The translations under genes were made by a program, and so were the position numbers. The notes under the pieces were generated by a model. That model was given only the letters and a program-made list of their open reading frames with translations, did no database searches and was not told where the DNA came from. A stretch of DNA of 64,000 bases, from the NCBI RefSeq assembly GCF_004792415.1, contig NZ_CP038854.1, positions 372,001-436,000 of the forward strand, read 5' to 3'. Shown in pieces: positions 1 through 64,000 of this stretch. Source of the stretch: Pantoea vagans (GTDB lineage Bacteria; Pseudomonadota; Gammaproteobacteria; Enterobacterales; Enterobacteriaceae). Each line of letters begins with the position of its first letter. The first letter of the stretch is position 1.

Positions 1-947
1 ATCTGCGTCAGGCGTTTTCCTTCCATTCGCTGCTGGTAGGCGGAAACCCGTTTGCCACCTCGTCAATCTATACCCTGATTCATGCGCTGGAACGTGAATG
101 GGGCGTCTGGTTCCCGCGTGGCGGCACGGGCGCCCTGGTGCAGGGCATGGTGAAGCTGTTTGAAGATCTGGGCGGCGAAGTGGAGCTGAATGCCAGCGTT
201 GCCCGGCTGGAGACGCAGGAAAATAAAATCACCGCTGTGCACCTGAAAGATGGCCGGGTATTCCCGACCCGCGCGGTGGCCTCTAATGCGGACGTGGTTC
301 ATACCTACCGTGAACTGCTGAGTCAGCATCCGGCTGCGGTGGCAAAGGGCAAATCCCTGCAGAACAAGCGCATGAGCAACTCGCTGTTTGTGCTCTATTT
401 TGGTCTGAATCATCATCACGATCAGCTCGCGCATCATACGGTCTGCTTTGGCCCGCGCTACCGTGAATTGATTGATGAAATCTTTAACAAGGATGCCCTC
501 GCAGAGGACTTCTCGCTTTACCTTCACGCGCCCTGCGTGACCGACCCGTCACTGGCACCCGCTGGCTGCGGCAGTTATTACGTGCTGGCACCGGTGCCGC
601 ACCTCGGCACCGCCGATATCGACTGGGCCGTAGAAGGACCGCGCCTGCGCGATCGCATCTTCGACTATCTGGAACAGCACTACATGCCGGGCCTGCGCAG
701 CCAGCTGGTGACGCACCGCATGTTCACGCCGTTTGATTTCCGCGATGAACTGAATGCGTATCAGGGCTCGGCGTTTTCGGTCGAGCCGATTCTGACGCAA
801 AGCGCCTGGTTCCGGCCCCATAACCGCGATAAAAATATTAATAATCTCTATCTGGTCGGCGCGGGCACCCATCCTGGCGCGGGCATTCCAGGGGTGATTG
901 GTTCGGCCAAGGCCACCGCAGGATTGATGCTGGAGGATCTGGCTTGA
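1..947 (+). CDS. crtI: Phytoene desaturase CrtI, 5'-truncated by the window edge
   Basis: The open frame enters at base 3 and gives the last 314 or so residues of a roughly 490-residue FAD-dependent desaturase that turns phytoene into lycopene at the membrane. The visible part has the CrtI stretch FATSSIYTLIHALE, the RGGTGALVQGM segment, and near the C terminus the FAD-binding signature NLYLVGAGTHPGAGIPGVIG followed by the end AKATAGLMLEDLA. The family assignment is clear from these motifs. Its TGA stop overlaps the crtB start by 3 bases, so the two are translationally coupled in the usual crtE-X-Y-I-B order. The N-terminal Rossmann domain lies outside the window. Confidence 0.95.
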   Translation, partial: LRQAFSFHSLLVGGNPFATSSIYTLIHALEREWGVWFPRGGTGALVQGMVKLFEDLGGEVELNASVARLETQENKITAVHLKDGRVFPTRAVASNADVVHTYRELLSQHPAAVAKGKSLQNKRMSNSLFVLYFGLNHHHDQLAHHTVCFGPRYRELIDEIFNKDALAEDFSLYLHAPCVTDPSLAPAGCGSYYVLAPVPHLGTADIDWAVEGPRLRDRIFDYLEQHYMPGLRSQLVTHRMFTPFDFRDELNAYQGSAFSVEPILTQSAWFRPHNRDKNINNLYLVGAGTHPGAGIPGVIGSAKATAGLMLEDLA

Positions 948-1873
948 ATAGTCCGTCACTGCTCGATCATGCCGTAGAAACCATGGAAGTGGGCTCGAAA
1001 AGCTTTGCCACGGCATCGAAACTGTTTGATGCCAAAACCCGCCGCAGTGTGCTGATGCTCTACTCGTGGTGTCGTCACTGTGATGATGTGATTGACGATC
1101 AGGTGCTGGGATTCAGCAACGATACGCCGTCACTGCAATCCGCCGAACAGCGCCTGGCGCAGCTGGAGATGAAAACCCGTCAGGCCTACGCCGGATCGCA
1201 GATGCATGAACCCGCCTTTGCCGCCTTTCAGGAGGTCGCGATGGCGCACGATATTCTGCCTGCTTACGCTTTTGATCATCTGGCTGGCTTTGCGATGGAT
1301 GTCCATGAGACCCGCTATCAGACGCTGGATGATACGCTGCGCTACTGCTATCACGTGGCGGGTGTAGTGGGCCTGATGATGGCGCAGATTATGGGCGTGC
1401 GCGACAACGCGACGCTGGATCGCGCCTGCGATCTCGGTCTGGCGTTTCAGCTGACCAATATTGCCCGCGATATCGTTGAAGATGCTGAAACGGGACGCTG
1501 CTATCTGCCCGCAGAGTGGCTGTCTGAAGAGGGGCTGACGCGGGAGACGCTGGCCGACCCGCGCAATCGTCAGGCACTCAGCCGCGTTGCCCGCCGGCTG
1601 GTGGAGACGGCAGAGCCCTATTATCGATCGGCATCGGCTGGGTTGCCCGGTTTACCGCTGCGTTCAGCGTGGGCCATTGCAACAGCAAAACAGGTCTACC
1701 GTAAGATTGGGATGAAAGTGGTTGAGGCAGGTGCCCAGGCGTGGGATCAACGTCAGTCCACCAGCACGCCAGAGAAACTGGTCATGCTGGTGGCGGCATC
1801 CGGTCAGGCGGTTACTTCCCGGATGGCGCATCCTGCTCCGCGCCCGGCTTATCTCTGGCAGCGCCCCGTTTAA
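944..1873 (+). CDS. crtB: Phytoene synthase CrtB
   Basis: This 309-residue protein condenses two geranylgeranyl diphosphates into phytoene, the first committed carotenoid step. Both Asp-rich Mg-diphosphate motifs are present: DDVID at residues 47-51 and DIVED at 176-180. The protein starts MNSPSLLDHAVETM, like the known Pantoea enzyme. The start codon is TTG at 944, supported by GGAGG eight bases upstream (inside the crtI end) and by overlap with the crtI stop. The 3' end overlaps crtZ on the other strand by about 62 bp, a tail-to-tail arrangement seen in Pantoea crt clusters. Confidence 0.96.
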   Translation: MNSPSLLDHAVETMEVGSKSFATASKLFDAKTRRSVLMLYSWCRHCDDVIDDQVLGFSNDTPSLQSAEQRLAQLEMKTRQAYAGSQMHEPAFAAFQEVAMAHDILPAYAFDHLAGFAMDVHETRYQTLDDTLRYCYHVAGVVGLMMAQIMGVRDNATLDRACDLGLAFQLTNIARDIVEDAETGRCYLPAEWLSEEGLTRETLADPRNRQALSRVARRLVETAEPYYRSASAGLPGLPLRSAWAIATAKQVYRKIGMKVVEAGAQAWDQRQSTSTPEKLVMLVAASGQAVTSRMAHPAPRPAYLWQRPV

Positions 1874-2339
1874 CGCCGTGTCGTTCCCTGAGCGTCGCCT
1901 GCAGTTTTGACAGCGGCGGCGCGTAGAGAAAACCAAACGAAACACAATCTTCCTTGCCGCGTACGGCATGATGCAGGCGGTGTGCCATATAAAGCCGGCG
2001 CAGATAACCCCGGCGTGGCACATAGCGGAAAGGCCAGCGCTGATGGACCAGACCGTCATGGACGATAAAATAGAGCAGGCCATAGAGCGTCATCCCTGCG
2101 CCGATCCACTGCAATGGCCAGATGCCCGTGCTGCCCAGATAAATCAGTAAAATCGACAGGCCCGCGAACACCACCGCATAGAGGTCGTTAACCTCGAACC
2201 AGCCCTTATGGGGTTCATGATGTGACAGATGCCAGCCCCATCCCCAGCCATGCATAATATATTTGTGCGCCAGCGCCGCCGTTATCTCCATGCCGATAAC
2301 GGTGACCAGAACAATCAGGGCATTCCAAATCCACAACAT
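1812..2339 (-). CDS. crtZ: Beta-carotene 3-hydroxylase CrtZ
   Basis: A 175-residue di-iron membrane hydroxylase that converts beta-carotene to zeaxanthin. The His clusters of the fatty-acid-hydroxylase superfamily are visible: HKYIMH at residues 25-30, HLSHH at 37-41, and HRLHH further on before the AVRGKEDCVSFGFLYAPP block. The open frame extends nine codons further, but I start at MLWIWNALIV because it matches the family N terminus and is preceded by GGGAGA. It is transcribed against the rest of the crt operon. The C-terminal tail (KPGAEQDAPSGK) is low-complexity and variable in the family. Confidence 0.95.
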   Translation of the reverse strand: MLWIWNALIVLVTVIGMEITAALAHKYIMHGWGWGWHLSHHEPHKGWFEVNDLYAVVFAGLSILLIYLGSTGIWPLQWIGAGMTLYGLLYFIVHDGLVHQRWPFRYVPRRGYLRRLYMAHRLHHAVRGKEDCVSFGFLYAPPLSKLQATLRERHGVKRGAARDKPGAEQDAPSGK

Positions 2340-2536
2340 AGCTTCTCCCGAACATGCATCCTGCAAAGTGGCGCAGAGGAATAATCTTAACAGAGATTAG
2401 GGAAAACCGCGGGTTGGGGTTAGCGGGTTTTAACGATTGCTGCAGGAGACGGGTCATATAGCGATGCTGAGCGGAGCAGATAACACCTACAGCCAGCATC
2501 ACGCGACATTCGCCGGTGATCCACAGCCTGTGCCTG

Positions 2537-3646
2537 TTAATTATAAACGAGATTGAACGTCACTGTGCCGTCCGCTTTTCCCGCCATCACCTGCCCGTCA
2601 GTCTGAATATATTGTGCGTTAAACGCCATCGACGCCGCCTGGTTGGGAGAAGAGACCGTCGTCAGCACCGGTAGTTGGTCGGTTGAAACATTCAGCGGCA
2701 CGCGCTGACCTTCCGGGACCTGCAGACCGGGTCCATAGGTCAGCGCAATGCCCACGCCGGACGCTGAGTTGCTCTGCGGCGTCAGGCTGATGGCATCTTT
2801 ATCGCCTGATGTAGCCATCCCAAAGAAGCCGACTTTGACGGCTGCGCTGTGCTCACACATCACCTGAATCTGAAAGCCCTTTTCGCTTCCTGCCCGGCTG
2901 CCGATACCGCTGAATTCCGCCTTACTCACTTTTCCCATGTCCACATTAATGGCGGACTGGGAGGTGACCACAGAACAGCTGCCATACTGCACGGTAAAGC
3001 TGGAGAGGAAAATTTGCGGCTTGTCAATGATTGGCTGGCTGCTGGCTGCGCTGTCCCCGACCTTTAGGCTGGCATTGCCAATGTTCACCTCACCGACAGA
3101 GGCGGGTTGATCGCCAGGATTAAGCGGCGAGCGCTGTCCGGGAATTTTATAGAACACCACATAGGACTGAAGGGTTATGTCGTGGGCAGAATTGAACTGT
3201 GGGCTGGTCTGGGAGTTGCAGATCGAGCTGATTTTGCCCTTACCGGTGGTATCAGCGAAACCGCCACCGCAATAAGACGGCTCCTTGAAACCAATCGCGA
3301 ACCCGATGCTCTCGACCCCTGGAACACGGTATATTGGGGTATTGTGCCCGCCCGCAATATTGGTCTGCAAGCCGGACTCTTCAGCATTGATCTCAAACCC
3401 CATATCTTTGTAGTTATAGCCCTGCTCGCCACTGTTTTTATTACAGGTAAAGGCATTGGCACTCTGCAGCGGCATCTGCGCAGAAATGGGTGTGCCATCA
3501 GCTGCGCCCGGCACATAGTTGACGTTATGCACCTGAACGACCACCTGGCTGACGCCCTGACAGGACTCCTGCCCCAGTGCAGGTAAAGCACACAATGTCG
3601 GGATGATTAGCATGAGCCCTTTCACTAAACGCAGAACTGATTTCAT
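2537..3646 (-). CDS. Fimbrial tip adhesin / minor pilin
   Basis: A 369-residue secreted protein with an N-terminal signal peptide (MKSVLRLVKGLMLIIPTLCALPALG). The N-terminal half resembles no receptor-binding domain I can name. The C-terminal 150 residues have pilin-domain character: a Cys pair, a beta-strand pattern, and the end GTVTFNLVYN, with the penultimate Tyr needed for chaperone donor-strand binding. It is the last gene of a pilin-chaperone-usher-adhesin operon, 16 bases after the usher stop, which is the usual place for a two-domain tip adhesin. Ligand specificity cannot be read from sequence. Confidence 0.8.
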   Translation of the reverse strand: MKSVLRLVKGLMLIIPTLCALPALGQESCQGVSQVVVQVHNVNYVPGAADGTPISAQMPLQSANAFTCNKNSGEQGYNYKDMGFEINAEESGLQTNIAGGHNTPIYRVPGVESIGFAIGFKEPSYCGGGFADTTGKGKISSICNSQTSPQFNSAHDITLQSYVVFYKIPGQRSPLNPGDQPASVGEVNIGNASLKVGDSAASSQPIIDKPQIFLSSFTVQYGSCSVVTSQSAINVDMGKVSKAEFSGIGSRAGSEKGFQIQVMCEHSAAVKVGFFGMATSGDKDAISLTPQSNSASGVGIALTYGPGLQVPEGQRVPLNVSTDQLPVLTTVSSPNQAASMAFNAQYIQTDGQVMAGKADGTVTFNLVYN

Positions 3647-3662
3647 CTTAAATTCCTGTGAA

Positions 3663-6203
3663 TTACTGGCAAACGGCCGAGACCAGTCTGACCGGGTTCG
3701 TGCCGCTGGCGGCAGGCAGGCGGAACGGCGCGCGGCAGCTTTTCTCCACCCCCTCTTCCTGCCATTTCACCTCGATAATACCCTGAGCGGGTACACCACT
3801 CAGATAAAGTTCGCCTTTTTCAGCGACGATACCGCTCGTGCTGCCCTCTTTACCCTCTGCGGCGCGGGCAATCTGACCTGCCGCGCCAAATGGCGGGAAG
3901 GCATCCTGCCAGGTCAGCGTGAACAGCACCCGGTTACCCACATGGGTGGCGTAGTCGGCCATTACAATCGCTCCGCGGGTCGGGATGGCCGTTTGCCCAT
4001 CCAGTTCAACATCAACGTTGTCAGGCAGCGTATCAGTTGCCAGTTCGATAGCATTTTCATGGTAAGGCGAAAGAGAAGGCACAATCGCATAGCCGCGACC
4101 ATCGGTGACCACATTGCTGCTGCTCTGAATGCCCACATCGGCCGTATCCGGCACACGAACGATCGCGAAGGTATCGCCCAGCGGCTGGCTCAGCGTAATG
4201 CCGTGTGCATGCGCGACGATGCCGCCCGAAAGACCATAGCTAAACTGAGTGCTGTGGCGATCATGACTGACCCCGGCACTGACACTGCCGCGACTGCCGC
4301 GATAGTCCAGCGAGCCGTTGCTGTTCAGATTTTGTCCCTGACTGTCATAGCCCTGTTGCAGGTTGTAGTGCAGGTTGTTGTCCTGCAACGCGCTGCCCGA
4401 CAGGCTGACCTGCTGCGAGACATCCCCATCGTTGCTGGAGTTCATGCTGTAGCTGACAGAGCTGTCTGGCAGCAACGCGCTGAAGGGAACAGAGACATTA
4501 AACGAGACCGCGCGGTCAGCCTTACGGGCGCTGGTCGAGTCGGTGTAAAACCAGGCAACGCCCCAGGAAATGGCTTTGTAGTTGCTGTAAAAGCCCAGGT
4601 GCAGGGTGCGATCTTCACTATTTGATCGCCAGTAGCGCTGCACATAGGCAGAAGCGCTAAGGCTGCCATAATCACCAATCCCCTGCGAGATCGAAATCTC
4701 CGAGCGACTGCGCTTGTTAGCCACGTAGCTTGCCGGTCTGGTCATCGCGTTGGCTTCGCTGAAGGCATAGAAGCCGCTGGAGGAGTAGCGATAGCTTGCC
4801 ATGCTGAAGGTGGTATTCGTGGAGGCGAAATTTTTCTGATACTGTGCGCGGACTGACTGACCACTGCTGCTCTGGCCCTCCGGTAAACGGGTTTTGGCTA
4901 CGGTCACATCGGTTCCCAGCGAGCCAAAATCGCCCAGACTTTTACCCAGACCGATTGCCACAGCATGATAATTCTGCGCCATCTGAACGCCGCCAAAGGC
5001 GGTAAAGTCATGCGGCAGTCCGTAAAACAGCGTGGACTGCACAAACTCAGGCGAACGCAGATTGTTGCTGCCTGAGTAATGATAACGACCACCACTGACA
5101 CTGTATTTCAGATGACCCTGACGCAGCATGTAAGGCACTGCAGAGTAAGGTTGAGTGAAGGTGCGTACCGAGCCATCGCTTTCATGGATAGTGATGTCGA
5201 GGTCACCGCTCTGCGCGGTGGGATAGAGATCTTTGATTTCGAATGCACCCGGTGCAACCACGGTTTCATAAATCACATAGCCATGCTGACTCACCGTGAC
5301 CCGCGCATTGCTGTGGGCGATGCCGTGTATCACCGGCGCAAAGCCGCGCTGACTTTCCGGGAGCATGGTGTCATCAGACATGATCTGCACACCGCGAAAC
5401 TGTACGCTGTCAAAAACGTCGCCAGAGGTGTATGTATCCCCGACCCGGAACTGGCTTTTCAGTGTCTTAAGATCCCGCTCCAGATAAGTGGTCTGGGATT
5501 GCCAGTGGCTGACCAGATCGTAACGCCAGGTGGCGGTGTTACGCAGTCGCCATGCGCCAAAATTGGCTCCACTGCGCAGGCTGAGCAGCGTTGAATTCCA
5601 GCGGTCGCTCTCATTACGGCTGCTGCTTCCGGTGAGGTTATAGTTTACAAAAGCAGCCGATACGCCCTCATCCCAGCGCGAAGGATCGACATAATCGCGA
5701 TCTTTTATTTTCAGGGCGATCTGAGGAATGGAAAGATTTAACTGCTGATGCGCGAAATCAAAGTCGGCCGCAGCATCGGGTATGAAATCACTTAACTCGT
5801 CAATGGTCTCACCGTTCTTTAAACGGCTGAATGCGGAAAAGCCATCAACATTGACGCCCATTGCGGAAAGCCCGGCAACCGTCAGTTGCGGAACCAGCCC
5901 GTTTCTGCCCTGCACAAAGGTGACATCGCGGCTATCAATCACCCGGTTGTTGAGCAACAGCGTCACATGATAGGTACCCGGTTGCTGGCCGCCTTCACGG
6001 GCAAAATAGTGAAGATCGGCGGCGTTATGCTGATCGGATGAAAATTCAAGCGCCGCAGGATTAAAGTAGTCATCCGCGCGGGCACCACGCAGCGGGCAGA
6101 ACATGAGCAGCATCAGACCCGGAACGCCTGCAAGCCAGGGAGAGGCGTGAAACGTTTTCGCGTGCCTTTTCTTGCCTGTCTCAGCCTGTGGAGTGACTTT
6201 CAC
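3663..6203 (-). CDS. Fimbrial outer-membrane usher
   Basis: An 846-residue usher of the FimD/PapC family, the outer-membrane pore that assembles pilin subunits handed over by the periplasmic chaperone. After a long cationic N terminus and hydrophobic signal segment, the mature protein begins DDYFNPAALEF, typical of the usher N-terminal domain. The barrel has the family stretches QFRVGDTYTSGDVFDSVQFRGVQ and RGFAPVIHGIAHSNARV, and the C-terminal domains include GRGYAIVPSLSPYHEN and AQGIIEVKW. Full length for the family. The longest frame starts with GTG at 6203 behind a GGGGC sequence. It is in an operon with the chaperone (33-bp gap) and the adhesin. Confidence 0.94.
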   Translation of the reverse strand: MKVTPQAETGKKRHAKTFHASPWLAGVPGLMLLMFCPLRGARADDYFNPAALEFSSDQHNAADLHYFAREGGQQPGTYHVTLLLNNRVIDSRDVTFVQGRNGLVPQLTVAGLSAMGVNVDGFSAFSRLKNGETIDELSDFIPDAAADFDFAHQQLNLSIPQIALKIKDRDYVDPSRWDEGVSAAFVNYNLTGSSSRNESDRWNSTLLSLRSGANFGAWRLRNTATWRYDLVSHWQSQTTYLERDLKTLKSQFRVGDTYTSGDVFDSVQFRGVQIMSDDTMLPESQRGFAPVIHGIAHSNARVTVSQHGYVIYETVVAPGAFEIKDLYPTAQSGDLDITIHESDGSVRTFTQPYSAVPYMLRQGHLKYSVSGGRYHYSGSNNLRSPEFVQSTLFYGLPHDFTAFGGVQMAQNYHAVAIGLGKSLGDFGSLGTDVTVAKTRLPEGQSSSGQSVRAQYQKNFASTNTTFSMASYRYSSSGFYAFSEANAMTRPASYVANKRSRSEISISQGIGDYGSLSASAYVQRYWRSNSEDRTLHLGFYSNYKAISWGVAWFYTDSTSARKADRAVSFNVSVPFSALLPDSSVSYSMNSSNDGDVSQQVSLSGSALQDNNLHYNLQQGYDSQGQNLNSNGSLDYRGSRGSVSAGVSHDRHSTQFSYGLSGGIVAHAHGITLSQPLGDTFAIVRVPDTADVGIQSSSNVVTDGRGYAIVPSLSPYHENAIELATDTLPDNVDVELDGQTAIPTRGAIVMADYATHVGNRVLFTLTWQDAFPPFGAAGQIARAAEGKEGSTSGIVAEKGELYLSGVPAQGIIEVKWQEEGVEKSCRAPFRLPAASGTNPVRLVSAVCQ

Positions 6204-6236
6204 TGTTAGTGCCCCGGATTCAAATCAAAAAAACAG

Positions 6237-6911
6237 TTAGCGCGTACGTTGTTCGGTGATGCCGCCGTAGTCGTTAATCGCAGACCAGGTCACTGCGCCG
6301 GAATCGGCGACGGTCCACTGACGATCCTCACCCGGGCCAATCATGCCTGGGTCCTGAATGGCGTGATGGTTAACGCTGAGCGAATAAAAAGAGACAAAGT
6401 AAGGGGTTGGGTTATGCGCAATCAGCTGCCTGCCTTCATGGCGAAACGAGAGTTGTTGCCAGGCGTCAGCCGGATTCCCCGCCAGGCCTTTAGGCCGGTA
6501 AAAAAGCTTAAATTTCGATTTGATATTAACCTGCAGCTGATTACTTTTATCGCGTGGCGCAGGCGAAATAGATTTAACATTCAGCCAGAACACGGATTCA
6601 CGATCTTTCGGCAGCGGCATTCCCAGATAATTTATTCTTAACAGATTCTCTTTTCCCGCATCGAGACGGAACAACGGTGGCGTAACAATAAAAGGCACCC
6701 GTGCCGAATTGTCTGAATGATAATTCTCGATCCAGGATTCAATCAGGTAGGGAATATTTTTATCCTGATTAGTGACGGAAAGCGTGGCCTCCTTTTTCCC
6801 CTCCGCAAAAATAATACGTGTCCCTCCCATCACCACACCTGCATGAGCAGCCATGCTCAGCATACACGCAGAGAAAAGCGAAATAATTCTTATTACTTTA
6901 AACATAGTCAT
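6237..6911 (-). CDS. Periplasmic fimbrial chaperone
   Basis: A 224-residue PapD-like chaperone. The signal peptide ends at AHAGVVMGGTRIIF, and the family signature GGTRIIFAEGKKEATLSVTN follows. The N-terminal immunoglobulin-like domain has the PPLFRLDAGKENLLRI strand, which pairs with pilin subunits, and the conserved FWLNVKSI. The second domain has NPTPYFVSFYSLSVN. The translation start may be the ATG at 6911 or the second ATG two codons later; no strong ribosome site discriminates. It sits between the pilin and usher genes and should deliver the subunits encoded on each side. Confidence 0.94.
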   Translation of the reverse strand: MTMFKVIRIISLFSACMLSMAAHAGVVMGGTRIIFAEGKKEATLSVTNQDKNIPYLIESWIENYHSDNSARVPFIVTPPLFRLDAGKENLLRINYLGMPLPKDRESVFWLNVKSISPAPRDKSNQLQVNIKSKFKLFYRPKGLAGNPADAWQQLSFRHEGRQLIAHNPTPYFVSFYSLSVNHHAIQDPGMIGPGEDRQWTVADSGAVTWSAINDYGGITEQRTR

Positions 6912-6959
6912 TTACGCCGTTGATATTTGAGAGGGAAGCAGGGTTGCCCCTGCTTTTAA

Positions 6960-7547
6960 TCAGTTATAAACCATCACAAAGTTTGAAACTGAGTTGGCCT
7001 TGCCGACAGTAATCGCGGCTCCGTCACTTTTATAATTGGCATAGAAATTCAGGTCGGCAGATCCCCCCTCTGAAGCTTTAACCACGTCGACCGCTTTGGA
7101 AATGGCACCGATAGCAATCGGTGTGCTGCGGTCAGCTTCGTAGAGTTTGATGCCCACGCCAGTTGCGCCACCATCAGTCACTTTCAGCAGCGTATTGTCA
7201 CCGCTATCTTTATCGCCATCGAACAGCACGGCCACTTTAGTGACCGATGCCGGGCAGTCCTGCACTGAAATAGTGAAGGGGGTTTCAGTGGTTTCGGTGC
7301 GGCTCTCGAAATAGGATTTCGCCCATTTGCCTAAATCAATAGTCTGGCTTTGACTGCCGGTAGAAACGTTACAGGAAACATCGGTAATTTCACCGGTAAA
7401 TTTCACTTCGCCACCTGCACCCTGAGTACCAGCTTTTGCACCCGGATTTGTATTCATCGGTGAAGGGCCGTCAGTTGCTGCCAATGCCGATCCGGAAATC
7501 ATAAGGCCAGCCAGTGCCACTGGCAGAATACGTTTTCTGATATTCAT
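6960..7547 (-). CDS. Major fimbrial subunit (pilin)
   Basis: A 195-residue type 1-like pilin. The signal peptide ends at GSALAATDG. The mature part carries VKFTGEITDVSCNVSTGS, with the first Cys of the pilin disulphide, a second Cys in VQDCPASVTKVAVLFDG, and the C-terminal strand ending NFVMVYN. The open frame can be read from a TTG, but the ATG one codon later at 7547 lies at better spacing from the upstream purine-rich AGAGACAGG. First gene of the operon; the roughly 460-bp region upstream should hold its promoter. The insert DGPSPMNTNPGAKAGTQGAGG after the signal is Gly/Ala-rich and probably flexible. Confidence 0.92.
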   Translation of the reverse strand: MNIRKRILPVALAGLMISGSALAATDGPSPMNTNPGAKAGTQGAGGEVKFTGEITDVSCNVSTGSQSQTIDLGKWAKSYFESRTETTETPFTISVQDCPASVTKVAVLFDGDKDSGDNTLLKVTDGGATGVGIKLYEADRSTPIAIGAISKAVDVVKASEGGSADLNFYANYKSDGAAITVGKANSVSNFVMVYN

Positions 7548-8011
7548 CAAACCTGTCTCTTTTCAATACATGCAAAGTGGCTGGGGTCAGCCACCTGATG
7601 GATAGATATGCATTTATTAAATGCGCCAACATAACAACCTGGAGTTTATTATGTTGCCAGCATATTAATGGCGCATAACTATATAAAAGATAAACAGACG
7701 ATTTCATTGTCCCTTCAGGCAATATAACGACCTCATTTATTGTTCTGGATCAACCTGTGACAATTTAAGAAAAGTATTAACTGACCTTTTTACTGCACTC
7801 ATCAGATATTATATTCACTTCTGTAGCGCACTTTACTTACATTGAATAAATACAGATTCCAGAATGAGAATATATTTAGAGATTAATCGCAATAAAGTCA
7901 TGGATGGACGTCCTGAATAGTTGCCCGCCACGATCATTACGAGGCTCAGATCCCTGCTCCAAAACTAATCTGAGATGAATGTCTGGCTCGCCCGTCGCCG
8001 GTCCGGAGAAT
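7548..8011 (-). other. Gene-free AT-rich leader upstream of the fimbrial operon
   Basis: No convincing gene. The stretch is AT-rich, contains the nested inverted repeat at 7621-7676, and must contain the minus-strand promoter of the pilin gene. A 61-codon frame at 7876-8061 is not supported by a ribosome site or a recognisable protein. Confidence 0.5.
7621..7676. repeat. Nested inverted repeats in the fimbrial promoter region
   Basis: An outer pair ATGCGCC (7621-7627) and GGCGCAT (7670-7676) encloses an inner pair CAACATAA (7627-7634) and TTATGTTG (7649-7656). All arms are exact. The element is about 75-130 bp upstream of the pilin start and could be a regulator-binding site or a transcript hairpin. 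Function is not known from sequence. Confidence 0.6.
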
Positions 8012-8281
8012 TTAAAGCCGATCATGATCCATCGGCGTGCGAAAAGCGTGACGGGCGGCAACCATCAACTGGCTGGCTGTCACGGTGGTGGGGAGTCGAA
8101 GCAGAATTTTACTCGCCTGCCAGTAACAGAGCACCATGACCTCATCCTCCTCTTTTTCAGCCAGCTCATGCAGCCGGGCGCGCAGTGATAACACGTCAAT
8201 ACTCTGCTGCTCATCCAGCATGTCAGAGATCGTCTTGTTAATGACGCGATGGAGAATTTTCCAGGTAAGATCGGTATACAA
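8012..8281 (-). CDS. Small hypothetical helical protein (TTG start)
   Basis: An 89-residue frame without an ATG at its N terminus. The proposed TTG at 8281 is supported by AAGAGG six bases upstream. The protein is mostly helix-forming and charged in the middle (LRARLHELAEKEEDEVMV). The pattern of hydrophobic residues followed by Leu/Arg and an acidic run faintly recalls the small YmgB/AriR-YcgZ biofilm regulators, but I cannot confirm that by eye. No signal peptide or membrane segment. It stands alone downstream of the thioredoxin-like gene's promoter region, transcribed towards the fimbrial operon. Confidence 0.45.
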   Translation of the reverse strand: MYTDLTWKILHRVINKTISDMLDEQQSIDVLSLRARLHELAEKEEDEVMVLCYWQASKILLRLPTTVTASQLMVAARHAFRTPMDHDRL

Positions 8282-8597
8282 AATTAACCTCTTCTAACGC
8301 TTATCGGCCCCGGGCAGACGATCAGCAGGCAAAAGCAGAAATGGCTTCATTATTCGGGCGAGCAAATTCTGCAGATAACTATAGCTGCTCGCACGTGACG
8401 ATGCAGGGCCAGCTGTTGAGAATGCCAAAGCCGATAATTCTAACGATTTATGGCCCTGGCTGTCGCCTGTTACGCGCGGGTCAGCTGCTGATTGCTGTTT
8501 TTTGTAACAATTACGGCTGATTCTCAACTGGCTGATGTGATGCGGATTTGCCAGGGTAAGGAGACTTCCCGTTCCGTTTATCTTTAAGGAGTTTTCG
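8282..8597. other. Intergenic region between divergent small genes
   Basis: No gene is supported here. It separates the small minus-strand gene from the thioredoxin-like gene and should hold both promoters. AAGGAG stands immediately upstream of the plus-strand start at 8598. Confidence 0.5.
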
Positions 8598-9140
8598 ATG
8601 AGTCAGCATGCTGATGTCCTGATCTGGGGCCACGGTCCCGCAATCTTTGAAGTCTTTCTGGAACCCACCTGCCCTTTTTCGGTACGCGCGTTCAATAAAT
8701 TCGACGCGTTACTGGCGCACGTGGGTGAAGAGAAGATGACCCTGAAGATTCGCCTGCAATCACAGCCGTGGCACCTCTACTCCGGCGTGATTGTGCGTTA
8801 TATTCTTGCCGCCGCCAGCGACAGTAAAGTGGCGGCGAAGAAGGTGATGCAGGCCGTCGCCGATCATCGCGAAGAGTTTGAGTTTACCGATCACTGTACC
8901 GGCCCGAACCGCGATGCGACGCCGAACCAGATTCTGGCCCGCCTGAAAGAGTACAGCGGTGTGGATGCCAGCGCCGCATTTGATCAGCCCGATCTGCAGA
9001 ATGCGATTAAATGGCACTGCAAATACGCCCGCCAGAATGGTATCCATGTTTCACCCACCTTTATGGTGAACGGTCTGGTGCAACCCGACATCAGCAGCGG
9101 TGACGACATTGAACACTGGGCGAGCTTTCTGATGCGTTAG
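8598..9140 (+). CDS. Thioredoxin-fold (DsbA-like) cytoplasmic protein
   Basis: A 180-residue protein of the thioredoxin-like superfamily. The active-site position reads EPTCPFS, i.e. CxxS rather than CxxC, at about residues 25-28, so a simple dithiol oxidoreductase role is unlikely. The cis-Pro loop is visible as HVSPTFMVNG. The central helical insert and the length resemble DsbA-type folds (Thioredoxin_4), but there is no signal peptide, so it should be cytosolic. AAGGAG precedes the ATG. A GC-rich hairpin (about 9149-9168) follows. Substrate unknown. Confidence 0.8.
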   Translation: MSQHADVLIWGHGPAIFEVFLEPTCPFSVRAFNKFDALLAHVGEEKMTLKIRLQSQPWHLYSGVIVRYILAAASDSKVAAKKVMQAVADHREEFEFTDHCTGPNRDATPNQILARLKEYSGVDASAAFDQPDLQNAIKWHCKYARQNGIHVSPTFMVNGLVQPDISSGDDIEHWASFLMR

Positions 9141-9311
9141 TTTTTGTGCGCGGCTGTAGCTGGCCGCGTCAGACTGTATCTCTCCTCTGCAATCCCGCAC
9201 GCACGCAAACCCAATCTCCTGAAAATTAAGCCTGTTTTCCCATGAGCAGGCCGGGTAAGCTGTAGCGCTATCAGCAGCATTTACACCGCTGCACCATCAT
9301 CTTAACGGCGA

Positions 9312-9338
9312 CGCTGACCTGCATTTATGCCGGTCAGG
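9312..9338 (+). terminator. Stem-loop upstream of the ASCH gene
   Basis: CTGACC and GGTCAG arms separated by about a dozen bases, followed by the T-rich GCTTATTTTATT. It lies just before the AAGGAT ribosome site of the ASCH gene. It may end read-through from the thioredoxin-like gene or act in the leader of the next gene. Confidence 0.4.
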
Positions 9339-9363
9339 CGCTTATTTTATTAAGGATTTTCGG

Positions 9364-9777
9364 ATGTCGATGACGCTGGAACAACTGCAGGACAAATATC
9401 CGGGTGCCTTTACAGATGCATTCGGTGACTCCCCGGAATTAGCCAGCGAGCTGGCAACGCTGATTATTGCCGGAAAGAAGGTCGCCACCTGCGGTTCGTT
9501 ACGCAGCTGGCAGGAGCAGGAAGCACTGCCGCAGCCAGGCGGCTACAGCATTGTGCTGAACGGCGAACAACGGCCCGTCTGCGTGATCCGCACCACCGGA
9601 CTGTTCCTGACGCGTTTTGACCGCGTCACGCCAGAGATGGCGATGCTGGAGGGGGAAGGCGATCTCAGCCTCGACCACTGGCGGCAAGAGCATCAGCGCT
9701 ACTTTGAACGTGAAGGCTATTTCCATAAGGAAATGGAGCTGATTTTCGAGACGTTCCAGCTGGTCGAGGTTGTGTAG
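9364..9777 (+). CDS. ASCH-domain protein
   Basis: A 137-residue protein of the ASCH family (PUA-like beta barrel with predicted RNA- or modified-nucleoside-related functions). Family features are the N-terminal helix ending FGDSPELASELATLIIAGKK, the GxKxAT turn (GKKVATCGSL), PGGYSIVLNGEQRPVCVIRTT, and the C-terminal DHWRQEHQRYFEREG. Some relatives such as E. coli YqfB hydrolyse N4-acetylcytidine, but this longer subtype has not been tied to that reaction here. AAGGAT precedes the ATG. Single gene, convergent with thiF and 9 bp from its stop. Confidence 0.85.
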   Translation: MSMTLEQLQDKYPGAFTDAFGDSPELASELATLIIAGKKVATCGSLRSWQEQEALPQPGGYSIVLNGEQRPVCVIRTTGLFLTRFDRVTPEMAMLEGEGDLSLDHWRQEHQRYFEREGYFHKEMELIFETFQLVEVV

Positions 9778-9786
9778 ACCGGCAGG

Positions 9787-10755
9787 CTACAGCGTGTTTG
9801 CCGCCATCAGCGCTATCCGCGTGATCCCCCGTGCGGCAAGGTTCTCTGCTGCCTGAGCTGCACGCATGCCACTGGCACACACCAGCACCACGCGCCGATC
9901 GGACGGCGGCTGCCAGGCCGCTATCTGCTGCGGCAGAATGCGTAGCACCCGTTCGGCCACACTGACCGGCGCTTCTTCGGGACTGCGCAGTTCCACAATG
10001 CAATCGTCCTCACTGAGCATCGGCTTATCGATAAACGGGATACCCGGCGCGTCGGGTTCAGGCGCGTCATCAAAGCGGAATTGCCTGATGTGCCAGTCCA
10101 CAAAGTCGCAGTGGATCATGCAGCCGAGCGGCGACGGCGTCAGTTTCAGCAATACGCTCAGCACCATCTGCGCCTGCATCGCGCCCAGCGTCGCCACCGC
10201 AGGCCCCATTACGCCAGCCGTGTTACAGTTTCCCGAAGCCATCGGCAACTGAGGAAACAGCGCACGATAACCGGGCGCACCGCCGCAGAATCCACCGACG
10301 TAACCTTTACGACCCAGCACCGAGGCGCAGATCAGCGGCAGACCACGCGGAGAGCAGGCGTCGGAGAGTTGATAGGTAATGGCGAAGTTGTCCGCCGCAT
10401 CCACCACCAGATCGATCCCCTCCAGCGCGTTCGGCAACTGACTGGCGCTCAACATCCGGGTATGCGCCTCAACGTGGCAGTCAGGATTTCGCTGCGCCAG
10501 CGCGCGCTGCGCACAGATTGCTTTGGGCTGGCCCACATCCCCGACACCAAACAGCGTCTGCCGGTGAAGGTTGTGCAACTCAACCCGATCGCCATCGTAA
10601 AGCCGAATAAACCCCACGCCCGCGCCGGCCAGTAACGGCAGCAGTGTCGCGCTGAGTCCGCCCGCGCCCACCACCAGCACCCTTGCCCTGCTCAGGCGTT
10701 GTTGCCCCGCTTCTCCAATCTCCGGCAACATGGTCTGTCGCTGATAACGATCCAT
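9787..10755 (-). CDS. thiF: ThiS adenylyltransferase ThiF with rhodanese-like tail
   Basis: A 322-residue E1-like enzyme that adenylates the C-terminal Gly of ThiS so that sulfur can be loaded for thiazole synthesis. The nucleotide loop VVGAGGLSA, the DGDRVELHNLHRQ segment and VVDAADNF are intact, and NCNTAGVMGP keeps the Cys that in E. coli ThiF forms an acyl-disulfide with ThiS. The zinc-binding CxxC pair usual in MoeB/ThiF is missing: the usual PCYRC position reads APGYRALFP. The extra C-terminal 100 residues end in VVLVCASGMRAAQAAENL, a rhodanese active-site loop with its Cys. Last gene of thiO-S-G-F. Confidence 0.93.
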   Translation of the reverse strand: MDRYQRQTMLPEIGEAGQQRLSRARVLVVGAGGLSATLLPLLAGAGVGFIRLYDGDRVELHNLHRQTLFGVGDVGQPKAICAQRALAQRNPDCHVEAHTRMLSASQLPNALEGIDLVVDAADNFAITYQLSDACSPRGLPLICASVLGRKGYVGGFCGGAPGYRALFPQLPMASGNCNTAGVMGPAVATLGAMQAQMVLSVLLKLTPSPLGCMIHCDFVDWHIRQFRFDDAPEPDAPGIPFIDKPMLSEDDCIVELRSPEEAPVSVAERVLRILPQQIAAWQPPSDRRVVLVCASGMRAAQAAENLAARGITRIALMAANTL

Positions 10756-10764
10756 TGCTGCTCC

Positions 10765-11520
10765 TCAGAACTGTGCCAGACCAAAAATGGGTGTTGAAGC
10801 TGACGCCATGTCGCGCTGCTCCATCAATCCCGCCTGAAACGCCTCATGTCCGCCGTGGATCGCGGCGGCAAAGGCACCCGCCATCCGCATCGGATCGCGT
10901 GCTTTTGCCACCGCCGTGTTAAGCAGCACGCCATCAAAACCCATCTCCATCGCCTGCGCCGCCTGACTTGGCGCACCGATGCCCGCATCAATTATCAGCG
11001 GCACATCTTTAAACCACGCCCGCATGGCGCGCAGCCCTTCGATATTACGCAGCCCCTGACCGGAACCAATCGGTGCGCCCCAGGGCATCAGCACTTCACA
11101 ACCCGCTTCCAGCAGTTTCTCGCCGACAATCAGATCTTCGGTGGTGTAGGGAAAGACCTGGAAGCCATCAGCGCAGAGGATCCGGGCGGCTTCAACCAGC
11201 GCAAAGGGATCGGGCTGCAGCGTGTCGGCATGCCCAATCACTTCCAGCTTGATCCACGGCGTGTCGAACAGTTCACGCGCCATCTGTGCCGTCGTCACTG
11301 CCTCCTTCACCGTATGACAGCCCGCGGTATTCGGCAGAATCCGTTTGTTGAGCTGCTGCAACAGCGTGCGAAAGGCACCGCCTTCACTGCCTTCACGACG
11401 CAGGCTGACGGTAATAATCTCCGCACCTGACGCGTCGATCGCCTGATGCAGAATGTCGGGTGACGGATATCCGGCGGTGCCGAGCAGAAAACGGGATTGC
11501 GGGGCAAATTGATAGAACAT
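10765..11520 (-). CDS. thiG: Thiazole synthase ThiG
   Basis: A 251-residue TIM-barrel enzyme that joins ThiS thiocarboxylate, dehydroglycine and 1-deoxyxylulose-5-phosphate to make the thiazole phosphate of thiamine. Typical blocks: [37 protein letters not shown], and WIKLEVIG with the Schiff-base Lys. Further on are [14 protein letters not shown] and [22 protein letters not shown]. Length is normal. It starts 2 bases after the thiS stop and ends 9 bases before thiF, so the operon is tightly packed. Confidence 0.96.
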
Positions 11521-11522
11521 GG

Positions 11523-11720
11523 TTAACCTCCCTGCATCGGTGACAGGATTTCCAGCTGGCTGCCCGCTTCAAGCTGCTGGCTGGCATAACGGCTGCGCGG
11601 CACAAACTCACCGTTCAGTGCGGTGGCGACGGTGCGCGGGTCGATCTGCTGCTCCGCCATAAGTTCCGCCAGCGTTATTGCGCTGGTTTCAATCGTGCGT
11701 CCATTAAGTTGAACTCGCAT
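11523..11720 (-). CDS. thiS: Sulfur carrier protein ThiS
   Basis: A 65-residue ubiquitin-like carrier ending in the required Gly-Gly ([10 protein letters not shown]). The N-terminal [12 protein letters not shown] strand and [16 protein letters not shown] are characteristic. ThiF adenylates the C terminus, which then carries sulfur to ThiG. The start overlaps the end of thiO by 17 bp, implying coupled translation. Confidence 0.95.
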
Positions 11721-12648
11721 GAGTCATCTCCTGAGTGAGTTGCAGCATAAGTTTTTCAGCCATGATCGGGGCCAGTAAAAAGCCGTGGCGATACAGCCCG
11801 TTTAACGAGAAACGGCCATTTTCATAGCGGACTTCCGGCAGGTTCTGGCGGTAGGCGGGACGCAGACCGGTGCCGCTCTCCACGATCCGCGCTTCCGCCA
11901 GCGCCGGATGCAGGCTGTAAGCCGCGCTCAGCAACTCCATCATCGCCCTGGCGCTGATCGGGCTGCTGTCGTGACTTTCGACCATGGTGGCGCCGAGCAT
12001 GAAGTGGCCTCCGGCACGCGGCACCAGATAGCAGGGAAAGCGCGGATGCAGCAAACGGACCGGACGGGAGAGCTGAACGTCAAGCGTGTGCAGGATCAGC
12101 ATTTCGCCCCGCACGGCGCGCAGAGCGGGCTGCTGATCAAGAGCATGGATGCCGCGGCAGTCGATAATTTTGCCGCCAGGTTTACCGCTGTGAAAGGGTA
12201 CGCCCGCCTCCTGCAGTGTAACGCGCAGTTGCTGCAGTGCACGGCGCGGATCAAGATGCGCCTCTGCGGCAAAGAACAGGCCGCGGGCAAAGCGATTTTC
12301 CAGCGCCGGTTCGATGTCACCGGGCGCAACCCACTGATGCTGCTGCGTCATGCTGGCGAAGCGCGTCAGTTCACGACTGTCTCGCGGTGGCGCAACCACC
12401 AGCGTGCCCTGCTGCTCCACGCCGTCGACGCGTTTCGCCCACCATCCGGCAGCGTGCTGGCCCCATTCGATGACCTGGGGCGGCGCGCTTTCTGCTTCGC
12501 ACCAGGGCGCAAGCATGCCCCCCGCCCAGTGTGAGGCGGCGCGACAGTCAGGTTGCGTAATGACTTCAACGGCTTCTCCCCGTTCCAGCAGTAGCGTGGC
12601 GACACACAGCCCGGCAACGCCGCTGCCGAGCACCGACCAGCGGCTCAT
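11704..12648 (-). CDS. thiO: Glycine oxidase ThiO
   Basis: A 314-residue FAD-dependent amine oxidase of the DAO family that makes the dehydroglycine used by ThiG; organisms with ThiO do not need the radical-SAM enzyme ThiH. The FAD loop VLGSGVAGLCVATLLLERGE is at the N terminus. WAGGMLAPWCE and the C-terminal GTGLRPAYRQNLPEV and GLYRHGFLLAP blocks are family hallmarks. The frame opens at a GTG three codons earlier, but the ATG at 12648 lies right behind GGTGGG. First gene of the operon, downstream of the TPP riboswitch. Confidence 0.94.
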   Translation of the reverse strand: MSRWSVLGSGVAGLCVATLLLERGEAVEVITQPDCRAASHWAGGMLAPWCEAESAPPQVIEWGQHAAGWWAKRVDGVEQQGTLVVAPPRDSRELTRFASMTQQHQWVAPGDIEPALENRFARGLFFAAEAHLDPRRALQQLRVTLQEAGVPFHSGKPGGKIIDCRGIHALDQQPALRAVRGEMLILHTLDVQLSRPVRLLHPRFPCYLVPRAGGHFMLGATMVESHDSSPISARAMMELLSAAYSLHPALAEARIVESGTGLRPAYRQNLPEVRYENGRFSLNGLYRHGFLLAPIMAEKLMLQLTQEMTHASST

Positions 12649-12795
12649 GGTGCCCACCGGAGAGGAAGAGAGTGATTAAGAATGAGATGTTTCACTTTGG
12701 CCTCGTTATCGGTTAACGAAGACCCGTGATACAGAGGGAATAGGCAAAGGCGTCGCGAACGCGCGTCTGCGGCAAGTATCGGATGCGATACCCGT

Positions 12796-12890
12796 CTTCC
12801 TACGCCAGTATCAACTGGGTCAGGTTCTAAGGGTCGCTAAGCCGCGCACTGCGCTATTAGCCTCTCAGTCTCTCTGGCGAGACTCCCCTG
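12796..12890 (-). promoter_or_regulatory. TPP (thi-box) riboswitch upstream of thiO
   Basis: Read on the minus strand, the segment contains CTGAGAGG (12861-12868), then ACCCTTAGAACCTGACCC, then GATACTGGCGTAGG. These match the conserved thiamine-diphosphate aptamer elements (CUGAGA, ACCC..GAACCUGA, and GGxxAAUxCxxGCGxAGG-like). It lies about 150 bases before the thiO start, with GC-rich sequence in between that could form the expression platform. It should switch thiOSGF off when thiamine diphosphate is abundant. Confidence 0.93.
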
Positions 12891-13037
12891 ACGGCATTAG
12901 TTGTAAGTTAAGCGGGCAGCTTCGTCAAGCCGCGTGCGTGAAGACGAGTCAGAAATCCGGGGGATAGGTGAAGGCGTTTACTGTAAGTGTGAAGGCTCTG
13001 CATTCGCAGATGAGAAAACAGAGAAGTGCTGAAACGG

Positions 13038-13057
13038 CAGGCGCCCTAAAGCGCCTG
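13038..13057 (-). terminator. Possible terminator of the ene-reductase/arsR operon
   Basis: CAGGCGC-CCTAAA-GCGCCTG forms an exact stem that overlaps the arsR stop. The following minus-strand sequence is only moderately T-rich, so the terminator call is weak. Confidence 0.4.
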
Positions 13058-13360
13058 CAGCGCTTGCGTCACCACGTCGGTTATTTCACGAATACGCGGT
13101 TCAGCGCGGCGATAGTAAGTCCACTTCCCGACTTTGCTGGCTTCGACCAGTCCCGCATTGTGCAGGGCTTTCAGGCATAATGAAGTAGCGGGCTGTGATA
13201 AGCCCGCCTTGTCCTGGATGAGGGTGGCACAGACGCCATACTGAGCGAAGGGATAGAGCTGAGAATAGCCCGCAAACGCTTCGTCAGGATTTTTAAGCCA
13301 CTTCAGCACTGCCACCCGGGTCGGATTGGACAGTAACTTCAGGGCATTTTCGGGGGACAT
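13046..13360 (-). CDS. ArsR-family winged-helix repressor
   Basis: A 104-residue ArsR/SmtB-type regulator: ALKLLSNPTRVAVLKWLKN helix, then the recognition region LIQDKAGLSQPATSLCLKALHNAGLVEASKVGKWTYYRRAEP. I start at the ATG at 13360 because GAGGCGG precedes it; an ATG four codons upstream is possible. No CxC metal motif is in the recognition helix, so it more likely responds to an organic or redox signal. It follows the ene-reductase gene by 16 bases, so the two are co-transcribed. A palindrome over the operon promoter at 14534-14561 is its likely operator. Confidence 0.88.
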   Translation of the reverse strand: MSPENALKLLSNPTRVAVLKWLKNPDEAFAGYSQLYPFAQYGVCATLIQDKAGLSQPATSLCLKALHNAGLVEASKVGKWTYYRRAEPRIREITDVVTQALQAL

Positions 13361-13376
13361 GCCGCCTCTCATAAGA

Positions 13377-14495
13377 TCAGGATTGAAAAACAGGATAGTC
13401 AGTATAGCCTTTCTCAGTGCCGCCATACAGGGAAGCGTGATCGACGGGATTCAGCGGATGACCTGCTTTAATACGTGCCGGCAAATCGGGATTCGCAATA
13501 AACGAGCGGCCAAAACCCGCCAGATCGCCCCAGCCTCTATCCAGCATACGCTGTGCTTTTTCCGCCGTGTAGCGACCAGAATAGATGATCGGAGAACGGA
13601 ATGTTTCCCGCAGCGCAACCCGGAAACTCTCTGGCATATCCGGGCTATTATCCCAGTCCGCTTCGGCAATAGAGAGATAGCCCACTTCCAGATCATTCAG
13701 CAGCTGCGCGGCGCGGATATAGGTCGCATGGGGATCGCGTTCAACCAGGCCAAGATAGACGCGCTCTTCGTCGGTACTCGAAAACAATGGCGCAAACCGC
13801 ACGCCAACACGGTGGCTGCCAAATACCGCGCTGACCGCCTCAACAACTTCACGCAGGAAGCGCAGACGATTCTCTGCTGAGCCGCCATATTCATCCGTGC
13901 GGAAGTTGGTGTGCTCCGAAATAAACTGGTTAATCAGATAACCGTTGGCAGAATGCAGTTCCACACCGTCAAAACCGGCCTCTTTGGCATTTTCTGCCGC
14001 TCGTCGGTAAAGCGCGACGATCTCTTTTACTTCCGCGTTGGTCAGTGTCCGTGGTTCGCTGGGTGCAGTTAATATCCCCGCACCGGGTCCGGTTTCGATA
14101 AACACCCGGACGTTATCGGCGGCGATGGCTGAAGGGGCGACAGGTGCCTGTTTACCCGGCTGAAGTTCATTGTGAGAGACGCGACCAACGTGCCAGAGCT
14201 GACAGAAAATCGTGGCGCCTTCCTGATGTACCGCCTCTGTGACCTTTTTCCAGCCCGCGATCTGGGCGTCGCTGTGGATCCCCGGCGTCCATGCATAACC
14301 CTGCCCGCGAGGTTCAATCTGGGTGCCTTCGGTGATCATCAGTCCCGCGCTGGCACGCTGACGGTAATACTCCACCATCAACTCGCCAGGAATATTGCCC
14401 GGCTGCTCACTGCGGCAACGCGTCAGTGGCGGCAGTACAATGCGGTTACGAAGCGTGAGATCGCCCAGGTTCAGGGGGGTAAACAGTGACGGCAT
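13377..14495 (-). CDS. Old yellow enzyme family ene-reductase (NemA-like)
   Basis: A 372-residue FMN-dependent TIM-barrel oxidoreductase that reduces activated C=C bonds, nitrate esters or maleimides. Visible: N-terminal LFTPLNLGDLTLRNRIVLPPLTR, the flavin/substrate loop CQLWHVGRVSH with the H..N-type pair (VELHSANGYLINQFIS), NFRTDEYGGSAENRLRFL, and the C-terminal GRSFIANPDLP. The start at 14495 is chosen because MPSLFTPLNL matches the family and AGAGGA precedes it. Immediate operon with an ArsR repressor suggests electrophile-induced expression, as for nemRA in E. coli but with a different regulator type. Confidence 0.93.
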   Translation of the reverse strand: MPSLFTPLNLGDLTLRNRIVLPPLTRCRSEQPGNIPGELMVEYYRQRASAGLMITEGTQIEPRGQGYAWTPGIHSDAQIAGWKKVTEAVHQEGATIFCQLWHVGRVSHNELQPGKQAPVAPSAIAADNVRVFIETGPGAGILTAPSEPRTLTNAEVKEIVALYRRAAENAKEAGFDGVELHSANGYLINQFISEHTNFRTDEYGGSAENRLRFLREVVEAVSAVFGSHRVGVRFAPLFSSTDEERVYLGLVERDPHATYIRAAQLLNDLEVGYLSIAEADWDNSPDMPESFRVALRETFRSPIIYSGRYTAEKAQRMLDRGWGDLAGFGRSFIANPDLPARIKAGHPLNPVDHASLYGGTEKGYTDYPVFQS

Positions 14496-14526
14496 GACAA
14501 AAATTCCTCTGATGTATAAAGGCGCC

Positions 14527-14561
14527 ATTATATTTACACATTTAAATTTGTAAATGTGTAA
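14527..14561 (-). promoter_or_regulatory. Promoter with overlapping palindromic operator for the ene-reductase operon
   Basis: On the minus strand TTTACA (14549-14554) and TATAAT (14527-14532) are 16 bases apart, a near-consensus promoter. An exact inverted repeat, TTACACATTT (14534-14543) and AAATGTGTAA (14552-14561), covers the spacer and -35. This is what an ArsR repressor operator should look like. The remaining sequence to 14823 holds no gene. Confidence 0.75.
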
Positions 14562-14823
14562 TGAGTGCTTTTTGTTTTAAGCCGGGTTTATGAGGGTGTC
14601 AGCTTGCAGACTTGACGCTTCAGGGCGATGAAGTAATCAGTTAATGAAACGTAATCTATTTGGTTGATGCAGACGCCGCACTCAGTCCGGTATTCAGTAA
14701 TTTTTCTGCCGCGCGTTATTGAACGGATAGTCGTCAGCGACCGATGTGTTAACAATACGGCTATGATCCACATTCGTTCAGGGCTAGTGTGATCAACCAG
14801 ACTTAAATAACTCAGGAGATTAG

Positions 14824-15735
14824 ATGAAAAAAATAATTCTTGTGCCGTCAAATCTGGGCCTCAACCCACTTTATGAAGGTCATATACCGGGCACAAGCCT
14901 CGCACCTGCTGTTCTCATGCAGCACGGGCTTCAAAATACTTATGCCGCCTATGAAGTCATTTCCCTCCGGTGCCCTGATTACAGTCCTGAAAGTGAACCG
15001 GGAACTGACATCCTGAACGGTCACAAACTTCGGCATCTTAATTTAATGCTGGCTGATGAAGTTGAAATTGCCCGCACTCAAAAACTCAAGCCCGTCGTTA
15101 TTGGGGGGGATTGCGCAATATTGCCGGGTGCTCTATTGGGAAGCCGGCGAAGCGAAGGGCAGATAGCGCTGCTGCATATTGACGGGCATAGTGACTTCCG
15201 ACACCCGGGTAACTGGACTCGCGCGTCTAAGCCAGGTGCGGCAGCTGGAATGGATCTGGCTTTGGTAACCGGACGTGGAGAAGCATTGCTGACTCAATGG
15301 CCAGGTATTGATGGGCCGCTGGTTGCAGATGGCGCAGTTATTCAGCTGGGTGAACGTGAGTCACACCTTGAAGATTATGAATGGCCTGACATCGCAGACA
15401 CAGACATCCAAAGAATAACGATCTCTGACGCTTTAGCACTATCGGATAACCAACTGATCAATGTGATTTTCAAGCGGCTGGATGTCACTCCTCTGACATC
15501 CTTCTGGATACATCTGGATATCGATATTCTGGATAGCGGGGAAATGGCTGCAGTTGACTGTCCGGGCACGCCGGGATTAACCTCTGAAAAGCTTATTTAT
15601 CTTTGCAGCACGCTGTTCAGCCACGTTCGCTGTTGTGGGATTACAGTGACTATTTATGACCCTGATCGGGATCCCGATGGCACTGCTGCTGATCTGGTTG
15701 CCCATATTATAGGTAGCATAACCGGGGATATCTGA
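14824..15735 (+). CDS. Divergent arginase/agmatinase-family protein
   Basis: A 303-residue ureohydrolase-fold protein. Metal-site motifs can be aligned: VVIGGDCAI (GGDH in active enzymes), HIDGHSDFRHPGN (DAHxD region), and HLDIDILD followed by DCPGTPGL (the DxDxxDP..PGT segment). The His of GGDH is Cys here, and the final Asp-Pro is Asp-Ser, so the metal site is altered and the substrate may differ. The C-terminal Glu-based guanidino site (usually DxVE) reads TIYDPDRDPDG. AGGAG precedes the ATG at good distance. It stands alone between divergent promoters. Confidence 0.8.
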   Translation: MKKIILVPSNLGLNPLYEGHIPGTSLAPAVLMQHGLQNTYAAYEVISLRCPDYSPESEPGTDILNGHKLRHLNLMLADEVEIARTQKLKPVVIGGDCAILPGALLGSRRSEGQIALLHIDGHSDFRHPGNWTRASKPGAAAGMDLALVTGRGEALLTQWPGIDGPLVADGAVIQLGERESHLEDYEWPDIADTDIQRITISDALALSDNQLINVIFKRLDVTPLTSFWIHLDIDILDSGEMAAVDCPGTPGLTSEKLIYLCSTLFSHVRCCGITVTIYDPDRDPDGTAADLVAHIIGSITGDI

Positions 15736-15953
15736 ATCTTTTGACTGCCATTTTTTATTTTACGTGCTCATTTTATTTTTCTAATGCAGTCTCATTCATG
15801 CATGCCTGAACGCTGAGAGGTTCACACTAAAGAAGTGTGAAAAATACTGACATTGCTCGGTATATTAGCCCGATTTAAGGTTTTTATCTCTAATTCAAGG
15901 CATTAGAATCTATCTAAACCCTATCTTACAGCAATATTTTAAAAGGGGATATT

Positions 15954-16502
15954 GTGAATAGTGCACTCACTTTAGATGCGCTGGGACCACGCATTTGTAT
16001 TATGGGTCCTTCAAACAGTGGTAAATCTACCTTAGCTGAGGCTATTTCCCGCAAAACGAATTTACCTGTTGTTCATCTTGATCAACTTCACCATCTTCCG
16101 AATAGTCAATGGATTCCCAGAGCACCGGAAGCATTTCGCGAATTGCATGCAGATGCAGTGAGTCAGGAAAAATGGGTGATGGAGGGTAATTATACAAAAT
16201 GTATTCAGGAACGATTTGCTCATGCCACGGGATTGATTCTTCTGGATGTAAAAGTGACAGTGGCACTGCTGCGTTATATTCGCAGGTGTTATTCATCGAC
16301 ACCGCGAATAGGGGGGCTCGGGATGAGCAGAGAGTCCGTAACCCTGGAGATGCTGAAATATATTATCCGTACTGCCCCGCAGAATCGTAAGTATCATCAG
16401 ACGCTTTACGACCAGGTCAGATTGCCAAAAGTTCTGCTTCATTCTCCACACGAGATTAAAGCCTGTTCAGAATACTGGGGCTTAAAGTTAAAAAATAAGT
16501 AA
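15954..16502 (+). CDS. P-loop nucleotide kinase-like protein (topology-modulation/FlaR type)
   Basis: A 182-residue small ATPase. The Walker A motif GPSNSGKSTL is at about residues 17-26. The following VVHLDQLHHLPNSQWIPR and WVMEGNYTKCIQERFAHATGLILLDV are typical of the adenylate-kinase-like group annotated as DNA topology modulation protein FlaR. The GTG start at 15954 is supported by AAAAGGGG upstream; no better ATG is in frame. The late RRCYSSTPR and WGLK end fit the family. Real substrate unknown. Confidence 0.82.
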   Translation: MNSALTLDALGPRICIMGPSNSGKSTLAEAISRKTNLPVVHLDQLHHLPNSQWIPRAPEAFRELHADAVSQEKWVMEGNYTKCIQERFAHATGLILLDVKVTVALLRYIRRCYSSTPRIGGLGMSRESVTLEMLKYIIRTAPQNRKYHQTLYDQVRLPKVLLHSPHEIKACSEYWGLKLKNK

Positions 16503-16517
16503 CCCACACCGCTGTGA

Positions 16518-16946
16518 TTAATCAACAACCTTTAAACTCGTCAGCAGTGCATTCAGCGACGCTACTGGCCCCGCATGATTAGTCTCTGAACGGGTATGGT
16601 CCCACGGCATGGCGTCATCGGTACAGTAGTCCCCTATGCATTGCATCGCGACAGGGGCATTCAGTAAGCCGATCGGAAGCCAGATGTAAGGCTGGTCGCG
16701 CAATCGGTTTGGAACAACAGAACCACAGCTGCCGCAAAAGTCAGTGCGATAACCTGTTGGTTTACGCCACGACGCGATCTGGCTTTCGCCTGCTATCCAG
16801 GCAAAATCACGCTCTTTTATCAGCGTTGCCAGGTTATAACCGGTTCCGGTCTGCTTTCTGCACAGAGAGCAGTGACAACGGTAATAGAGCGTGGGGGTTA
16901 CCGAAATCTCAAAAACAACGGTTTCACACAGACATGAGCCTTTCAT
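16518..16946 (-). CDS. GFA-family (CENP-V-like) zinc protein
   Basis: A 142-residue protein of the glutathione-dependent formaldehyde-activating enzyme fold. The zinc Cys set is visible: GSCLCE near the N terminus, CHCSLCRKQTG at about residues 24-34, and FCGSCGS at about 70-76. Length is normal for a single GFA domain. Many members are not formaldehyde enzymes, so the catalytic role is open. No operon partner; the gene converges on the P-loop kinase gene 15 bp away. Confidence 0.9.
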   Translation of the reverse strand: MKGSCLCETVVFEISVTPTLYYRCHCSLCRKQTGTGYNLATLIKERDFAWIAGESQIASWRKPTGYRTDFCGSCGSVVPNRLRDQPYIWLPIGLLNAPVAMQCIGDYCTDDAMPWDHTRSETNHAGPVASLNALLTSLKVVD

Positions 16947-17082
16947 TTTTCGCCTTTCGAATCAGGATTCGGGGTTGTGCGCGGGCTATCGGATTGCATC
17001 GCATGCTGCCGCTTCGGCTCATCACCTCATCGTTCCGGGTGATGAGTCAAAACGGATGACGCTCCGTCATCATTAGCTGTAA

Positions 17083-17712
17083 TTAGTTGCGGCTGAAGAC
17101 CAGTTTCAATCCTGCCAGCGCAAAGCAACAGGCTAACAGCGCATCCAGCCCGCGACGAATGCGGCGGTAAAAAGCGCTCATTACAGCTGTCGAGAACAGC
17201 AAAGCATAGCCACCGAACACAACCATACAGATCGCCGCACAGCCGCAGATGATCATCGGTAACGTCGAGGCGACCGCATCCGGTTTAAGGGCAAATGACA
17301 TAATCGCCACCCAGGTCAGAATCGCCTTGGGGTTGCCGATATGCATCAGAATACCCTGGCGGAACAGGCTGCCATAAGCGACCCGGGTATCGCTGGTTTT
17401 AAATTCACCGGCTTCCGTACGGCGTAACGCAGATTTACCGGCTTTGAACGCCAGCCAGAGCAGATATATTCCGCCGCCAATTTTTAACGCAATCAGCAGT
17501 TGAGCAAAGGTTGTCAGCACGGTCAGCACACCGCAGGCTGCCAGCAGCGCCCAGATCATTGAACCACTCACGACACCCGCAGCCAGCGCCAGCGCGGCAC
17601 CTCTGCCCTTTTTCATCGCTGTCCCCATTATCGCCATATTGCTCGGTCCGGGGCTGGCCGTAGCGACAAAATAGGTCGTGAAGATCAGGATTAACTCGTG
17701 TGACAGCGCCAT
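17083..17712 (-). CDS. LysE/RhtB-family amino-acid exporter
   Basis: A 209-residue inner-membrane protein with about six hydrophobic segments. Family marks: the N-terminal TYFVATASPGPSNMAIM with the conserved GPS/GPN turn, GVVSGSMIWALLAACGV, GIYLLWLAFKAGKSALRR, and HIGNPKAILTWVAIM. These proteins export amino acids or homoserine lactone-like compounds. Single gene; its upstream region faces the vestigial operator at 17946. Confidence 0.92.
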   Translation of the reverse strand: MALSHELILIFTTYFVATASPGPSNMAIMGTAMKKGRGAALALAAGVVSGSMIWALLAACGVLTVLTTFAQLLIALKIGGGIYLLWLAFKAGKSALRRTEAGEFKTSDTRVAYGSLFRQGILMHIGNPKAILTWVAIMSFALKPDAVASTLPMIICGCAAICMVVFGGYALLFSTAVMSAFYRRIRRGLDALLACCFALAGLKLVFSRN

Positions 17713-17945
17713 ATTTTTCTCTGCGATGCGGGGTTATCAATATGTTATATCCGCTGGCAAAGAAATTTACTATTCATTCACATATTGCAGGCTTTACGGA
17801 TGCGGCTTAATAAGAACCGGCAGGCAGCAGGTACGGCGGCGATGGGCTGTGCTTACAGAGTGACAGATGCGCGTTAATCGCTATTCAGACGTCGCTTCCC
17901 GCGCAAGCTGGAGCAGCATCGCTCTGCCTGACATCACTCACGATC

Positions 17946-17971
17946 TGTGACCCCATCACATAATGGTCACA
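17946..17971. promoter_or_regulatory. Orphan copy of the TetR operator
   Basis: TGTGACC (17946-17952), 12 bases, GGTCACA (17965-17971). The half-sites and spacing equal the operator in front of pump 1. The neighbouring bases (GATCTGTGAC before, TGGTCAC and then TGTCAATCA after) match the intergenic region between the channel gene and tetR at 31780-31820. A minus-strand TTGACA (17975-17980) is kept, but no good -10 remains and no channel gene follows. The rest of 17713-18272 holds no gene. Confidence 0.7.
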
Positions 17972-18200
17972 TCCTGTCAATCAGAGTCACCGATGTTAAG
18001 GGGATAAATTATACCGATACCGATCTCAGGAGCATGCACAAATGCACTGTGCCTGCCGACTCAAAGATGTAAGGCGTCCAGGAACCGCTCTCTTTGCCCT
18101 CATCCCCTGATATCACCCACTATTCAGCTGCCATAATCCTTTTTAACGACCCCTGCGCGGTAACATGCCTTTATCTGTTCATAACGAAAATTCAGCCATT

Positions 18201-18226
18201 TGTGACCATTGACTTATTTGGTCACA
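18201..18226 (+). promoter_or_regulatory. Operator/promoter of RND pump 1
   Basis: TGTGACC (18201-18207), 12 bases, GGTCACA (18220-18226), with a -35-like TTGACT inside the spacer and GAGAAT 17 bases further as a weak -10. The pump 1 adaptor starts 46 bases downstream. The same arrangement precedes pump 2, so a TetR bound here should block transcription. Confidence 0.78.
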
Positions 18227-18272
18227 GGAATGAGAATGCGCAAACTATCCTGTTACCGCTTTAAGGGAACTC

Positions 18273-19382
18273 ATGCTCAGGCTTAAATCCGCCACCCTTG
18301 CTGTTTACGTGTTGCCGCTGGCCCTGGTGGCCTGCGGTGAACCTTCCACCCGCGACGATCCCCGTACCCAGGCTCCTCTGGTGCGGACTGCAACCGTGGT
18401 AAGCGCGAGAGATCGAACCCACGCCTTTACCGGCGTTGTGGTCGCCCGGATTCAAAGCGATCTCAGTTTTAGAGTACAGGGCAAAATCCTTGAACGTCTG
18501 GTGGATACCGGTCAGACGGTTAAACGCGGTCAGCCGCTGATGCGTCTGGATCCGATTGACCTGACACTGCAGTCTCAGGCTCAGCAACAGGTTGTGGAGG
18601 CAGCACGGGCACGGGCTAAGCAAGCGACGCAGGATGAAGCACGCTATCGCGGCCTTGTCGCGACGGGTGCCGTGTCGGCATCAGCCTACGACCAGATAAA
18701 AGCCGCCGCCGATACGGCCAGAGCCGATCTCAAAGCCGCACAGGCCCAGGCCAGCGTGGCGCAGAATGCAACCGGTTATGCGGTGCTGCTGGCCGACGCT
18801 GATGGCGTTGTCGTGGATACGCTGGCAGAACCGGGTCAGGTGGTGAGTGCCGGACAGGCCGTTATCCGCCTCGCCAGAGCCGGTCAGCGCGAGGCCATTG
18901 TGCAATTACCGGAGACGCTCAGGCCTGCGCCGGACAGCGATGCTCAGGCTACGCTCTACGGCTCCGGCGATAAACAGGTGCCCGCCAGGCTGCGCCTGCT
19001 ATCCGATGCCGCAGATCCGGTGACGCGAACCTTTGAAGCGAGATATGTCCTGGAGGGCGCGCTGGCTAATGCACCGCTCGGCTCGACCGTCACGCTTAAC
19101 ATCGCGGAAAACGCCAGCAAAGCTTCGGTCATGAACGTGCCCTTAGCCGCGCTCTACGATCCGGGGAAAGGGCCGGGCGTCTGGGGCATTTCAGGTCAGC
19201 CCGCAACCGTCTCATGGCGACCGGTGCAGGTGATCAACCTTGGGGATGACAATGCCGGCGTTGTCGGAAACCTCAAGCCAGGTGAGCAGGTCGTTGCGCT
19301 TGGCGCACACCTGCTTCATGAGGGTGAAAAAGTGCGCACGTCGCCGCAAGGCAACGAGCGCAGCGCGGGGAGTCATCCATGA
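18273..19382 (+). CDS. RND efflux periplasmic adaptor lipoprotein (pump 1)
   Basis: A 369-residue membrane-fusion protein of the HlyD/AcrA type. The signal ends in the lipobox LALVACG, so the mature Cys is probably lipidated and anchored in the inner membrane. FRVQGKILERLVDTGQTVKRGQPLMRLD is the first lipoyl half and LLADADGVVVDTLAEPGQVVSAGQAVIRL the second, with an Ala/Gln-rich alpha-hairpin between them. Its TGA overlaps the pump ATG by 4 bases. It closely resembles the adaptor at 32536. There is no channel gene nearby. Confidence 0.95.
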   Translation: MLRLKSATLAVYVLPLALVACGEPSTRDDPRTQAPLVRTATVVSARDRTHAFTGVVVARIQSDLSFRVQGKILERLVDTGQTVKRGQPLMRLDPIDLTLQSQAQQQVVEAARARAKQATQDEARYRGLVATGAVSASAYDQIKAAADTARADLKAAQAQASVAQNATGYAVLLADADGVVVDTLAEPGQVVSAGQAVIRLARAGQREAIVQLPETLRPAPDSDAQATLYGSGDKQVPARLRLLSDAADPVTRTFEARYVLEGALANAPLGSTVTLNIAENASKASVMNVPLAALYDPGKGPGVWGISGQPATVSWRPVQVINLGDDNAGVVGNLKPGEQVVALGAHLLHEGEKVRTSPQGNERSAGSHP

Positions 19383-22300
19383 GCAAGGAACGTTTTAATC
19401 TCTCGGCGCTGGCTGTGCGCGAGCGCTCGGTTACCCTCTTCCTGATCATTCTGATTACTGTCGCCGGTATCCTGTCGTTCTTCGAACTTGGGCGAGCGGA
19501 AGACCCGCCTTTTACCGTCAAGCAGATGACCCTTATCACGGCCTGGCCGGGTGCTACAGCGCAGGAGATGCAGGATCAGGTTGCTGAGCCGCTGGAGAAG
19601 CGGCTGCAGGAGCTTAAGTGGTACGACCGCAGTGAGACCTATACCCGTCCGGGGCTGGCGTTTACCATGCTGTCACTGCAGGACAGCACGCCGCCTTCAC
19701 AGGTACAGGAAGAGTTCTATCAGGCACGCAAGAAAGTCGGTGATGAAGCCAGCAGCCTGCCTGCGGGCGTTATCGGACCGATGGTTAACGACGAGTTCTC
19801 TGATGTGACTTTTGCCTTATTTGCGCTTAAGGCCAAAGGGGAGCCGCAGCGTCTGCTGGCAAGGGATGCTGAATCCCTGCGCCAGCAGCTTCTGCATGTG
19901 CCCGGCGTTAAAAAGGTCAACATTATTGGTGAGCAGAGTGAGCGAATTTTTATCTCGTTCTCACATGACAGGCTGGCCACGCTCGGCATTTCCCCTCAGG
20001 ATATCTTTTCTGCCCTGAACAGTCAGAACGTGCTGACCCCTGCCGGTTCGATAGATGCCAGCGGCCCCCAGATCTTTATCCGTCTTGATGGCGCCTTCGA
20101 CACCCTGGAAAAGATTCGCCAGACGCCTGTCGTGGCCGGGGGCAGAACGCTGCGCCTTGCAGATGTCGCGACTGTTGAGCGAGGCTATGAAGATCCGGCG
20201 ACCTTTATCGTGCGTAATCAGGGCGAACCGGCGCTGTTGTTAGGCGTCGTTATGCGTGATGGCTGGAATGGTCTTGATCTCGGTAAGGCACTGGACGAGG
20301 AAACGACCAGAATTAATGACGGCATGCCGCTGGGTATGACGCTGACGAAGGTCACCGATCAGGCTATCAATATCAGTTCAGCCGTAGACGAATTCATGAT
20401 CAAGTTTTTTGTCGCCCTGCTGGTGGTCATGGTGGTCTGCTTCGTCAGTATGGGCTGGCGGGTGGGTGTGGTGGTCGCCGCAGCCGTGCCACTGACGCTG
20501 GCTATTGTGTTTGTTGTGATGGAGGCGTCCGGCAAGAATTTCGATCGCATCACGCTGGGTTCGCTGATCCTTGCCCTGGGTTTGCTGGTCGATGACGCCA
20601 TCATCGCGATTGAAATGATGGTGGTCAAAATGGAAGAAGGTTATGACCGCATCAAAGCTTCTGCCTATGCCTGGAGTCATACGGCGGCACCGATGCTGGC
20701 GGGTACGCTGGTTACCGCTGTGGGCTTTATGCCCAACGGTTTCGCACAGTCTACCGCCGGTGAGTACACCAGCAACATGTTCTGGATTGTCGGTATCGCC
20801 CTGATCGCCTCGTGGATAGTCGCGGTGGTCTTTACGCCTTATCTTGGCGTGAAAATGCTGCCGGAGATCAAAACGGTGGCGGGAGGACATACCGCGATTT
20901 ATAACACCCGCCATTACAACCGCTTCCGTTATATTCTGGGCCGCGTCATCGCAGGCAAATGGCTGGTAGCCGGTTCGGTAGTTGCCCTTTTTACGCTTGC
21001 CGTGCTCGGCATGGGGATAGTTAACGCACAATTTTTCCCCACCTCTGACCGCCCGGAAGTGCTGGTTGAAGTCCAGATGCCTTATGGCACCGCTATTGAG
21101 GAGACCAGCAACGCGACGGCAAAAATCGAAGCCTGGCTGCAGAAGCAGCCGGAAGCAAAAATCGTCACATCGTATATCGGACAAGGGTCACCGCGTTTTT
21201 ATCTGGCCATGGCTCCCGAGCTGCCCGACCCCTCGTTTGCGAAAATTGTTGTGCTGACGGACAGCCAGGAAGCGCGCGAAGCACTTAAGCAGCGGTTACG
21301 CGAAGCGGCGGCTGATGGACTTGCAGCAGAGGCGCGCATCCGCGTGACTCAACTGGTCTTTGGTCCCTACTCGCCCTATCCGGTGGCATATCGCATCATG
21401 GGGCCGGATGCCGACACGTTGCGCACCATCGCAGCCGACGTAGAGGCAGTGCTACAGGCCAGTCCGCTGATGAGAACAGTTAATACGGATTGGGGTCCAA
21501 AGGTGCCGACGCTGCATTTCACGCTTAATCAGGATCGTCTGCAGGCCGTGGGGCTGACATCGAATGCGGTGGCAGAGCAGCTTCAGTTCCTGCTCTCTGG
21601 CGTTCCGATTACCTCAGTGCGTGAAGATATCCGCTCCGTGCAGGTGATGGGACGCGCAGCGGGTAACATCCGCCTCGATCCAGCCAGAATAGCGGGCTTT
21701 ACCTTAGTCGGTTCCCTAGGTCAGCGTATTCCGCTCTCTCAGATAGGCGACGTAGACGTACGCATGGAAGATCCGATTCTGCGTCGCCGCGATCGCACCC
21801 CGACGCTGACGGTGCGCGGTGATATTGCTGAGCATCTGCAGCCGCCGGATGTCTCAAAGCAGATGCTCAACGCGTTGCAGCCCATCATCGATTCACTGCC
21901 AGCGGGCTACCGCATTGAACAGGCGGGCTCGATTGAAGAATCTGGTAAAGCGACCAAAGCAATGGCCCCGCTGTTCCCGATTATGATCGCCATGACGCTG
22001 CTGATTATCATTCTGCAGGTACGTTCGATGTCGGCGATGGTGATGGTCTTTCTGACGTCGCCTCTGGGACTGATTGGTGTGGTGCCGACGCTACTTCTCT
22101 TTAACCAGCCGTTTGGCATCAATGCACTGGTTGGACTGATAGCGCTGTCGGGCATCCTGATGCGTAACACGCTCATCCTGATAGGCCAGATTCACCATAA
22201 TGAACATGAAGGACTCTCGCCTTTTGATGCGGTGGTGGAAGCAACGGTACAACGTGCGCGTCCGGTGCTGCTGACGGCAATGGCTGCCATTCTGGCCTTC

Positions 22301-22465
22301 ATTCCGCTGACGCACTCCGTATTCTGGGGAACGCTGGCCTATACCCTGATTGGCGGTACGTTAGGCGGTACCCTGATTACGCTGGTATTCCTGCCAGCGA
22401 TGTACGCGATCTGGTTCAGAATCCGCCCGGATCACCCCCGCTCCGCTGACGAAACTCTGAGCTGA
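19379..22465 (+). CDS. RND efflux inner-membrane transporter (pump 1)
   Basis: A 1028-residue proton-driven exporter of the AcrB superfamily. The N-terminal FNLSALAVRERSVTLFLIILITVAGI is TM1. The TM4 proton-relay pair is visible in LALGLLVDDAIIAIEMMVVKMEEG, and the C-terminal half repeats the fold (FPIMIAMTLLIIILQVRSM..., GLIALSGILMRNTLILIGQI). It is of normal length, with periplasmic porter and docking loops in both halves. Substrates cannot be read. The protein is very similar to the one at 33644 along its whole length. It probably borrows an outer-membrane channel, for example the lipoprotein at 30299. Confidence 0.96.
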   Translation: MSKERFNLSALAVRERSVTLFLIILITVAGILSFFELGRAEDPPFTVKQMTLITAWPGATAQEMQDQVAEPLEKRLQELKWYDRSETYTRPGLAFTMLSLQDSTPPSQVQEEFYQARKKVGDEASSLPAGVIGPMVNDEFSDVTFALFALKAKGEPQRLLARDAESLRQQLLHVPGVKKVNIIGEQSERIFISFSHDRLATLGISPQDIFSALNSQNVLTPAGSIDASGPQIFIRLDGAFDTLEKIRQTPVVAGGRTLRLADVATVERGYEDPATFIVRNQGEPALLLGVVMRDGWNGLDLGKALDEETTRINDGMPLGMTLTKVTDQAINISSAVDEFMIKFFVALLVVMVVCFVSMGWRVGVVVAAAVPLTLAIVFVVMEASGKNFDRITLGSLILALGLLVDDAIIAIEMMVVKMEEGYDRIKASAYAWSHTAAPMLAGTLVTAVGFMPNGFAQSTAGEYTSNMFWIVGIALIASWIVAVVFTPYLGVKMLPEIKTVAGGHTAIYNTRHYNRFRYILGRVIAGKWLVAGSVVALFTLAVLGMGIVNAQFFPTSDRPEVLVEVQMPYGTAIEETSNATAKIEAWLQKQPEAKIVTSYIGQGSPRFYLAMAPELPDPSFAKIVVLTDSQEAREALKQRLREAAADGLAAEARIRVTQLVFGPYSPYPVAYRIMGPDADTLRTIAADVEAVLQASPLMRTVNTDWGPKVPTLHFTLNQDRLQAVGLTSNAVAEQLQFLLSGVPITSVREDIRSVQVMGRAAGNIRLDPARIAGFTLVGSLGQRIPLSQIGDVDVRMEDPILRRRDRTPTLTVRGDIAEHLQPPDVSKQMLNALQPIIDSLPAGYRIEQAGSIEESGKATKAMAPLFPIMIAMTLLIIILQVRSMSAMVMVFLTSPLGLIGVVPTLLLFNQPFGINALVGLIALSGILMRNTLILIGQIHHNEHEGLSPFDAVVEATVQRARPVLLTAMAAILAFIPLTHSVFWGTLAYTLIGGTLGGTLITLVFLPAMYAIWFRIRPDHPRSADETLS

Positions 22466-22635
22466 ACGTAATCCGCAACGGGCGTGATCGCTGACCAGGT
22501 GATTCACGCCCGACAACATAGCGGATTATGTTACTGAGGTTTCATAACAGGGAATCTGAACGTGATTTAAGAGGAGTGGAATGAAGAGCCTGCAGAGATG
22601 GATAGCGGGACAGATAAAACAAAAGTAAGGGCAGT

Positions 22636-22670
22636 TCAGTCCGGCTTTCAGGCATCTGAAGCCGGACTGA
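22636..22670 (-). terminator. Terminator between pump 1 and mesD
   Basis: TCAGTCCGGCTTTCAG and CTGAAGCCGGACTGA form a long near-perfect stem with a 4-base loop. On the minus strand it is followed by a T-rich CTTACTTTTGTTTTA. It ends mesXD transcription and may also stop pump 1. A second stem, GGGCGTGA (22480-22487) with TCACGCCC (22504-22511), follows the pump 1 stop without a T-run. Confidence 0.75.
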
Positions 22671-22687
22671 GGATGCTCAGGAAAAGA

Positions 22688-23719
22688 TTATTTTCCCAGA
22701 ATTTCTCTGCGGACAATCTCGGCACCCGCACTCAACGCATGCAGTTTGCCATTGGCAACCTGACGCGGCAGAGGAATCATGCCGCAGTTGGTTGAAGGAT
22801 AGAGATTTTCAGCATCCACGAACTGCAGTGCTTTGCGCAGCGTGTTTGCGACTGCTTCCGGCGTCTCAATCTCATGAGTAGCCACGTCGATAGCACCGAC
22901 CATGACTTTTTTACCGCGAATCAGCTCGATCAGATCCATCGGCACGCGCGAGTTCTGGCACTCCAGTGAAACGATGTCGATAGCCGAACGCTGCAGTTTC
23001 GGGAAGACCTCTTCGTACTGACGCCACTCTGTTCCCAGCGTTTTCTTCCAGTCGGTATTCGCTTTAATGCCGTAGCCGTAGCAGATGTGAACGGCGGTTT
23101 CACACTTCAGCCCTTCGATAGCTCGCTCTAACGCGGCGATACCCCAGTCATTCACTTCATCAAAGAAGACGTTAAAGGCTGGTTCGTCGAACTGAATAAT
23201 ATCAACGCCCGCGGCTTCTAACTCTTTCGCTTCCTGGTTGAGGATTTTTGCAAATTCCCAGGCCAGCTTTTCACGACTTTTATAATGATTGTCATAGAGG
23301 GTGTCGATCATCGTCATCGGACCCGGCAACGCCCATTTAATAGGACGATCGGTCAGCTTGCGCAGGATTTTTGCATCTTCAACAAACACCGGCTTCTGAC
23401 GTGAGACTTCACCCACCACGGTCGGCACGCTGGCGTCATAACGATTACGGATGCGGACCACTTCACGCTTCTCAAAATCCACGCCGCTGAGGTGTTCAAT
23501 AAACGTCGTCACAAAGTGCTGACGGGTCTGCTCACCATCACTGACGATATCAATGCCGGCACGAACCTGGTCGTCCAGACAGAGACGCAGTGCATCTCTT
23601 TTACCGTCAACTAACTCTTCATCCTGCAGTTTCCAGGGTGACCAGAGCACCTCTGGCTGCGCGATCCAGGACGGTTTAGGCAGGCTGCCCGCAGTGGATG
23701 TCGGTAATAAAGTTTTCAT
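22688..23719 (-). CDS. mesD: Core-type cobalamin-independent methionine synthase, MesD-like
   Basis: A 343-residue protein matching the C-terminal catalytic half of MetE. The zinc/homocysteine site is present: VHICYGYG (HxC), DEPAF, and the distal Cys in YPSTNCGMIPL. It lacks the N-terminal MetE domain that helps bind methyltetrahydrofolate polyglutamate. The adjacent DUF1852 gene is the partner known for the MesD family, described in Acinetobacter as a folate-independent methionine synthase needing MesX. I therefore read it as MesD rather than a generic MetE fragment. It starts 27 bp after mesX, behind AAAAGG. The methyl donor is not known from sequence. Confidence 0.85.
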   Translation of the reverse strand: MKTLLPTSTAGSLPKPSWIAQPEVLWSPWKLQDEELVDGKRDALRLCLDDQVRAGIDIVSDGEQTRQHFVTTFIEHLSGVDFEKREVVRIRNRYDASVPTVVGEVSRQKPVFVEDAKILRKLTDRPIKWALPGPMTMIDTLYDNHYKSREKLAWEFAKILNQEAKELEAAGVDIIQFDEPAFNVFFDEVNDWGIAALERAIEGLKCETAVHICYGYGIKANTDWKKTLGTEWRQYEEVFPKLQRSAIDIVSLECQNSRVPMDLIELIRGKKVMVGAIDVATHEIETPEAVANTLRKALQFVDAENLYPSTNCGMIPLPRQVANGKLHALSAGAEIVRREILGK

Positions 23720-23746
23720 AGCAGGTGACCTTTTGTTTTTAATTAA

Positions 23747-24727
23747 TCAAAGAACGGATTCAGCAGACCATTGTGCGAGAAGTGTCTGATTCGGCTTGAT
23801 GAAATGCGCCTCAGTAAACTTACCCTGCTCAACGGCCAGACGGCTGCGCTCTTCGCGATCGTAAACGATGCGGGTTAATGAATAATCCTGATGCTGCAGC
23901 GTTGGCTGATAGCACTGTCCGGCTGCAGAATTCGCGTTGTAGATTTCCGGGCGATAGATTTTCTGGAACGTTTCCATGGTGCTGATTGTGCTGATCAGCT
24001 CAAGATTGGTGTAATCGCTGAGCAGGTCACCGTGGAAGTAGAAGGCCAGCGGCGCAACACTGCCCTGCGGCATAAAGAAACGCACTTTCAGGCCCATTTT
24101 TCCAAAATAAAAATCAGTCAGCGAAGGCGCATCCTGCTGGTATTCGATGCCCAGCACCGGATGCACATTACCGGTGCGCACATAGGTATTTTTGCTCGAC
24201 ACACTCAGGCAGATGACCGGAGACTTATTGAAGTTTTCTTTATAGGCCGCTGAGTTGACGAAGCTTTTAAAAATGTTGCCATGCAGCTGGCCGAAATCAT
24301 CCGGCAGACTGAATTCAGTCTGGCCTTTATTGTGCTCTGTCAGCACCACGCTGAAATCATAATCACGCACATAGGAGGAGAAGTTATTGCCGACAATCCC
24401 CTCGAAACGTTCACCGGTTTTGTGATCGACAATATGGGTCTTCAGAATCTCAATCGCCGGGAACGATTCGTCGTTGCTGCCTGGACGAAGATTCAGCTCA
24501 GCAGAAATAATCTCAAGTTCGACAGCGTAACGATCGCTTTTTGGGTTGTCCCAGTGCGCCAGCGCGTTGAACCGGTTGTCGATCATCGCCAGCGCGTTAT
24601 GCAGGTTTTCCTGGCGTTTTTCGCCACGCGCCAGATTCGCGAAGTTAGTCGTCGCCCGCGTATTTTTCGAAGGGTTATAGTTTTCGTCGAAACGAATGCG
24701 CTTGAGGGTAAAGGCTAAGTTGTTCAT
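23747..24727 (-). CDS. mesX: DUF1852 protein, MesX-like partner of MesD
   Basis: A 326-residue protein beginning MNNLAFTLKRIRFDENYNPS and ending NQTLLAQWSAESVL, recognisable as DUF1852. It has no signal peptide or membrane segment. Family members are almost always next to a short MetE-like gene and are required for its activity; the biochemical role of MesX (possibly an oxygen-dependent step) is not settled. First gene of the two-gene operon. Upstream at 24886-24898 is a sequence fitting the MetR consensus, consistent with control by homocysteine status. Confidence 0.85.
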   Translation of the reverse strand: MNNLAFTLKRIRFDENYNPSKNTRATTNFANLARGEKRQENLHNALAMIDNRFNALAHWDNPKSDRYAVELEIISAELNLRPGSNDESFPAIEILKTHIVDHKTGERFEGIVGNNFSSYVRDYDFSVVLTEHNKGQTEFSLPDDFGQLHGNIFKSFVNSAAYKENFNKSPVICLSVSSKNTYVRTGNVHPVLGIEYQQDAPSLTDFYFGKMGLKVRFFMPQGSVAPLAFYFHGDLLSDYTNLELISTISTMETFQKIYRPEIYNANSAAGQCYQPTLQHQDYSLTRIVYDREERSRLAVEQGKFTEAHFIKPNQTLLAQWSAESVL

Positions 24728-25185
24728 CGCTATCGGGTATCCTGGTCGCTGATATGATTTGTTGCTTCAGGGTTATGCAGCTTTGCTATCCCTTAACACG
24801 CAGTCATATGACTCAAAGTTATTAACAATTCTTACTTTATGCCTCAACATCCGGTTGAAAAAAAGTGATTAAATTTCAACGAACATGAAGGAAATTCATG
24901 TTGAGGCGGGAAAGTGGGGGATTTTTCATGCGGCCAGCGTGCCTTTAACCATCTGACATTAAATCAGAATGTTTAAAGGCGCACCGGAAGTAAATTATTT
25001 TAATAAATATCAATGATTTAATATCACCCCATCACAGCGGCGGGCCGTTTGAGGGTTAAGTACTCAGACACGCCAGACATCATTTTATTCACCTTTGCGG
25101 AAATTAATCGATTCCAGCCTGCAGAAAATTGCTGCTCAGGGCGTGCACGGCCCTGACATGGAATCACCTGTGCCCTTCACGTCGG
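24728..25185. other. Long intergenic region with methionine-type regulatory repeats
   Basis: No gene seen. It holds the mesX promoter region, the repeat block at 24841-24907, and sequence downstream of the iclR gene including a small stem (CAGGGC/GCCCTG near 25137-25155) without a T-run. Confidence 0.5.
24841..24907. promoter_or_regulatory. MetR-like box within nested inverted repeats
   Basis: TGAAGGAAATTCA (24886-24898) fits the MetR consensus TGAA-N5-TTCA with the central A/T, and the palindrome extends to AACATGAA/TTCATGTT (24882-24902). A second pair, GTTGAAA (24854-24860) and TTTCAAC (24874-24880), lies beside it, and an outer pair GCCTCAACAT (24841-24850) and ATGTTGAGGC (24898-24907) encloses everything. 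All arms are exact. It lies about 115-180 bp upstream of mesX. Confidence 0.68.
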
Positions 25186-25896
25186 CTAAATCTTGTAAAA
25201 ATTATCGCATGTCACTTTATGCGCGCCAGATTTAACCGAAAGTCGGTTGGCCGCTTCTTTCATCAGTTTCCCCAGTCCGCTTTCACACTTCGCCTGCGTC
25301 AGACGTGACGATGGCCCGGTCAGTGCCAGCGCAGCGAGCAGCCTGTCGCCTTCTCCAAACACCGGTACGGAAAATGCCGCAATGTGCGGATCGCGCATCC
25401 CGGAGGTAAACAGCGGTAGTTCAGGTACAGTCTCAAACAGGGGTTCGTTCTTTCCCCAGTAGCGAAGCACCTGTCCGATGGCAGAGTTATCCAGCGGCAG
25501 AAAGGTGCCGGGCAGGCGCGTTTCACGCAGTCCTTCAGAAGGCTCAGCTCTGAACAGACAGAGCCGCTGATCGTTTTCTATCACATACCATGAGGCGCTT
25601 TCGCCCGTCGCGGTCGCCAGAGCGTGAAGCTCAGGCTGAACAATGCTGGCCAGATGAAAGGATTGTTCATAGAGCTTGCCCAGATAGAGCAGCCTCGGCC
25701 CCAGGGTATAGACGCCATTGTCGCGGCGAATCACATAATTCATGCGCTCAAGTGAGTTCATCAGGCGATAGACCGTCGTTTTGTGGTAACCCGACAGCTG
25801 CGCCAGCGCGGTAAGCGTCAGCGACTCCTCGCCAGGTTTGAAACAATCCAGCAGCGCCAGCGCTTTTTCTACGGCAATTACGCCTTCATTCCCCAT
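25186..25896 (-). CDS. IclR-family transcriptional regulator
   Basis: A 236-residue regulator with an N-terminal winged helix (EKALALLDCFKPGEESLTLTALAQLSGYHKTTVYRLMNSLERMNYVIRR) and a C-terminal GAF-like effector domain (LYLGKLYEQSFHLASIVQPELHALA). The late GDRLLAALALTGPSSRLT block is also characteristic. It is divergent from an aldolase/dehydrogenase operon, which it most likely controls in response to a hydroxy- or oxo-acid. Inverted repeats lie in the shared intergenic region. Confidence 0.93.
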   Translation of the reverse strand: MGNEGVIAVEKALALLDCFKPGEESLTLTALAQLSGYHKTTVYRLMNSLERMNYVIRRDNGVYTLGPRLLYLGKLYEQSFHLASIVQPELHALATATGESASWYVIENDQRLCLFRAEPSEGLRETRLPGTFLPLDNSAIGQVLRYWGKNEPLFETVPELPLFTSGMRDPHIAAFSVPVFGEGDRLLAALALTGPSSRLTQAKCESGLGKLMKEAANRLSVKSGAHKVTCDNFYKI

Positions 25897-25939
25897 TGGT
25901 ACGTCCTCCTGTATGCGACGGCAGGCAGTTTACCGCGCA

Positions 25940-26043
25940 ATTTGTGATTCACATCGTATTTACATCACAAATGAGTGCTTAACACTGGTGTGATGCGAAT
26001 TAACATCGATATAGTAGTTTTATATTGTACAACTAAGTTGTAC
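25940..26043. promoter_or_regulatory. Two inverted repeats in the iclR / aldolase intergenic region
   Basis: ATTTGTGAT (25940-25948) with ATCACAAAT (25964-25972) is nearer iclR. GTACAACT-A-AGTTGTAC (26027-26043) is a perfect 17-bp palindrome 26 bases before the aldolase start. Either could be the IclR-type operator; the second is placed to block the aldolase promoter. Confidence 0.65.
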
Positions 26044-26069
26044 CTGGTAAAACGAAAGAGGAATAATCT

Positions 26070-26762
26070 ATGCCACATGCAGAGAATACCTTCATCAATC
26101 GCGACATTATCCGTGTCGCGCCAGAACTTGTTAAACAGGCGGCTCAGTTCCAGGCTGCAATACTGGCTGATGTGGCCGGTCGACGCGGAACGCTGCATGG
26201 TCGCGTCAAACCGGTAGCCTCCACGATGAAAGTCGCTGGTCCCGCTATCACCGTCGAGGTCCGGCCAGGCGATAATCTGGCGATCCATGCCGCACTGGCA
26301 ATCGCCCAGCCAGGCGACGTGATTGTGGTTGATGGCAAAGGCGATATCAGCTGTGCCTTAATCGGAGAGATTATGTCGACCCAGGCTGAAGCCTCCGGCA
26401 TCGCGGGGATCATCATCGATGGCGCGGTGCGTGACGCCGATGCACTCAGCGCGAACGGCTTCCCGGTGTTTGCTGCGGGCCTGAATCCCTGTGGCCCGAC
26501 CAAATCTGTTGCGGGACGGGTCAACTACCCGGTTTCTGTCGCGGGTGCTGCCATTCAGCCGGGCGATCTGGTCATCGGTGATATTGATGGCGTGGTGATT
26601 CTGCCGCGTGAAGAGATCCCTGCCCTGCTCGAACTGGCGCAGAAAAAACTGGATTTCGAGACCGGGCGTATTGCGGCCATTCGTGATGGCGATCTTCGCG
26701 CGCCGTGGCTGGAGAAAGCCCTGCAAACCGCTGGCATGCTGACGGATGGGGAGACGCTCTGA
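26070..26762 (+). CDS. RraA-like / HMG-CHA aldolase-family protein
   Basis: A 230-residue protein of the RraA/class II 4-hydroxy-4-methyl-2-oxoglutarate aldolase family. The active-site elements GDVIVVDGKGDISCALIGEIM and GIIIDGAVRDADAL (with the catalytic Arg-Asp) are intact. The GDIDGVVILPRE motif near residue 170 is also typical. With a metal-chelating active site and a dehydrogenase partner, an aldolase or oxaloacetate decarboxylase role is more likely than RNase E inhibition. The stop overlaps the next ATG (ATGA). Confidence 0.88.
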   Translation: MPHAENTFINRDIIRVAPELVKQAAQFQAAILADVAGRRGTLHGRVKPVASTMKVAGPAITVEVRPGDNLAIHAALAIAQPGDVIVVDGKGDISCALIGEIMSTQAEASGIAGIIIDGAVRDADALSANGFPVFAAGLNPCGPTKSVAGRVNYPVSVAGAAIQPGDLVIGDIDGVVILPREEIPALLELAQKKLDFETGRIAAIRDGDLRAPWLEKALQTAGMLTDGETL

Positions 26763-27709
26763 TGACAACCCAGCTTCCCGTCATTCTGGTCACGGCCAGC
26801 GATCTGGCTCCGCAGGCGGTCAGCCTGCTGAACGCGTTTAGTCTGGTTTATGCAGGCAAACAGCCCGACGAAGATACCCTGTTCAGACTCTGCCAGCAGC
26901 ATAATCCGGTGGCGATAATTGTCCGTTACGGAAAAATTAATGCCCACATCATGGATGCTGCGCCTGCCCTGCGCGTGATTTCCAAACACGGCAGCGGCAT
27001 TGACGTTATCGATCAACAGGCAGCCGCGGCACGCGATATCCGCGTTCAGTCTGCGCCAGGTGCCAACGCAGCCGCTGTAGCCGAGCATACCTGGGCGATG
27101 ATTTTAGCCTGCGCCAAATCCGTGATAACGCTGGATCAGCGCATGCGTCAGGGGCACTGGGACAAATCCACCCATAAATCTGTGGAGCTGGAGGGCAGAA
27201 CGCTGGGTCTGGTCGGGCTTGGTGCAATTGGCGGTCGCGTTGCCCGCATTGGGCGGGCGTTTGGCATGAAGGTACTCGCCTATGATCCTTTTGCAAAAAC
27301 CTTTCCTGATGAGTGTGAGTCCGCTTCACTTGACGACCTGCTGCAACAGGCAGACATCATTTCGTTACACTGTCCGCTGACCGAACAGGCCCGCCAGATG
27401 ATCAATGCAGAGAAACTGGCGTTGTTTAAAAAAGGCGCCATTCTGGTAAACACGGCACGCGGCGGTCTTATTGATGACGATGCGCTTTTAGCGGCGCTGA
27501 ATGATGGCACCGTCGCCTGGGCCGCACTGGACAGTTTCCCCACTGAACCTCTGACGGCGCCGCATATCTGGCAGCATGTTGAAAATGTGATTCTGTCGCC
27601 ACACATTGGCGGTGTCAGTGATAACTCCTACGTGAAGATGGGAACGGTGGCGGCCACTAATATTCTGAACGTTCTGGAGTCCCTGAAAAACGAAAGCGCG
27701 GTATCCTGA
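26762..27709 (+). CDS. D-isomer-specific 2-hydroxyacid dehydrogenase
   Basis: A 315-residue NAD(P)-dependent dehydrogenase. The Rossmann loop GLVGLGAIGGRVARIGRAFG, the catalytic Arg region VNTARGGLIDDDAL, the Glu in SFPTEPLTAP and the His in LSPHIGGVSDN are all present. The longest frame opens 19 codons earlier inside the aldolase gene; the ATG at 26762 overlaps the aldolase stop and follows GGGGAGA. Together with the aldolase and IclR it suggests breakdown of a branched or methylated hydroxyacid. Substrate unknown. Confidence 0.93.
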   Translation: MTTQLPVILVTASDLAPQAVSLLNAFSLVYAGKQPDEDTLFRLCQQHNPVAIIVRYGKINAHIMDAAPALRVISKHGSGIDVIDQQAAAARDIRVQSAPGANAAAVAEHTWAMILACAKSVITLDQRMRQGHWDKSTHKSVELEGRTLGLVGLGAIGGRVARIGRAFGMKVLAYDPFAKTFPDECESASLDDLLQQADIISLHCPLTEQARQMINAEKLALFKKGAILVNTARGGLIDDDALLAALNDGTVAWAALDSFPTEPLTAPHIWQHVENVILSPHIGGVSDNSYVKMGTVAATNILNVLESLKNESAVS

Positions 27710-27720
27710 GCCATCTCTGT

Positions 27721-27752
27721 AGCCGGCTGGATAAGATTTATCGCTATTCAGT
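27721..27752 (+). terminator. Terminator of the aldolase/dehydrogenase operon
   Basis: AGCCGGCTG and CAGTCGGCT arms around an 18-19 base loop, followed by a T-run, 11 bases after the dehydrogenase stop. Confidence 0.7.
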
Positions 27753-27919
27753 CGGCTTTTTTATGGGTTTGAGTCTCTGCAATCACTAAAGGCGCTGAAG
27801 AGGCTATCATCGAGGCACGTGGGTTATAAATAATGCGTCTCTGCTTTAAGCGAGCAGCTGAAGTCAGACTGATGAGAAAGGCTTTCTCATTATTTAAATC
27901 ATCACATCCGTTCTGAGCC

Positions 27920-28783
27920 TTATATTCCTGAAGACAGGCGTGCGAAATGGTTTTTCATGCTGTCGGTCAGTTCAAAAATACAATCGAGATGCCTGCAGTT
28001 TTTCACGACCTGACAGCTTAAATGTGAATTACCGCAGCTGTTGAAAAACTCAGTCATTCGTTTCACATCAAACAGCTCATCCTGTTCAGCAAGCAGAATT
28101 GTGACCGGAAAAGAGAGCTTTTTTAGTTGCCCTGAAGGATTTTTTGGTGTCAGAGCATTTGCCATGTTTACGCTGTATACCTGAACAAAATCAGGTCTTG
28201 AGTGAATAACCTCACTGGGGAAATTAAGCATCACACCAGTGCGATGCCCTCCTGTAAAACCCGCACTCAGTGCATTAAAGATAAAAGCCCAACGGTTAAC
28301 TGACGCAAAAGGAGTAGACAACTTCTTGTGTAAAGCTGGCGGTGTAAAAGGCCTCAGTTCAGGCGACAGCAGGACCAGACTGTCAACTTTTCGCGGTAAG
28401 ACATGCCGGGTAAAGTAATTAATCAACATGCCGCCCCCGCTGGAGTGACAGAGCATGTGAATCCGGGCATTCTTGTAAATGATGCGGGCATAATCAATGA
28501 TGATATCCACATCCTGCCATATTTGTTCAGGGCTTAATGCATCTCCTCTGAGTCCACCTGAACGACCGTGTCCGCGAATATCTGTGAGACACACGCAGAC
28601 GGATAAAGCGCAGCTCAGTTGCCGTGCAGGAATATCGTAACCTGCATCAGAATTGACTCCACCACCGTGGTATACGATCAGGACTTCATTTACACATTTT
28701 TCAGGCTCGCAAATCCTGATATATAACCCGTTGACGTCAACTTCGCGGACTTTTTCCGGATGAGCAGTTGTGTTTAATGTCAA
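27920..28783 (-). CDS. Alpha/beta hydrolase (monoacylglycerol-lipase-like)
   Basis: A 287-residue hydrolase. The oxyanion loop YHGGGVNSD, the nucleophile elbow LCHSSGGGML (Ser in HSSGG, with Cys in place of the first Gly), the acid in LLAEQDELFD and the catalytic His in CRHLDCIF are visible. DIRGHGRSGGLRGDALSP is typical of lysophospholipase/monoglyceride-lipase relatives. No ATG exists in the N-terminal region: the frame opens with TTG at 28783 without a clear ribosome site, so the start is uncertain. It lies 42 bases after an SDR gene in the same direction. An exact palindrome CAGGAATGCATTCCTG (28799-28814) lies between them. Confidence 0.85.
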   Translation of the reverse strand: MTLNTTAHPEKVREVDVNGLYIRICEPEKCVNEVLIVYHGGGVNSDAGYDIPARQLSCALSVCVCLTDIRGHGRSGGLRGDALSPEQIWQDVDIIIDYARIIYKNARIHMLCHSSGGGMLINYFTRHVLPRKVDSLVLLSPELRPFTPPALHKKLSTPFASVNRWAFIFNALSAGFTGGHRTGVMLNFPSEVIHSRPDFVQVYSVNMANALTPKNPSGQLKKLSFPVTILLAEQDELFDVKRMTEFFNSCGNSHLSCQVVKNCRHLDCIFELTDSMKNHFARLSSGI

Positions 28784-28825
28784 CCAAAGAGAGGGGGGCA
28801 GGAATGCATTCCTGATTTTTATATT

Positions 28826-29611
28826 CTACACACCCATTACATATGACATAACTGCCCGATGGAGTCGTCGGGGGGTAGCCCAGGTAAAAAAGGTAATTGC
28901 CTTATTACCTATTCCCGGAACAATGCTCATCTTTCCGGCCTGCAAAGCATGAATTCCGGCTTTAACAACGGGTGCCGGCTTCATCATGACGCTTTTCAGC
29001 ATGGGGGTCAGCTTTTGCTGAGCTACGTCAGCAAAACCTGTGTCAGACATGCCCGGACACAGAGCGGTAACGGTAATACCTTCAGATTTGAGTTCACGAT
29101 GAAGAGCATCCGAAAATCTCAGCACGTAAGCTTTTGCTGCTGAATAGACGGCGAAATTTTTAACCCCCTGATAAGACAGCAGGCTTGCAACCATGAGAAT
29201 ACGGCCTTTTCCTGCTTTCTTCATATCATCTGCAAAAAGCCGGGTAACCGCAGTCAGACTGGCGATATCAAGATTTATTATATTCAGCGAATCAGTCAGA
29301 GAATGGTCAAGAAAACGACCCTGCAGCCCGTAACCTGCATTATTTATCAGTGTTTCAACATGGATATTCTGCGCCTTGAGACGCCGGTGAAGATCACTGA
29401 CTGCGTCAATGCTGGCAAGATCAACCTGCTCTACAATGACGTCAGTTTTGTACTTCTCACGTACCTCCTGCGCCAGTGACTCCATTTTGTCGCGTCTTCT
29501 TGCTACAAGAATCAGCGACCTTCCCTGAGCGGCGAACTGGCGTGCAAATTCTTCACCAAACCCTCCGGAGGCACCGGTAATGAGTACCCACTCAGCATCT
29601 GTATTCTTCAT
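28826..29611 (-). CDS. Short-chain dehydrogenase/reductase
   Basis: A 261-residue classical-type SDR. The cofactor loop TGASGGFGEEFA, the Arg pair in VARRRDK (favouring NADP), NNAGYG, the Ser in MVASLLSY and the catalytic YSAAK are all visible. Close in style to the DltE/YdfG-like SDR group that reduces 3-hydroxyacyl or oxoacyl groups. GGAGAAG precedes the ATG. It is second to last in a probable operon running from the channel gene at 30299. Confidence 0.92.
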   Translation of the reverse strand: MKNTDAEWVLITGASGGFGEEFARQFAAQGRSLILVARRRDKMESLAQEVREKYKTDVIVEQVDLASIDAVSDLHRRLKAQNIHVETLINNAGYGLQGRFLDHSLTDSLNIINLDIASLTAVTRLFADDMKKAGKGRILMVASLLSYQGVKNFAVYSAAKAYVLRFSDALHRELKSEGITVTALCPGMSDTGFADVAQQKLTPMLKSVMMKPAPVVKAGIHALQAGKMSIVPGIGNKAITFFTWATPRRLHRAVMSYVMGV

Positions 29612-29709
29612 ATAAACTTCTCCAGGATTGATTTTTAATAACAGCGCTTAGCCTCACCTGTCTGATGACAGAATCAGCTATCAGAGGGTTTATTTAATGA
29701 TGTAACTGC

Positions 29710-30213
29710 TTAAAATCTGGCGAGATTGTGAACCGCTAACATAAGTATGAGATTAAAATGATTTTCGCTGACTGCAATAAATTGCAATCCCGCCTCGCAA
29801 AGAAATTGCTGAAGCGGCTGGTTGTTGTCAGTAAAAACAGTCACGGTTTTACTGCTCTCCTTGAGGGCAATCATCGTCATCCTGACGCAATCGCTGCGGG
29901 GAAACAGAAGACGTAATTGCTGAACAGACAGGTTCGGGTTCAGCGAAACTACAGTATGGTTATTATTAAAATGCAGGTTTTCAGATATCTGAGTCAGGTT
30001 ATTGCAAGCTGTACTGAGAAAAACTATTTCTGATTCCTCTGAAACTGACTTGCAGTCATCCAGCGTCCAGCAGGGATAACCTCTTGCTACTTTTTGAACG
30101 TGACTGCAGTCAGAGGGATACAGAAATACCTGCGCTTCAGTTACGGAACTAAAAATCGCCCTTATTATGCCTTCGGACAACTCATCGAGGCCGATAAATC
30201 CTACTCTGCTCAT
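29710..30213 (-). CDS. Pyrroline-5-carboxylate-reductase-like Rossmann protein, short
   Basis: A 167-residue protein resembling only the N-terminal half of ProC. MSRVGFIGLDELSEGIIRAIF is the dinucleotide loop, with the usual GAGNM replaced by GLDEL. EIVFLSTACNNL corresponds to the cofactor-binding DVIFLAVKP, and TVVSLNPNLSVQQL to the next strand. The C-terminal dimer/active-site domain (SGSGPA region) is absent; the protein ends in HFNLILMLAVHNLARF. I start at the ATG at 30213 behind CGGAGAG; the frame itself extends further into the channel gene's end. It may be a degenerate or regulatory paralogue. Its substrate is unknown. Confidence 0.65.
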   Translation of the reverse strand: MSRVGFIGLDELSEGIIRAIFSSVTEAQVFLYPSDCSHVQKVARGYPCWTLDDCKSVSEESEIVFLSTACNNLTQISENLHFNNNHTVVSLNPNLSVQQLRLLFPRSDCVRMTMIALKESSKTVTVFTDNNQPLQQFLCEAGLQFIAVSENHFNLILMLAVHNLARF

Positions 30214-30298
30214 ACACTCTCCGGGCCGCAGGCCATAAACAACAGTGCTTATAAGTGATAATTCGAGACGGATAGTGCCGGATTGATTTTCCCGTAGC

Positions 30299-31756
30299 TT
30301 ATCGGGCATCAGCGTTAATCGCAGGTGGCTGCCAGCCGCCACCCAGTGCCCGAAAAGCAGCGACAGCTGCGCGCGCGCTCTCGGTCTGAGCCTGTGCTCT
30401 GGCGTCTGAAGTCTGAAGAAGATTTTGATCATCGTGTAAGACGTCGATCAGGCTTGCGGTACCCTGTTTCCATGCGATAAAAGAAGACTGGCGCGCTCCG
30501 GACAGTGCGGTTACTCCGCGGGTCAGAATGGCGGTCTGCATTTCACGGTTAATGAGTGACGAGAACGCATTTTCAACGTCCTCACTTGCACGTAAAACCG
30601 ACAGCCGATACGCCGACAGAGCCTCAGCTTCCTGGCCTTTAGCCTGATCTATCTGAGCGTTAATACGTCCAAAATCAAAGAGCCGCCAGCGCAACCCCAC
30701 CACGCCTGCAGCCTGGCTGGCACCGCCTGAGAAAAGATTACCGCTTGATACCGATGTTGCGCTGCCGAGTAATGCGCTGAGGGAAAACTTCGGATAATAT
30801 TCGCTCACAGCGACACCGATACGCGCATTTGAGGCTGCAAGATTGCGCTCTGCCACGATAATGTCCGGTCTGCGGCGTAAGAGATCAGCTGGCGTTCCTG
30901 TATCGGTAATCTGCGGAGCCTGCGGAATGGCTCCCGGCAAGGATAACGCTTTACGATGAGTACCCGGAGGCGTACCGAGCATGACGTCTAACGCATTCAT
31001 TGCGTTGTCAAGACCTGTGCGAAGAACCGGCACAGTTGCCTGTACCTGTGCGAGAGCCCCTTCGGTCTGACGAACCTGATAGCCGGGAGCCAGACCTTTT
31101 ATCTGAAGGAGCTTCACCTTTTCCAGTAAATCCTGCTGCGTTCTTATCTGTTTCTCAGCGATGTCCAGCCGGGTCTGTAATCCACGCAGGGTGATATAGA
31201 TATCAGCAGTCTGAGCAGCAACAGCAAGGCGTGTGGCGATCACTCCCGCTTCAGAAGCCTGGTAATCAGCCAGAGCAGCCTCGCGACCGCGTCGCAGACC
31301 ACCAAAAAGGTCAATCTCCCAGCTGGCATTGAGATCGGTTTCATAGCTATTGCCATAACGATTGAAGTCCGGCGTTGAACTCAGGACCTGGCCCAGCGGA
31401 GTTTCGGTCGACTGATATGCCCTACCCGCCTGACCGCTGACGTTTGCTGATGGCAGAAGCGCTGCTGTAGCGGCTCCTAGTCCCGCGCCTGACTGCGTCA
31501 TTCGGGCGGTTGCCTGCGCAATATCGAGGTTTTGTGCCAGTGCTTCTGTCACGAACTGACTCAAAAGCGGATCGTTAAATCCTTCCCACCACTCAGCAAA
31601 ACTGGCGGAATGTGAAGTGCTTCTCTGCAGAACAGCTGACTCATTCATGTAGCGTTCTGCAAGCGGTGCATCCGGACGATAATAATCCGGTCCTACTGTG
31701 CAGCCCGTCAGTAAACCTGCAGTCAACACGAGTGCAAAGGGACGTAAGTGGAGCAT
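30299..31756 (-). CDS. RND efflux outer-membrane channel lipoprotein (NodT/OprM family)
   Basis: A 485-residue outer-membrane factor. The signal ends in a lipobox (LTAGLLTGC), followed by TVGPDYYRPDAPLAERY, the classical start of NodT-type channels. Two internal alpha-hairpin repeats are visible, including DLLRRRPDIIVAERNLAASNARIGVAVSEYYPKFSL and the second-half AYRLSVLRASEDVENAFSSL. It should form the exit duct for pump 2 and probably also pump 1, which has no channel gene. Its promoter is covered by a TetR operator at 31783-31808. It heads a probable operon with the reductase-like, SDR and hydrolase genes. Confidence 0.95.
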   Translation of the reverse strand: MLHLRPFALVLTAGLLTGCTVGPDYYRPDAPLAERYMNESAVLQRSTSHSASFAEWWEGFNDPLLSQFVTEALAQNLDIAQATARMTQSGAGLGAATAALLPSANVSGQAGRAYQSTETPLGQVLSSTPDFNRYGNSYETDLNASWEIDLFGGLRRGREAALADYQASEAGVIATRLAVAAQTADIYITLRGLQTRLDIAEKQIRTQQDLLEKVKLLQIKGLAPGYQVRQTEGALAQVQATVPVLRTGLDNAMNALDVMLGTPPGTHRKALSLPGAIPQAPQITDTGTPADLLRRRPDIIVAERNLAASNARIGVAVSEYYPKFSLSALLGSATSVSSGNLFSGGASQAAGVVGLRWRLFDFGRINAQIDQAKGQEAEALSAYRLSVLRASEDVENAFSSLINREMQTAILTRGVTALSGARQSSFIAWKQGTASLIDVLHDDQNLLQTSDARAQAQTESARAAVAAFRALGGGWQPPAINADAR

Positions 31757-31782
31757 GAATAGTCCTTGAGACGAATATGATT

Positions 31783-31808
31783 TGTGACTACATTACCAAA
31801 TGGTCACC
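31783..31808 (-). promoter_or_regulatory. TetR operator in the channel-gene / tetR intergenic region
   Basis: TGTGACT (31783-31789), 12 bases, GGTCACC (31802-31808). On the minus strand TTGACA lies just upstream and TAATGT 16 bases later, so the operator covers the channel promoter. It also lies 38 bases before the tetR start on the plus strand, allowing autoregulation. Confidence 0.78.
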
Positions 31809-31845
31809 CGTTGTCAATCAACCGCTGTCAGGCTAAGTTGAAAAT

Positions 31846-32460
31846 ATGAATACACATACGACTCCTCCCCCCTCAAGGGGACCTTCTGAACACGCCATTC
31901 GTGATCAGGTGGTCATAGCTGCGACCGAGCACTTTGGGCATTTTGGCTATGAGAAAACCACTGTTTCAGACCTGGCAAAATCAATAGGTTTTTCAAAGGC
32001 ATATATATATAAATTCTTTGGGTCAAAACAGGCTATTGGTGAAGTCATCTGCGCCAATCGTCTGGATATGATTATGAAGAATGTTAACTCTGCGGTTGCA
32101 GAAGCGCCGACGGCATCGGAAAAGATGAGGCAACTGCTGCGGGCACTGACGGAGTCCGGAAGCGACCTGTTCTTTCACGACCGCAGGCTTTATGACATTG
32201 CCGCCGTGGCCGCCAGGGACAAGTGGCCATCCGCCGAAATACACGAAGAGCGGATTCGACAACTTATTGAAAATATTATTGTTGAAGGGCGACATGCGGG
32301 ACAGTTTGAGCGAAAAACCCCTCTTGATGAAGCGACGAAGGCTATTTTTCTCCTCATGAAACCTTACATCAGTCCTGTTCAGTTACAGTACAATCTTGAA
32401 ACAGCTGCTTCAGCCGCCGTTCTCCTTTCTGCCCTGATACTAAGAAGTCTTTCTCCCTGA
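31846..32460 (+). CDS. TetR-family repressor of the RND pumps
   Basis: A 204-residue TetR regulator. The helix-turn-helix is clear: DQVVIAATEHFGHFGYEKTTVSDLAKSIGFSKAYIYKFFGSKQAIGEVI at about residues 22-70. The C-terminal ligand domain (ALTESGSDLFFHDRRLYDIAAVAARDKWPSAEIHEERI) resembles AcrR-like regulators. The gene lies between the channel gene and the adaptor gene, with matching 26-bp operators on both sides (31783 and 32464). The same operator appears before pump 1 at 18201, so I infer that this single protein controls both pumps. Confidence 0.93.
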   Translation: MNTHTTPPPSRGPSEHAIRDQVVIAATEHFGHFGYEKTTVSDLAKSIGFSKAYIYKFFGSKQAIGEVICANRLDMIMKNVNSAVAEAPTASEKMRQLLRALTESGSDLFFHDRRLYDIAAVAARDKWPSAEIHEERIRQLIENIIVEGRHAGQFERKTPLDEATKAIFLLMKPYISPVQLQYNLETAASAAVLLSALILRSLSP

Positions 32461-32463
32461 ATA

Positions 32464-32489
32464 TGTGACCATTGACAAATTCAGTCACA
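32464..32489 (+). promoter_or_regulatory. Operator/promoter of RND pump 2
   Basis: TGTGACC (32464-32470), 12 bases, AGTCACA (32483-32489). A -35 TTGACA lies inside the spacer (32473-32478), and AAGAAT follows 17 bases later. It starts three bases after the tetR stop and 72 bases before the adaptor ATG. Layout equals that of pump 1. Confidence 0.8.
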
Positions 32490-32535
32490 GGTATAAGAAT
32501 GCGGTTACCTTCCTATTATTTTATTCAGGTAACCC

Positions 32536-33651
32536 ATGCTCAGGATCAAGCCTGTCAACTTAGCTGTCTGCCTTTTCCCATTAGCCCTGGTAGCCTGTGG
32601 CGATAATTCCGGTACTGATGACCCGCGCACGCACCCCCCCCTGGTAAGGGCTGTAAAGGTGGCGGGAGCTGACGATGCATACCGTTCTTTCACCGGCGTG
32701 GTAGTTGCACGTACGCAGAGTGACCTTGGCTTCCGTGTACAGGGCAAAATTCTCGAACGCCTTGTTGATACAGGCCAAACGGTCAGGCGAGGACAGCCGC
32801 TGATGCGTCTCGATCCTGTTGATCTCAGCCTGCAGGTACAGGCTCAGCAGCAGGCTGTTGCTGCTGCACGTGCCCGCGCCAGGCAAGCTTCTCAGGACGA
32901 AGTGCGCTACAGGGGCCTGGTCTCAGCAGGCGCTGTTTCAGCATCAGCTTATGATCAGATAAAGGCCGCTGCAGACACGGCAAAAGCCGACCTCAGCGCT
33001 GCGCAGGCGCAGGCTGACGTTGCACTGAATGCAAAAAGTTATGCCGTATTGCTGGCTGATGCTGATGGCGTCGTTATGGATACGCTTGCTGAACCGGGTC
33101 AGGTGGTCAGCGCAGGTCAGCCGGTGATCAGATTAGCCAGGGCCGGCCAGCGTGAAGCCATGGTCCAGCTTCCTGAAACGCTCAGGCCGGCGCCTGAAAG
33201 CCAGGCTGAAGCGACGTTGTACGGCGATAAAAAACAGTCCGTCAGTGCGCAACTTCGCGTGCTTTCCGATGCAGCCGATCCTCTGACTCGCACTTTTGAA
33301 GCCCGATATGTGCTTGAGGGAGCGCTGGCTAACGCACCGCTGGGCGCCACAGTCACTCTGCATATTGCGGATGGAAAGGCTTCACGTAAGGTAATGCAGA
33401 TACCCATAGCCGCACTCTCTGACCAGGGAAAAGGTCCGGGAGTCTGGGTTATTACCGGTCAGCCAGCCCGGGTTTCCTGGCGGGCAGTGCGTGTAGAGGG
33501 CCTGAGTGACGATATGGCAAAAGTCTCAAGTGGGATCAGTGGCGGTGAAGAAGTGGTTGCGCTTGGCGCTCACCTGCTGCATGACGGCGAAACTATACGC
33601 GTTGCCCGTCAGGGTGACGGCAGCATTGCCGGGGGCCAGCCACATGAGTAA
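32536..33651 (+). CDS. RND efflux periplasmic adaptor lipoprotein (pump 2)
   Basis: A 371-residue membrane-fusion lipoprotein, very like the one at 18273: lipobox LALVACG, DLGFRVQGKILERLVDTGQTVRRGQPLMRLD, an Ala/Gln-rich hairpin, and LLADADGVVMDTLAEPGQ. The two copies differ mostly in scattered positions and in synonymous codons, with pump 2 using more A/T-ending codons. The stop overlaps the pump 2 ATG by 8 bases. CAGGTAACCC precedes the start. Confidence 0.95.
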   Translation: MLRIKPVNLAVCLFPLALVACGDNSGTDDPRTHPPLVRAVKVAGADDAYRSFTGVVVARTQSDLGFRVQGKILERLVDTGQTVRRGQPLMRLDPVDLSLQVQAQQQAVAAARARARQASQDEVRYRGLVSAGAVSASAYDQIKAAADTAKADLSAAQAQADVALNAKSYAVLLADADGVVMDTLAEPGQVVSAGQPVIRLARAGQREAMVQLPETLRPAPESQAEATLYGDKKQSVSAQLRVLSDAADPLTRTFEARYVLEGALANAPLGATVTLHIADGKASRKVMQIPIAALSDQGKGPGVWVITGQPARVSWRAVRVEGLSDDMAKVSSGISGGEEVVALGAHLLHDGETIRVARQGDGSIAGGQPHE

Positions 33652-36600
33652 CTCCCGCTTCAATCTCTCTGCGCTCGCGGTTCGTGAACGCTCCGTTACT
33701 TTATTCCTGATCATTCTGATAACGGTTGCAGGCATCCTGTCTTTTTTTGAGCTGGGCCGGGCAGAAGATCCGCCGTTTACCGTCAAACAGATGACAATCA
33801 TCACTGCATGGCCCGGTGCGACGGCACAGGAAATGCAGGATCAGGTTGCTGAACCGCTTGAAAAGCGTATGCAGGAGCTTAAATGGTACGACCGTAGCGA
33901 AACGTATACCCGCCCTGGGATGGCGTTCACCATGCTGTCTCTGCTGGACAGTACGCCACCCTCACAGGTACAGGAAGAGTTCTATCAGGCCCGTAAAAAG
34001 CTGGGAGATGAGGCAAAAAATCTGCCTGCAGGCGTCATCGGACCGATGGTGAATGACGAGTTTTCGGACGTCACATTTTCCCTCTTTGCTCTGAAAGCCA
34101 AAGGTGAGCCTCAGCGTTTACTGGTACGCGATGCAGAATCACTGCGCCAGAGGCTTCTTCATGTGCCGGGCGTAAAAAAAGTCAACATTATCGGTGAGCA
34201 GACCGAACGCATCTTTGTCTCTTTTTCCCATGACAGGCTGGCCACGCTGGGGGTTTCGCCTCAGGACATATTTTCAGCCCTGAATAGCCAGAATATCCTC
34301 ACGCCCGCGGGCTCAATTGATACCCAGGGACCCCAGGTATTTATTCGTCTTGACGGTGCTTTTAACAAACTGGAGCAGATACGTAAAACGCCCGTCGTTG
34401 TTAATGGCAGAACGCTGCTGCTGTCGGACATTGCCACTGTTGAGCGCGGATATGAGGATCCTGCCACGTTTCTGATACGCAATCAGGGTGAACCTGCTCT
34501 TCTGCTGGGCATTATCATGCGGGAGGGGTGGAATGGCCTTGAACTGGGCAAGTCACTGGATGCGGAAGCGGCCAGTATCAACGCATCCATGCCGCTCGGC
34601 ATGACGCTGACGAAAGTCACCGATCAGTCCGTCAACATAAGCTCTGCTGTCGATGAATTTATGATCAAATTCTTCGTTGCGCTGCTTGTGGTCATGGTGG
34701 TCTGCTTTGTCAGTATGGGCTGGCGTGTGGGCGTTGTGGTGGCCGCTGCCGTGCCTCTGACGCTGGCGGTCGTTTTCATCATCATGGAGGCATCAGGTAA
34801 AAATTTCGATCGCATAACCCTGGGGTCACTGATTCTGGCCCTGGGACTTCTTGTGGATGATGCCATCATTGCAATTGAGATGATGGTTGTAAAAATGGAG
34901 GAGGGCTACGACCGTATTAAAGCCTCAGCCTATGCGTGGAGCCATACTGCTGCCCCGATGCTGGCAGGTACACTGGTGACCGCAGTGGGCTTTATGCCTA
35001 ATGGCTTTGCGCAGTCTACCGCAGGTGAATACACCAGTAACATGTTCTGGATTGTGGGTATCGCCCTGATAGCCTCATGGGTTGTAGCAGTGGTGTTCAC
35101 ACCCTATCTGGGGGTGAAAATGCTGCCGGAGATCAAAACGGTGCCCGGCGGACACGCCGCAATCTACGATACCCCGCGCTACAACCGTTTTCGCCGGTTA
35201 CTGGCCCGCGTTATTGCACGAAAATGGATAGTCGCCGGGACGGTTATCATCGTCTTTACGGTGGCCATTCTCGGGATGGGGCTGGTAAAGAAACAGTTCT
35301 TCCCGACATCAGATCGTCCGGAAGTGTTAATTGAGGTTCAGTTGCCTTACGGCACCTCAATTGAGCAGACCAGCGCGACCACAGCGAAAATCGAAGACTG
35401 GCTGAAAAAGCAGAAAGAGGCAAAAATTGTCACTTCTTACATCGGACAGGGCTCACCCCGCTTCTATCTGGCGATGGCACCGGAGCTTCCCGACCCGTCA
35501 TTTGCGAAGATTGTGGTTCTGACCGACAGCCAGGATGCCCGCGATATTCTCAAGGAACGGCTACGTGAAGCCGCAGCCAGCGGACTCGCTCCTGAAGCAC
35601 GTGTCCGCGCAACGCAACTGGTCTTCGGTCCTTATTCTCCTTATCCAGTGGCTTACCGGGTGATGGGACCTGATCCGGATAAACTGCGTGAGATTGCAGG
35701 CGAAGTTGAGGCGGTCATGCTGGCCAGTCCAGACATGAGGACCGTGAACACGGACTGGGGACAGCGCGTGCCGACGCTGCACTTCTCGCTGAATCAGGAT
35801 CGTCTTCAGGCAGTAGGTCTGACTTCGAATGCCGTTGCGCAGCAACTCCAGTTCCTGCTCTCTGGCGTACCTGTTACGTCCGTTCGTGAAGATATCCGCT
35901 CAGTACAGGTAATGGGTCGTGCAGCAGGCGATATCAGACTCGATCCTGCAAGAATAGCCGGATTTACGCTGGTGGGGTCGTCAGGCCAGCGCATTCCACT
36001 GTCTCAGATTGGCGATGTTGAAGTAAGAATGGAAGATCCGATACTACGACGTCGCGATCGTACCCCGACGATTACCGTAAGGGGGGATATTGCAGACACC
36101 ATGCAGCCGCCGGATGTTTCCGCTGAAATTCTGAAACAGTTACAGCCTGTTATCGCTAAGCTTCCGGCCGGATACCGCATTGAGCAGGGAGGACCCACTG
36201 AAGAGTCCGGTAAAGCGACTCAGGCAATGGCTCCGCTGTTCCCGATCATGATTGCCATTACGCTTCTGATCATCATTTTGCAGGTGCGGTCAATGTCAGC
36301 GATGGTGATGGTGTTTCTGACTGCGCCATTGGGGTTGATTGGCGTTGTGCCGACGTTGCTGCTGTTCAATCAGCCGTTCGGGATTAATGCGCTGGTAGGA
36401 CTCATCGCGCTGTCGGGGATTCTGATGCGCAATACATTAATCCTGATAGGGCAGATCCATCACAATGAGCATGAAGGGCTGACACCCTTTGAGTCCGTCG
36501 TTGAAGCAACAATTCAGCGTGCCCGACCCGTATTACTGACAGCAATGGCCGCTATTCTGGCCTTTATACCGCTTACGCATTCTGTTTTCTGGGGAACACT

Positions 36601-36733
36601 GGCTTATACGCTGATAGGCGGAACATTTGCTGGCACCATCGTTACCCTGGTTTTCCTGCCTGCAATGTATGCCATATGGTTCAGGATACGCCCTGAAAAT
36701 CAGAAATTCGCAGATGGTAAAGCCGAAGAATAA
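33644..36733 (+). CDS. RND efflux inner-membrane transporter (pump 2)
   Basis: A 1029-residue AcrB-type exporter. I start at MSNSRFNLSALAVRERS (33644) because it aligns with pump 1 and overlaps the adaptor stop; the open frame extends 46 codons further into the adaptor. LVDDAIIAIEMMVVKM carries the TM4 Asp pair. Long blocks are identical to pump 1, including the TM4-TM6 region and the end of the C-terminal membrane domain, while the porter loops show more changes. Probably works with the adaptor before it and the channel at 30299. Confidence 0.96.
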   Translation: MSNSRFNLSALAVRERSVTLFLIILITVAGILSFFELGRAEDPPFTVKQMTIITAWPGATAQEMQDQVAEPLEKRMQELKWYDRSETYTRPGMAFTMLSLLDSTPPSQVQEEFYQARKKLGDEAKNLPAGVIGPMVNDEFSDVTFSLFALKAKGEPQRLLVRDAESLRQRLLHVPGVKKVNIIGEQTERIFVSFSHDRLATLGVSPQDIFSALNSQNILTPAGSIDTQGPQVFIRLDGAFNKLEQIRKTPVVVNGRTLLLSDIATVERGYEDPATFLIRNQGEPALLLGIIMREGWNGLELGKSLDAEAASINASMPLGMTLTKVTDQSVNISSAVDEFMIKFFVALLVVMVVCFVSMGWRVGVVVAAAVPLTLAVVFIIMEASGKNFDRITLGSLILALGLLVDDAIIAIEMMVVKMEEGYDRIKASAYAWSHTAAPMLAGTLVTAVGFMPNGFAQSTAGEYTSNMFWIVGIALIASWVVAVVFTPYLGVKMLPEIKTVPGGHAAIYDTPRYNRFRRLLARVIARKWIVAGTVIIVFTVAILGMGLVKKQFFPTSDRPEVLIEVQLPYGTSIEQTSATTAKIEDWLKKQKEAKIVTSYIGQGSPRFYLAMAPELPDPSFAKIVVLTDSQDARDILKERLREAAASGLAPEARVRATQLVFGPYSPYPVAYRVMGPDPDKLREIAGEVEAVMLASPDMRTVNTDWGQRVPTLHFSLNQDRLQAVGLTSNAVAQQLQFLLSGVPVTSVREDIRSVQVMGRAAGDIRLDPARIAGFTLVGSSGQRIPLSQIGDVEVRMEDPILRRRDRTPTITVRGDIADTMQPPDVSAEILKQLQPVIAKLPAGYRIEQGGPTEESGKATQAMAPLFPIMIAITLLIIILQVRSMSAMVMVFLTAPLGLIGVVPTLLLFNQPFGINALVGLIALSGILMRNTLILIGQIHHNEHEGLTPFESVVEATIQRARPVLLTAMAAILAFIPLTHSVFWGTLAYTLIGGTFAGTIVTLVFLPAMYAIWFRIRPENQKFADGKAEE

Positions 36734-36742
36734 CCATTAACC

Positions 36743-36764
36743 GCAGGGGAACACGTTCCCCTGC
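36743..36764 (+). terminator. Stem-loop between pump 2 and the ketosynthase gene
   Basis: GCAGGGGAAC and GTTCCCCTGC form an exact stem with almost no loop. No T-run follows, so it may only slow or process the transcript, lowering but not ending read-through into the ketosynthase gene. Confidence 0.5.
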
Positions 36765-36815
36765 ATACCGGTTTATGGCATGACGCTATGCAAAAAAGAA
36801 CATGAGGTTTTTACA

Positions 36816-38102
36816 ATGAATGAGAATAATTCCGTACGAATAGTCGTAACCGGCTGCGGTATTGTCAGCCCCTTAGGATGTGGTACGGAAACCGTCTGGC
36901 GCAGGCTTATTGAGGGTCGGTCGGGAATAACAGTACTTCCTCCTGAAATCAGAGAGGGTACTGGCGTCACCGTGGCCGGACAGGTGCCCTCACTCACAGA
37001 GGACCCTGACGCAGGTTATGAGCCGGAGCGGTATATTACTGCCAAAGAGCGCAAAAAAATGGATCGCTTCATTGAGTTTGCTCTCATTGCGGCTCAGGAA
37101 GCCCTCACTCAGGCGGACTGGCAGCCAGATAATGAATACAAGAAAGAGCGTACTGCAACAGTGATTGCATCAGGAGTGGGGGGATTCGGCGCGATTGCGG
37201 ACGCAGTCAGAACGTCCGATACACGCGGACCACGCCGCTTATCACCCTTCACTGCGCCCTCTTTTCTTGCAAATATGGCTGCAGGTCATGTCTCAATAAA
37301 GCATGGCTTTAGAGGACCTATCGGTGCGCCGATAACGGCATGTGCTGCAGGTGTGCAGGCTATCGGTGATGCGGCAAGGCTGATTAAAACCGGCGAAGCC
37401 GATATTGCGGTTTGTGGAGGTACAGAAGCTGCAATCGATCGCGTTACGCTGGGATGTTTTGCGGCAGCACGCGCACTCTCTACAAATAATGGTGATAAAC
37501 CTGGCGAAGCATCAAGACCGTTTGACACCGATCGGGACGGCTTTGTGATGGCCGAAGGTGCCGGCATACTGGTCATTGAGTCTTTAGAACACGCGTTGAG
37601 TCGGGGGGCAACACCCCTGGCTGAACTGGTAGGGTATGGTACCAGCGCCGATGCATGGCATCTTACCGCCGGCCCCGAAGACGGCAGCGGAGCCCGCAGA
37701 GCCATTGCGCTTGCGTTAGCCCAGGCAGGCGTAAGTGCTGATGATGTACAGCATATCAATGCTCATGCCACCTCAACTATGGTCGGTGATAAAGGTGAAC
37801 TCTCGGCGATCCAATCCGTGTTTGGTAAAGGCAGTAAAGTCGCCATCAGTTCGACCAAGTCGGCTACCGGACATCTGCTGGGCGCAGCTGGCGGTATTGA
37901 AGCCATCTTTACCGTACTGGCTCTGCGTGACCAGATTATTCCGCCGACGCTGAATTTACATAATTCCGATGAATCAGGTGAAGGTCTGGACCTGGTTGCA
38001 TTGAAGGCACGTTATTCTGCCATCCGGCATGCGTTATCAAACGGATTTGGATTTGGCGGCGTGAATGCCAGTGTTCTTTTTCGCCGTTGGGAAGCCATTT
38101 AA
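36816..38102 (+). CDS. Orphan FabF-type beta-ketoacyl-ACP synthase
   Basis: A 428-residue ketosynthase of the KAS II type. The Cys-His-His triad is in place: GAPITACAAGVQAI (Cys), HINAHATST (His) and KSATGHLLGAAG (His after the Lys). The N terminus VRIVVTGCGIVSPLG and the C-terminal SNGFGFGGVNASVLFRR are typical. I start at the ATG at 36816 behind GAGG; an earlier in-frame start lacks a ribosome site. No acyl carrier protein or other fab gene is in the window. Its place between two exporters suggests a special acyl product or a resistant spare FabF. Both are inference. Confidence 0.92.
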   Translation: MNENNSVRIVVTGCGIVSPLGCGTETVWRRLIEGRSGITVLPPEIREGTGVTVAGQVPSLTEDPDAGYEPERYITAKERKKMDRFIEFALIAAQEALTQADWQPDNEYKKERTATVIASGVGGFGAIADAVRTSDTRGPRRLSPFTAPSFLANMAAGHVSIKHGFRGPIGAPITACAAGVQAIGDAARLIKTGEADIAVCGGTEAAIDRVTLGCFAAARALSTNNGDKPGEASRPFDTDRDGFVMAEGAGILVIESLEHALSRGATPLAELVGYGTSADAWHLTAGPEDGSGARRAIALALAQAGVSADDVQHINAHATSTMVGDKGELSAIQSVFGKGSKVAISSTKSATGHLLGAAGGIEAIFTVLALRDQIIPPTLNLHNSDESGEGLDLVALKARYSAIRHALSNGFGFGGVNASVLFRRWEAI

Positions 38103-38345
38103 TATGAATATCAGGGCTGCCTGTAAGAGATTTACTCAGGTGGCGTAACGCTCTGATGTTGAATAATGAGTGTCGCGTAACCAGTAATATAAAAATACAG
38201 GCTTCAGTTAACGTCAGCATATTAATTTGTTCACAATTTAATATTCAGCTTAAGGTTCTGTGCCCGATATCGGGTGCAGATCCTGCGTTACTGTCAGGCA
38301 ATCAGATAGTCAGCAGATTTTTAAATTATCGCCACAGAGAATGAC

Positions 38346-39599
38346 ATGAACCCAGAAAAATTAAAGTCAGTCACTGAACCTTACGAAAGCTTACCGGAAC
38401 CCAGGCAATTGAACGGAAAAATTATTGTGACAATTGCCGGTCTGTCCGCAATCAGTACGCTGTCCACGAATATTATTCTTCCGGCCTTTCCGGCTATAGG
38501 TGCACAATTTGGTGTGTCCGCGCGTCAGCTTGGACTGACGCTGTCATGTTTCTTTATTACCTTTGCGCTGGCGCAGCTTGTCGTCGGACCGTTGTCTGAT
38601 CGCTATGGGCGGGTAAAAATTGTTACAGGCGGGCTCACGATTTTCCTTATTGGAACAATCATCAGTGGTCTTTCAGATTCACTTGATATGCTGATTGTCG
38701 GGCGTATTATCCAGGCGGCCGGAGTATGTGCCGCTTCCGTTCTGGCCCGGGCTATCTCCCGTGACCTTTTTGAAGGTGAAAGGCTGTCTCGGGCGCTTTC
38801 TCTGACCATGATTGCGACAGCAACAGCCCCTGGTTTTTCTCCTCTGATGGGGAGCCTGATCACCATTACTCTGGGCTGGCGGTCAATTTTTATTCTGGTC
38901 AGCCTGCTGGCTCTCGCGGTGGGAATTTTCTACGTTAACATTTTGGGAGAAACACACCCTGCCGGGCGGAGAGTCAGGCGTTCTTTTACCGGCGTCCTTA
39001 AGGCATATATCAGCCTGTCCGTGAACGTAACGTTTATCTTTCCTGCACTCGCAATAAGCCTGCTGATGAGTGGCTTGTTTGCATCCTTTGCCGCGGCACC
39101 CGCCATTCTCATGAATGGGATGGGATTATCCCCTCTGCAGGCCGGGATGTTCTTTTTCGCGACAGTCTTTGTGGTATTTGCCGCAGGGATTTCTGGTCCC
39201 CGACTTGCACATCGCTTCGGGGGTGGAAAAATTGCTTCACTTGGTATTTTTATTGCCCTTATAGGCGGCATTATGCTGCTTATTGGCCCGCAGGATCCGG
39301 GGTTGGGATGGTATACCCTTTCCATGATCACTTTTTTATGGGGTATGGGTCTGGGTAACCCGCTGGGCACAGCTATCGCAATGGGTCCTGTAGGAAAAGA
39401 AGCAGGTCTCGCATCCTCATTGCTGGGATTTTTGACAATGGCGATCGCTGCCATCACCACCTGGCTTAGTTCTGTTTTATCTATACCGGCAGTTATCGCA
39501 CTTGGCGTTATCCAGACAACTGCATGCCTGGGCTCGCTGGTGTTGTTTTTGCTGCGCCCTAAAACGGGCGAGTTGACTAACAGGGACCCGGATACTTAG
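38346..39599 (+). CDS. MFS drug exporter, Bcr/CflA type
   Basis: A 417-residue 12-helix major-facilitator protein. The drug/proton antiporter motif A reads VVGPLSDRYGRVKIVTGG. The N-terminal NIILPAFPAIGAQFGVSARQLGLTLSCFFITFALAQL and ILVSLLALAVGIFYVNILGETHP are typical of the Bcr/CflA group. An ATG at 38346 follows a purine-rich AGAGAATG. The gap from the ketosynthase gene is 243 bp with no gene. It is the last gene before the AT-rich island and may be an extra exporter for the same locus. Confidence 0.92.
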   Translation: MNPEKLKSVTEPYESLPEPRQLNGKIIVTIAGLSAISTLSTNIILPAFPAIGAQFGVSARQLGLTLSCFFITFALAQLVVGPLSDRYGRVKIVTGGLTIFLIGTIISGLSDSLDMLIVGRIIQAAGVCAASVLARAISRDLFEGERLSRALSLTMIATATAPGFSPLMGSLITITLGWRSIFILVSLLALAVGIFYVNILGETHPAGRRVRRSFTGVLKAYISLSVNVTFIFPALAISLLMSGLFASFAAAPAILMNGMGLSPLQAGMFFFATVFVVFAAGISGPRLAHRFGGGKIASLGIFIALIGGIMLLIGPQDPGLGWYTLSMITFLWGMGLGNPLGTAIAMGPVGKEAGLASSLLGFLTMAIAAITTWLSSVLSIPAVIALGVIQTTACLGSLVLFLLRPKTGELTNRDPDT

Positions 39600-39686
39600 A
39601 CGTGTCTGCACTAAAATCGATTAATACGGGCCCTATCTGGCTAAAGGGCATTATTTCAATCGATACAATTCTCTATTAAAACTCAG

Positions 39687-40085
39687 ATGATTGAGGTTTG
39701 TTTGACTAATGTTTCGGTTCAATGCCCTCGTTGTTATTCATATAAAGTCTATCGGCATGGTCACAGTTCTTCCCAACATGAGCGATTTCGCTGCCGGATA
39801 TGTGGACGCGTTTTCCAGATGTCATATACCTATGAAGCCAGAAAACCCGGCGTTAAAGAGCAGATCGTCGACATGTCCATAAATGGAGCAGGAGTCAGGG
39901 ATACCGCAAGAAAACTAAAAGTGGCTACAAACACTGTCATGCAGACTTTAAAAAAGTCACACGAAAGCAGGTGATATCCTGGTCTGTCGCTTATGCCGAA
40001 GCCAACTTATGTGCGGACTGGATAAAAATGTAAGTTTATCGTTAGTAAGTCTATCCATATTCAGACCACAACCTGTTGAGATTTA
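39687..40085 (+). pseudogene. IS1-family transposase relic (insA with broken insB start)
   Basis: The first frame (39687-39974, 95 aa) matches the IS1 InsA zinc-finger/HTH protein: VQCPRCYSYKVYRHG, RFRCRICGRVFQMSYTYEA, KPGVKEQIVDMSINGAGVRDTARKL and NTVMQTLKKS. At its end a run of six A (IS1 frameshift site region) leads in the -1 frame to a short stretch ending LCADWIKM and a stop. A one-base deletion would restore CAELDKNVSLS, which looks like the InsB start CAEMDEQ-type, before the frame ends near 40085. The rest of insB and the terminal repeats are missing, so this is a dead fragment. Confidence 0.75.
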
Positions 40086-40790
40086 GTCGACAGAATTCAC
40101 ACAATTATGCTAATTAATGCCTGGTATTTAACCATAACGCGATATGAGCCAGGTCAGATTTTTACACAAAGCGGATCAATAATTTATTCAAATTGAGCAG
40201 TGATGTAAGTTACGCTTAATTTAACTGGTGAGCCAATTTGATGGAAACGTCGAAGGCCGCATTGAGGATGAATACCTGAATCAGAGATATTTCTATGTGA
40301 GGAAAATAGTAAATAACTGTCAGCAAGCTGATAACGGTCGAAAAGACGGATAATCTCAGAATGGCTGGGCTCGATTTTGAAACCAGGAAATTTATTGAAA
40401 TTAAGAAAATAAAAACGTTATTAGCAACTAATTATTACTTAAAATACCGCTGACAGACTCATCCCGAAGTGCTGTCAGGCAGACTGACTGCATTGGCTAT
40501 CAAATGAACAGCAATGTTGCTCACTCAATGCGTAATTTTACATTCATTGCTTAACTGGATTAACTGAACAGGAAATTTTGCCCCTTAAAACAATAAGGGG
40601 CAATAAATTAATGATGGTTATTTGACTTTTTTCGTATTCTGGTATTTTTATTATTTGAATGCTTTTTGCACTCTGTACGCGAGACTTCGAATATCACATA
40701 ATCTCGTCTGGTTTTCCCTGGTGTTGCATTGGTCTTTGACCGCCTGACCGCCGGGCAATGAAAGTGCTTAGTGGTCAGGTACATTTTTAT
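40086..40790. other. AT-rich gene-free stretch before luxI
   Basis: No gene is supported. It is clearly more AT-rich than the rest of the window, has stop codons in all frames, and contains one strong stem-loop (40578-40603). Probably decayed DNA between the IS1 relic and the quorum-sensing genes. Confidence 0.5.
40578..40603. terminator. Terminator-like hairpin in the AT-rich island
   Basis: TTGCCCCTT (40578-40586) and AAGGGGCAA (40595-40603) are exact 9-base arms around an 8-base AT loop. A/T-rich runs flank both sides. It may mark the end of a gene that has since been lost. Confidence 0.5.
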
Positions 40791-40796
40791 TATAAG

Positions 40797-40835
40797 ACCT
40801 GTACGATATAATAAAAGCTGTCCTAAAGGGCAGGT
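40797..40835 (+). promoter_or_regulatory. luxI promoter with lux-box-like operator
   Basis: A perfect TATAAT at 40807-40812 has no good -35. Just downstream, AGCTG-N10-CAGGT (40816-40835) differs from the lux-box frame ACCTG-N10-CAGGT at one half-site base. A further ACCTG half-site lies at 40797-40801 overlapping the -10 region, and CAGGT at 40776-40780. Placement at and downstream of the -10 would suit a receptor that represses without signal, as EsaR does. Confidence 0.62.
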
Positions 40836-40872
40836 GCGATAGTTTCATCATGTGATTATTGAGGGCGAGTTA

Positions 40873-41511
40873 ATGGGTTCTGCTGTTGATTTTTTTTTGC
40901 GTGATTATGATCAATTGTCGGTTGAACAGGCGAATGAGTTATACCGGCTCAGAAGAAAAACATTTCGGGATCGACTCGACTGGGAAGTCGAATGCATTGA
41001 CGGCATGGAAAAGGACCTTTTTGACAACAAAAACACAACTTACTTACTGGGTATGCACGACGGAAAATTGCTATGTGGTGCACGATTCATAGACTCTACC
41101 CAGCCGACGATGATGAGCGAAATTTTCCATAAGTACTTTTCAGGAGTATGTCGTCTCCCTACCGATATTCCCTGCTGTGAAATTACTCGCCTGTTTTTAG
41201 ACAAAGAAAGACGTGACGCTGCAAAACTGGATAATTTACCTGCCAGTAAAGCATTATTTCTTGCAATGATTATTTTTTGCATGAAGAAGAAATATTCAGG
41301 AATGTACGCAGTGGTCAGTCGTGGCATGTATGCCATCTTTCGTCACGCCAACTGGAAAACAGAGGTAATTCAAAAAGGGTTTTCTGAAAAGGGAGAAGTT
41401 ATCTACTATATTTTTATGCCTGCTAACAATAGTGTCATTGAGGATATCATCCTTAAGGAAAAACACTCTGACTGGCTGCGTGAGAAGCTACAGCACTTAC
41501 GCCATCTTTAA
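40873..41511 (+). CDS. LuxI-family N-acyl-homoserine lactone synthase
   Basis: A 212-residue autoinducer synthase of the EsaI/ExpI/CarI group. Invariant residues are visible: LRRKTFRDRLDWEV (Arg, Phe, Trp), GMEKDLFD (Asp pair), GARFIDS (Arg), and CCEITRLFLDK (Glu and Arg). I start at the ATG at 40873, preceded by GAGGGCGAG; a GTG seven codons earlier is less likely. It faces luxR tail to tail with a 13-bp gap, the arrangement known for esaI/esaR. The acyl chain length cannot be told from sequence. It is more AT-rich than neighbouring regions. Confidence 0.94.
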   Translation: MGSAVDFFLRDYDQLSVEQANELYRLRRKTFRDRLDWEVECIDGMEKDLFDNKNTTYLLGMHDGKLLCGARFIDSTQPTMMSEIFHKYFSGVCRLPTDIPCCEITRLFLDKERRDAAKLDNLPASKALFLAMIIFCMKKKYSGMYAVVSRGMYAIFRHANWKTEVIQKGFSEKGEVIYYIFMPANNSVIEDIILKEKHSDWLREKLQHLRHL

Positions 41512-41524
41512 AGAAGTATCTGGC

Positions 41525-42217
41525 TCAGTTTTCCAGTAAGCGGAGTTCTGCGCCAAGTTTTATCGCATGTCTTGCGTTATTAACACCGAGTTTTTTCATT
41601 ACATTACCCATATGAAATTTTACCGTGCGCTCTGCAATAGATAAAATAATAGCAATCTCAGCATATGTTTTGCCGTCGCTGACCCACTTAAGAATCTGTC
41701 GCTCACGCGGTGATAAAAAGGCATTCTTTTTCTGCTGGTGTTGACTATACAGATTGAGCGTCTTCTGGTGCAGATGAATAAGGAAACTCATGAATTTTGA
41801 ACGATGTTCATCCATATCAAAATCGAAGTCCTTATTTCCAATAACAGATAACACGACCAGGTTATTCAGGTAATCATGCAGAGGAAATGTCTGTCCCCGA
41901 TAAATGTTATATTGAAAACTTTCGTTGAAAATCCTGGTGAGATTGTAACCTTCTGACAAAATAACTTCATTTTCCCAAAAGTAGTCTTCAACGCAGCGCA
42001 AACCACGGATAATGACGGGATCGATAAACTGATATTTCCTTTCAAGATAAACATCAAACCACGCCGGGTTGTTGTTAATAATCTGCATCTGCGAAGGGTC
42101 TTTTTTATTCATAATAGCGTATGCATAGATAACACCCTTATAATCCTCAAAGAACGCATCCAGTTCATCCTTGATTAACGAATTTATCTTTTGGTCGTTG
42201 TAGTAGGTATCCTTCAC
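41525..42217 (-). CDS. LuxR-family acyl-homoserine lactone receptor
   Basis: A 230-residue receptor-regulator. The ligand domain shows the conserved WFDVYLERKYQFIDPVI (Trp, Tyr, Asp) and YFWENEV (Trp). The C-terminal LuxR helix-turn-helix reads LSPRERQILKWVSDGKTYAEIAIILSIAERTVKFHMGNVMKKLGV. The frame can be opened at a GTG at 42301, but the GTG at 42217 aligns with EsaR/ExpR N termini and has AAGG upstream, so I prefer it. It pairs with the convergent luxI. It resembles the EsaR/ExpR group, members of which bind DNA without signal and are released by it. Confidence 0.92.
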   Translation of the reverse strand: MKDTYYNDQKINSLIKDELDAFFEDYKGVIYAYAIMNKKDPSQMQIINNNPAWFDVYLERKYQFIDPVIIRGLRCVEDYFWENEVILSEGYNLTRIFNESFQYNIYRGQTFPLHDYLNNLVVLSVIGNKDFDFDMDEHRSKFMSFLIHLHQKTLNLYSQHQQKKNAFLSPRERQILKWVSDGKTYAEIAIILSIAERTVKFHMGNVMKKLGVNNARHAIKLGAELRLLEN

Positions 42218-43440
42218 GTCAGTTGCTACCTTCAGGTTTAGTGGCTTACAAGTATAATCGGGTTCATAAACTGCATTGAATCGTATGTTTACCCAACTCA
42301 CTTATCGAAGTGACGACATCATACAGCAATATTGCACTCATTTCTGCCTTAAGACAGTGAGGACAGGATGGGTTCATGGGATTGCTGACGGTTATCGGGA
42401 CGTTGACAGAACACCATGATCGATAGGAATAGCCGAATAAGTGTTGAGAGTCCGGGATAATGCAGGCCTGTCTGAAGCGACAACAGCAACTTTCCTGACA
42501 AATCCTCAGTAAGGAAATGTCACAAGATAGTGCACAGGCAATAGATTTTAAGAACCATAACCGCTTGATAGGCGGCAATTGCCTGGTGCAGATGCATCAT
42601 TGCTTTACGCATTATCATTCTATCGCTGGTTTCAGGCATTCCCTGTAGGGTGTAAACGCCTGTTAAAGTCAGTTGAAGACACCAGACGATGTGTTGATCT
42701 GTTTCATGGCTTGTATACATGCTTTTAGACGTTAATACCTGTAGCCCGCATATTAACCAACGCCCGGCTGGTCTGGATGAAAAGAGCCATTAACATTGTG
42801 GTTTTGTTATGCCTGATTGTGGCGAACATGACTAAGCAGGCGTGTTATTCTGCAAGACTGATAAAATGAGTTTTTTCAGTGCGTTGTATCAGACCGGTTC
42901 TCTTATGTTCAGGTATGGCTCTGTCTTCAACAGGCGGGGATTAGGATCATGGATTTTCCAGCAGGTATTGACGCCTGCCACACGCCTTTTAAGCGAAGTG
43001 CTTCCTGGATTGCATCCTGTTTTTCTGATCCTGAGCTACTGCTGAACCTTCTTATTAATCCTTGCCAACTTTGCAAAACAAGAATTATATAAGTTGCCCC
43101 ATCAAATATATCTACTTTCTGATGGCTATAATATTAACGCTTCAGCCCAAAGGGAATTATTTCTTCGCTCCAGCCTGATGCAGGCTTTGAGCAATCACTT
43201 TAATGTGCGAGGATTTAAATTCACTTGTAGGGTCAGATCACTATTTAAAGTGTGCACCTGAAACACAAAACCTGATCTGGTATCTGCTGAATGAGTCCAT
43301 CGACATTTTAATATCTTTGGACGAATGTTCATAAGATATGTTCGGAATTTTTTGGCAGTTAAAACAGTGTTCTTGTGGCAGTAAAAGCTGAAAGAACTCA
43401 CCTGCAGACGCAATGCTCAGCATCTGCAGGTGATGCTACG
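42218..43440. other. Gene-poor region between luxR and an MFS gene
   Basis: Only short frames occur (for example 42264-42578 and 42520-42720 on the minus strand, 42842-43045 on the plus). None has a recognisable protein and a matching ribosome site. The composition is lower in GC than the flanks. It includes the hairpin at 43398-43433. I see no further supported feature. Confidence 0.45.
43398..43433 (-). terminator. Terminator of the MFS gene
   Basis: TCACCTGCAGA (43398-43408) and TCTGCAGGTGA (43423-43433) are exact 11-base arms. The stem starts 7 bases after the stop of the minus-strand MFS gene. The T-run after it is weak (TTCTTTCAGCTTTTA). Confidence 0.6.
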
Positions 43441-44781
43441 TTATTTACTGACTGGCGAAGCGTGAGTGTCAACTTCGATGTTTAACTCTTTTTTGCGCCC
43501 CATAACCAGCACCGCAATACCGCCGATGCCGCAGAGAATAGCCAGTGGCATCATTGCCAGCGTATGGCTGCCGGTCGCCTGATTAATGATGCCGTAAACG
43601 TTGACCATTAACCCTCCGCCAATCAGGTTCGCCATCGCACCGATAGCGGCCAGACCCGCAGCAGCGGTAGTGGATGACATCCATCCCGACGCCAGCGCCC
43701 AGAAAGGTCCTTTCATTGAGTAGGCACCAATTAATACCAGTGACAGGATGACAACACTGCCGGTCAGGCTGTTGGTGATAAAGGCGGAGAGCAGACCACC
43801 TGCAATCAGGAACAGCGTTAACGCGGTATGCCAGCGACGCTCGCCGCTCCGATCAGAACTTCTGCCCCATACAATCATCAGAATGGATGCCAGACCGTAA
43901 GGAATCGCATTGACTAAACCGGTGGTGAAGTTATCCAGCCCGAACGATTTCAGCAGTTGCGGAGACCAGACGCTCAGGGTTGATCCCGCCGCAGAAGCCC
44001 CCGCATAAATCAGTGCCATCACCCAGATATGCTTGTGACGCAGTAACTGCCATAGCGAGATATGACCAATCGCTTTTTTCTTCTCGTTTTCTGCCTGAAT
44101 AGTCGTGCTCAGCCACGCTTTTTGTTCCTGATTTAGCCAGCTGGCATCGGTCGGACGATTACTGAGTAAGAAGAAAGCGGCAATCCCCAGAATCACCGCC
44201 GGAATACCTTCCAGGATGAACAACCAGTGCCAGCCACGCATGCCTAACCAGCCGTCGAGCGACAAAATCAGACCGGAGATAGGCGATCCTATAAAGTTCG
44301 CCGCCGGGATTGCCACCATGAACGTTGCAATCACACGCGCACGGTACTTGCCCGGAATCCAGTACGTCAGATAAAGAATTACACCAGGGAAAAATCCTGC
44401 TTCAGCTGCACCCAGTAAAAAGCGCAATATATAGAGCGTGTTGGCACTTTCAACAAAAGCAGTGCAGACCGAAATAATGCCCCACGACACCATGATGCGA
44501 GAGATCCAGATCTTTGCCCCAATTTTCTGCATGGCGAGGTTACTGGGAACTTCAAACAGGAAGTAACCCACAAAAAACAGGCTGCTTGCAAAACCAAATA
44601 CGGCTTTCGACAACCCTAAATCTTCGTTCATCTGTAACGAAGCCATTCCGATGTTGCCGCGATCGATGATGGCAATCAGATAACAGACAATCAGAAAGGG
44701 CAAAATGCGCCAGACCACCTTCTTAACGGTCTGCTGCTCAATATCAGCAGAGAATGTCGTGATGTGCTGTTTTTCAGACAT
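43441..44781 (-). CDS. MFS transporter, anion:cation symporter (ACS) type
   Basis: A 446-residue 12-helix transporter. Features: LIAIIDRGNIGMASLQMNEDLGLSKAVFGFASSLFFVGYFLFEVPSNLAMQKIGAKIWISRIM, LRFLLGAAEAGFFPGVILYLTYWIP and a central cytosolic loop. These mark the phthalate/tartrate/galactonate-type ACS family that imports organic acids with protons. I start at the ATG at 44781 behind GAGGATCATC. No catabolic genes adjoin it, so the substrate is open. Upstream are two 15-bp direct repeats (44836-44870). Confidence 0.93.
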   Translation of the reverse strand: MSEKQHITTFSADIEQQTVKKVVWRILPFLIVCYLIAIIDRGNIGMASLQMNEDLGLSKAVFGFASSLFFVGYFLFEVPSNLAMQKIGAKIWISRIMVSWGIISVCTAFVESANTLYILRFLLGAAEAGFFPGVILYLTYWIPGKYRARVIATFMVAIPAANFIGSPISGLILSLDGWLGMRGWHWLFILEGIPAVILGIAAFFLLSNRPTDASWLNQEQKAWLSTTIQAENEKKKAIGHISLWQLLRHKHIWVMALIYAGASAAGSTLSVWSPQLLKSFGLDNFTTGLVNAIPYGLASILMIVWGRSSDRSGERRWHTALTLFLIAGGLLSAFITNSLTGSVVILSLVLIGAYSMKGPFWALASGWMSSTTAAAGLAAIGAMANLIGGGLMVNVYGIINQATGSHTLAMMPLAILCGIGGIAVLVMGRKKELNIEVDTHASPVSK

Positions 44782-45251
44782 GATGATCCTCACAATTTTG
44801 TCATCGGCTTATGGGCAGTGGAGAAACCGGCTTGTTGTACTCTGTAAAACAGTAATGTACTGAGTAAAACCATTATCACGATAAAATCTTGCCCCTGCCT
44901 GAGGATGTAATGAGGTTGTGTTATTTGTCACAAAAAAGTACATGGCAGTTTTGTTTTATGTGACGGACATGTCGTTAACGGGGTGGCGTTCAGGGAATTT
45001 TTTACAAGTTTCCAGAGAAGCGCGATGGGCAGAAGGGTGAAGGCAATTTGACGGCTTATTGCAGATGGAAAGGTATTAACATCCGTAAAAGTTTGTCATG
45101 AGTGAGGTTATCAAAGCTGGCTGAGGGGGGAACACATCCAGTGCAACTCCCTGACAGTCTCGTTCTTAAAATCCCTGACCGAAAACGGCGAGTCTCGCCA
45201 CACGATATCCGATAACGTCATTCTTCACTGCTGAAAACGACAGGCGATATC
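44782..45251. other. Intergenic region upstream of the ACS transporter
   Basis: No gene seen. It separates two divergent genes, contains the tandem repeat at 44836-44870, and otherwise shows nothing I can name. Confidence 0.5.
44836..44870. promoter_or_regulatory. Tandem 15-bp direct repeats, 20-bp period
   Basis: TGTACTCTGTAAAAC (44836-44850) and TGTACTGAGTAAAAC (44856-44870) match at 13 of 15 bases and start exactly 20 bases apart, two turns of the helix. They lie 55-90 bp upstream of the ACS transporter start. This is how a pair of activator sites on one DNA face usually looks. Confidence 0.6.
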
Positions 45252-45722
45252 ATGAATTTTAAAATCTCAGGCCTGGATGTCGGACCATTTACTCATCTTT
45301 TTGGACAGAGCGATAGCTATCTGAAAGAACACAACGCAATACGTCAAAAGGTGGAGTGCTATCCTGGTTATCCCGACAGAATCTCATTGTGTGATATTCC
45401 TGCGGGTGAAACCGCTCTTCTGATCAATCACATTTATCAGCCTGCAGACACACCCTATTTTGGCACGCAGGCGATTTATGTCTGGGAGGGATGCACCCGA
45501 CAAGGCATTTACGTTAACGAATTACCCGAAGTCCTGCACAACAGAGTGCTGTCATTACGTGCTTATGATAAAAAACATTTTTTAATAGCGGCAGACATAG
45601 CTGAAGGAAACTTTGCTGAAGTTCTGCTGCGCCGTTTTTTTGCCGATCCGAAATTGAGTTATGTTCAGATACATAATGCGAAGCGGGGTTGCTATTCCTG
45701 TTACGCTGAGCGTTGTGAATGA
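45252..45722 (+). CDS. DUF1203 protein
   Basis: A 156-residue protein matching the small uncharacterised DUF1203 family. The N-terminal half has the C-x-Y-P-G-Y-P-D-R-I-S-L-C-D-I-P-A-G-E pattern and LLINHIYQP; the middle has YFGTQAIYVWEGC and LRAYDKKHFL; the end has QIHNAKRGCYSCYAERC. Four conserved Cys could bind metal, but no function is known. It has no signal peptide. The ATG at 45252 has no strong ribosome site, though the ACAGGCG upstream is acceptable. Single gene. Confidence 0.8.
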   Translation: MNFKISGLDVGPFTHLFGQSDSYLKEHNAIRQKVECYPGYPDRISLCDIPAGETALLINHIYQPADTPYFGTQAIYVWEGCTRQGIYVNELPEVLHNRVLSLRAYDKKHFLIAADIAEGNFAEVLLRRFFADPKLSYVQIHNAKRGCYSCYAERCE

Positions 45723-45789
45723 CGAGTAAACCTCTGATGCATCTGTCAGATCACCAAATCCTATTCTGATGACCATGAAGTGCTGGCAT

Positions 45790-46416
45790 TTACAACGTTT
45801 TTATCACCATGCCAACCGCGGCCAGCATCATAATGGATCCTGCTGAACGGAAAAGGCGTCGTTGCGCTTTTTCACTGGTGAGGAGGTGGCGTATTCTGAG
45901 CGCAGCAAGTATAAAAACCGCGCCGACACTCAAAAGGACAATCACAGTTAGCGGCACCAGCATTCCTCCCCACATCTGTAACGATACATTATCAAGAGAG
46001 ATAACCAGAGGCAGTATAGCCAGATAGAAAGCGATGGTTTTAGGGTTCCCAAGCGTTATGGTCAGCCCTGACAACCAGGCTGAAGCCAGTTCTCGTTTTG
46101 TTGCTTTCCGGGCAATGTTTATAGTCTGAGGCTGGTAACACCAGAATTTCCATGCCAGCATACATAGATAGAGTGATGCAGCCCAGTTAATCAGAGCGAA
46201 GACAGAAGTATAGGTATGAGCGATCACCGCCAGACCAAATACCGCTATAGATAAATAGATTAAGTCTCCGAGAATAAGACCAGCCAGCATTGTAAAGCCC
46301 GTCACTGCCCCGCCACTTACACTGCGAGAGACTAATGCAGTCATACCCGGACCCGGAATTGCGGCAGCTAAACCGAGCGCAGCCATATAAGATATTATCT
46401 GAGCGGTATCTGACAT
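45790..46416 (-). CDS. LysE-family amino-acid exporter
   Basis: A 208-residue membrane protein of the LysE/RhtB group: ALGLAAAIPGPGMTALVSRSVSGG at the N terminus, LGDLIYLSIAVFGLAVIA, LYLCMLAWKFW and GLTITLGNPKTIAFYLAILP. It is divergent from an Lrp/AsnC-type regulator gene, a common pairing in which the regulator senses an amino acid and induces its export. Different from the LysE gene at 17083. Confidence 0.92.
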   Translation of the reverse strand: MSDTAQIISYMAALGLAAAIPGPGMTALVSRSVSGGAVTGFTMLAGLILGDLIYLSIAVFGLAVIAHTYTSVFALINWAASLYLCMLAWKFWCYQPQTINIARKATKRELASAWLSGLTITLGNPKTIAFYLAILPLVISLDNVSLQMWGGMLVPLTVIVLLSVGAVFILAALRIRHLLTSEKAQRRLFRSAGSIMMLAAVGMVIKTL

Positions 46417-46894
46417 GATTATTCCTTTTAGTATTAAATTTCAGGAAGGTCTTTTTGATATGATTTCTTAAACATATCTGATCTGAATGAAAACGGAGTA
46501 ACTCAGGCAGTAATAGCCTTAGTTATTTATTTAAATTCTTTTTTGTTAGTGGCGCGTGTATCTGGCTCCATTATTAAGCCTGCCTGTTTTAATGATATTA
46601 ACTGCCATGCACCATCCGTTATTTTATCGATGTAACACTGCTGAACGTACATGACTCAATCTACATGGGCGCCTAAGAAAGATGGAGTATCCCATGCGCC
46701 ATTTAAAATAAAGATTCCAGAATAGATTAAATGCAGATTCATATCCCCAGAAAATGTGTGTAATAACTTTTTGAGATAGTGAATTTATTATGCAGCAATA
46801 ATGTGGAAATTTGTTACCTATATCATTTACTTAATGCGGATTTTTAGGTAAAAATTACCCTCTAAAGCTCTTAGAACGAAAGGAATTACCTCAT
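46417..46894. promoter_or_regulatory. Divergent promoter region of the exporter and Lrp-type regulator
   Basis: About 480 AT-rich bases without a gene. GGTAA-AAA-TTACC (46847-46859), an inverted repeat 35 bases before the regulator start, is a candidate autoregulatory site. AGGAATTACC ahead of the ATG at 46895 includes the ribosome site. Confidence 0.5.
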
Positions 46895-47368
46895 ATGGCT
46901 CTCAGCCCGACAGATATGAAAATCCTGTCAATTTTGCAGGACGATGCTCGCATCACTAACCAGGTTCTGGCAGAGAAAATAAACGTTTCAGCGTCTCCCA
47001 GCTGGCGCAAAGTTCGCAAGCTTGAGGAAGATGGAGTGATTCAGGGCTATCGTGCTGTTCTTGATCGTAAAAAGATTGGCCTGGGCGTGATGGTTTTTAT
47101 CCGCGTCGTCATAGATAGTCATAGCGAGGCAGAGGCCAGAAAATTTGAAGAAGAAGTTACTGCGCTGGAAGATGTGGTTGCCTGCTATAGCATCGGTGGA
47201 GATGCAGATTTTCTGCTACAGGTTGTGGCGTCAGATCTGGATTCTTACGCTGATTTTGCCATGTCAGTGGTACGCAGATTGCCAGGCATCAAAGAAATGC
47301 AGAGCATGTTTGTGCTTAAAGAAATCAAACCACTCGTCACTTACCCTATTAAGAAAATCCCTGAATAA
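46895..47368 (+). CDS. Lrp/AsnC-family regulator
   Basis: A 157-residue feast/famine regulator. The N-terminal HTH is clear (DMKILSILQDDARITNQVLAEKINVSASPSWRKVRKLEEDGVIQGYRAVLD), followed by the RAM domain (GLGVMVFIRVVIDSHSEAEARKFEEEVTALEDVVACYSIGGDADFLLQV). Length fits the family. It probably controls the divergent LysE exporter in response to an amino acid; which one is not evident. Confidence 0.93.
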   Translation: MALSPTDMKILSILQDDARITNQVLAEKINVSASPSWRKVRKLEEDGVIQGYRAVLDRKKIGLGVMVFIRVVIDSHSEAEARKFEEEVTALEDVVACYSIGGDADFLLQVVASDLDSYADFAMSVVRRLPGIKEMQSMFVLKEIKPLVTYPIKKIPE

Positions 47369-47371
47369 ATA

Positions 47372-47824
47372 TCACTTCAGGATTTTAGCAAAGCACACCG
47401 CATCTTTGCGATTCACGTAAGGTCCATAATTCTCAATGCGTTCATAACCCTTTCTCAGATAAAAATTTACAGCCTTATGGTTAACAGCGCGAGTTTCAAG
47501 CCAGATTTGGCTATAACCCATATCAAGGGCGGCGTTTTCCAGGAAAATGAGTAAAGCACTACCAATAGCCGGGGAACTACGATCTGAGAACATTCTTTTG
47601 AGTTCGGCAACATGTCCGGTTAATGGTCTGATTGCGCCACACCCTACTGCACCGCAGTTGTCGTTTCTGGCGAGTACCCAGAGCGATTTCTCGTTATCTA
47701 AGGAGTCCATGATGAAGTTACTGTTGCCACCATCACCTGTAATCGCCGCGAGTTCTGCTGATAATTTACTTATCAGCAGTTGAGACTCTGCTGAGCGAGG
47801 ATCTGCTTTTTCGACCGTTATCAT
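47372..47824 (-). CDS. GNAT-family N-acetyltransferase
   Basis: A 150-residue acetyltransferase. Motif A (the acetyl-CoA loop) reads RMFSDRSSPAIGSALLIFLE, where the R-x-x-G-x-G/A pattern is degenerate but recognisable. The C-terminal LETRAVNHKAVNFYLRKGYERIENYGPYVNR is typical of the YafP/PanZ-like small GNATs. I start at the ATG at 47824, preceded by GGGTAGTAGC; the frame extends 22 codons further without a ribosome site. Substrate unknown. It converges with the Lrp-type gene. Confidence 0.88.
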   Translation of the reverse strand: MITVEKADPRSAESQLLISKLSAELAAITGDGGNSNFIMDSLDNEKSLWVLARNDNCGAVGCGAIRPLTGHVAELKRMFSDRSSPAIGSALLIFLENAALDMGYSQIWLETRAVNHKAVNFYLRKGYERIENYGPYVNRKDAVCFAKILK

Positions 47825-48093
47825 GCTACTACCCTTTTTGATGATTACCGTCAGGATAAAAGGAGATGAACCAAAATGCACCCCGGGCATTCTCCGCTAC
47901 TCCTGATACCAGCCAACCCCGCACTTCGCATCTATAATTCAGTGTCTCAGGCCCATGCGTGCTATCCGGCCAGCCGCTCAGTCACCGTGTGGGTATCTGG
48001 AAATCGTGGTGTCAGCGATACATCGATATTCAATCCCCTGATGATGCCCGCCGGGTTTAACAAGCTCATCATTCACAGAATTAAGGAAGCCTC

Positions 48094-48894
48094 ATGATCT
48101 TATCACTCGAAAATCAGGTTGCGCTGGTTACCGGCGCCAGCTCAGGTCTCGGCTATGCCTGCGCAGAAGCACTCGCCAAAGCTGGTGCCGGTGTGGTGGT
48201 TAACTATCACAGTCAGGCGGAACCTGCTGAAGAGTTGGTTGACAAAATCCGTGCAGACGGTGGACGCGCCATTGCAGTAAAGGGTGATGTCTCAAAGGAG
48301 GCTGACGTAGAAAATCTCTTTGCTCAGACGATTGCTGAATTTGGCAGGCTGGATATTCTGGTGGCGAACTCAGGGCTGCAGAAAGATGCGCCTTCCATCG
48401 AGATGTCGCTTACAGACTGGAATACTGTCCTGGATGTGAACCTGACCGGGCAGTTCCTTTGCGCTCGGGCTGCGCTGCGTCAGTTTCGTGACCAGGAGCA
48501 CTGCCCGGAGATCAGTCGGGCTGTGGGTAAGATCATTCACATGAGCTCGGTGCATCAACTCATTCCTTGGGCCGGACATGTTAACTACGCTGCCTCAAAA
48601 GGCGGGGTTGATTTACTGATGAAAAGCCTGGCACAGGAAGTGGGTGAAGACCGTATACGCGTCAACTCAGTAGCACCTGGCGCTATCGCAACCGCCATTA
48701 ACGAAGAAACCACTCAGGGCGAAGCGGGCAAAGCGCTGTTAAAACTCATCCCTTACGGACGTATCGGTGCGGCGGAAGATGTGGCGAATGCGGTGGTCTG
48801 GCTGGCAAGTGACCTTTCCGACTATGTTCACGGCACCACACTGTTTATTGATGGCGGAATGAGCCTTTATCCCGGATTTCGCGACAACGGCTGA
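48094..48894 (+). CDS. SDR oxidoreductase (glucose 1-dehydrogenase-like)
   Basis: A 266-residue classical SDR. TGASSGLGYACAEALAKAGAGVVVNYHSQ is the cofactor loop. The catalytic Ser is in HMSSVHQL and the catalytic pair is NYAASKGGVD. LFIDGGMSLYPGFRDNG is the C-terminal end usual for glucose/ribitol-type dehydrogenases. AAGGAAGCCTC precedes the ATG. Alone on its strand, with a TetR gene downstream in opposite direction. Confidence 0.92.
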   Translation: MILSLENQVALVTGASSGLGYACAEALAKAGAGVVVNYHSQAEPAEELVDKIRADGGRAIAVKGDVSKEADVENLFAQTIAEFGRLDILVANSGLQKDAPSIEMSLTDWNTVLDVNLTGQFLCARAALRQFRDQEHCPEISRAVGKIIHMSSVHQLIPWAGHVNYAASKGGVDLLMKSLAQEVGEDRIRVNSVAPGAIATAINEETTQGEAGKALLKLIPYGRIGAAEDVANAVVWLASDLSDYVHGTTLFIDGGMSLYPGFRDNG

Positions 48895-49072
48895 GTCATA
48901 CAGTACTTTACAAGCCTGGTGGCCGACTGATTGGTAACCTGTATGCCAGAAATATATCCGGAACGGGAAGTCCGGATTACGCGCTCCCGCTGCCGCAAAT
49001 GAGACGCCAGCGGGCTGGGCAGTCCAGCCTGTGTCGCATTGGCTTCGTTCCAGTTAAACTGAAAAGCAATGC

Positions 49073-49621
49073 TCAATCCTCACAGGCATCCGGACGGAGC
49101 AAACGCGCCCGGCAGACCTCCAGAATCTCATCAGCGAGTCCGGAACCATCCGGACAGGCGCGCGAAAGCATCAATGCACCAACAAGCTGCGCAATGTTAT
49201 TTATCAACTCTGCCCGCGTGATATTTTGGGATTCCAGGATGGCAATCTGTCGTTCAATCCCGGCCGCAAATGTCTCGCGGATTGATTCAGACTGCCGGGC
49301 TGCATCGGTACCCAGAGCCGACATCACGCACCCCTTTCCCATGTCATCGCGATGCTGACGGGAAAGGTAGTATTCAATAAACGCTTCCCGACTTACCCCT
49401 TCTGTTTTTTCTGCCGACTGCGTGAAACCACAGTTCATCGCCTCAGCTAACAAATCCGCTTTCGACCCAAAATGCTTGTAGAAACCGCCATGTGTTAACC
49501 CGGCAGCTGACATCAGTTCAGCGACGCCTACCCCATCGTAACCACGCTCACGAAAAAGCTCTGACGCCGTTTCAACGATCCGCAACCGGTTTTCGCGAAC
49601 CTGCTCTTTAGACACTTTCAT
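49073..49621 (-). CDS. TetR-family regulator divergent from an SDR
   Basis: A 182-residue TetR regulator: NRLRIVETASELFRERGYDGVGVAELMSAAGLTHGGFYKHFGSKADLLAEAM is the DNA-binding part. I start at the ATG at 49621 because AGGAGG stands directly before it; the longer frame does not have this. It is divergent from the SDR gene at 49755 with a 22-bp near-palindrome in between, so it likely represses both. The C-terminal domain suggests the group with TetR_C 16-like ligand pockets, but I am not certain. Confidence 0.92.
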   Translation of the reverse strand: MKVSKEQVRENRLRIVETASELFRERGYDGVGVAELMSAAGLTHGGFYKHFGSKADLLAEAMNCGFTQSAEKTEGVSREAFIEYYLSRQHRDDMGKGCVMSALGTDAARQSESIRETFAAGIERQIAILESQNITRAELINNIAQLVGALMLSRACPDGSGLADEILEVCRARLLRPDACED

Positions 49622-49688
49622 ATTTTTTCCTCCTGAAACAGAACTCAAGCATACATTGATGATGACCATAATCAAACCAGTTGACTTT

Positions 49689-49710
49689 AATGATTATGAT
49701 CATCATCATT
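49689..49710. promoter_or_regulatory. TetR-type operator between divergent tetR and SDR genes
   Basis: A 22-bp near-palindrome centred on ATGATCAT, with AATGAT-type outer arms; two mismatched positions in all. It lies between the divergent starts at 49621 and 49755 and overlaps the spacer of a plus-strand TTGACT (-35). Confidence 0.65.
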
Positions 49711-49754
49711 AAATCAGTTATTCCTCCGAACCCTATTACAAGAGCGTACTCAGA

Positions 49755-50573
49755 ATGAGCCAAAAACGTGTAGCACTGGTGACCGGCGCCTCTTCTGGCA
49801 TTGGTGAAGCCTCTGCGAACAAACTTTTAGCAGCGGGTTATAAAGTGTATGGCACCAGCCGTCGTGGCCCACAGGCGAATAAACAGCCCTTTCCATTACT
49901 CACTCTTGATGTGACTGACGACGCTTCGGTAAAGGCTGCTATTAACGAATTGATGCAGCTTGAGGGTCGAATAGACCTGCTGGTGAACAACGCAGGCTTT
50001 GGCGTCGCTCCGGCAGCGGCGGAAGAGAGTTCTGTCGAACAGGCGCAGCATATCTTCGACACAAACTTTATGGGTATCGTCAGGCTGACACGCGCCGTAC
50101 TGCCTTACATGCGTAGCCAGGGCAGCGGGCGCATCATCAATATCGGTTCCATTCTGGGGGTTGTGCCTCTGCCCTATGTCGCACTCTATTCGGCTAGTAA
50201 ACATGCGGTCGAGGGGTATATAGGCGCACTTGACCATGAACTGCGCACTCAAGGCATTAGGGTTTCTGTCATTGAGCCGGCCTACATAAAAACGCAGTTT
50301 GAAGTCCACAATATCGAACCGGATGCGAAGCTTGAAGAGTATGAACTCATCCGGGCTAAGTTGAAGAAAGTGGTCGGTAAGGCTATGGCTGAAGCGGAAA
50401 GTCCGGATGTCGTGGCTGCGGTGGTGCTTAAAGCGGCCCAGTCCTCACGGCCAAAAATACGCTACACGGCGGGAACGCTCGCAGCAAAACTGAATTTCGT
50501 CCTCCGCTTTGCGCCTGCAACCCTGCTGGATAAGGTCGTGCGGAACAGCCTTCAACTCGATACGAGAGTCTGA
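49755..50573 (+). CDS. SDR oxidoreductase
   Basis: A 272-residue SDR: VTGASSGIGEASANKLLAAGY (cofactor loop), NNAGFG, IINIGSILGVVPLPYVALYSASKHAVEG with Ser and the YSASK catalytic pair. The C-terminal part is longer than in minimal SDRs and ends LLDKVVRNSLQLDTRV, as in the group of oxidoreductases near 17-beta-HSD-like family members. It is followed 55 bp later by a medium-chain dehydrogenase gene; both are probably one operon under the divergent TetR. Confidence 0.92.
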   Translation: MSQKRVALVTGASSGIGEASANKLLAAGYKVYGTSRRGPQANKQPFPLLTLDVTDDASVKAAINELMQLEGRIDLLVNNAGFGVAPAAAEESSVEQAQHIFDTNFMGIVRLTRAVLPYMRSQGSGRIINIGSILGVVPLPYVALYSASKHAVEGYIGALDHELRTQGIRVSVIEPAYIKTQFEVHNIEPDAKLEEYELIRAKLKKVVGKAMAEAESPDVVAAVVLKAAQSSRPKIRYTAGTLAAKLNFVLRFAPATLLDKVVRNSLQLDTRV

Positions 50574-50628
50574 AAATGAATTTTTTGGGACGGGCTACGG
50601 TGTGGGTGTTATTGCACAGGATGAATAA

Positions 50629-51651
50629 ATGAAAACCAGGATGATGAAAGCCTTTACGTTTAAACGCTACGGAAAATCACCTGAGCTGGGATTTGATAAT
50701 GTGGATTACCCTTGCCCCGGTCCTAATGAAATCCTGGTGAAAGTTTATGCTGTGGGCCTGAATCCCATAGACAACATGATCCCTACAGGAATATTCAAAC
50801 CGGTTTTACAGTTTAAACTTCCAGCGACTCTGGGCAGTGATCTGGCGGGTGTGGTTATTGCAACAGGAAGTCGGGTAACGCATTTTAGTCCGGGTGATGA
50901 AGTGTTCGCCAGCATTTTCGACAGGGGCAACGGCTCACTGGCCGAGTTTGCCCTGGTCCCTGAAAGTCTCGCGGCCATCAAACCTGAAAATCTGGATTTC
51001 ATTCAGGCTGCTTCGCTCCCGATGGTCTGCCTCACCGCCTGGCAGGGTTTCACAGAGAGAGCCCGTCTGCGGCCAGGGCAGAGGGTGTTCATTCCGGCAG
51101 GTTCGGGAGGAATTGGCAGCTTTGCGATTCAGCTGGCGAAATATCTTGGCGCAAAGGTCGCGACGACGACCAGTTCAGCTAATGTGGAGTGGGTCAGTCA
51201 GCTGGGCGCAGATCAAGTCGTTGACTATAAAAAGCAGGAATTCGAAAACGTGCTGAGGGGCTTTGATCTTGTCCTCGGCACGCTTCGGGGTGATTCGATT
51301 GAGAAATCTATGAACATCCTCAAGCCAGGCGGAAAAATAGTCTCTCTGATCGGGCCTTTAGACGTTAATTTTGCGCGTACCAGACAACTCAATATCGTCC
51401 TGCGGATGATATTTGGCCTGATGAGCCGCAGGATTTTGCGACTGTCAAAAAAGCGCGGTCTGGATTATTCCTTTCTTTTTGTTCGTCCTGATGGCAACCA
51501 GCTGGGCCAGATGAGCAATTTAATTGAAGCTGCAAAAATCAGGCCAGTGATCGACCGTGTGTTCCCTTTTGCAGAAACTCAGGATGCTCTTAACTGGCTT
51601 CAACAGGGACATGCAAAGGGTAAGGTCGTGATTAAAATTCATCATGAATAA
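50629..51651 (+). CDS. Zinc-independent medium-chain dehydrogenase (quinone-oxidoreductase type)
   Basis: A 340-residue NADP-dependent MDR-family protein. GLNPIDNMIPTG, LGSDLAGVVIATGS, GDEVFASI and the Rossmann signature VFIPAGSGGIGSFAIQLAKYLGAKV are the expected landmarks. The structural/catalytic Cys set of zinc alcohol dehydrogenases is absent, so it is quinone-reductase-like. Two further ATG codons follow the first within five codons; the first has AGGA upstream. It probably detoxifies quinones or enals together with the SDR before it. Confidence 0.92.
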   Translation: MKTRMMKAFTFKRYGKSPELGFDNVDYPCPGPNEILVKVYAVGLNPIDNMIPTGIFKPVLQFKLPATLGSDLAGVVIATGSRVTHFSPGDEVFASIFDRGNGSLAEFALVPESLAAIKPENLDFIQAASLPMVCLTAWQGFTERARLRPGQRVFIPAGSGGIGSFAIQLAKYLGAKVATTTSSANVEWVSQLGADQVVDYKKQEFENVLRGFDLVLGTLRGDSIEKSMNILKPGGKIVSLIGPLDVNFARTRQLNIVLRMIFGLMSRRILRLSKKRGLDYSFLFVRPDGNQLGQMSNLIEAAKIRPVIDRVFPFAETQDALNWLQQGHAKGKVVIKIHHE

Positions 51652-51819
51652 CAACCAGGATTTACATCAGAAGCGGAAATAATCATCAGCGCCTGGCGAT
51701 AACGTCTGAAATCCGGATGCCGGGCCTTCTCACTCAGTACCTGCTCTCCATGTTTCACTTTCCTCATGTGCTCTGTGCTAATGTTGACGAAAAACAGGTT
51801 CCGCTCTGAGGATTGCACC

Positions 51820-52317
51820 ATGTCTTTCTTTTATCAGCTCTCTGCCACCAGCCTGCAAGGCCAGCCACTCCCGATGGCCGATTATGCTGGCAAGGTGGTT
51901 CTGGTAGTGAACACCGCCAGTCACTGTGGATTTACACCACAATATGCCGGGCTTGAAACACTCTACAAAAAGTATGCTGCCCGGGGCCTGGTGATACTGG
52001 GTTTTCCCTGCAACCAGTTCGGTAAGCAGGAACCGGGAAATGCCGACGAGATCGCGCAGACATGCCATATCAACTACGGCGTGAGTTTTCCTGTGTCTGA
52101 AAAAGTGGACGTTAACGGTACCGCAACGCACCCGATTTTCCGTTACCTGAAAGAAGAGTTACCCGGCGTGCTGGGTGTCCGTATTAAATGGAACTTCACC
52201 AAGTTCCTGATTGGGCGCGATGGCAAACCCATCAAACGATTTGCACCGACAACGACGCCCGGGAAAATGGAAGCTGCCATTCTGGCTGCCCTTTCAGCGG
52301 GTAACAATGGGAATTAG
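51820..52317 (+). CDS. Glutathione/thioredoxin peroxidase (BtuE-like)
   Basis: A 165-residue Cys-type GPx. The catalytic tetrad can be seen: Cys in VVNTASHCGFTPQY, Gln in GFPCNQFGKQEPG, Trp-Asn in KWNFTKFLIGRDG. The Cys, not selenocysteine, marks bacterial enzymes that use thioredoxin or glutathione to reduce peroxides. I start at the ATG at 51820 (MSFFYQLSATSL) behind GAGGATTG; the frame extends 18 codons upstream without support. Single gene. Confidence 0.93.
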   Translation: MSFFYQLSATSLQGQPLPMADYAGKVVLVVNTASHCGFTPQYAGLETLYKKYAARGLVILGFPCNQFGKQEPGNADEIAQTCHINYGVSFPVSEKVDVNGTATHPIFRYLKEELPGVLGVRIKWNFTKFLIGRDGKPIKRFAPTTTPGKMEAAILAALSAGNNGN

Positions 52318-52538
52318 CCCTCTACGAAGAAGATGAAATTAACGATGTTCTGAGCCCGACATTTATTATTCTTCGTGCCCTTATCAATCGGGATGTTACC
52401 TGCCGATATCAGCGAATACTCAGCCTGTATTTGCTTCGTAACCTGATACCTGCAAAAGCCTCAATGGGCAAATTGGTTAAGCTGATGATCATAATGGCGT
52501 CACAGGCACGCTAACCCGTAACGCTCTCCAGGTTATTT

Positions 52539-53267
52539 TTACGCAATCATCCCGCCATCAATCACCAGCTCGGTGCCGCTGATATAGCTGCTTTCATCGG
52601 AAGCCAGAAACAGTGCCGCAGCCGCCACTTCCTCAGGATGTCCCAGCCGCTTTGCCGGGATCCGGGCGGTCAGCGTCTGCCTGACTTCATCGCTGGCCCG
52701 GTCAAACATCGGCGTGTTGGTAGGACCAGGACTCAGCGTGTTAACCCTGATGCCGCGCGGTGCCAGCTCGCTATTCCAGGTGCGTGCATAAGACCGTACC
52801 GCAGCCTTGCTGGCGGAATAGCTGCCATAGCCGGGATTCGCTATCGCGCCCGCAACGGAACCCACCAGCACGATACTGCCGCCCTCACCCATCAATCGCA
52901 CCGCGTGCTGCACCGTCAGCACCATGGCTCGCACATTCAGATTAAAAGCGCGATCGATGTGTTCTTCCGTGGTCTCTTCCAGGCTGGCCGGTTCAGACAC
53001 ACCTGAAGAGTTGACGAGGATATCGAGGCGACCCGCTCGGGTGCCAAGGGTTTCGAACAGACGCGCAAGGTCGTCTGTGCGGGTGATATCACCCTGAATG
53101 GCCTCGGCCTGACCGCCGATCAGTGCGACTGCCTCAGCCAGCTGTGCTTCGCGCCGGCCGGTGATAAACACGCGTGCACCTTCCTCTGCAAAACGACGAG
53201 CGACAGCAAGGCCGATACCGCTATTACCCCCGGTGACAAGGGCGACTTTTCCACTCAGTTTCATCAT
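52539..53267 (-). CDS. SDR oxidoreductase divergent from an HxlR regulator
   Basis: A 242-residue SDR: VTGGNSGIGLAVARRFAEEGARVFITGRRE (cofactor loop with Arg residues favouring NADP), DILVNSSGVSEP (a Ser in the usual NNAG), IVLVGSVAGAIANPGYGSYSASKAAV (Ser, YSASK) and the C-terminal SYISGTELVIDGGMIA. Two adjacent ATGs are possible starts. It shares an AT-rich promoter region with the HxlR gene at 53366, a pairing common for reductases that respond to aldehydes or quinones. Confidence 0.92.
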   Translation of the reverse strand: MMKLSGKVALVTGGNSGIGLAVARRFAEEGARVFITGRREAQLAEAVALIGGQAEAIQGDITRTDDLARLFETLGTRAGRLDILVNSSGVSEPASLEETTEEHIDRAFNLNVRAMVLTVQHAVRLMGEGGSIVLVGSVAGAIANPGYGSYSASKAAVRSYARTWNSELAPRGIRVNTLSPGPTNTPMFDRASDEVRQTLTARIPAKRLGHPEEVAAAALFLASDESSYISGTELVIDGGMIA

Positions 53268-53365
53268 TGCGACTCCGGATAGAGGTTAGACACCCGATGG
53301 TATATTTATTATATTTAGTGTCAATTACGCACCTGATGTACACCAGATATCCTCAAGGAAACCTC

Positions 53366-53749
53366 ATGGCAACTGACATCACTCAGCTACTGGCCGAGAT
53401 CAACAGCACCCGCCCTGTCCTGGAACAGGTAGCGAATAAGTGGTCGGTTTTAATCCTCACCGTTTTATGCTCTCAGCCCTCGCGTTTTAATGCCATCAAG
53501 CGCAGGCTCGACCCCATCACCCATAAATCTCTGACAGAGGCATTAAGACGGCTGGAACGCAACGGGCTGGTGAGCCGCCGCGTGATTGCTTCATCACCAG
53601 TGGCGGTCGAATATGCGATTACCCCGCTGGGTCGGACATTGCAGGAGCCTTTTGTCGCGCTGGTGAACTGGGCAAAGCAACATGGAGGCGCCATGGAACA
53701 GGCGCAGGCGGGTTATGATGAAGGTCGGGATGACGAAGAATCTGCATGA
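53366..53749 (+). CDS. HxlR-family winged-helix regulator
   Basis: A 127-residue HxlR regulator with the canonical blocks: ANKWSVLILTVLCSQPSRFNAIKRRLDPITHKSLTEALRRLERNGLVSRR and VEYAITPLGRTLQEPFVALVNWA. The start at 53366 follows CAAGGAAACCTC; the open frame extends 33 codons upstream but without ribosome site. HxlR proteins sense reactive electrophiles and often control the adjacent reductase, here the divergent SDR. Confidence 0.93.
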   Translation: MATDITQLLAEINSTRPVLEQVANKWSVLILTVLCSQPSRFNAIKRRLDPITHKSLTEALRRLERNGLVSRRVIASSPVAVEYAITPLGRTLQEPFVALVNWAKQHGGAMEQAQAGYDEGRDDEESA

Positions 53750-53856
53750 ACTTAGCCTGAGCACCGTTCCTGCATGATAGCGCAGGGTGATGAGCAGATA
53801 AGTGCAGGATAAGCCTGACAGGAGTCAAAGCGGAGACCCGCCATCATATACAACGG

Positions 53857-55104
53857 CTACTCCGCTGCTGGCTCAAAAAACTGATAAGAACCATCACGTC
53901 GTGCTTTAGCCTGGTACATCGCCTTATCTGCGTTTTCGAATAACATTTTGGCCGTTGCTGTCCCGAAGCGGGCAAGGCTGATACCAATCGCCGCGCCGAT
54001 GCGTACATCCATATTATCGATGGCGAAAGGTGCCTGCAGACTGTCAATAATCCGCAGGGCAATCGCGGACGCGGCTTCGTGATTGCTGCACTTAGCAGCC
54101 ACGACAAACTCATCGCCACCCAGGCGCGCCACTGAATCGCCCGGACGCATACAGTGTCGCAGTCGTTCACTGACCTGTTGCAGCAGGGCATCGCCAGTCG
54201 CGTGACCCATCAGGTCGTTCACCGCCTTGAAGCCATTCAAATCGATAAACATCACCGTGGTGTAGGCCTGATCGTCTGCCTGCGCCAGCATGAATTCCAC
54301 CTTCTCGTTAATCCAGGCACGATTGTGCAGCCCGGTCAGCGTGTCCAGGGTTGCCAGCTTCTCAAGATTACGCATCCGTTCTTTGTCCCGCGTGATATCG
54401 CGCGATACCAGCACGGCACCAATATTTTTTCCTGAATTAGGATTGATGACGCCACAGGCTTTGGTACCCAGTGAGATGTAATGGCCGTCGCGATGCAGTT
54501 TGCGAACCTCAACAACATCCGGCAGTACCCCGCCGCTGAAGATACATCCCAGCGCTTCGGTGGCTAATTCGCGGTCATCCGGGTGCAGGAAATCCACCAC
54601 CAGTTGCCCCACAACCTCTTCGGTGGTCCAGCCTATGATTTCGCTGTAAGAGGGAGAGATTGATACGTATCTGCCTTCCGCGTCACAATGGGCAATCAGA
54701 TCGGTACTGTTTTCAATCAGAAGGCGATACTCCGCCGCCGTGCGCAGCGCATCTTCCAGGGCTTTACGCTGCCCGGTCACATCCAGAATAAAGCCGTTGT
54801 ACTGCAGATGGGAGGTGCCAGGCTGGCAATCCGGCAGGCCGGAAACAAGGACCCGGCGCGTCTGGCCATCCAGACAATGGATCGGCACTTCAATATGGAA
54901 AGGCGTCAGCAATTCCAGGGCTGCAGTCAGTTGCAGCGCGATCTTTGCATCGTCGTCAGCCTGCGCCAGTCTCAGCCATGAACTCAGCGTCACGCCCTTA
55001 AGTTCAGGCATCAGACCCGCAGGACTCTCCTGACTGGCGATGCAGATCCCCCGGGCATCCGTAGACCAAACAGCGGTAAAAGAAGGTTTGATCATTGGGT
55101 TCAT
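53857..55104 (-). CDS. PAS-GGDEF diguanylate cyclase
   Basis: A 415-residue signalling protein. Two PAS-like segments precede the catalytic part: a weak one at about residues 8-110 and a clear one, YRLLIENSTDLIAHCDAEGRYVSISPSYSEIIGWTTEEVVGQ, at about 124-165. The GGDEF domain is intact (LDTLTGLHNRAWI, FIDLNGFKAVNDLMGHATGDALL, ARLGGDEFVVAAK). An RPGD inhibitory c-di-GMP site lies exactly five residues before GGDEF. It has no membrane segment and no EAL domain, so it is a soluble cyclase with feedback control. Confidence 0.94.
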   Translation of the reverse strand: MNPMIKPSFTAVWSTDARGICIASQESPAGLMPELKGVTLSSWLRLAQADDDAKIALQLTAALELLTPFHIEVPIHCLDGQTRRVLVSGLPDCQPGTSHLQYNGFILDVTGQRKALEDALRTAAEYRLLIENSTDLIAHCDAEGRYVSISPSYSEIIGWTTEEVVGQLVVDFLHPDDRELATEALGCIFSGGVLPDVVEVRKLHRDGHYISLGTKACGVINPNSGKNIGAVLVSRDITRDKERMRNLEKLATLDTLTGLHNRAWINEKVEFMLAQADDQAYTTVMFIDLNGFKAVNDLMGHATGDALLQQVSERLRHCMRPGDSVARLGGDEFVVAAKCSNHEAASAIALRIIDSLQAPFAIDNMDVRIGAAIGISLARFGTATAKMLFENADKAMYQAKARRDGSYQFFEPAAE

Positions 55105-55864
55105 GGCGGCCGGCTCCGACGTTGCTGACGATGTTAAATAAGTTCAATACACGTCGCTACAGACCTGATTATAACCGTTAATGCCTGCCTGCAGCTGAGG
55201 AAGGCTATGGATAAGGGTTCAGTATTGCGGGCCGTGATAAATCCTGGCGGAAACTGAAGCCTTTCCGGCAGCGGTTTCTGAGGTGCCCTCTCCTGTGGCA
55301 TTACGCAAAGCTGTCAGGCTGCAGTATCAGAAGTATGAGCCTGTTTATATCGGCTCATCGGGGCATAATCTTTAATCACAGCATGTTGTCTGAGGGCTGT
55401 GAACCCTGAAACAGGCTGAACATCGCTGCCTCAGTAAATCCCTGCGGGTTGCGGGGTTTCACTCAGTGACATTATTCCGGCTGGCTGAAGAACGGGGTAA
55501 AAGATAGCCGGGCCGACAAAGGCTATAACGCTGACCATTAATTGCGCCTCACAATTTGTTAATTTTTTTACTCATAGAAAAGGCGCTGACTGAAAGAGCC
55601 ATTCGGGCCTTTCTGAAAATTTCTTCAGGACAGTCACGATCTAATACCCGGGAAGATGTATAAAAACGCTTTTAATACAGAATAATAATGGCGCTTAACT
55701 TGTAAAAAACTGCACATCGTGGCGCATTTCTATTCTCAGGGCAGCAGTAAAAAGCCTGTAAAAAATTTCTCTCGCCTCACCTGCAGCTTAATCTTTTCTT
55801 AAGATTAATCCTATAACATCCCCGCTGTATTAGCCCATGTTGGGCTTTTCCGGAGTATCACCCT
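55105..55864. other. Long intergenic region before the DUF347 gene
   Basis: About 760 bases without a gene or a repeat that I can support. The last 60 bases carry the ribosome site (CCGGAG) of the next gene. A small RNA or decayed gene cannot be excluded from sequence alone. Confidence 0.4.
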
Positions 55865-56638
55865 ATGCAAAATAACAACACAGCTTCTCACGCTCTGAGT
55901 AAAGTGCCGGCCGTTACCGCGGCGTTCTGGTTGACCAAAATCGCTGCGACTACCCTGGGTGAAACCGGCGGCGATGCGGTGACGATGTCGATGAATCTCG
56001 GTTATCTGACCGGAACACTGATTTTCGCCATCATCTTTCTGGTCGCTGTCGTGGTGCAGATCAATCGCAACAGCTTTAACAAATGGATCTACTGGTTCAC
56101 CGTCGTGGCGACGACCACCGTCGGTACAACGATGGCGGACTTTGCCGATCGCTCACTGAACATTGGGTATCTGGGCGGTACGCTGCTGCTGAGCACTCTG
56201 CTGATCCTCTCTCTTTTCCTCTGGAAAATGACCTGTGGAACGGTTGCAGTGAGTTCGGTAAGCAACGGTGTAACTGAGAGTTTTTACTGGGTCACCATTA
56301 TGTTTTCTCAGACACTGGGCACCGCATTGGGTGACTGGACGGCAGATAGCGAAGGCCTGGGTTACGATGGCGGGATCCTGCTGTTTGTCGGCGCGCTGGC
56401 GATCATCTGGGCGGCAAGTCGCTTTACCTCCCTTTCACGCACCGCGCTGTTCTGGGCAGCCTTTATCCTGACCCGGCCACTGGGTGCCGTTGTTGGTGAC
56501 TTCCTGGATAAACCCCTTGCTTCGGGCGGACTGGCGCTGAGCCGCTATGGCGCCTCGCTGACGCTGGCACTGATCATCATCGCTTTTCTGGTGGTGCTGC
56601 CACAGCGCCCGGCAATGAAGACTGCTCCTGCGAATTAA
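55865..56638 (+). CDS. DUF347 / COG4705 repeat membrane protein
   Basis: A 257-residue membrane protein built from four related repeats of about 60 residues, each having two helices. Repeat cores: FWLTKIAATTLGETGGDAVTM; TVVATTTVGTTMADFADRSLNIGYLGG; TIMFSQTLGTALGDWTADSEGLGYDGG; AFILTRPLGAVVGDFLDKPLASGG. The repeated T-x-G-x-x-x-D pattern with Asp/Thr facing the membrane interior suggests metal or ion handling, but the function is not known. CCGGAG precedes the ATG. A terminator follows. Confidence 0.88.
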   Translation: MQNNNTASHALSKVPAVTAAFWLTKIAATTLGETGGDAVTMSMNLGYLTGTLIFAIIFLVAVVVQINRNSFNKWIYWFTVVATTTVGTTMADFADRSLNIGYLGGTLLLSTLLILSLFLWKMTCGTVAVSSVSNGVTESFYWVTIMFSQTLGTALGDWTADSEGLGYDGGILLFVGALAIIWAASRFTSLSRTALFWAAFILTRPLGAVVGDFLDKPLASGGLALSRYGASLTLALIIIAFLVVLPQRPAMKTAPAN

Positions 56639-56690
56639 AAAGCGCTACCGGAAGATTTACAGGTCACGCTTCTTCCTAAACGTAGTCAGG

Positions 56691-56716
56691 GCCGCCAGTA
56701 ATGGCGGCTTTTTTAT
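56691..56716 (+). terminator. Terminator of the DUF347 gene
   Basis: GCCGCC-AGTAAT-GGCGGC followed by six T, about 55 bases after the stop. Confidence 0.85.
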
Positions 56717-56751
56717 TATCTGGTCTGTCATCGTCCGCGCAGGCTGTTAAA

Positions 56752-57078
56752 TCAGGCTGGCCGCTCGATGGAAACGATAAGCCCTTCATGGGCAGCAGAG
56801 AGAGCGGGCAGACTTTCTGCTGGCTCCTGCATTTTCACCCGAAATGCTGTGTTGCTGGCATCCAGGAAAACGGTCCTAAGATGTCGGTTGCAGATAAACC
56901 AGATTTCATCGCGGTCATTAGAAAGAATGTAGTAAGCATCCGAGGTTTCAGAGGGGTTAAAGCAGCCCAGCGCGCGATAAGCGGTCTGCGGGGTAAAGCC
57001 ACTGGAAAGCGGCAGCGGCCGGGGGCCATGCGCTAACTCTTCGATCCTGAGGTAAAGTCCCTGTTCAAGCCACAGCAT
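56752..57078 (-). CDS. Hypothetical protein, enterobacterial type
   Basis: A 108-residue soluble protein I cannot assign to a function. MLWLEQGLYLRIEELAHGPRPLPLSSGFTPQTAYRALGCFNPSETSDAYYILSNDRDEIWFICNRHLRT has the composition and lack of low-complexity expected of a real conserved protein. I start at the ATG at 57078, preceded by CAGGATG; the frame extends 13 codons upstream. It lies between the DUF347 gene and the galactan repressor gene, convergent with the former. Confidence 0.65.
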   Translation of the reverse strand: MLWLEQGLYLRIEELAHGPRPLPLSSGFTPQTAYRALGCFNPSETSDAYYILSNDRDEIWFICNRHLRTVFLDASNTAFRVKMQEPAESLPALSAAHEGLIVSIERPA

Positions 57079-57261
57079 AGTGTCACATCCTGGGTGTAGA
57101 GGAATCGGGCTGAGCATGCCGGCTGGTTTAAAGGTAATACGAATGCCCGTTTACCGACCAGCTCAGACAATGGGTAATTTTTCTGGCATTCAGAAGCGTT
57201 ATCCTGATCTGAGCATAGCAGCGGGGTGTTATTATGCTTTTTTATCTTTGTCTGGCCCCCG

Positions 57262-58335
57262 TTACTCAAGCCGGCTGGCAATCAGCCGCAGCTGTTCTGC
57301 AATCTGCTTTAAATCTCGCTGCTGTTGTCCGGCGATACCGGTCGAGTTGCGCACCACCAGCTTTGCGGGCAGAATTGAGGAGGAACGCTGCTCATCCTGC
57401 TCACTGGCCAGCAACAGACGGGCAACCGCCTCTTTACCCTGCAAATCGAGATCAAGTGACACCGTGGTCAGCGCCGGATGGAAAAAGGCACTTTCATAGG
57501 TGTCATCGTAGCCAATTACCGAAATCTGACCTGGCACCGCCACACCGCGCTGATGCAGCGCACTCAGCACGCCCAGCGCCATCTGATCGTTGCCCACCAG
57601 CAACGCACTGAACTCCGGCGCTTCACGCAGCAGTTGCAGCACGCCATTGTAACCACTCTGCGCATCCCAGTTACCGTGGCTGATGCTGACCGGCTTCAGA
57701 CGGTAGCTTTCCAGCGTGTCGAGCCAGCTCTTTAAGCGCAGATTGGCGGAGACCGACTGCTCAGGACCCGCCAGCAGGGCAAACTCGCGATGCCCCTGCT
57801 CATAGAGATATTTAACGCTGGCACGGGTGCCATCAGCCGGGTTAAACGAAACGTTAAACACTGCGCTGTAGGGATCAACATCAAGGAACAGACAGAGAAT
57901 ATCGTCGTTCTCCTGCACAACCTGCTCAGCAGCGCTGCTCTCCAGCGGGACATTAATGATCACTTTATCCACCCGCTGAGACTTCAGCTCATTGATGCAA
58001 TCCTGCAGACTTTGATTGACGTTCTCATCAATCATCGCGATCAGCACCTGGTAGTCCGCAGCATTCGCATAACGTTTAACCGCAGCGGCTACCTGCGAGG
58101 GCGCATGCAACGCCAGCGACGTCGTTACCAGACCCAGGGTTGTGCTCTGCTTGCCCACCAGCTGCTGCGCCAGCCGGTTAGGCACGTAGCGCAGCGTCTC
58201 AATTGCCTGTTCCACCTTGCGACGTGTTGATTCCGAGACGTTTGCCGACTTATTAAGAACCCTTGATACCGTCTGATACGACACGCCAGCATGACGGGCG
58301 ACATCCTCTAAGGTGGCATTTTTTGATTTCATCAT
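57262..58335 (-). CDS. ganR: LacI-family repressor of galactan genes (GanR-like)
   Basis: A 357-residue LacI/GalR regulator. The HTH is LEDVARHAGVSYQTVSRVLNKSANVSESTRRKVEQAIETLRYVPN. The periplasmic-binding-like domain contains KVIINVPLES, NDQMALGVLSALHQRGVAVPGQISVIGYDDTYESAFFHPALTTVSLDL. Lys/Arg-rich start MMKSKN at 58335 follows AGGGATGCGA. It is divergent from a LamB-type porin gene and adjacent to GH42/GH53 genes, so galactobiose or galactose-type oligomers are the likely inducers, as for GanR in Dickeya. Confidence 0.88.
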   Translation of the reverse strand: MMKSKNATLEDVARHAGVSYQTVSRVLNKSANVSESTRRKVEQAIETLRYVPNRLAQQLVGKQSTTLGLVTTSLALHAPSQVAAAVKRYANAADYQVLIAMIDENVNQSLQDCINELKSQRVDKVIINVPLESSAAEQVVQENDDILCLFLDVDPYSAVFNVSFNPADGTRASVKYLYEQGHREFALLAGPEQSVSANLRLKSWLDTLESYRLKPVSISHGNWDAQSGYNGVLQLLREAPEFSALLVGNDQMALGVLSALHQRGVAVPGQISVIGYDDTYESAFFHPALTTVSLDLDLQGKEAVARLLLASEQDEQRSSSILPAKLVVRNSTGIAGQQQRDLKQIAEQLRLIASRLE

Positions 58336-58433
58336 TCGCATCCCTGATTACCGATGGCGGAATGTTATCACAGCCCTGATGTCAGCCAGACTACCGCAGT
58401 CACATTGCGCGAATAAAAAGTAAAAGTAATACC

Positions 58434-58466
58434 TTCACATTGTGAAATTTGGTGATCTGATTCACT
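58434..58466. promoter_or_regulatory. Operator and CRP-like site between ganR and the porin gene
   Basis: TTCACA-T-TGTGAA (58434-58446) is a perfect palindrome, a candidate GanR site. GGTGA-TCTGAT-TCACT (58451-58466) deviates from the CRP consensus TGTGA-N6-TCACA at two positions. Together they suggest dual control by sugar and cAMP-CRP. Confidence 0.6.
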
Positions 58467-58597
58467 AATCGTTACAGATTGCGGCACTTTATTTGCAGTG
58501 CATCACACATTATCGCGATTTTATTTGTCACTCATCTGACAAAAAGCGTTTACTGCCGCTGTCATGTGAACGTATTACAAATAAAATTGAGGATAAC

Positions 58598-59860
58598 ATG
58601 GAAACAAGGTTACGTACTGCTGCTGTGGCGCTTGCTGCGGCCCTGACCTCCCCGACGCTCTATGCCGCCATCGACAACATCGATTTCCATGGCTATCTGC
58701 GTGGTGGCGTTGGCGTCTCACAGGATGGCGGTATTGAAGAGTATCAAAAGAACAAGGTTGGCCGTCTCGGCAATGAAGCCGACACTTATGGCGAGGTTGA
58801 GCTGGGCAGCGAAGTCTACAAAAAAGATGATGTCAGTTTTTACGTCGACACCATGGTCAGTATGTTCTCCGACGGCTCAAACGATAACGAAACCACCTTC
58901 GGCGACGATGCGCAGTTTGGCCTGCGTCAGCTCAACCTGCAGATCAAAGGCCTGGTGCCGGGTGATAAAGATGCGGTGATCTGGGGCGGTAAACGCTACT
59001 ACCAGCGTCACGATTTGCACATCATTGATACCAAGTACTGGAACATCTCGGGTTCAGGTGCCGGTATTGAAAACTACACGCTCGGTCCGGGCGCTATCTC
59101 CTTTGCCTGGATTCGTGGCGATGCGAATGACGTGGATTACCGTGTCGATGGCGACAACGACGTCAACATTAACTACCTCGATCTTCGCTATGCCGGCTGG
59201 AAACCCTGGAACGGTGCCTGGACCGAGTTTGGTATCGATTACGCCATGCCAAACACCACCAACAAACAGAAAGAATATGGTGGCCTCTATGACGCAGATA
59301 ACGGCGTCATGCTCACCAGTGAAATCAGTCAGGACATGTGGGGCGGCTACCAGAAACTGGTGTTCCAGTACGCCAACAAAGGTCTGGCGCAGAACATGAT
59401 TTCGCAGGGCGGCGGATGGTATGACATGTGGAATGATACTCAAAACGCCACTGGCTACCGCGTGATTAACACCGGTCTGCTCCCAATCACCGATAAGTTC
59501 TCCCTGAATCAGGTCTTTACCTGGGGATCGGCGGACGATGTCACCGCGCAGACCAGCAAAAGCACCCTGCTGTCACTGGTGGGTCGTGGTCAGTATCAGT
59601 TTACGCAGTATGTTCGCGGCATCGGTGAAGTTGGTAGCTTCTGGCAGAAAGATGAAAACAAAGTGGGCAGCGACTACAAAGCGGCGGGACAGAAATATAC
59701 GCTGGCGCTGGGTCTGGCAGCCGGTCCCGAATTTATGTCTCGTCCTGAACTGCGACTGTTTGCCTCTTACCTGAATGACTCAGAGGATGGACACAGCTTT
59801 AAAGACAACACCAGTAATAATAACTGGAACTTCGGCGTACAGGTCGAAGCCTGGTGGTAA
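58598..59860 (+). CDS. ganL: LamB-type carbohydrate porin (galacto-oligosaccharide porin)
   Basis: A 420-residue outer-membrane porin of the maltoporin family. Signal peptide METRLRTAAVALAAALTSPTLYAA; then IDNIDFHGYLRGGVGVSQDGG, NEADTYGEVELGSEVYK, VIWGGKRYYQRHDLHIIDTKYWN and many alternating aromatic beta strands up to the C-terminal WNFGVQVEAWW, with the terminal aromatic. I start at 58598 behind GAGGATAAC. It is divergent from the repressor and near GH42/GH53 genes, so galactan oligomers are the likely cargo. The assignment to ganL rather than lamB rests on this context. Confidence 0.9.
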   Translation: METRLRTAAVALAAALTSPTLYAAIDNIDFHGYLRGGVGVSQDGGIEEYQKNKVGRLGNEADTYGEVELGSEVYKKDDVSFYVDTMVSMFSDGSNDNETTFGDDAQFGLRQLNLQIKGLVPGDKDAVIWGGKRYYQRHDLHIIDTKYWNISGSGAGIENYTLGPGAISFAWIRGDANDVDYRVDGDNDVNINYLDLRYAGWKPWNGAWTEFGIDYAMPNTTNKQKEYGGLYDADNGVMLTSEISQDMWGGYQKLVFQYANKGLAQNMISQGGGWYDMWNDTQNATGYRVINTGLLPITDKFSLNQVFTWGSADDVTAQTSKSTLLSLVGRGQYQFTQYVRGIGEVGSFWQKDENKVGSDYKAAGQKYTLALGLAAGPEFMSRPELRLFASYLNDSEDGHSFKDNTSNNNWNFGVQVEAWW

Positions 59861-59914
59861 CCGCGCAATCTCCTCATTGCGATCATTATTGAGCTCTTAT
59901 GCAGGGGCTTATTT

Positions 59915-59945
59915 GGATAACCGGCGACGGTTATCCATTTTTTTA
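59915..59945 (+). terminator. Terminator of the porin gene
   Basis: GGATAACC-GGCGAC-GGTTATCC followed by a T-rich run, 55 bases after the stop codon. Confidence 0.85.
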
Positions 59946-59966
59946 TGCGTATTTCCAGGGCGGCTG

Positions 59967-60281
59967 TTACTCCGGTTTAAAGAAACGTTCTTCCAGCAGC
60001 TGACGCAGCTGGTCGGACTGCTTACCAAAGATCGCATGCACCTCACGCCCCAGGATCACCACACCAATCGCCCCGGCTTTCTGCAATCCCGCCGTGTCTA
60101 CGGCTTTCAGCGATGTCACCTTCACCCGCAGCCGGGTTATACAGGCGTCCACCTGCTGAATATTGTCACGTCCGCCAAAACACCCGACAAGCCGCTCCAG
60201 TAATGCGTTGTCTATCTCAACCTCTTCTGCCGTTATCGGCTGTCGGCTGAAATATTGCTTAAACGATTTCAGACTCACCAT
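59967..60281 (-). CDS. Orphan PTS EIIB domain (glucose family)
   Basis: A 104-residue stand-alone EIIB of the glucose/sucrose PTS family. The phosphorylated Cys is in NIQQVDACITRLRVKV, and GAIGVVILGREVHAIFGKQSDQLRQLLEE completes the domain. I start at the ATG at 60281, after AAGGAGAACAAC. No EIIC or EIIA gene is in the window. It lies downstream of the GH42 gene on the same strand, but a strong terminator (60302-60324) separates it. It may phosphorylate a partner elsewhere or serve as a regulator. Confidence 0.9.
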   Translation of the reverse strand: MVSLKSFKQYFSRQPITAEEVEIDNALLERLVGCFGGRDNIQQVDACITRLRVKVTSLKAVDTAGLQKAGAIGVVILGREVHAIFGKQSDQLRQLLEERFFKPE

Positions 60282-60301
60282 GTTGTTCTCCTTCAGATGA
60301 T

Positions 60302-60324
60302 AAAAAGGCGGGCTGCTGCCCGCC
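60302..60324 (-). terminator. Strong terminator directly before the EIIB gene
   Basis: GGCGGGC-TGCT-GCCCGCC with a run of five T on the minus strand. It lies about 20 bases upstream of the EIIB start, so it ends the gan operon and may act as an attenuator for EIIB. Confidence 0.85.
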
Positions 60325-60439
60325 ACTCACGACTGATAAATGAAAACGAGAGGCACAGGCTCGGGACCGCTCACAGAATATACACTCTTCGTGCACCCAT
60401 CCTGCAATCAGGCTCTGAAAAACCTGCCCCTGAGTAGCC

Positions 60440-62500
60440 CTACTCCAGCGGCACACTCAAAACCCGACATCCCCACGGCCCCAGCGTCAGCGACTCCCCC
60501 ACACCCGAGCCATCGACCAAATCACTCAGCCCGGCAGGCAACGACACCTGCTGCACCTGCGCTGTAAAGTTCTGCACAAACAGAAACGCCTGCTCGCCAT
60601 CGGTACGGCGCTGCACCACCACGCCCGGCGGCAAATCACTCGCCAGCGCACGCGGCAATCCCAGCTGCTTAATCAACGCACCATAAAAATCCCGATGGAA
60701 CGGCAGATCATTACGCGACGCGATATACCAGGCTTTACCCTGACCGACCCGATTCACCGTCACCGCCGGGGTTCCGGCATAAAAATCACTCTCGTAACTG
60801 GCCAGCGCCGTGGCCCCTTCGAGATGAATATGCTCGCAAAGCTCCCGCGCCTGATATGGCCCGCTCAGACCCAGCTCATTGCCGCGTACCCCGCGCACGC
60901 CGTTACACTCCTCATCCGTCAGACTGTCGATCTCTTCTGACCAGATGCCGAGCAGCGGCCGCAGCGGACCCGGGAATCCTCCCAGATAACAGAGATCGCT
61001 CTCATTCACGATGCCGCTCCAGTAGCTGGCCACAAAATGCCCGCCCCGCTCAACATGCGCTTCTGCTCGCGCCGCAAAACCGTCGCGCACCATATACAGC
61101 ATCGGCGCTATTACCAAATCGTAACCGCTGAGATCGCTATCGCCGTTAATCACATCTGCCGCAACGCCCTGCTCCCAGAAAGCCCGGTAGTGCTCGTTCA
61201 CCGTACGCTCATAATGCAGACCAAGATTGCGTGGACCCTGCGCATTATCCATCGCCCAGCGACTCTCCCAGTCGAAAATAATCGCGACGCGCGCCTCAAC
61301 CCGACTGCCCATCACCGGCGTCATCGCTGCCAGCATCCGGCCCAGCTCACTCACTTCACGCCCGGTTCGCGTATCGATATGACCGACATGATCGACCACC
61401 GCGCCGTGAAACTTCTCGACCGACCCCCGACTCTTGCGCCACTGGAAATACTGCACCGCGTCCGCACCATGCGCCACTGCCTGCAGTGAAGAGAGAATAT
61501 GCATCCCCGGCTTCTTCAGCTTACTGGTTGGCTGCCAGTTCGTTGAGCCCGGCGTCGATTCCATCAATACAAACGGTTTACCCTGCTTCAGGGTGCGCAT
61601 CAAATCGTGGTACATCGCGGTGTAACAGGCGAGCGTGGTCTCATCCTTCTCGTTGTGCCACATCGGGTAGCTGTCCCAGGAGATGAAATCCAGCGCCGGT
61701 GCCAGCTTCCAGTAATCGTAGTCGTAGAAATACTCCATGAAATTGGTGGTCGCGGGCAGATCGGGATTCGCCTGTTTCAGCGGCTTAATCTCCTCACGAC
61801 AGAAGTCAGTGACCTGATCGGTCATAAACCGCCGCCAGTCCAGATTCAGACCATGAATCGACATCTCGCCCTGCGGTGCAGGCGACGCAATCTGTGACCA
61901 GTCTGTGTAGGTATGACTCCAGAAATCACTCCACCAGGCGAGATTCAGCGTCTCCAGCGTCTCATAGCGACGCTGCAGCCAGCCGCGAAAGGCCTGCTGA
62001 CAGCGATCGCAATGACACTCACCACCATACTCATTAGAGATATGCCAGCCGACCACCGCCGGATGATGCGCATAACGCGCGGCCAGGCGGCTATTCATCG
62101 CCTGCACTTTCTGGCGATAAACCGGCGAGGTCATACAGTGATTATGACGGCCACCGTGCAGGGCGGGAACGCGATCCCGCCCCACGCGCAACACCTCCGG
62201 ATACGCCTGCGACATCCAGGCAGGCCTGGCCCCGCTCGGTGTGGCGAGAAACACGGAAATCCCCTGCAGCCACAGCGTATCGATTACCTCATCCAGCCAG
62301 CCAAACTCATAGCGCCCCTCTTCCGGCTCCAGCTTCGCCCAGCTGAAAATACCCACTGACATCACGTTACAGTTCGCCTGCTTCATCATCGCGACGTCGT
62401 CATCAATAATGCCCGGCTGGTGCGCCCACTGTTCCGGATTGTAGTCAGCACCATGCAGCAGCCGGTTAACCCGGGCGCTCAGCGGGGGAAATTTATTCAT
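60440..62500 (-). CDS. ganB: Beta-galactosidase, GH42
   Basis: A 686-residue GH42 enzyme that removes galactose from galacto-oligosaccharides. The acid/base Glu is in WHISNEYGGECHCDRCQQAF, where the Cys trio (with another Cys earlier in NHCMT) is the family zinc site. The nucleophile Glu is in FVLMESTPGSTNWQ. The N-terminal YNPEQWAHQPGIIDDDVAMMKQANCNVMSVGIFSWA is typical. It has no signal peptide, hence cytosolic. The symbol follows the Dickeya gan naming; in Bacillus the name ganA is used for the GH42. It starts 42 bp after the GH53 gene, in one operon. Confidence 0.94.
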   Translation of the reverse strand: MNKFPPLSARVNRLLHGADYNPEQWAHQPGIIDDDVAMMKQANCNVMSVGIFSWAKLEPEEGRYEFGWLDEVIDTLWLQGISVFLATPSGARPAWMSQAYPEVLRVGRDRVPALHGGRHNHCMTSPVYRQKVQAMNSRLAARYAHHPAVVGWHISNEYGGECHCDRCQQAFRGWLQRRYETLETLNLAWWSDFWSHTYTDWSQIASPAPQGEMSIHGLNLDWRRFMTDQVTDFCREEIKPLKQANPDLPATTNFMEYFYDYDYWKLAPALDFISWDSYPMWHNEKDETTLACYTAMYHDLMRTLKQGKPFVLMESTPGSTNWQPTSKLKKPGMHILSSLQAVAHGADAVQYFQWRKSRGSVEKFHGAVVDHVGHIDTRTGREVSELGRMLAAMTPVMGSRVEARVAIIFDWESRWAMDNAQGPRNLGLHYERTVNEHYRAFWEQGVAADVINGDSDLSGYDLVIAPMLYMVRDGFAARAEAHVERGGHFVASYWSGIVNESDLCYLGGFPGPLRPLLGIWSEEIDSLTDEECNGVRGVRGNELGLSGPYQARELCEHIHLEGATALASYESDFYAGTPAVTVNRVGQGKAWYIASRNDLPFHRDFYGALIKQLGLPRALASDLPPGVVVQRRTDGEQAFLFVQNFTAQVQQVSLPAGLSDLVDGSGVGESLTLGPWGCRVLSVPLE

Positions 62501-62541
62501 ACCTGTTCCTCAGAGGAAGAGATCAGCGTTAATGCTGATAG

Positions 62542-63735
62542 TTAATGAAAAACCTGTAGCGAAGGCAGCGCCTTGCCGTGACAGTCAAACAGCGCCTGGT
62601 TCTCGCGAGCGTTACCCTGTTTCCATTCGTCGTGGATATATTTCATGCCAGCGGGCGTAGCCCAGGTATTGCCGGGCGCGGGGATCCACGCCGGTTCCCA
62701 GTAGACCACGCCCTTGCCGCGATGGTCCGGCACCGCCAGCACCGCTTTAATCAGGTCATGCAGATAGGCCGCCTGGCCCTGTACCGTGCCGGGATAGCCG
62801 CCTGCCTGCTCCTCTTTTGCCTGGAAACTGTTCTCGGCGTTGTCACAGTTTTCCAGCGTGTAGCCATAGGCGGCTTCCACCACCATCACGTCTTTGTCAT
62901 AGCGCCGGGAGATATCATCCATGTTGGCTTTCAGGGCGCTGATGGGGCCGTTCCAGTAGGTGTACATCGACAGGCCAATCACATCGAACGGCACATCACG
63001 CTTAACGATTTCATCGAACCACCAGCGGAAGGTATCGTTTTTAGTACCCTCAGCCAGATGCAGTATGATCTTCACCTGATGCGGATCGCTGAGGTTCTCG
63101 CGCAGCCCGCTGATGCCCGCCTTCAGCAGGCCCGCCAGCCGATCAAACTCGCCGCCGTTCTGGCCCCAGCTCTTGCCTTCCGGCCAGAGCATGCCGCCGT
63201 TAAGCTCGTTGCCAATCTGCACGATATCCGGCAGCACCCCTTCCGCTTTAAAACGGGCGATAGCGTCGCGGGTATAGTCATGCACCCGCGTTTCCAGCTG
63301 CGGAAAGGTCAGCGACTGCCAGGCTTTGGGCTTGAACTGCTTGCCGGGATCGGTCCAGAAATCGCTGTAATGAATATCCAGCAGCAGCTTCAGTCCCGCC
63401 GCTTTCACGCGCTTCGCCAGCGCCAGCGTAGTCGCCAGATCGTTGCCGCCACCGCCGTAGGTGTGACCGCTGCCGTCAGTGGGATCGACCCACAGCCGCA
63501 GCCGGATAGTGTTGATGCCGCTGGCTTTCAGAATGGCGATAGCATCCTGCTGCTGGTTATCCACGTTGTAGAACTTCGCGCCCTGCTTCTCCAGTTCAGC
63601 CAGCGAAGAGATGTCCGCACCTTTAATAAAATCGGCGGGCCACGGTCCGGCAGAGGCGATGACAGGCTGTTCGTCGGCGAGCAGCGGCGTCGCCCAGGCC
63701 AGCGCCAGGGCGAGAATTAATGTTTTGGGCATCAT
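62542..63735 (-). CDS. ganA: Endo-beta-1,4-galactanase, GH53, secreted
   Basis: A 397-residue arabinogalactan endo-galactanase. The signal peptide MMPKTLILALALAWATPLLAD indicates export to the periplasm. The catalytic Glu pair is in DIVQIGNELNGGMLWPEG and VMVVEAAYGYT. ADISSLAELEKQGAKFYNVD, INTIRLRLWVDPTDGSGHTYGGGG and LLLDIHYSDFWTDPGKQFKP are family hallmarks. It cuts beta-1,4-galactan oligomers that pass the porin. The start follows GGATAAATC, and the ATG is 3 bases after the permease stop, so all are one operon. Symbol as used in Dickeya. Confidence 0.95.
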   Translation of the reverse strand: MMPKTLILALALAWATPLLADEQPVIASAGPWPADFIKGADISSLAELEKQGAKFYNVDNQQQDAIAILKASGINTIRLRLWVDPTDGSGHTYGGGGNDLATTLALAKRVKAAGLKLLLDIHYSDFWTDPGKQFKPKAWQSLTFPQLETRVHDYTRDAIARFKAEGVLPDIVQIGNELNGGMLWPEGKSWGQNGGEFDRLAGLLKAGISGLRENLSDPHQVKIILHLAEGTKNDTFRWWFDEIVKRDVPFDVIGLSMYTYWNGPISALKANMDDISRRYDKDVMVVEAAYGYTLENCDNAENSFQAKEEQAGGYPGTVQGQAAYLHDLIKAVLAVPDHRGKGVVYWEPAWIPAPGNTWATPAGMKYIHDEWKQGNARENQALFDCHGKALPSLQVFH

Positions 63736-63738
63736 GAT

Positions 63739-64000
63739 TTATCCTTTAGTACTGCCTGAAGCCAGGCCGGAGACGAAGTATTTCTGCAGCGCCAGATAGA
63801 ACACGGCTACCGGCACAGCGATCAGCACGGCTCCGGCCGCATAGGTGGTGTAACTGGCACCCATTTTCTGCGACACGAGGTTGTAGAGGCCAATCGGCAG
63901 CGTAAACTGTTCCGGCGTGCGCAGAATGGTGCTGGAGAGAATGAAATCGCCCAGCGGCCCCGTGAACGAGAAGAGCGCAACGACGGCCAGAATCGGCTTC
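63739..64000 (-). CDS. Sugar ABC transporter permease (MalG/GanQ-like), truncated by the window edge
   Basis: The last 86 codons or so of an inner-membrane permease: FTGPLGDFILSSTILRTPEQFTLPIGLYNLV, YAAGAVLIAVPVAVFYLALQKYF and the C-terminal VSGLASGSTKG seen in MalG-type proteins. The EAA loop falls just outside the visible part. The stop is 3 bases before the galactanase ATG. It should import the galacto-oligosaccharides made by the GH53 enzyme. The remaining ABC genes must lie to the right of the window. Confidence 0.88.
   Translation of the reverse strand, partial: KPILAVVALFSFTGPLGDFILSSTILRTPEQFTLPIGLYNLVSQKMGASYTTYAAGAVLIAVPVAVFYLALQKYFVSGLASGSTKG

What the first reader, a model, noticed from the sequence alone, without database searches (positions are those of the whole stretch)
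17946..32489. Four copies of a 26-bp operator link two RND pumps 14 kb apart to one TetR
TGTGACY-N12-RGTCACM occurs at 17946, 18201, 31783 and 32464, each with exactly 12 bases between half-sites. Two copies flank tetR, one sits on the pump 1 promoter, and two contain the -35 hexamer inside the spacer. A single TetR (31846-32460) should therefore repress both pumps. This is a directly readable regulon not implied by gene order.
Basis: partly seen in the sequence, partly recalled or inferred. Interest (0 to 1): 0.75.

Follow-up and report, generated by a model that had tools for sequence, protein, structure and literature searches.

The report
Two plasmid repressors share pump operators
Four matching DNA control sites do tie two drug-pump gene sets together in this Pantoea-type bacterium, but probably not under one switch protein as first thought: a second, related repressor elsewhere in the genome carries the same sites and looks like the older partner of the first pump.

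Summary
The motif behaves as a real operator: two or more exact copies occur in 19 of 20 genus genomes with this TetR and in 0 of 41 without. A site follows tetR in 79 of the 80 named loci kept.

The interpretation needs correcting. A second TetR (TetR-B, 59% identical, same recognition helix) lies on the 180-kb contig C3, flanked by the same kind of sites and followed by a FabF-like synthase. Pump 1 has no tetR beside it. In 9 of 9 other genomes with a tetR-less pump of this kind, one of them broken, TetR-B lies on another contig. P. vagans C9-1 has pump 1 and TetR-B, but its pPag3 stretch lacks the 12 kb holding the window's TetR and pump 2. The distal pump 1 site stands on a leftover tetR promoter.

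Most likely: promoters blocked at the -35 by two interchangeable TetRs, pump 1 being mainly TetR-B's target in trans. Binding is untested.

The parts
17946..17971 (.). distal operator of the pump 1 locus
   Evidence: 0 mismatches; 21.8 bits; a paired distal site also in P. vagans C9-1 (2 mismatches) and G033 (1 mismatch)
17972..18011 (+). relic of a tetR promoter (CTGTCA, 17 bases, TAAGGG); no tetR coding sequence found
   Evidence: second best of 127,920 positions in the window against a matrix of 54 tetR promoters; the best is the tetR-A promoter; no tetR coding remnant above control level
18201..18226 (.). proximal operator of pump 1, covers the -35
   Evidence: 0 mismatches; 34.5 bits
18209..18237 (+). 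predicted pump 1 promoter: -35 TTGACT 18209-18214, -10 GAGAAT 18232-18237
   Evidence: sequence; layout conserved among 79 named loci
18273..19382 (+). pump 1 periplasmic adaptor (MFP), 369 aa
   Evidence: HlyD_D23, RND_mfp above cut-off
19379..22465 (+). pump 1 RND permease, 1028 aa
   Evidence: ACR_tran; 87% identical to pump 2
30299..31756 (-). outer membrane channel (NodT/TolC type), divergent from tetR
   Evidence: TIGR01845 above cut-off
31783..31808 (.). operator between channel gene and tetR-A
31811..31839 (+). predicted tetR-A promoter, -35 TTGTCA, -10 TAAGTT; 6 bases between the -10 and the ATG, so a leaderless mRNA is predicted
   Evidence: sequence; same distance from site to ATG, within one base, in 54 of 67 loci
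31846..32460 (+). TetR-A repressor, 204 aa
   Evidence: TetR_N and TetR_C_27 above cut-off; S50-F58 invariant in 21 aligned TetRs
32464..32489 (.). operator on the pump 2 promoter
   Evidence: 0 mismatches; 28.7 bits
32472..32500 (+). predicted pump 2 promoter: -35 TTGACA, -10 AAGAAT
   Evidence: sequence
32536..33651 (+). pump 2 periplasmic adaptor (MFP), 371 aa
   Evidence: 73% identical to pump 1 MFP
33644..36733 (+). pump 2 RND permease (start taken at 33644 by likeness to pump 1; the mechanical ORF begins at 33506)
   Evidence: closest solved chain MexK
36780..38102 (+). beta-ketoacyl-ACP synthase (FabF-like) after pump 2
   Evidence: NF004970 above cut-off; 75% identical to the synthase beside TetR-B
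28225..40280 (.). 12-kb stretch absent from the same place in P. vagans C9-1 pPag3; holds TetR-A and pump 2
   Evidence: collinear blocks 17082-28224 and 40281-45722

Best explanation
A small TetR repressor regulon spread over two replicons, probably plasmids. The repressor is expected to sit on a 26-bp palindrome that covers the -35 box of the pump promoter (and lies between channel gene and tetR), blocking RNA polymerase until a ligand releases it. Two TetR paralogues with the same recognition helix read the same operator: TetR-A (window, with pump 2, channel and FabF-like synthase in a stretch that looks acquired) and TetR-B (contig C3, with another FabF-like synthase). Pump 1 lost its own tetR, of which promoter and operator remain, and is the target of TetR-B in trans; TetR-A can be expected to add to this. 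Shown: sites, their conservation, the second TetR, co-occurrence, relic promoter. Inferred: binding, repression, interchangeability, acquisition, the ligand.
For: Six sites in the genome at 0-1 mismatch, all at TetR or pump loci. TetR-A and TetR-B 59% identical, S50-F58 (recognition helix by position, recalled) invariant in the 21 TetRs aligned; the G079 TetR was not aligned. 61 genus genomes: TetR hit at E 1e-30 in 20, adaptor hit at E 1e-100 in 18, all 18 within the 20. Of 55 exact sites in the 20 TetR genomes, 52 lie at TetR or pump loci; the 41 others have 8 sites in all (my count). 9 of 9 fetched tetR-less pump loci keep the promoter-side site at up to 2 mismatches. Named loci: site after tetR in 79 of 80, before it in 70 of 80. 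Relic tetR promoter at pump 1. C9-1 comparison. Joint decay of pump and TetR-B-linked synthase in the 3 damaged cases met, not a systematic search.
Against: No binding or expression data. Co-occurrence is not corrected for descent. Several genomes are drafts, so another contig does not prove another replicon. The pattern read backwards gives about one match per genome in both groups (24 in the 20, 43 in the 41), so single exact matches mean little. Distal sites of pump 1 relatives vary in distance (255 to 142 bp), and 2 of 8 intact loci show none at 2 mismatches. Four TetR-B promoters tested do not match the tetR promoter matrix. Orphan pumps may or may not be one clade (p-AU 0.386). Outside its pPag3 and pPag1 stretches the C9-1 genome was not searched for TetR-A.
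Confidence: 0.8

Rival explanations
1. One reading: TetR-A (31846-32460) alone represses both pumps.
For: Same operator on both pumps and around tetR-A, all on one replicon.
Against: Second TetR with the same recognition helix and sites on C3; pump 1 with its sites exists in C9-1, whose pPag3 stretch lacks TetR-A, and such pumps in 9 other genomes where the one TetR hit at E 1e-30 is TetR-B type.
Confidence: 0.07
2. The two TetRs have split: TetR-A binds only its own cassette and TetR-B only pump 1 and its synthase.
For: Spacers of the sites before tetR differ between A-type and B-type loci; TetR-A lies outside the TetR-B clade.
Against: Recognition helix identical; the arms and the TTGAC core of the promoter-side sites are nearly the same in both.
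Confidence: 0.12
3. The pump 1 sites are relics that no longer matter.
For: The distal site does stand on a dead tetR promoter.
Against: The proximal site is the best-scoring in the window, is kept in 9 of 9 fetched tetR-less loci, and has lost its core in a strain whose permease is in pieces.
Confidence: 0.05
4. Another regulator, for example CRP, uses these TGTGA/TCACA sites.
For: TGTGA and TCACA arms.
Against: Gap between TGTGA and TCAC arms is 16 bases, not the 6 of CRP (recalled); sites go with TetR and flank it.
Confidence: 0.02

Closest known systems
MexL-MexJK of Pseudomonas aeruginosa
   Same: MFP-RND pump with a TetR repressor: mexJK is proposed to be negatively regulated by the TetR-family MexL (PMC9323910, passages seen). 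MexK is the closest solved permease (839.8 bits).
   Different: Here a channel gene and a FabF-like synthase belong to the locus, and a second TetR on another contig has the same sites. The MexL operator was not compared.
EnvR repressing acrAB in Salmonella and E. coli
   Same: A TetR encoded upstream of one RND pump, acrEF, represses another, acrAB, through a 24-bp palindrome at its promoter in Salmonella (PMC9780535, abstract start, passages).
   Different: There acrAB keeps its own regulator AcrR beside it (recalled); here pump 1 lost its regulator and the partner is on another contig.
CusRS/CopRS/CzcRS cross-regulation in Pseudomonas
   Same: An acquired regulator and resident ones share one palindrome (PMC11195947, abstract read).
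   Different: Two-component activators, not TetR repressors; no regulator-less target described in the abstract.

Membership tests
TetR family repressor | N-terminal TetR helix-turn-helix domain | tested here: met
   PF00440 above cut-off in TetR-A and TetR-B
TetR family repressor | binds a palindromic operator at its own gene | not testable with these tools
   palindromes lie before tetR in 70 of 80 and after it in 79 of 80 named loci; binding not measured
MexJK-like RND pump | permease closest to MexK | tested here: met
   two best solved-chain matches are MexK (best E 3e-251), third is 6vej, the other rows shown (60 of 80) 207 bits or less
MexJK-like RND pump | MexL operator sequence | not tested
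   no MexL operator sequence appeared in the passages seen
MexJK-like RND pump | exports triclosan, erythromycin, tetracycline | not testable with these tools
   needs an assay
CRP binding site | TGTGA-N6-TCACA (recalled) | tested here: not met
   observed gap TGTGA-N16-TCAC in all four sites
single-regulator regulon | only one TetR of this type in the genome | tested here: not met
   TetR-B on C3, E 3.5e-81; the four other hits 2e-5 or weaker

The most novel reading that the evidence does not exclude
Operator sharing lets incoming pump cassettes shed their own repressor: in Pantoea a resident plasmid-borne TetR reads the operator of arriving MexJK-like pumps, whose tetR then decays, leaving a two-replicon regulon. 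The window catches both stages at once: pump 1 with a dead tetR promoter, and a newly arrived cassette with its tetR still intact, so that two repressors, perhaps with different ligands, converge on one pump. The linked FabF-like synthases suggest that the regulon answers inhibitors of fatty acid synthesis.
Probability: 0.35. Interest if true: 0.6.

Novelty: new variant of a known kind. Interest (0 to 1): 0.45.

Why it matters
Repressors of efflux pumps are usually assigned by gene order. Here gene order probably misleads: the pump's regulator seems to sit on another replicon, and an added cassette brings a second repressor expected to read the same operator. This gives a clear natural case for testing how horizontally acquired pumps come under, or interfere with, existing control, and an operator motif precise enough to predict members of the regulon in Enterobacterales, Pseudomonas and Burkholderiales.

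Tried and rejected
Neighbour 17083-17712 as a local TetR for pump 1: rejected, it is a LysE translocator with no BLASTP match to TetR-A.

A tetR coding remnant beside tetR-less pumps: none above control level. Weak hits were dropped: those of L182 and L183 lie inside a neighbouring 340-aa ORF; those of L181 are 11-15 residues long; the ORFs of L187 were not listed.

Further targets in this genome: 28 forward matches at up to 2 mismatches; of the 22 beyond the six, four loci were scored (12.5, 11.3, 4.4 and -3.0 bits), and the two best lie inside ORFs; 18 were not looked at. An extra exact site in G016 C2 lies between ORFs and was not followed further.

One old split as the origin of all tetR-less pumps: neither shown nor rejected (p-AU 0.386). 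The pump tree used 38 rows: 2 of the window, 9 fetched, 27 chosen from the 80 named loci. The TetR tree used 30 of the 80 and left out G079; the synthase tree used 18 of the 80 and left out G026 and G079.

The tetR promoter matrix used 54 of 67 loci with a site before tetR, those with the usual distance to the ATG; up to three are Pantoea, and three TetR-B-type named loci were left out.

Literature: search listings showed no paper on this TetR, its operator or this split; that covers only the open-licence library. The LPP-1 plasmid paper mentions six RND pumps on these plasmids (PMC3505739, one passage).

A structure job for TetR-A had not finished, and was not used. Searches failed (strand; file name); the alignment was redone.

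Full report
What is there. The four sites are exact. Pump 1 is an MFP-RND pair at 18273-22465 and pump 2 one at 32536-36733, with permeases 87% and adaptors 73% identical. Pump 2 lies in the order channel(-), site, tetR(+), site, MFP, RND, FabF-like synthase, Bcr/CflA-type MFS transporter. Pump 1 has two sites 255 bp apart and no tetR; its neighbour is a LysE translocator. The window is 97% identical over 11 kb to plasmid pPag3 of Pantoea vagans C9-1, so contig C2 is probably that kind of plasmid.

More than chance. A matrix from 59 + 60 distinct sites of 80 named loci (6 of them other Pantoea) puts the window's four sites first with a wide gap, 21.8 bits or more against 8.5 for the next. In the whole genome the motif at 0-1 mismatch occurs six times; at up to 2 mismatches the reversed control has more matches, 66 against 28. 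In 61 genomes of the genus, a slightly wider exact pattern occurs 55 times in the 20 genomes with this TetR and 8 times in the 41 without; by my reading of the list 52 of the 55 are at TetR or pump loci. The reversed control occurs 24 and 43 times. Two or more sites occur in 19 of 20 and 0 of 41 (Fisher p 7e-15 on counts entered by hand, not corrected for descent).

A second repressor. The two further sites flank TetR-B on C3, 59% identical to TetR-A. The stretch S50-F58, the recognition helix by position, is invariant in the 21 TetRs aligned. TetR-B is followed by a FabF-like synthase 75% identical to the one after pump 2. TetR-B is 100% identical to a TetR on pPag1 of P. vagans C9-1, so C3 is probably a pPag1-like plasmid.

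Who controls pump 1. Nine other genomes have a pump of this kind without tetR in the 10-14 kb fetched; each has TetR-B on a different contig, next to the synthase, and keeps the site on the pump promoter. Some are drafts, so a different contig is not always proof of a different replicon. One of the nine (G026) has its adaptor and its synthase in two pieces each. G079 has TetR-B but no adaptor hit at E 1e-100, a synthase in pieces and one site. In a third case, P. vagans FDAARGOS_160, the permease is in pieces, the pump-side site has lost its core, and only a 60-residue synthase fragment was found. Counting G026 and the window genome, 10 of 10 genomes with a tetR-less pump have TetR-B, and 1 of the 51 others has it. 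In C9-1 pump 1 lies on pPag3 with both sites, and the window's 28225-40280 is missing there. An IS1-like remnant lies near the right end of this stretch (likeness recalled).

A dead promoter. The 40 bases after the distal pump 1 site match the tetR promoter and start region of 54 named loci (up to three of them Pantoea) better than all but one of 127,920 positions in the window; the better one is the tetR-A promoter itself. The matching stretches of C9-1, FDAARGOS_160, G033 and G063 would rank 1 to 3 on the same scale. Those of G060, L184, L185 and L186 do not match, nor do four TetR-B promoters. So in the pump 1 lineage tetR was most likely lost in place.

How it works. The promoter-side site covers the -35 box and part of the spacer, with a 17-base distance to a conserved -10-like sequence. 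A bound repressor would block polymerase. The arms lie about two helical turns apart (20 bp centre to centre), more than one TetR dimer is known to span (recalled), so two dimers per site, as in QacR (recalled), is a fair guess. Site 31783 lies between channel gene and tetR and would serve both. The ligand is unknown. The permease is MexK-like; MexJK is reported to extrude triclosan in model strains lacking other pumps, though without effect in the wild type (PMC9323910, passages). Thiotetronate clusters carry KASI/II genes proposed for self-resistance (PMC5518548, passages). Together with the linked FabF-like synthases this suggests a response to inhibitors of fatty acid synthesis; this is inference.

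Distribution. Not every locus is complete: for example L133 shows no pump, and many show no synthase. TetR-B forms one supported clade (99/96), as do its synthases (100/100). Tree support for one origin of tetR-less pumps is inconclusive.

Verdict. Observation confirmed, interpretation half right. The kind of system is known (local TetR, RND pump, cross-control as with EnvR and acrAB, PMC9780535). The variant is a predicted regulon kept over two replicons by a shared operator after the pump lost its own regulator.

Noticed in passing
window 31811-31848: tetR-A is predicted to have a leaderless mRNA: 6 bases between -10 and ATG; 54 of 67 loci with a site before tetR share the distance from site to ATG within one base.
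   Followed up: partly
window 39700-39978: IS1 insA-like remnant near the right edge of the extra 12 kb (likeness recalled).
   Followed up: no
window 40852-42301: Acyl-homoserine-lactone synthase and LuxR-type regulator next to the extra stretch, also beside the place that lacks it in C9-1.
   Followed up: no
L198 4331 (G016 C2:125330): An exact operator between ORFs away from any TetR or pump found; possible extra target or chance.
   Followed up: partly
L146 6694-7473, L175 6711-7487: Pseudomonas loci with a second, 54% identical TetR flanked by weaker versions of the same sites, about 3 kb from the first; L174 has such a TetR too, without sites at 2 mismatches.
   Followed up: no
L182, L184, L185, L186: Pump loci with a second weaker site 142-146 bp upstream that does not look like a tetR promoter relic.
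   Followed up: partly
L151 16548: Raoultella terrigena locus with a further site (1 mismatch) about 6 kb after tetR, beyond the pump.
   Followed up: no
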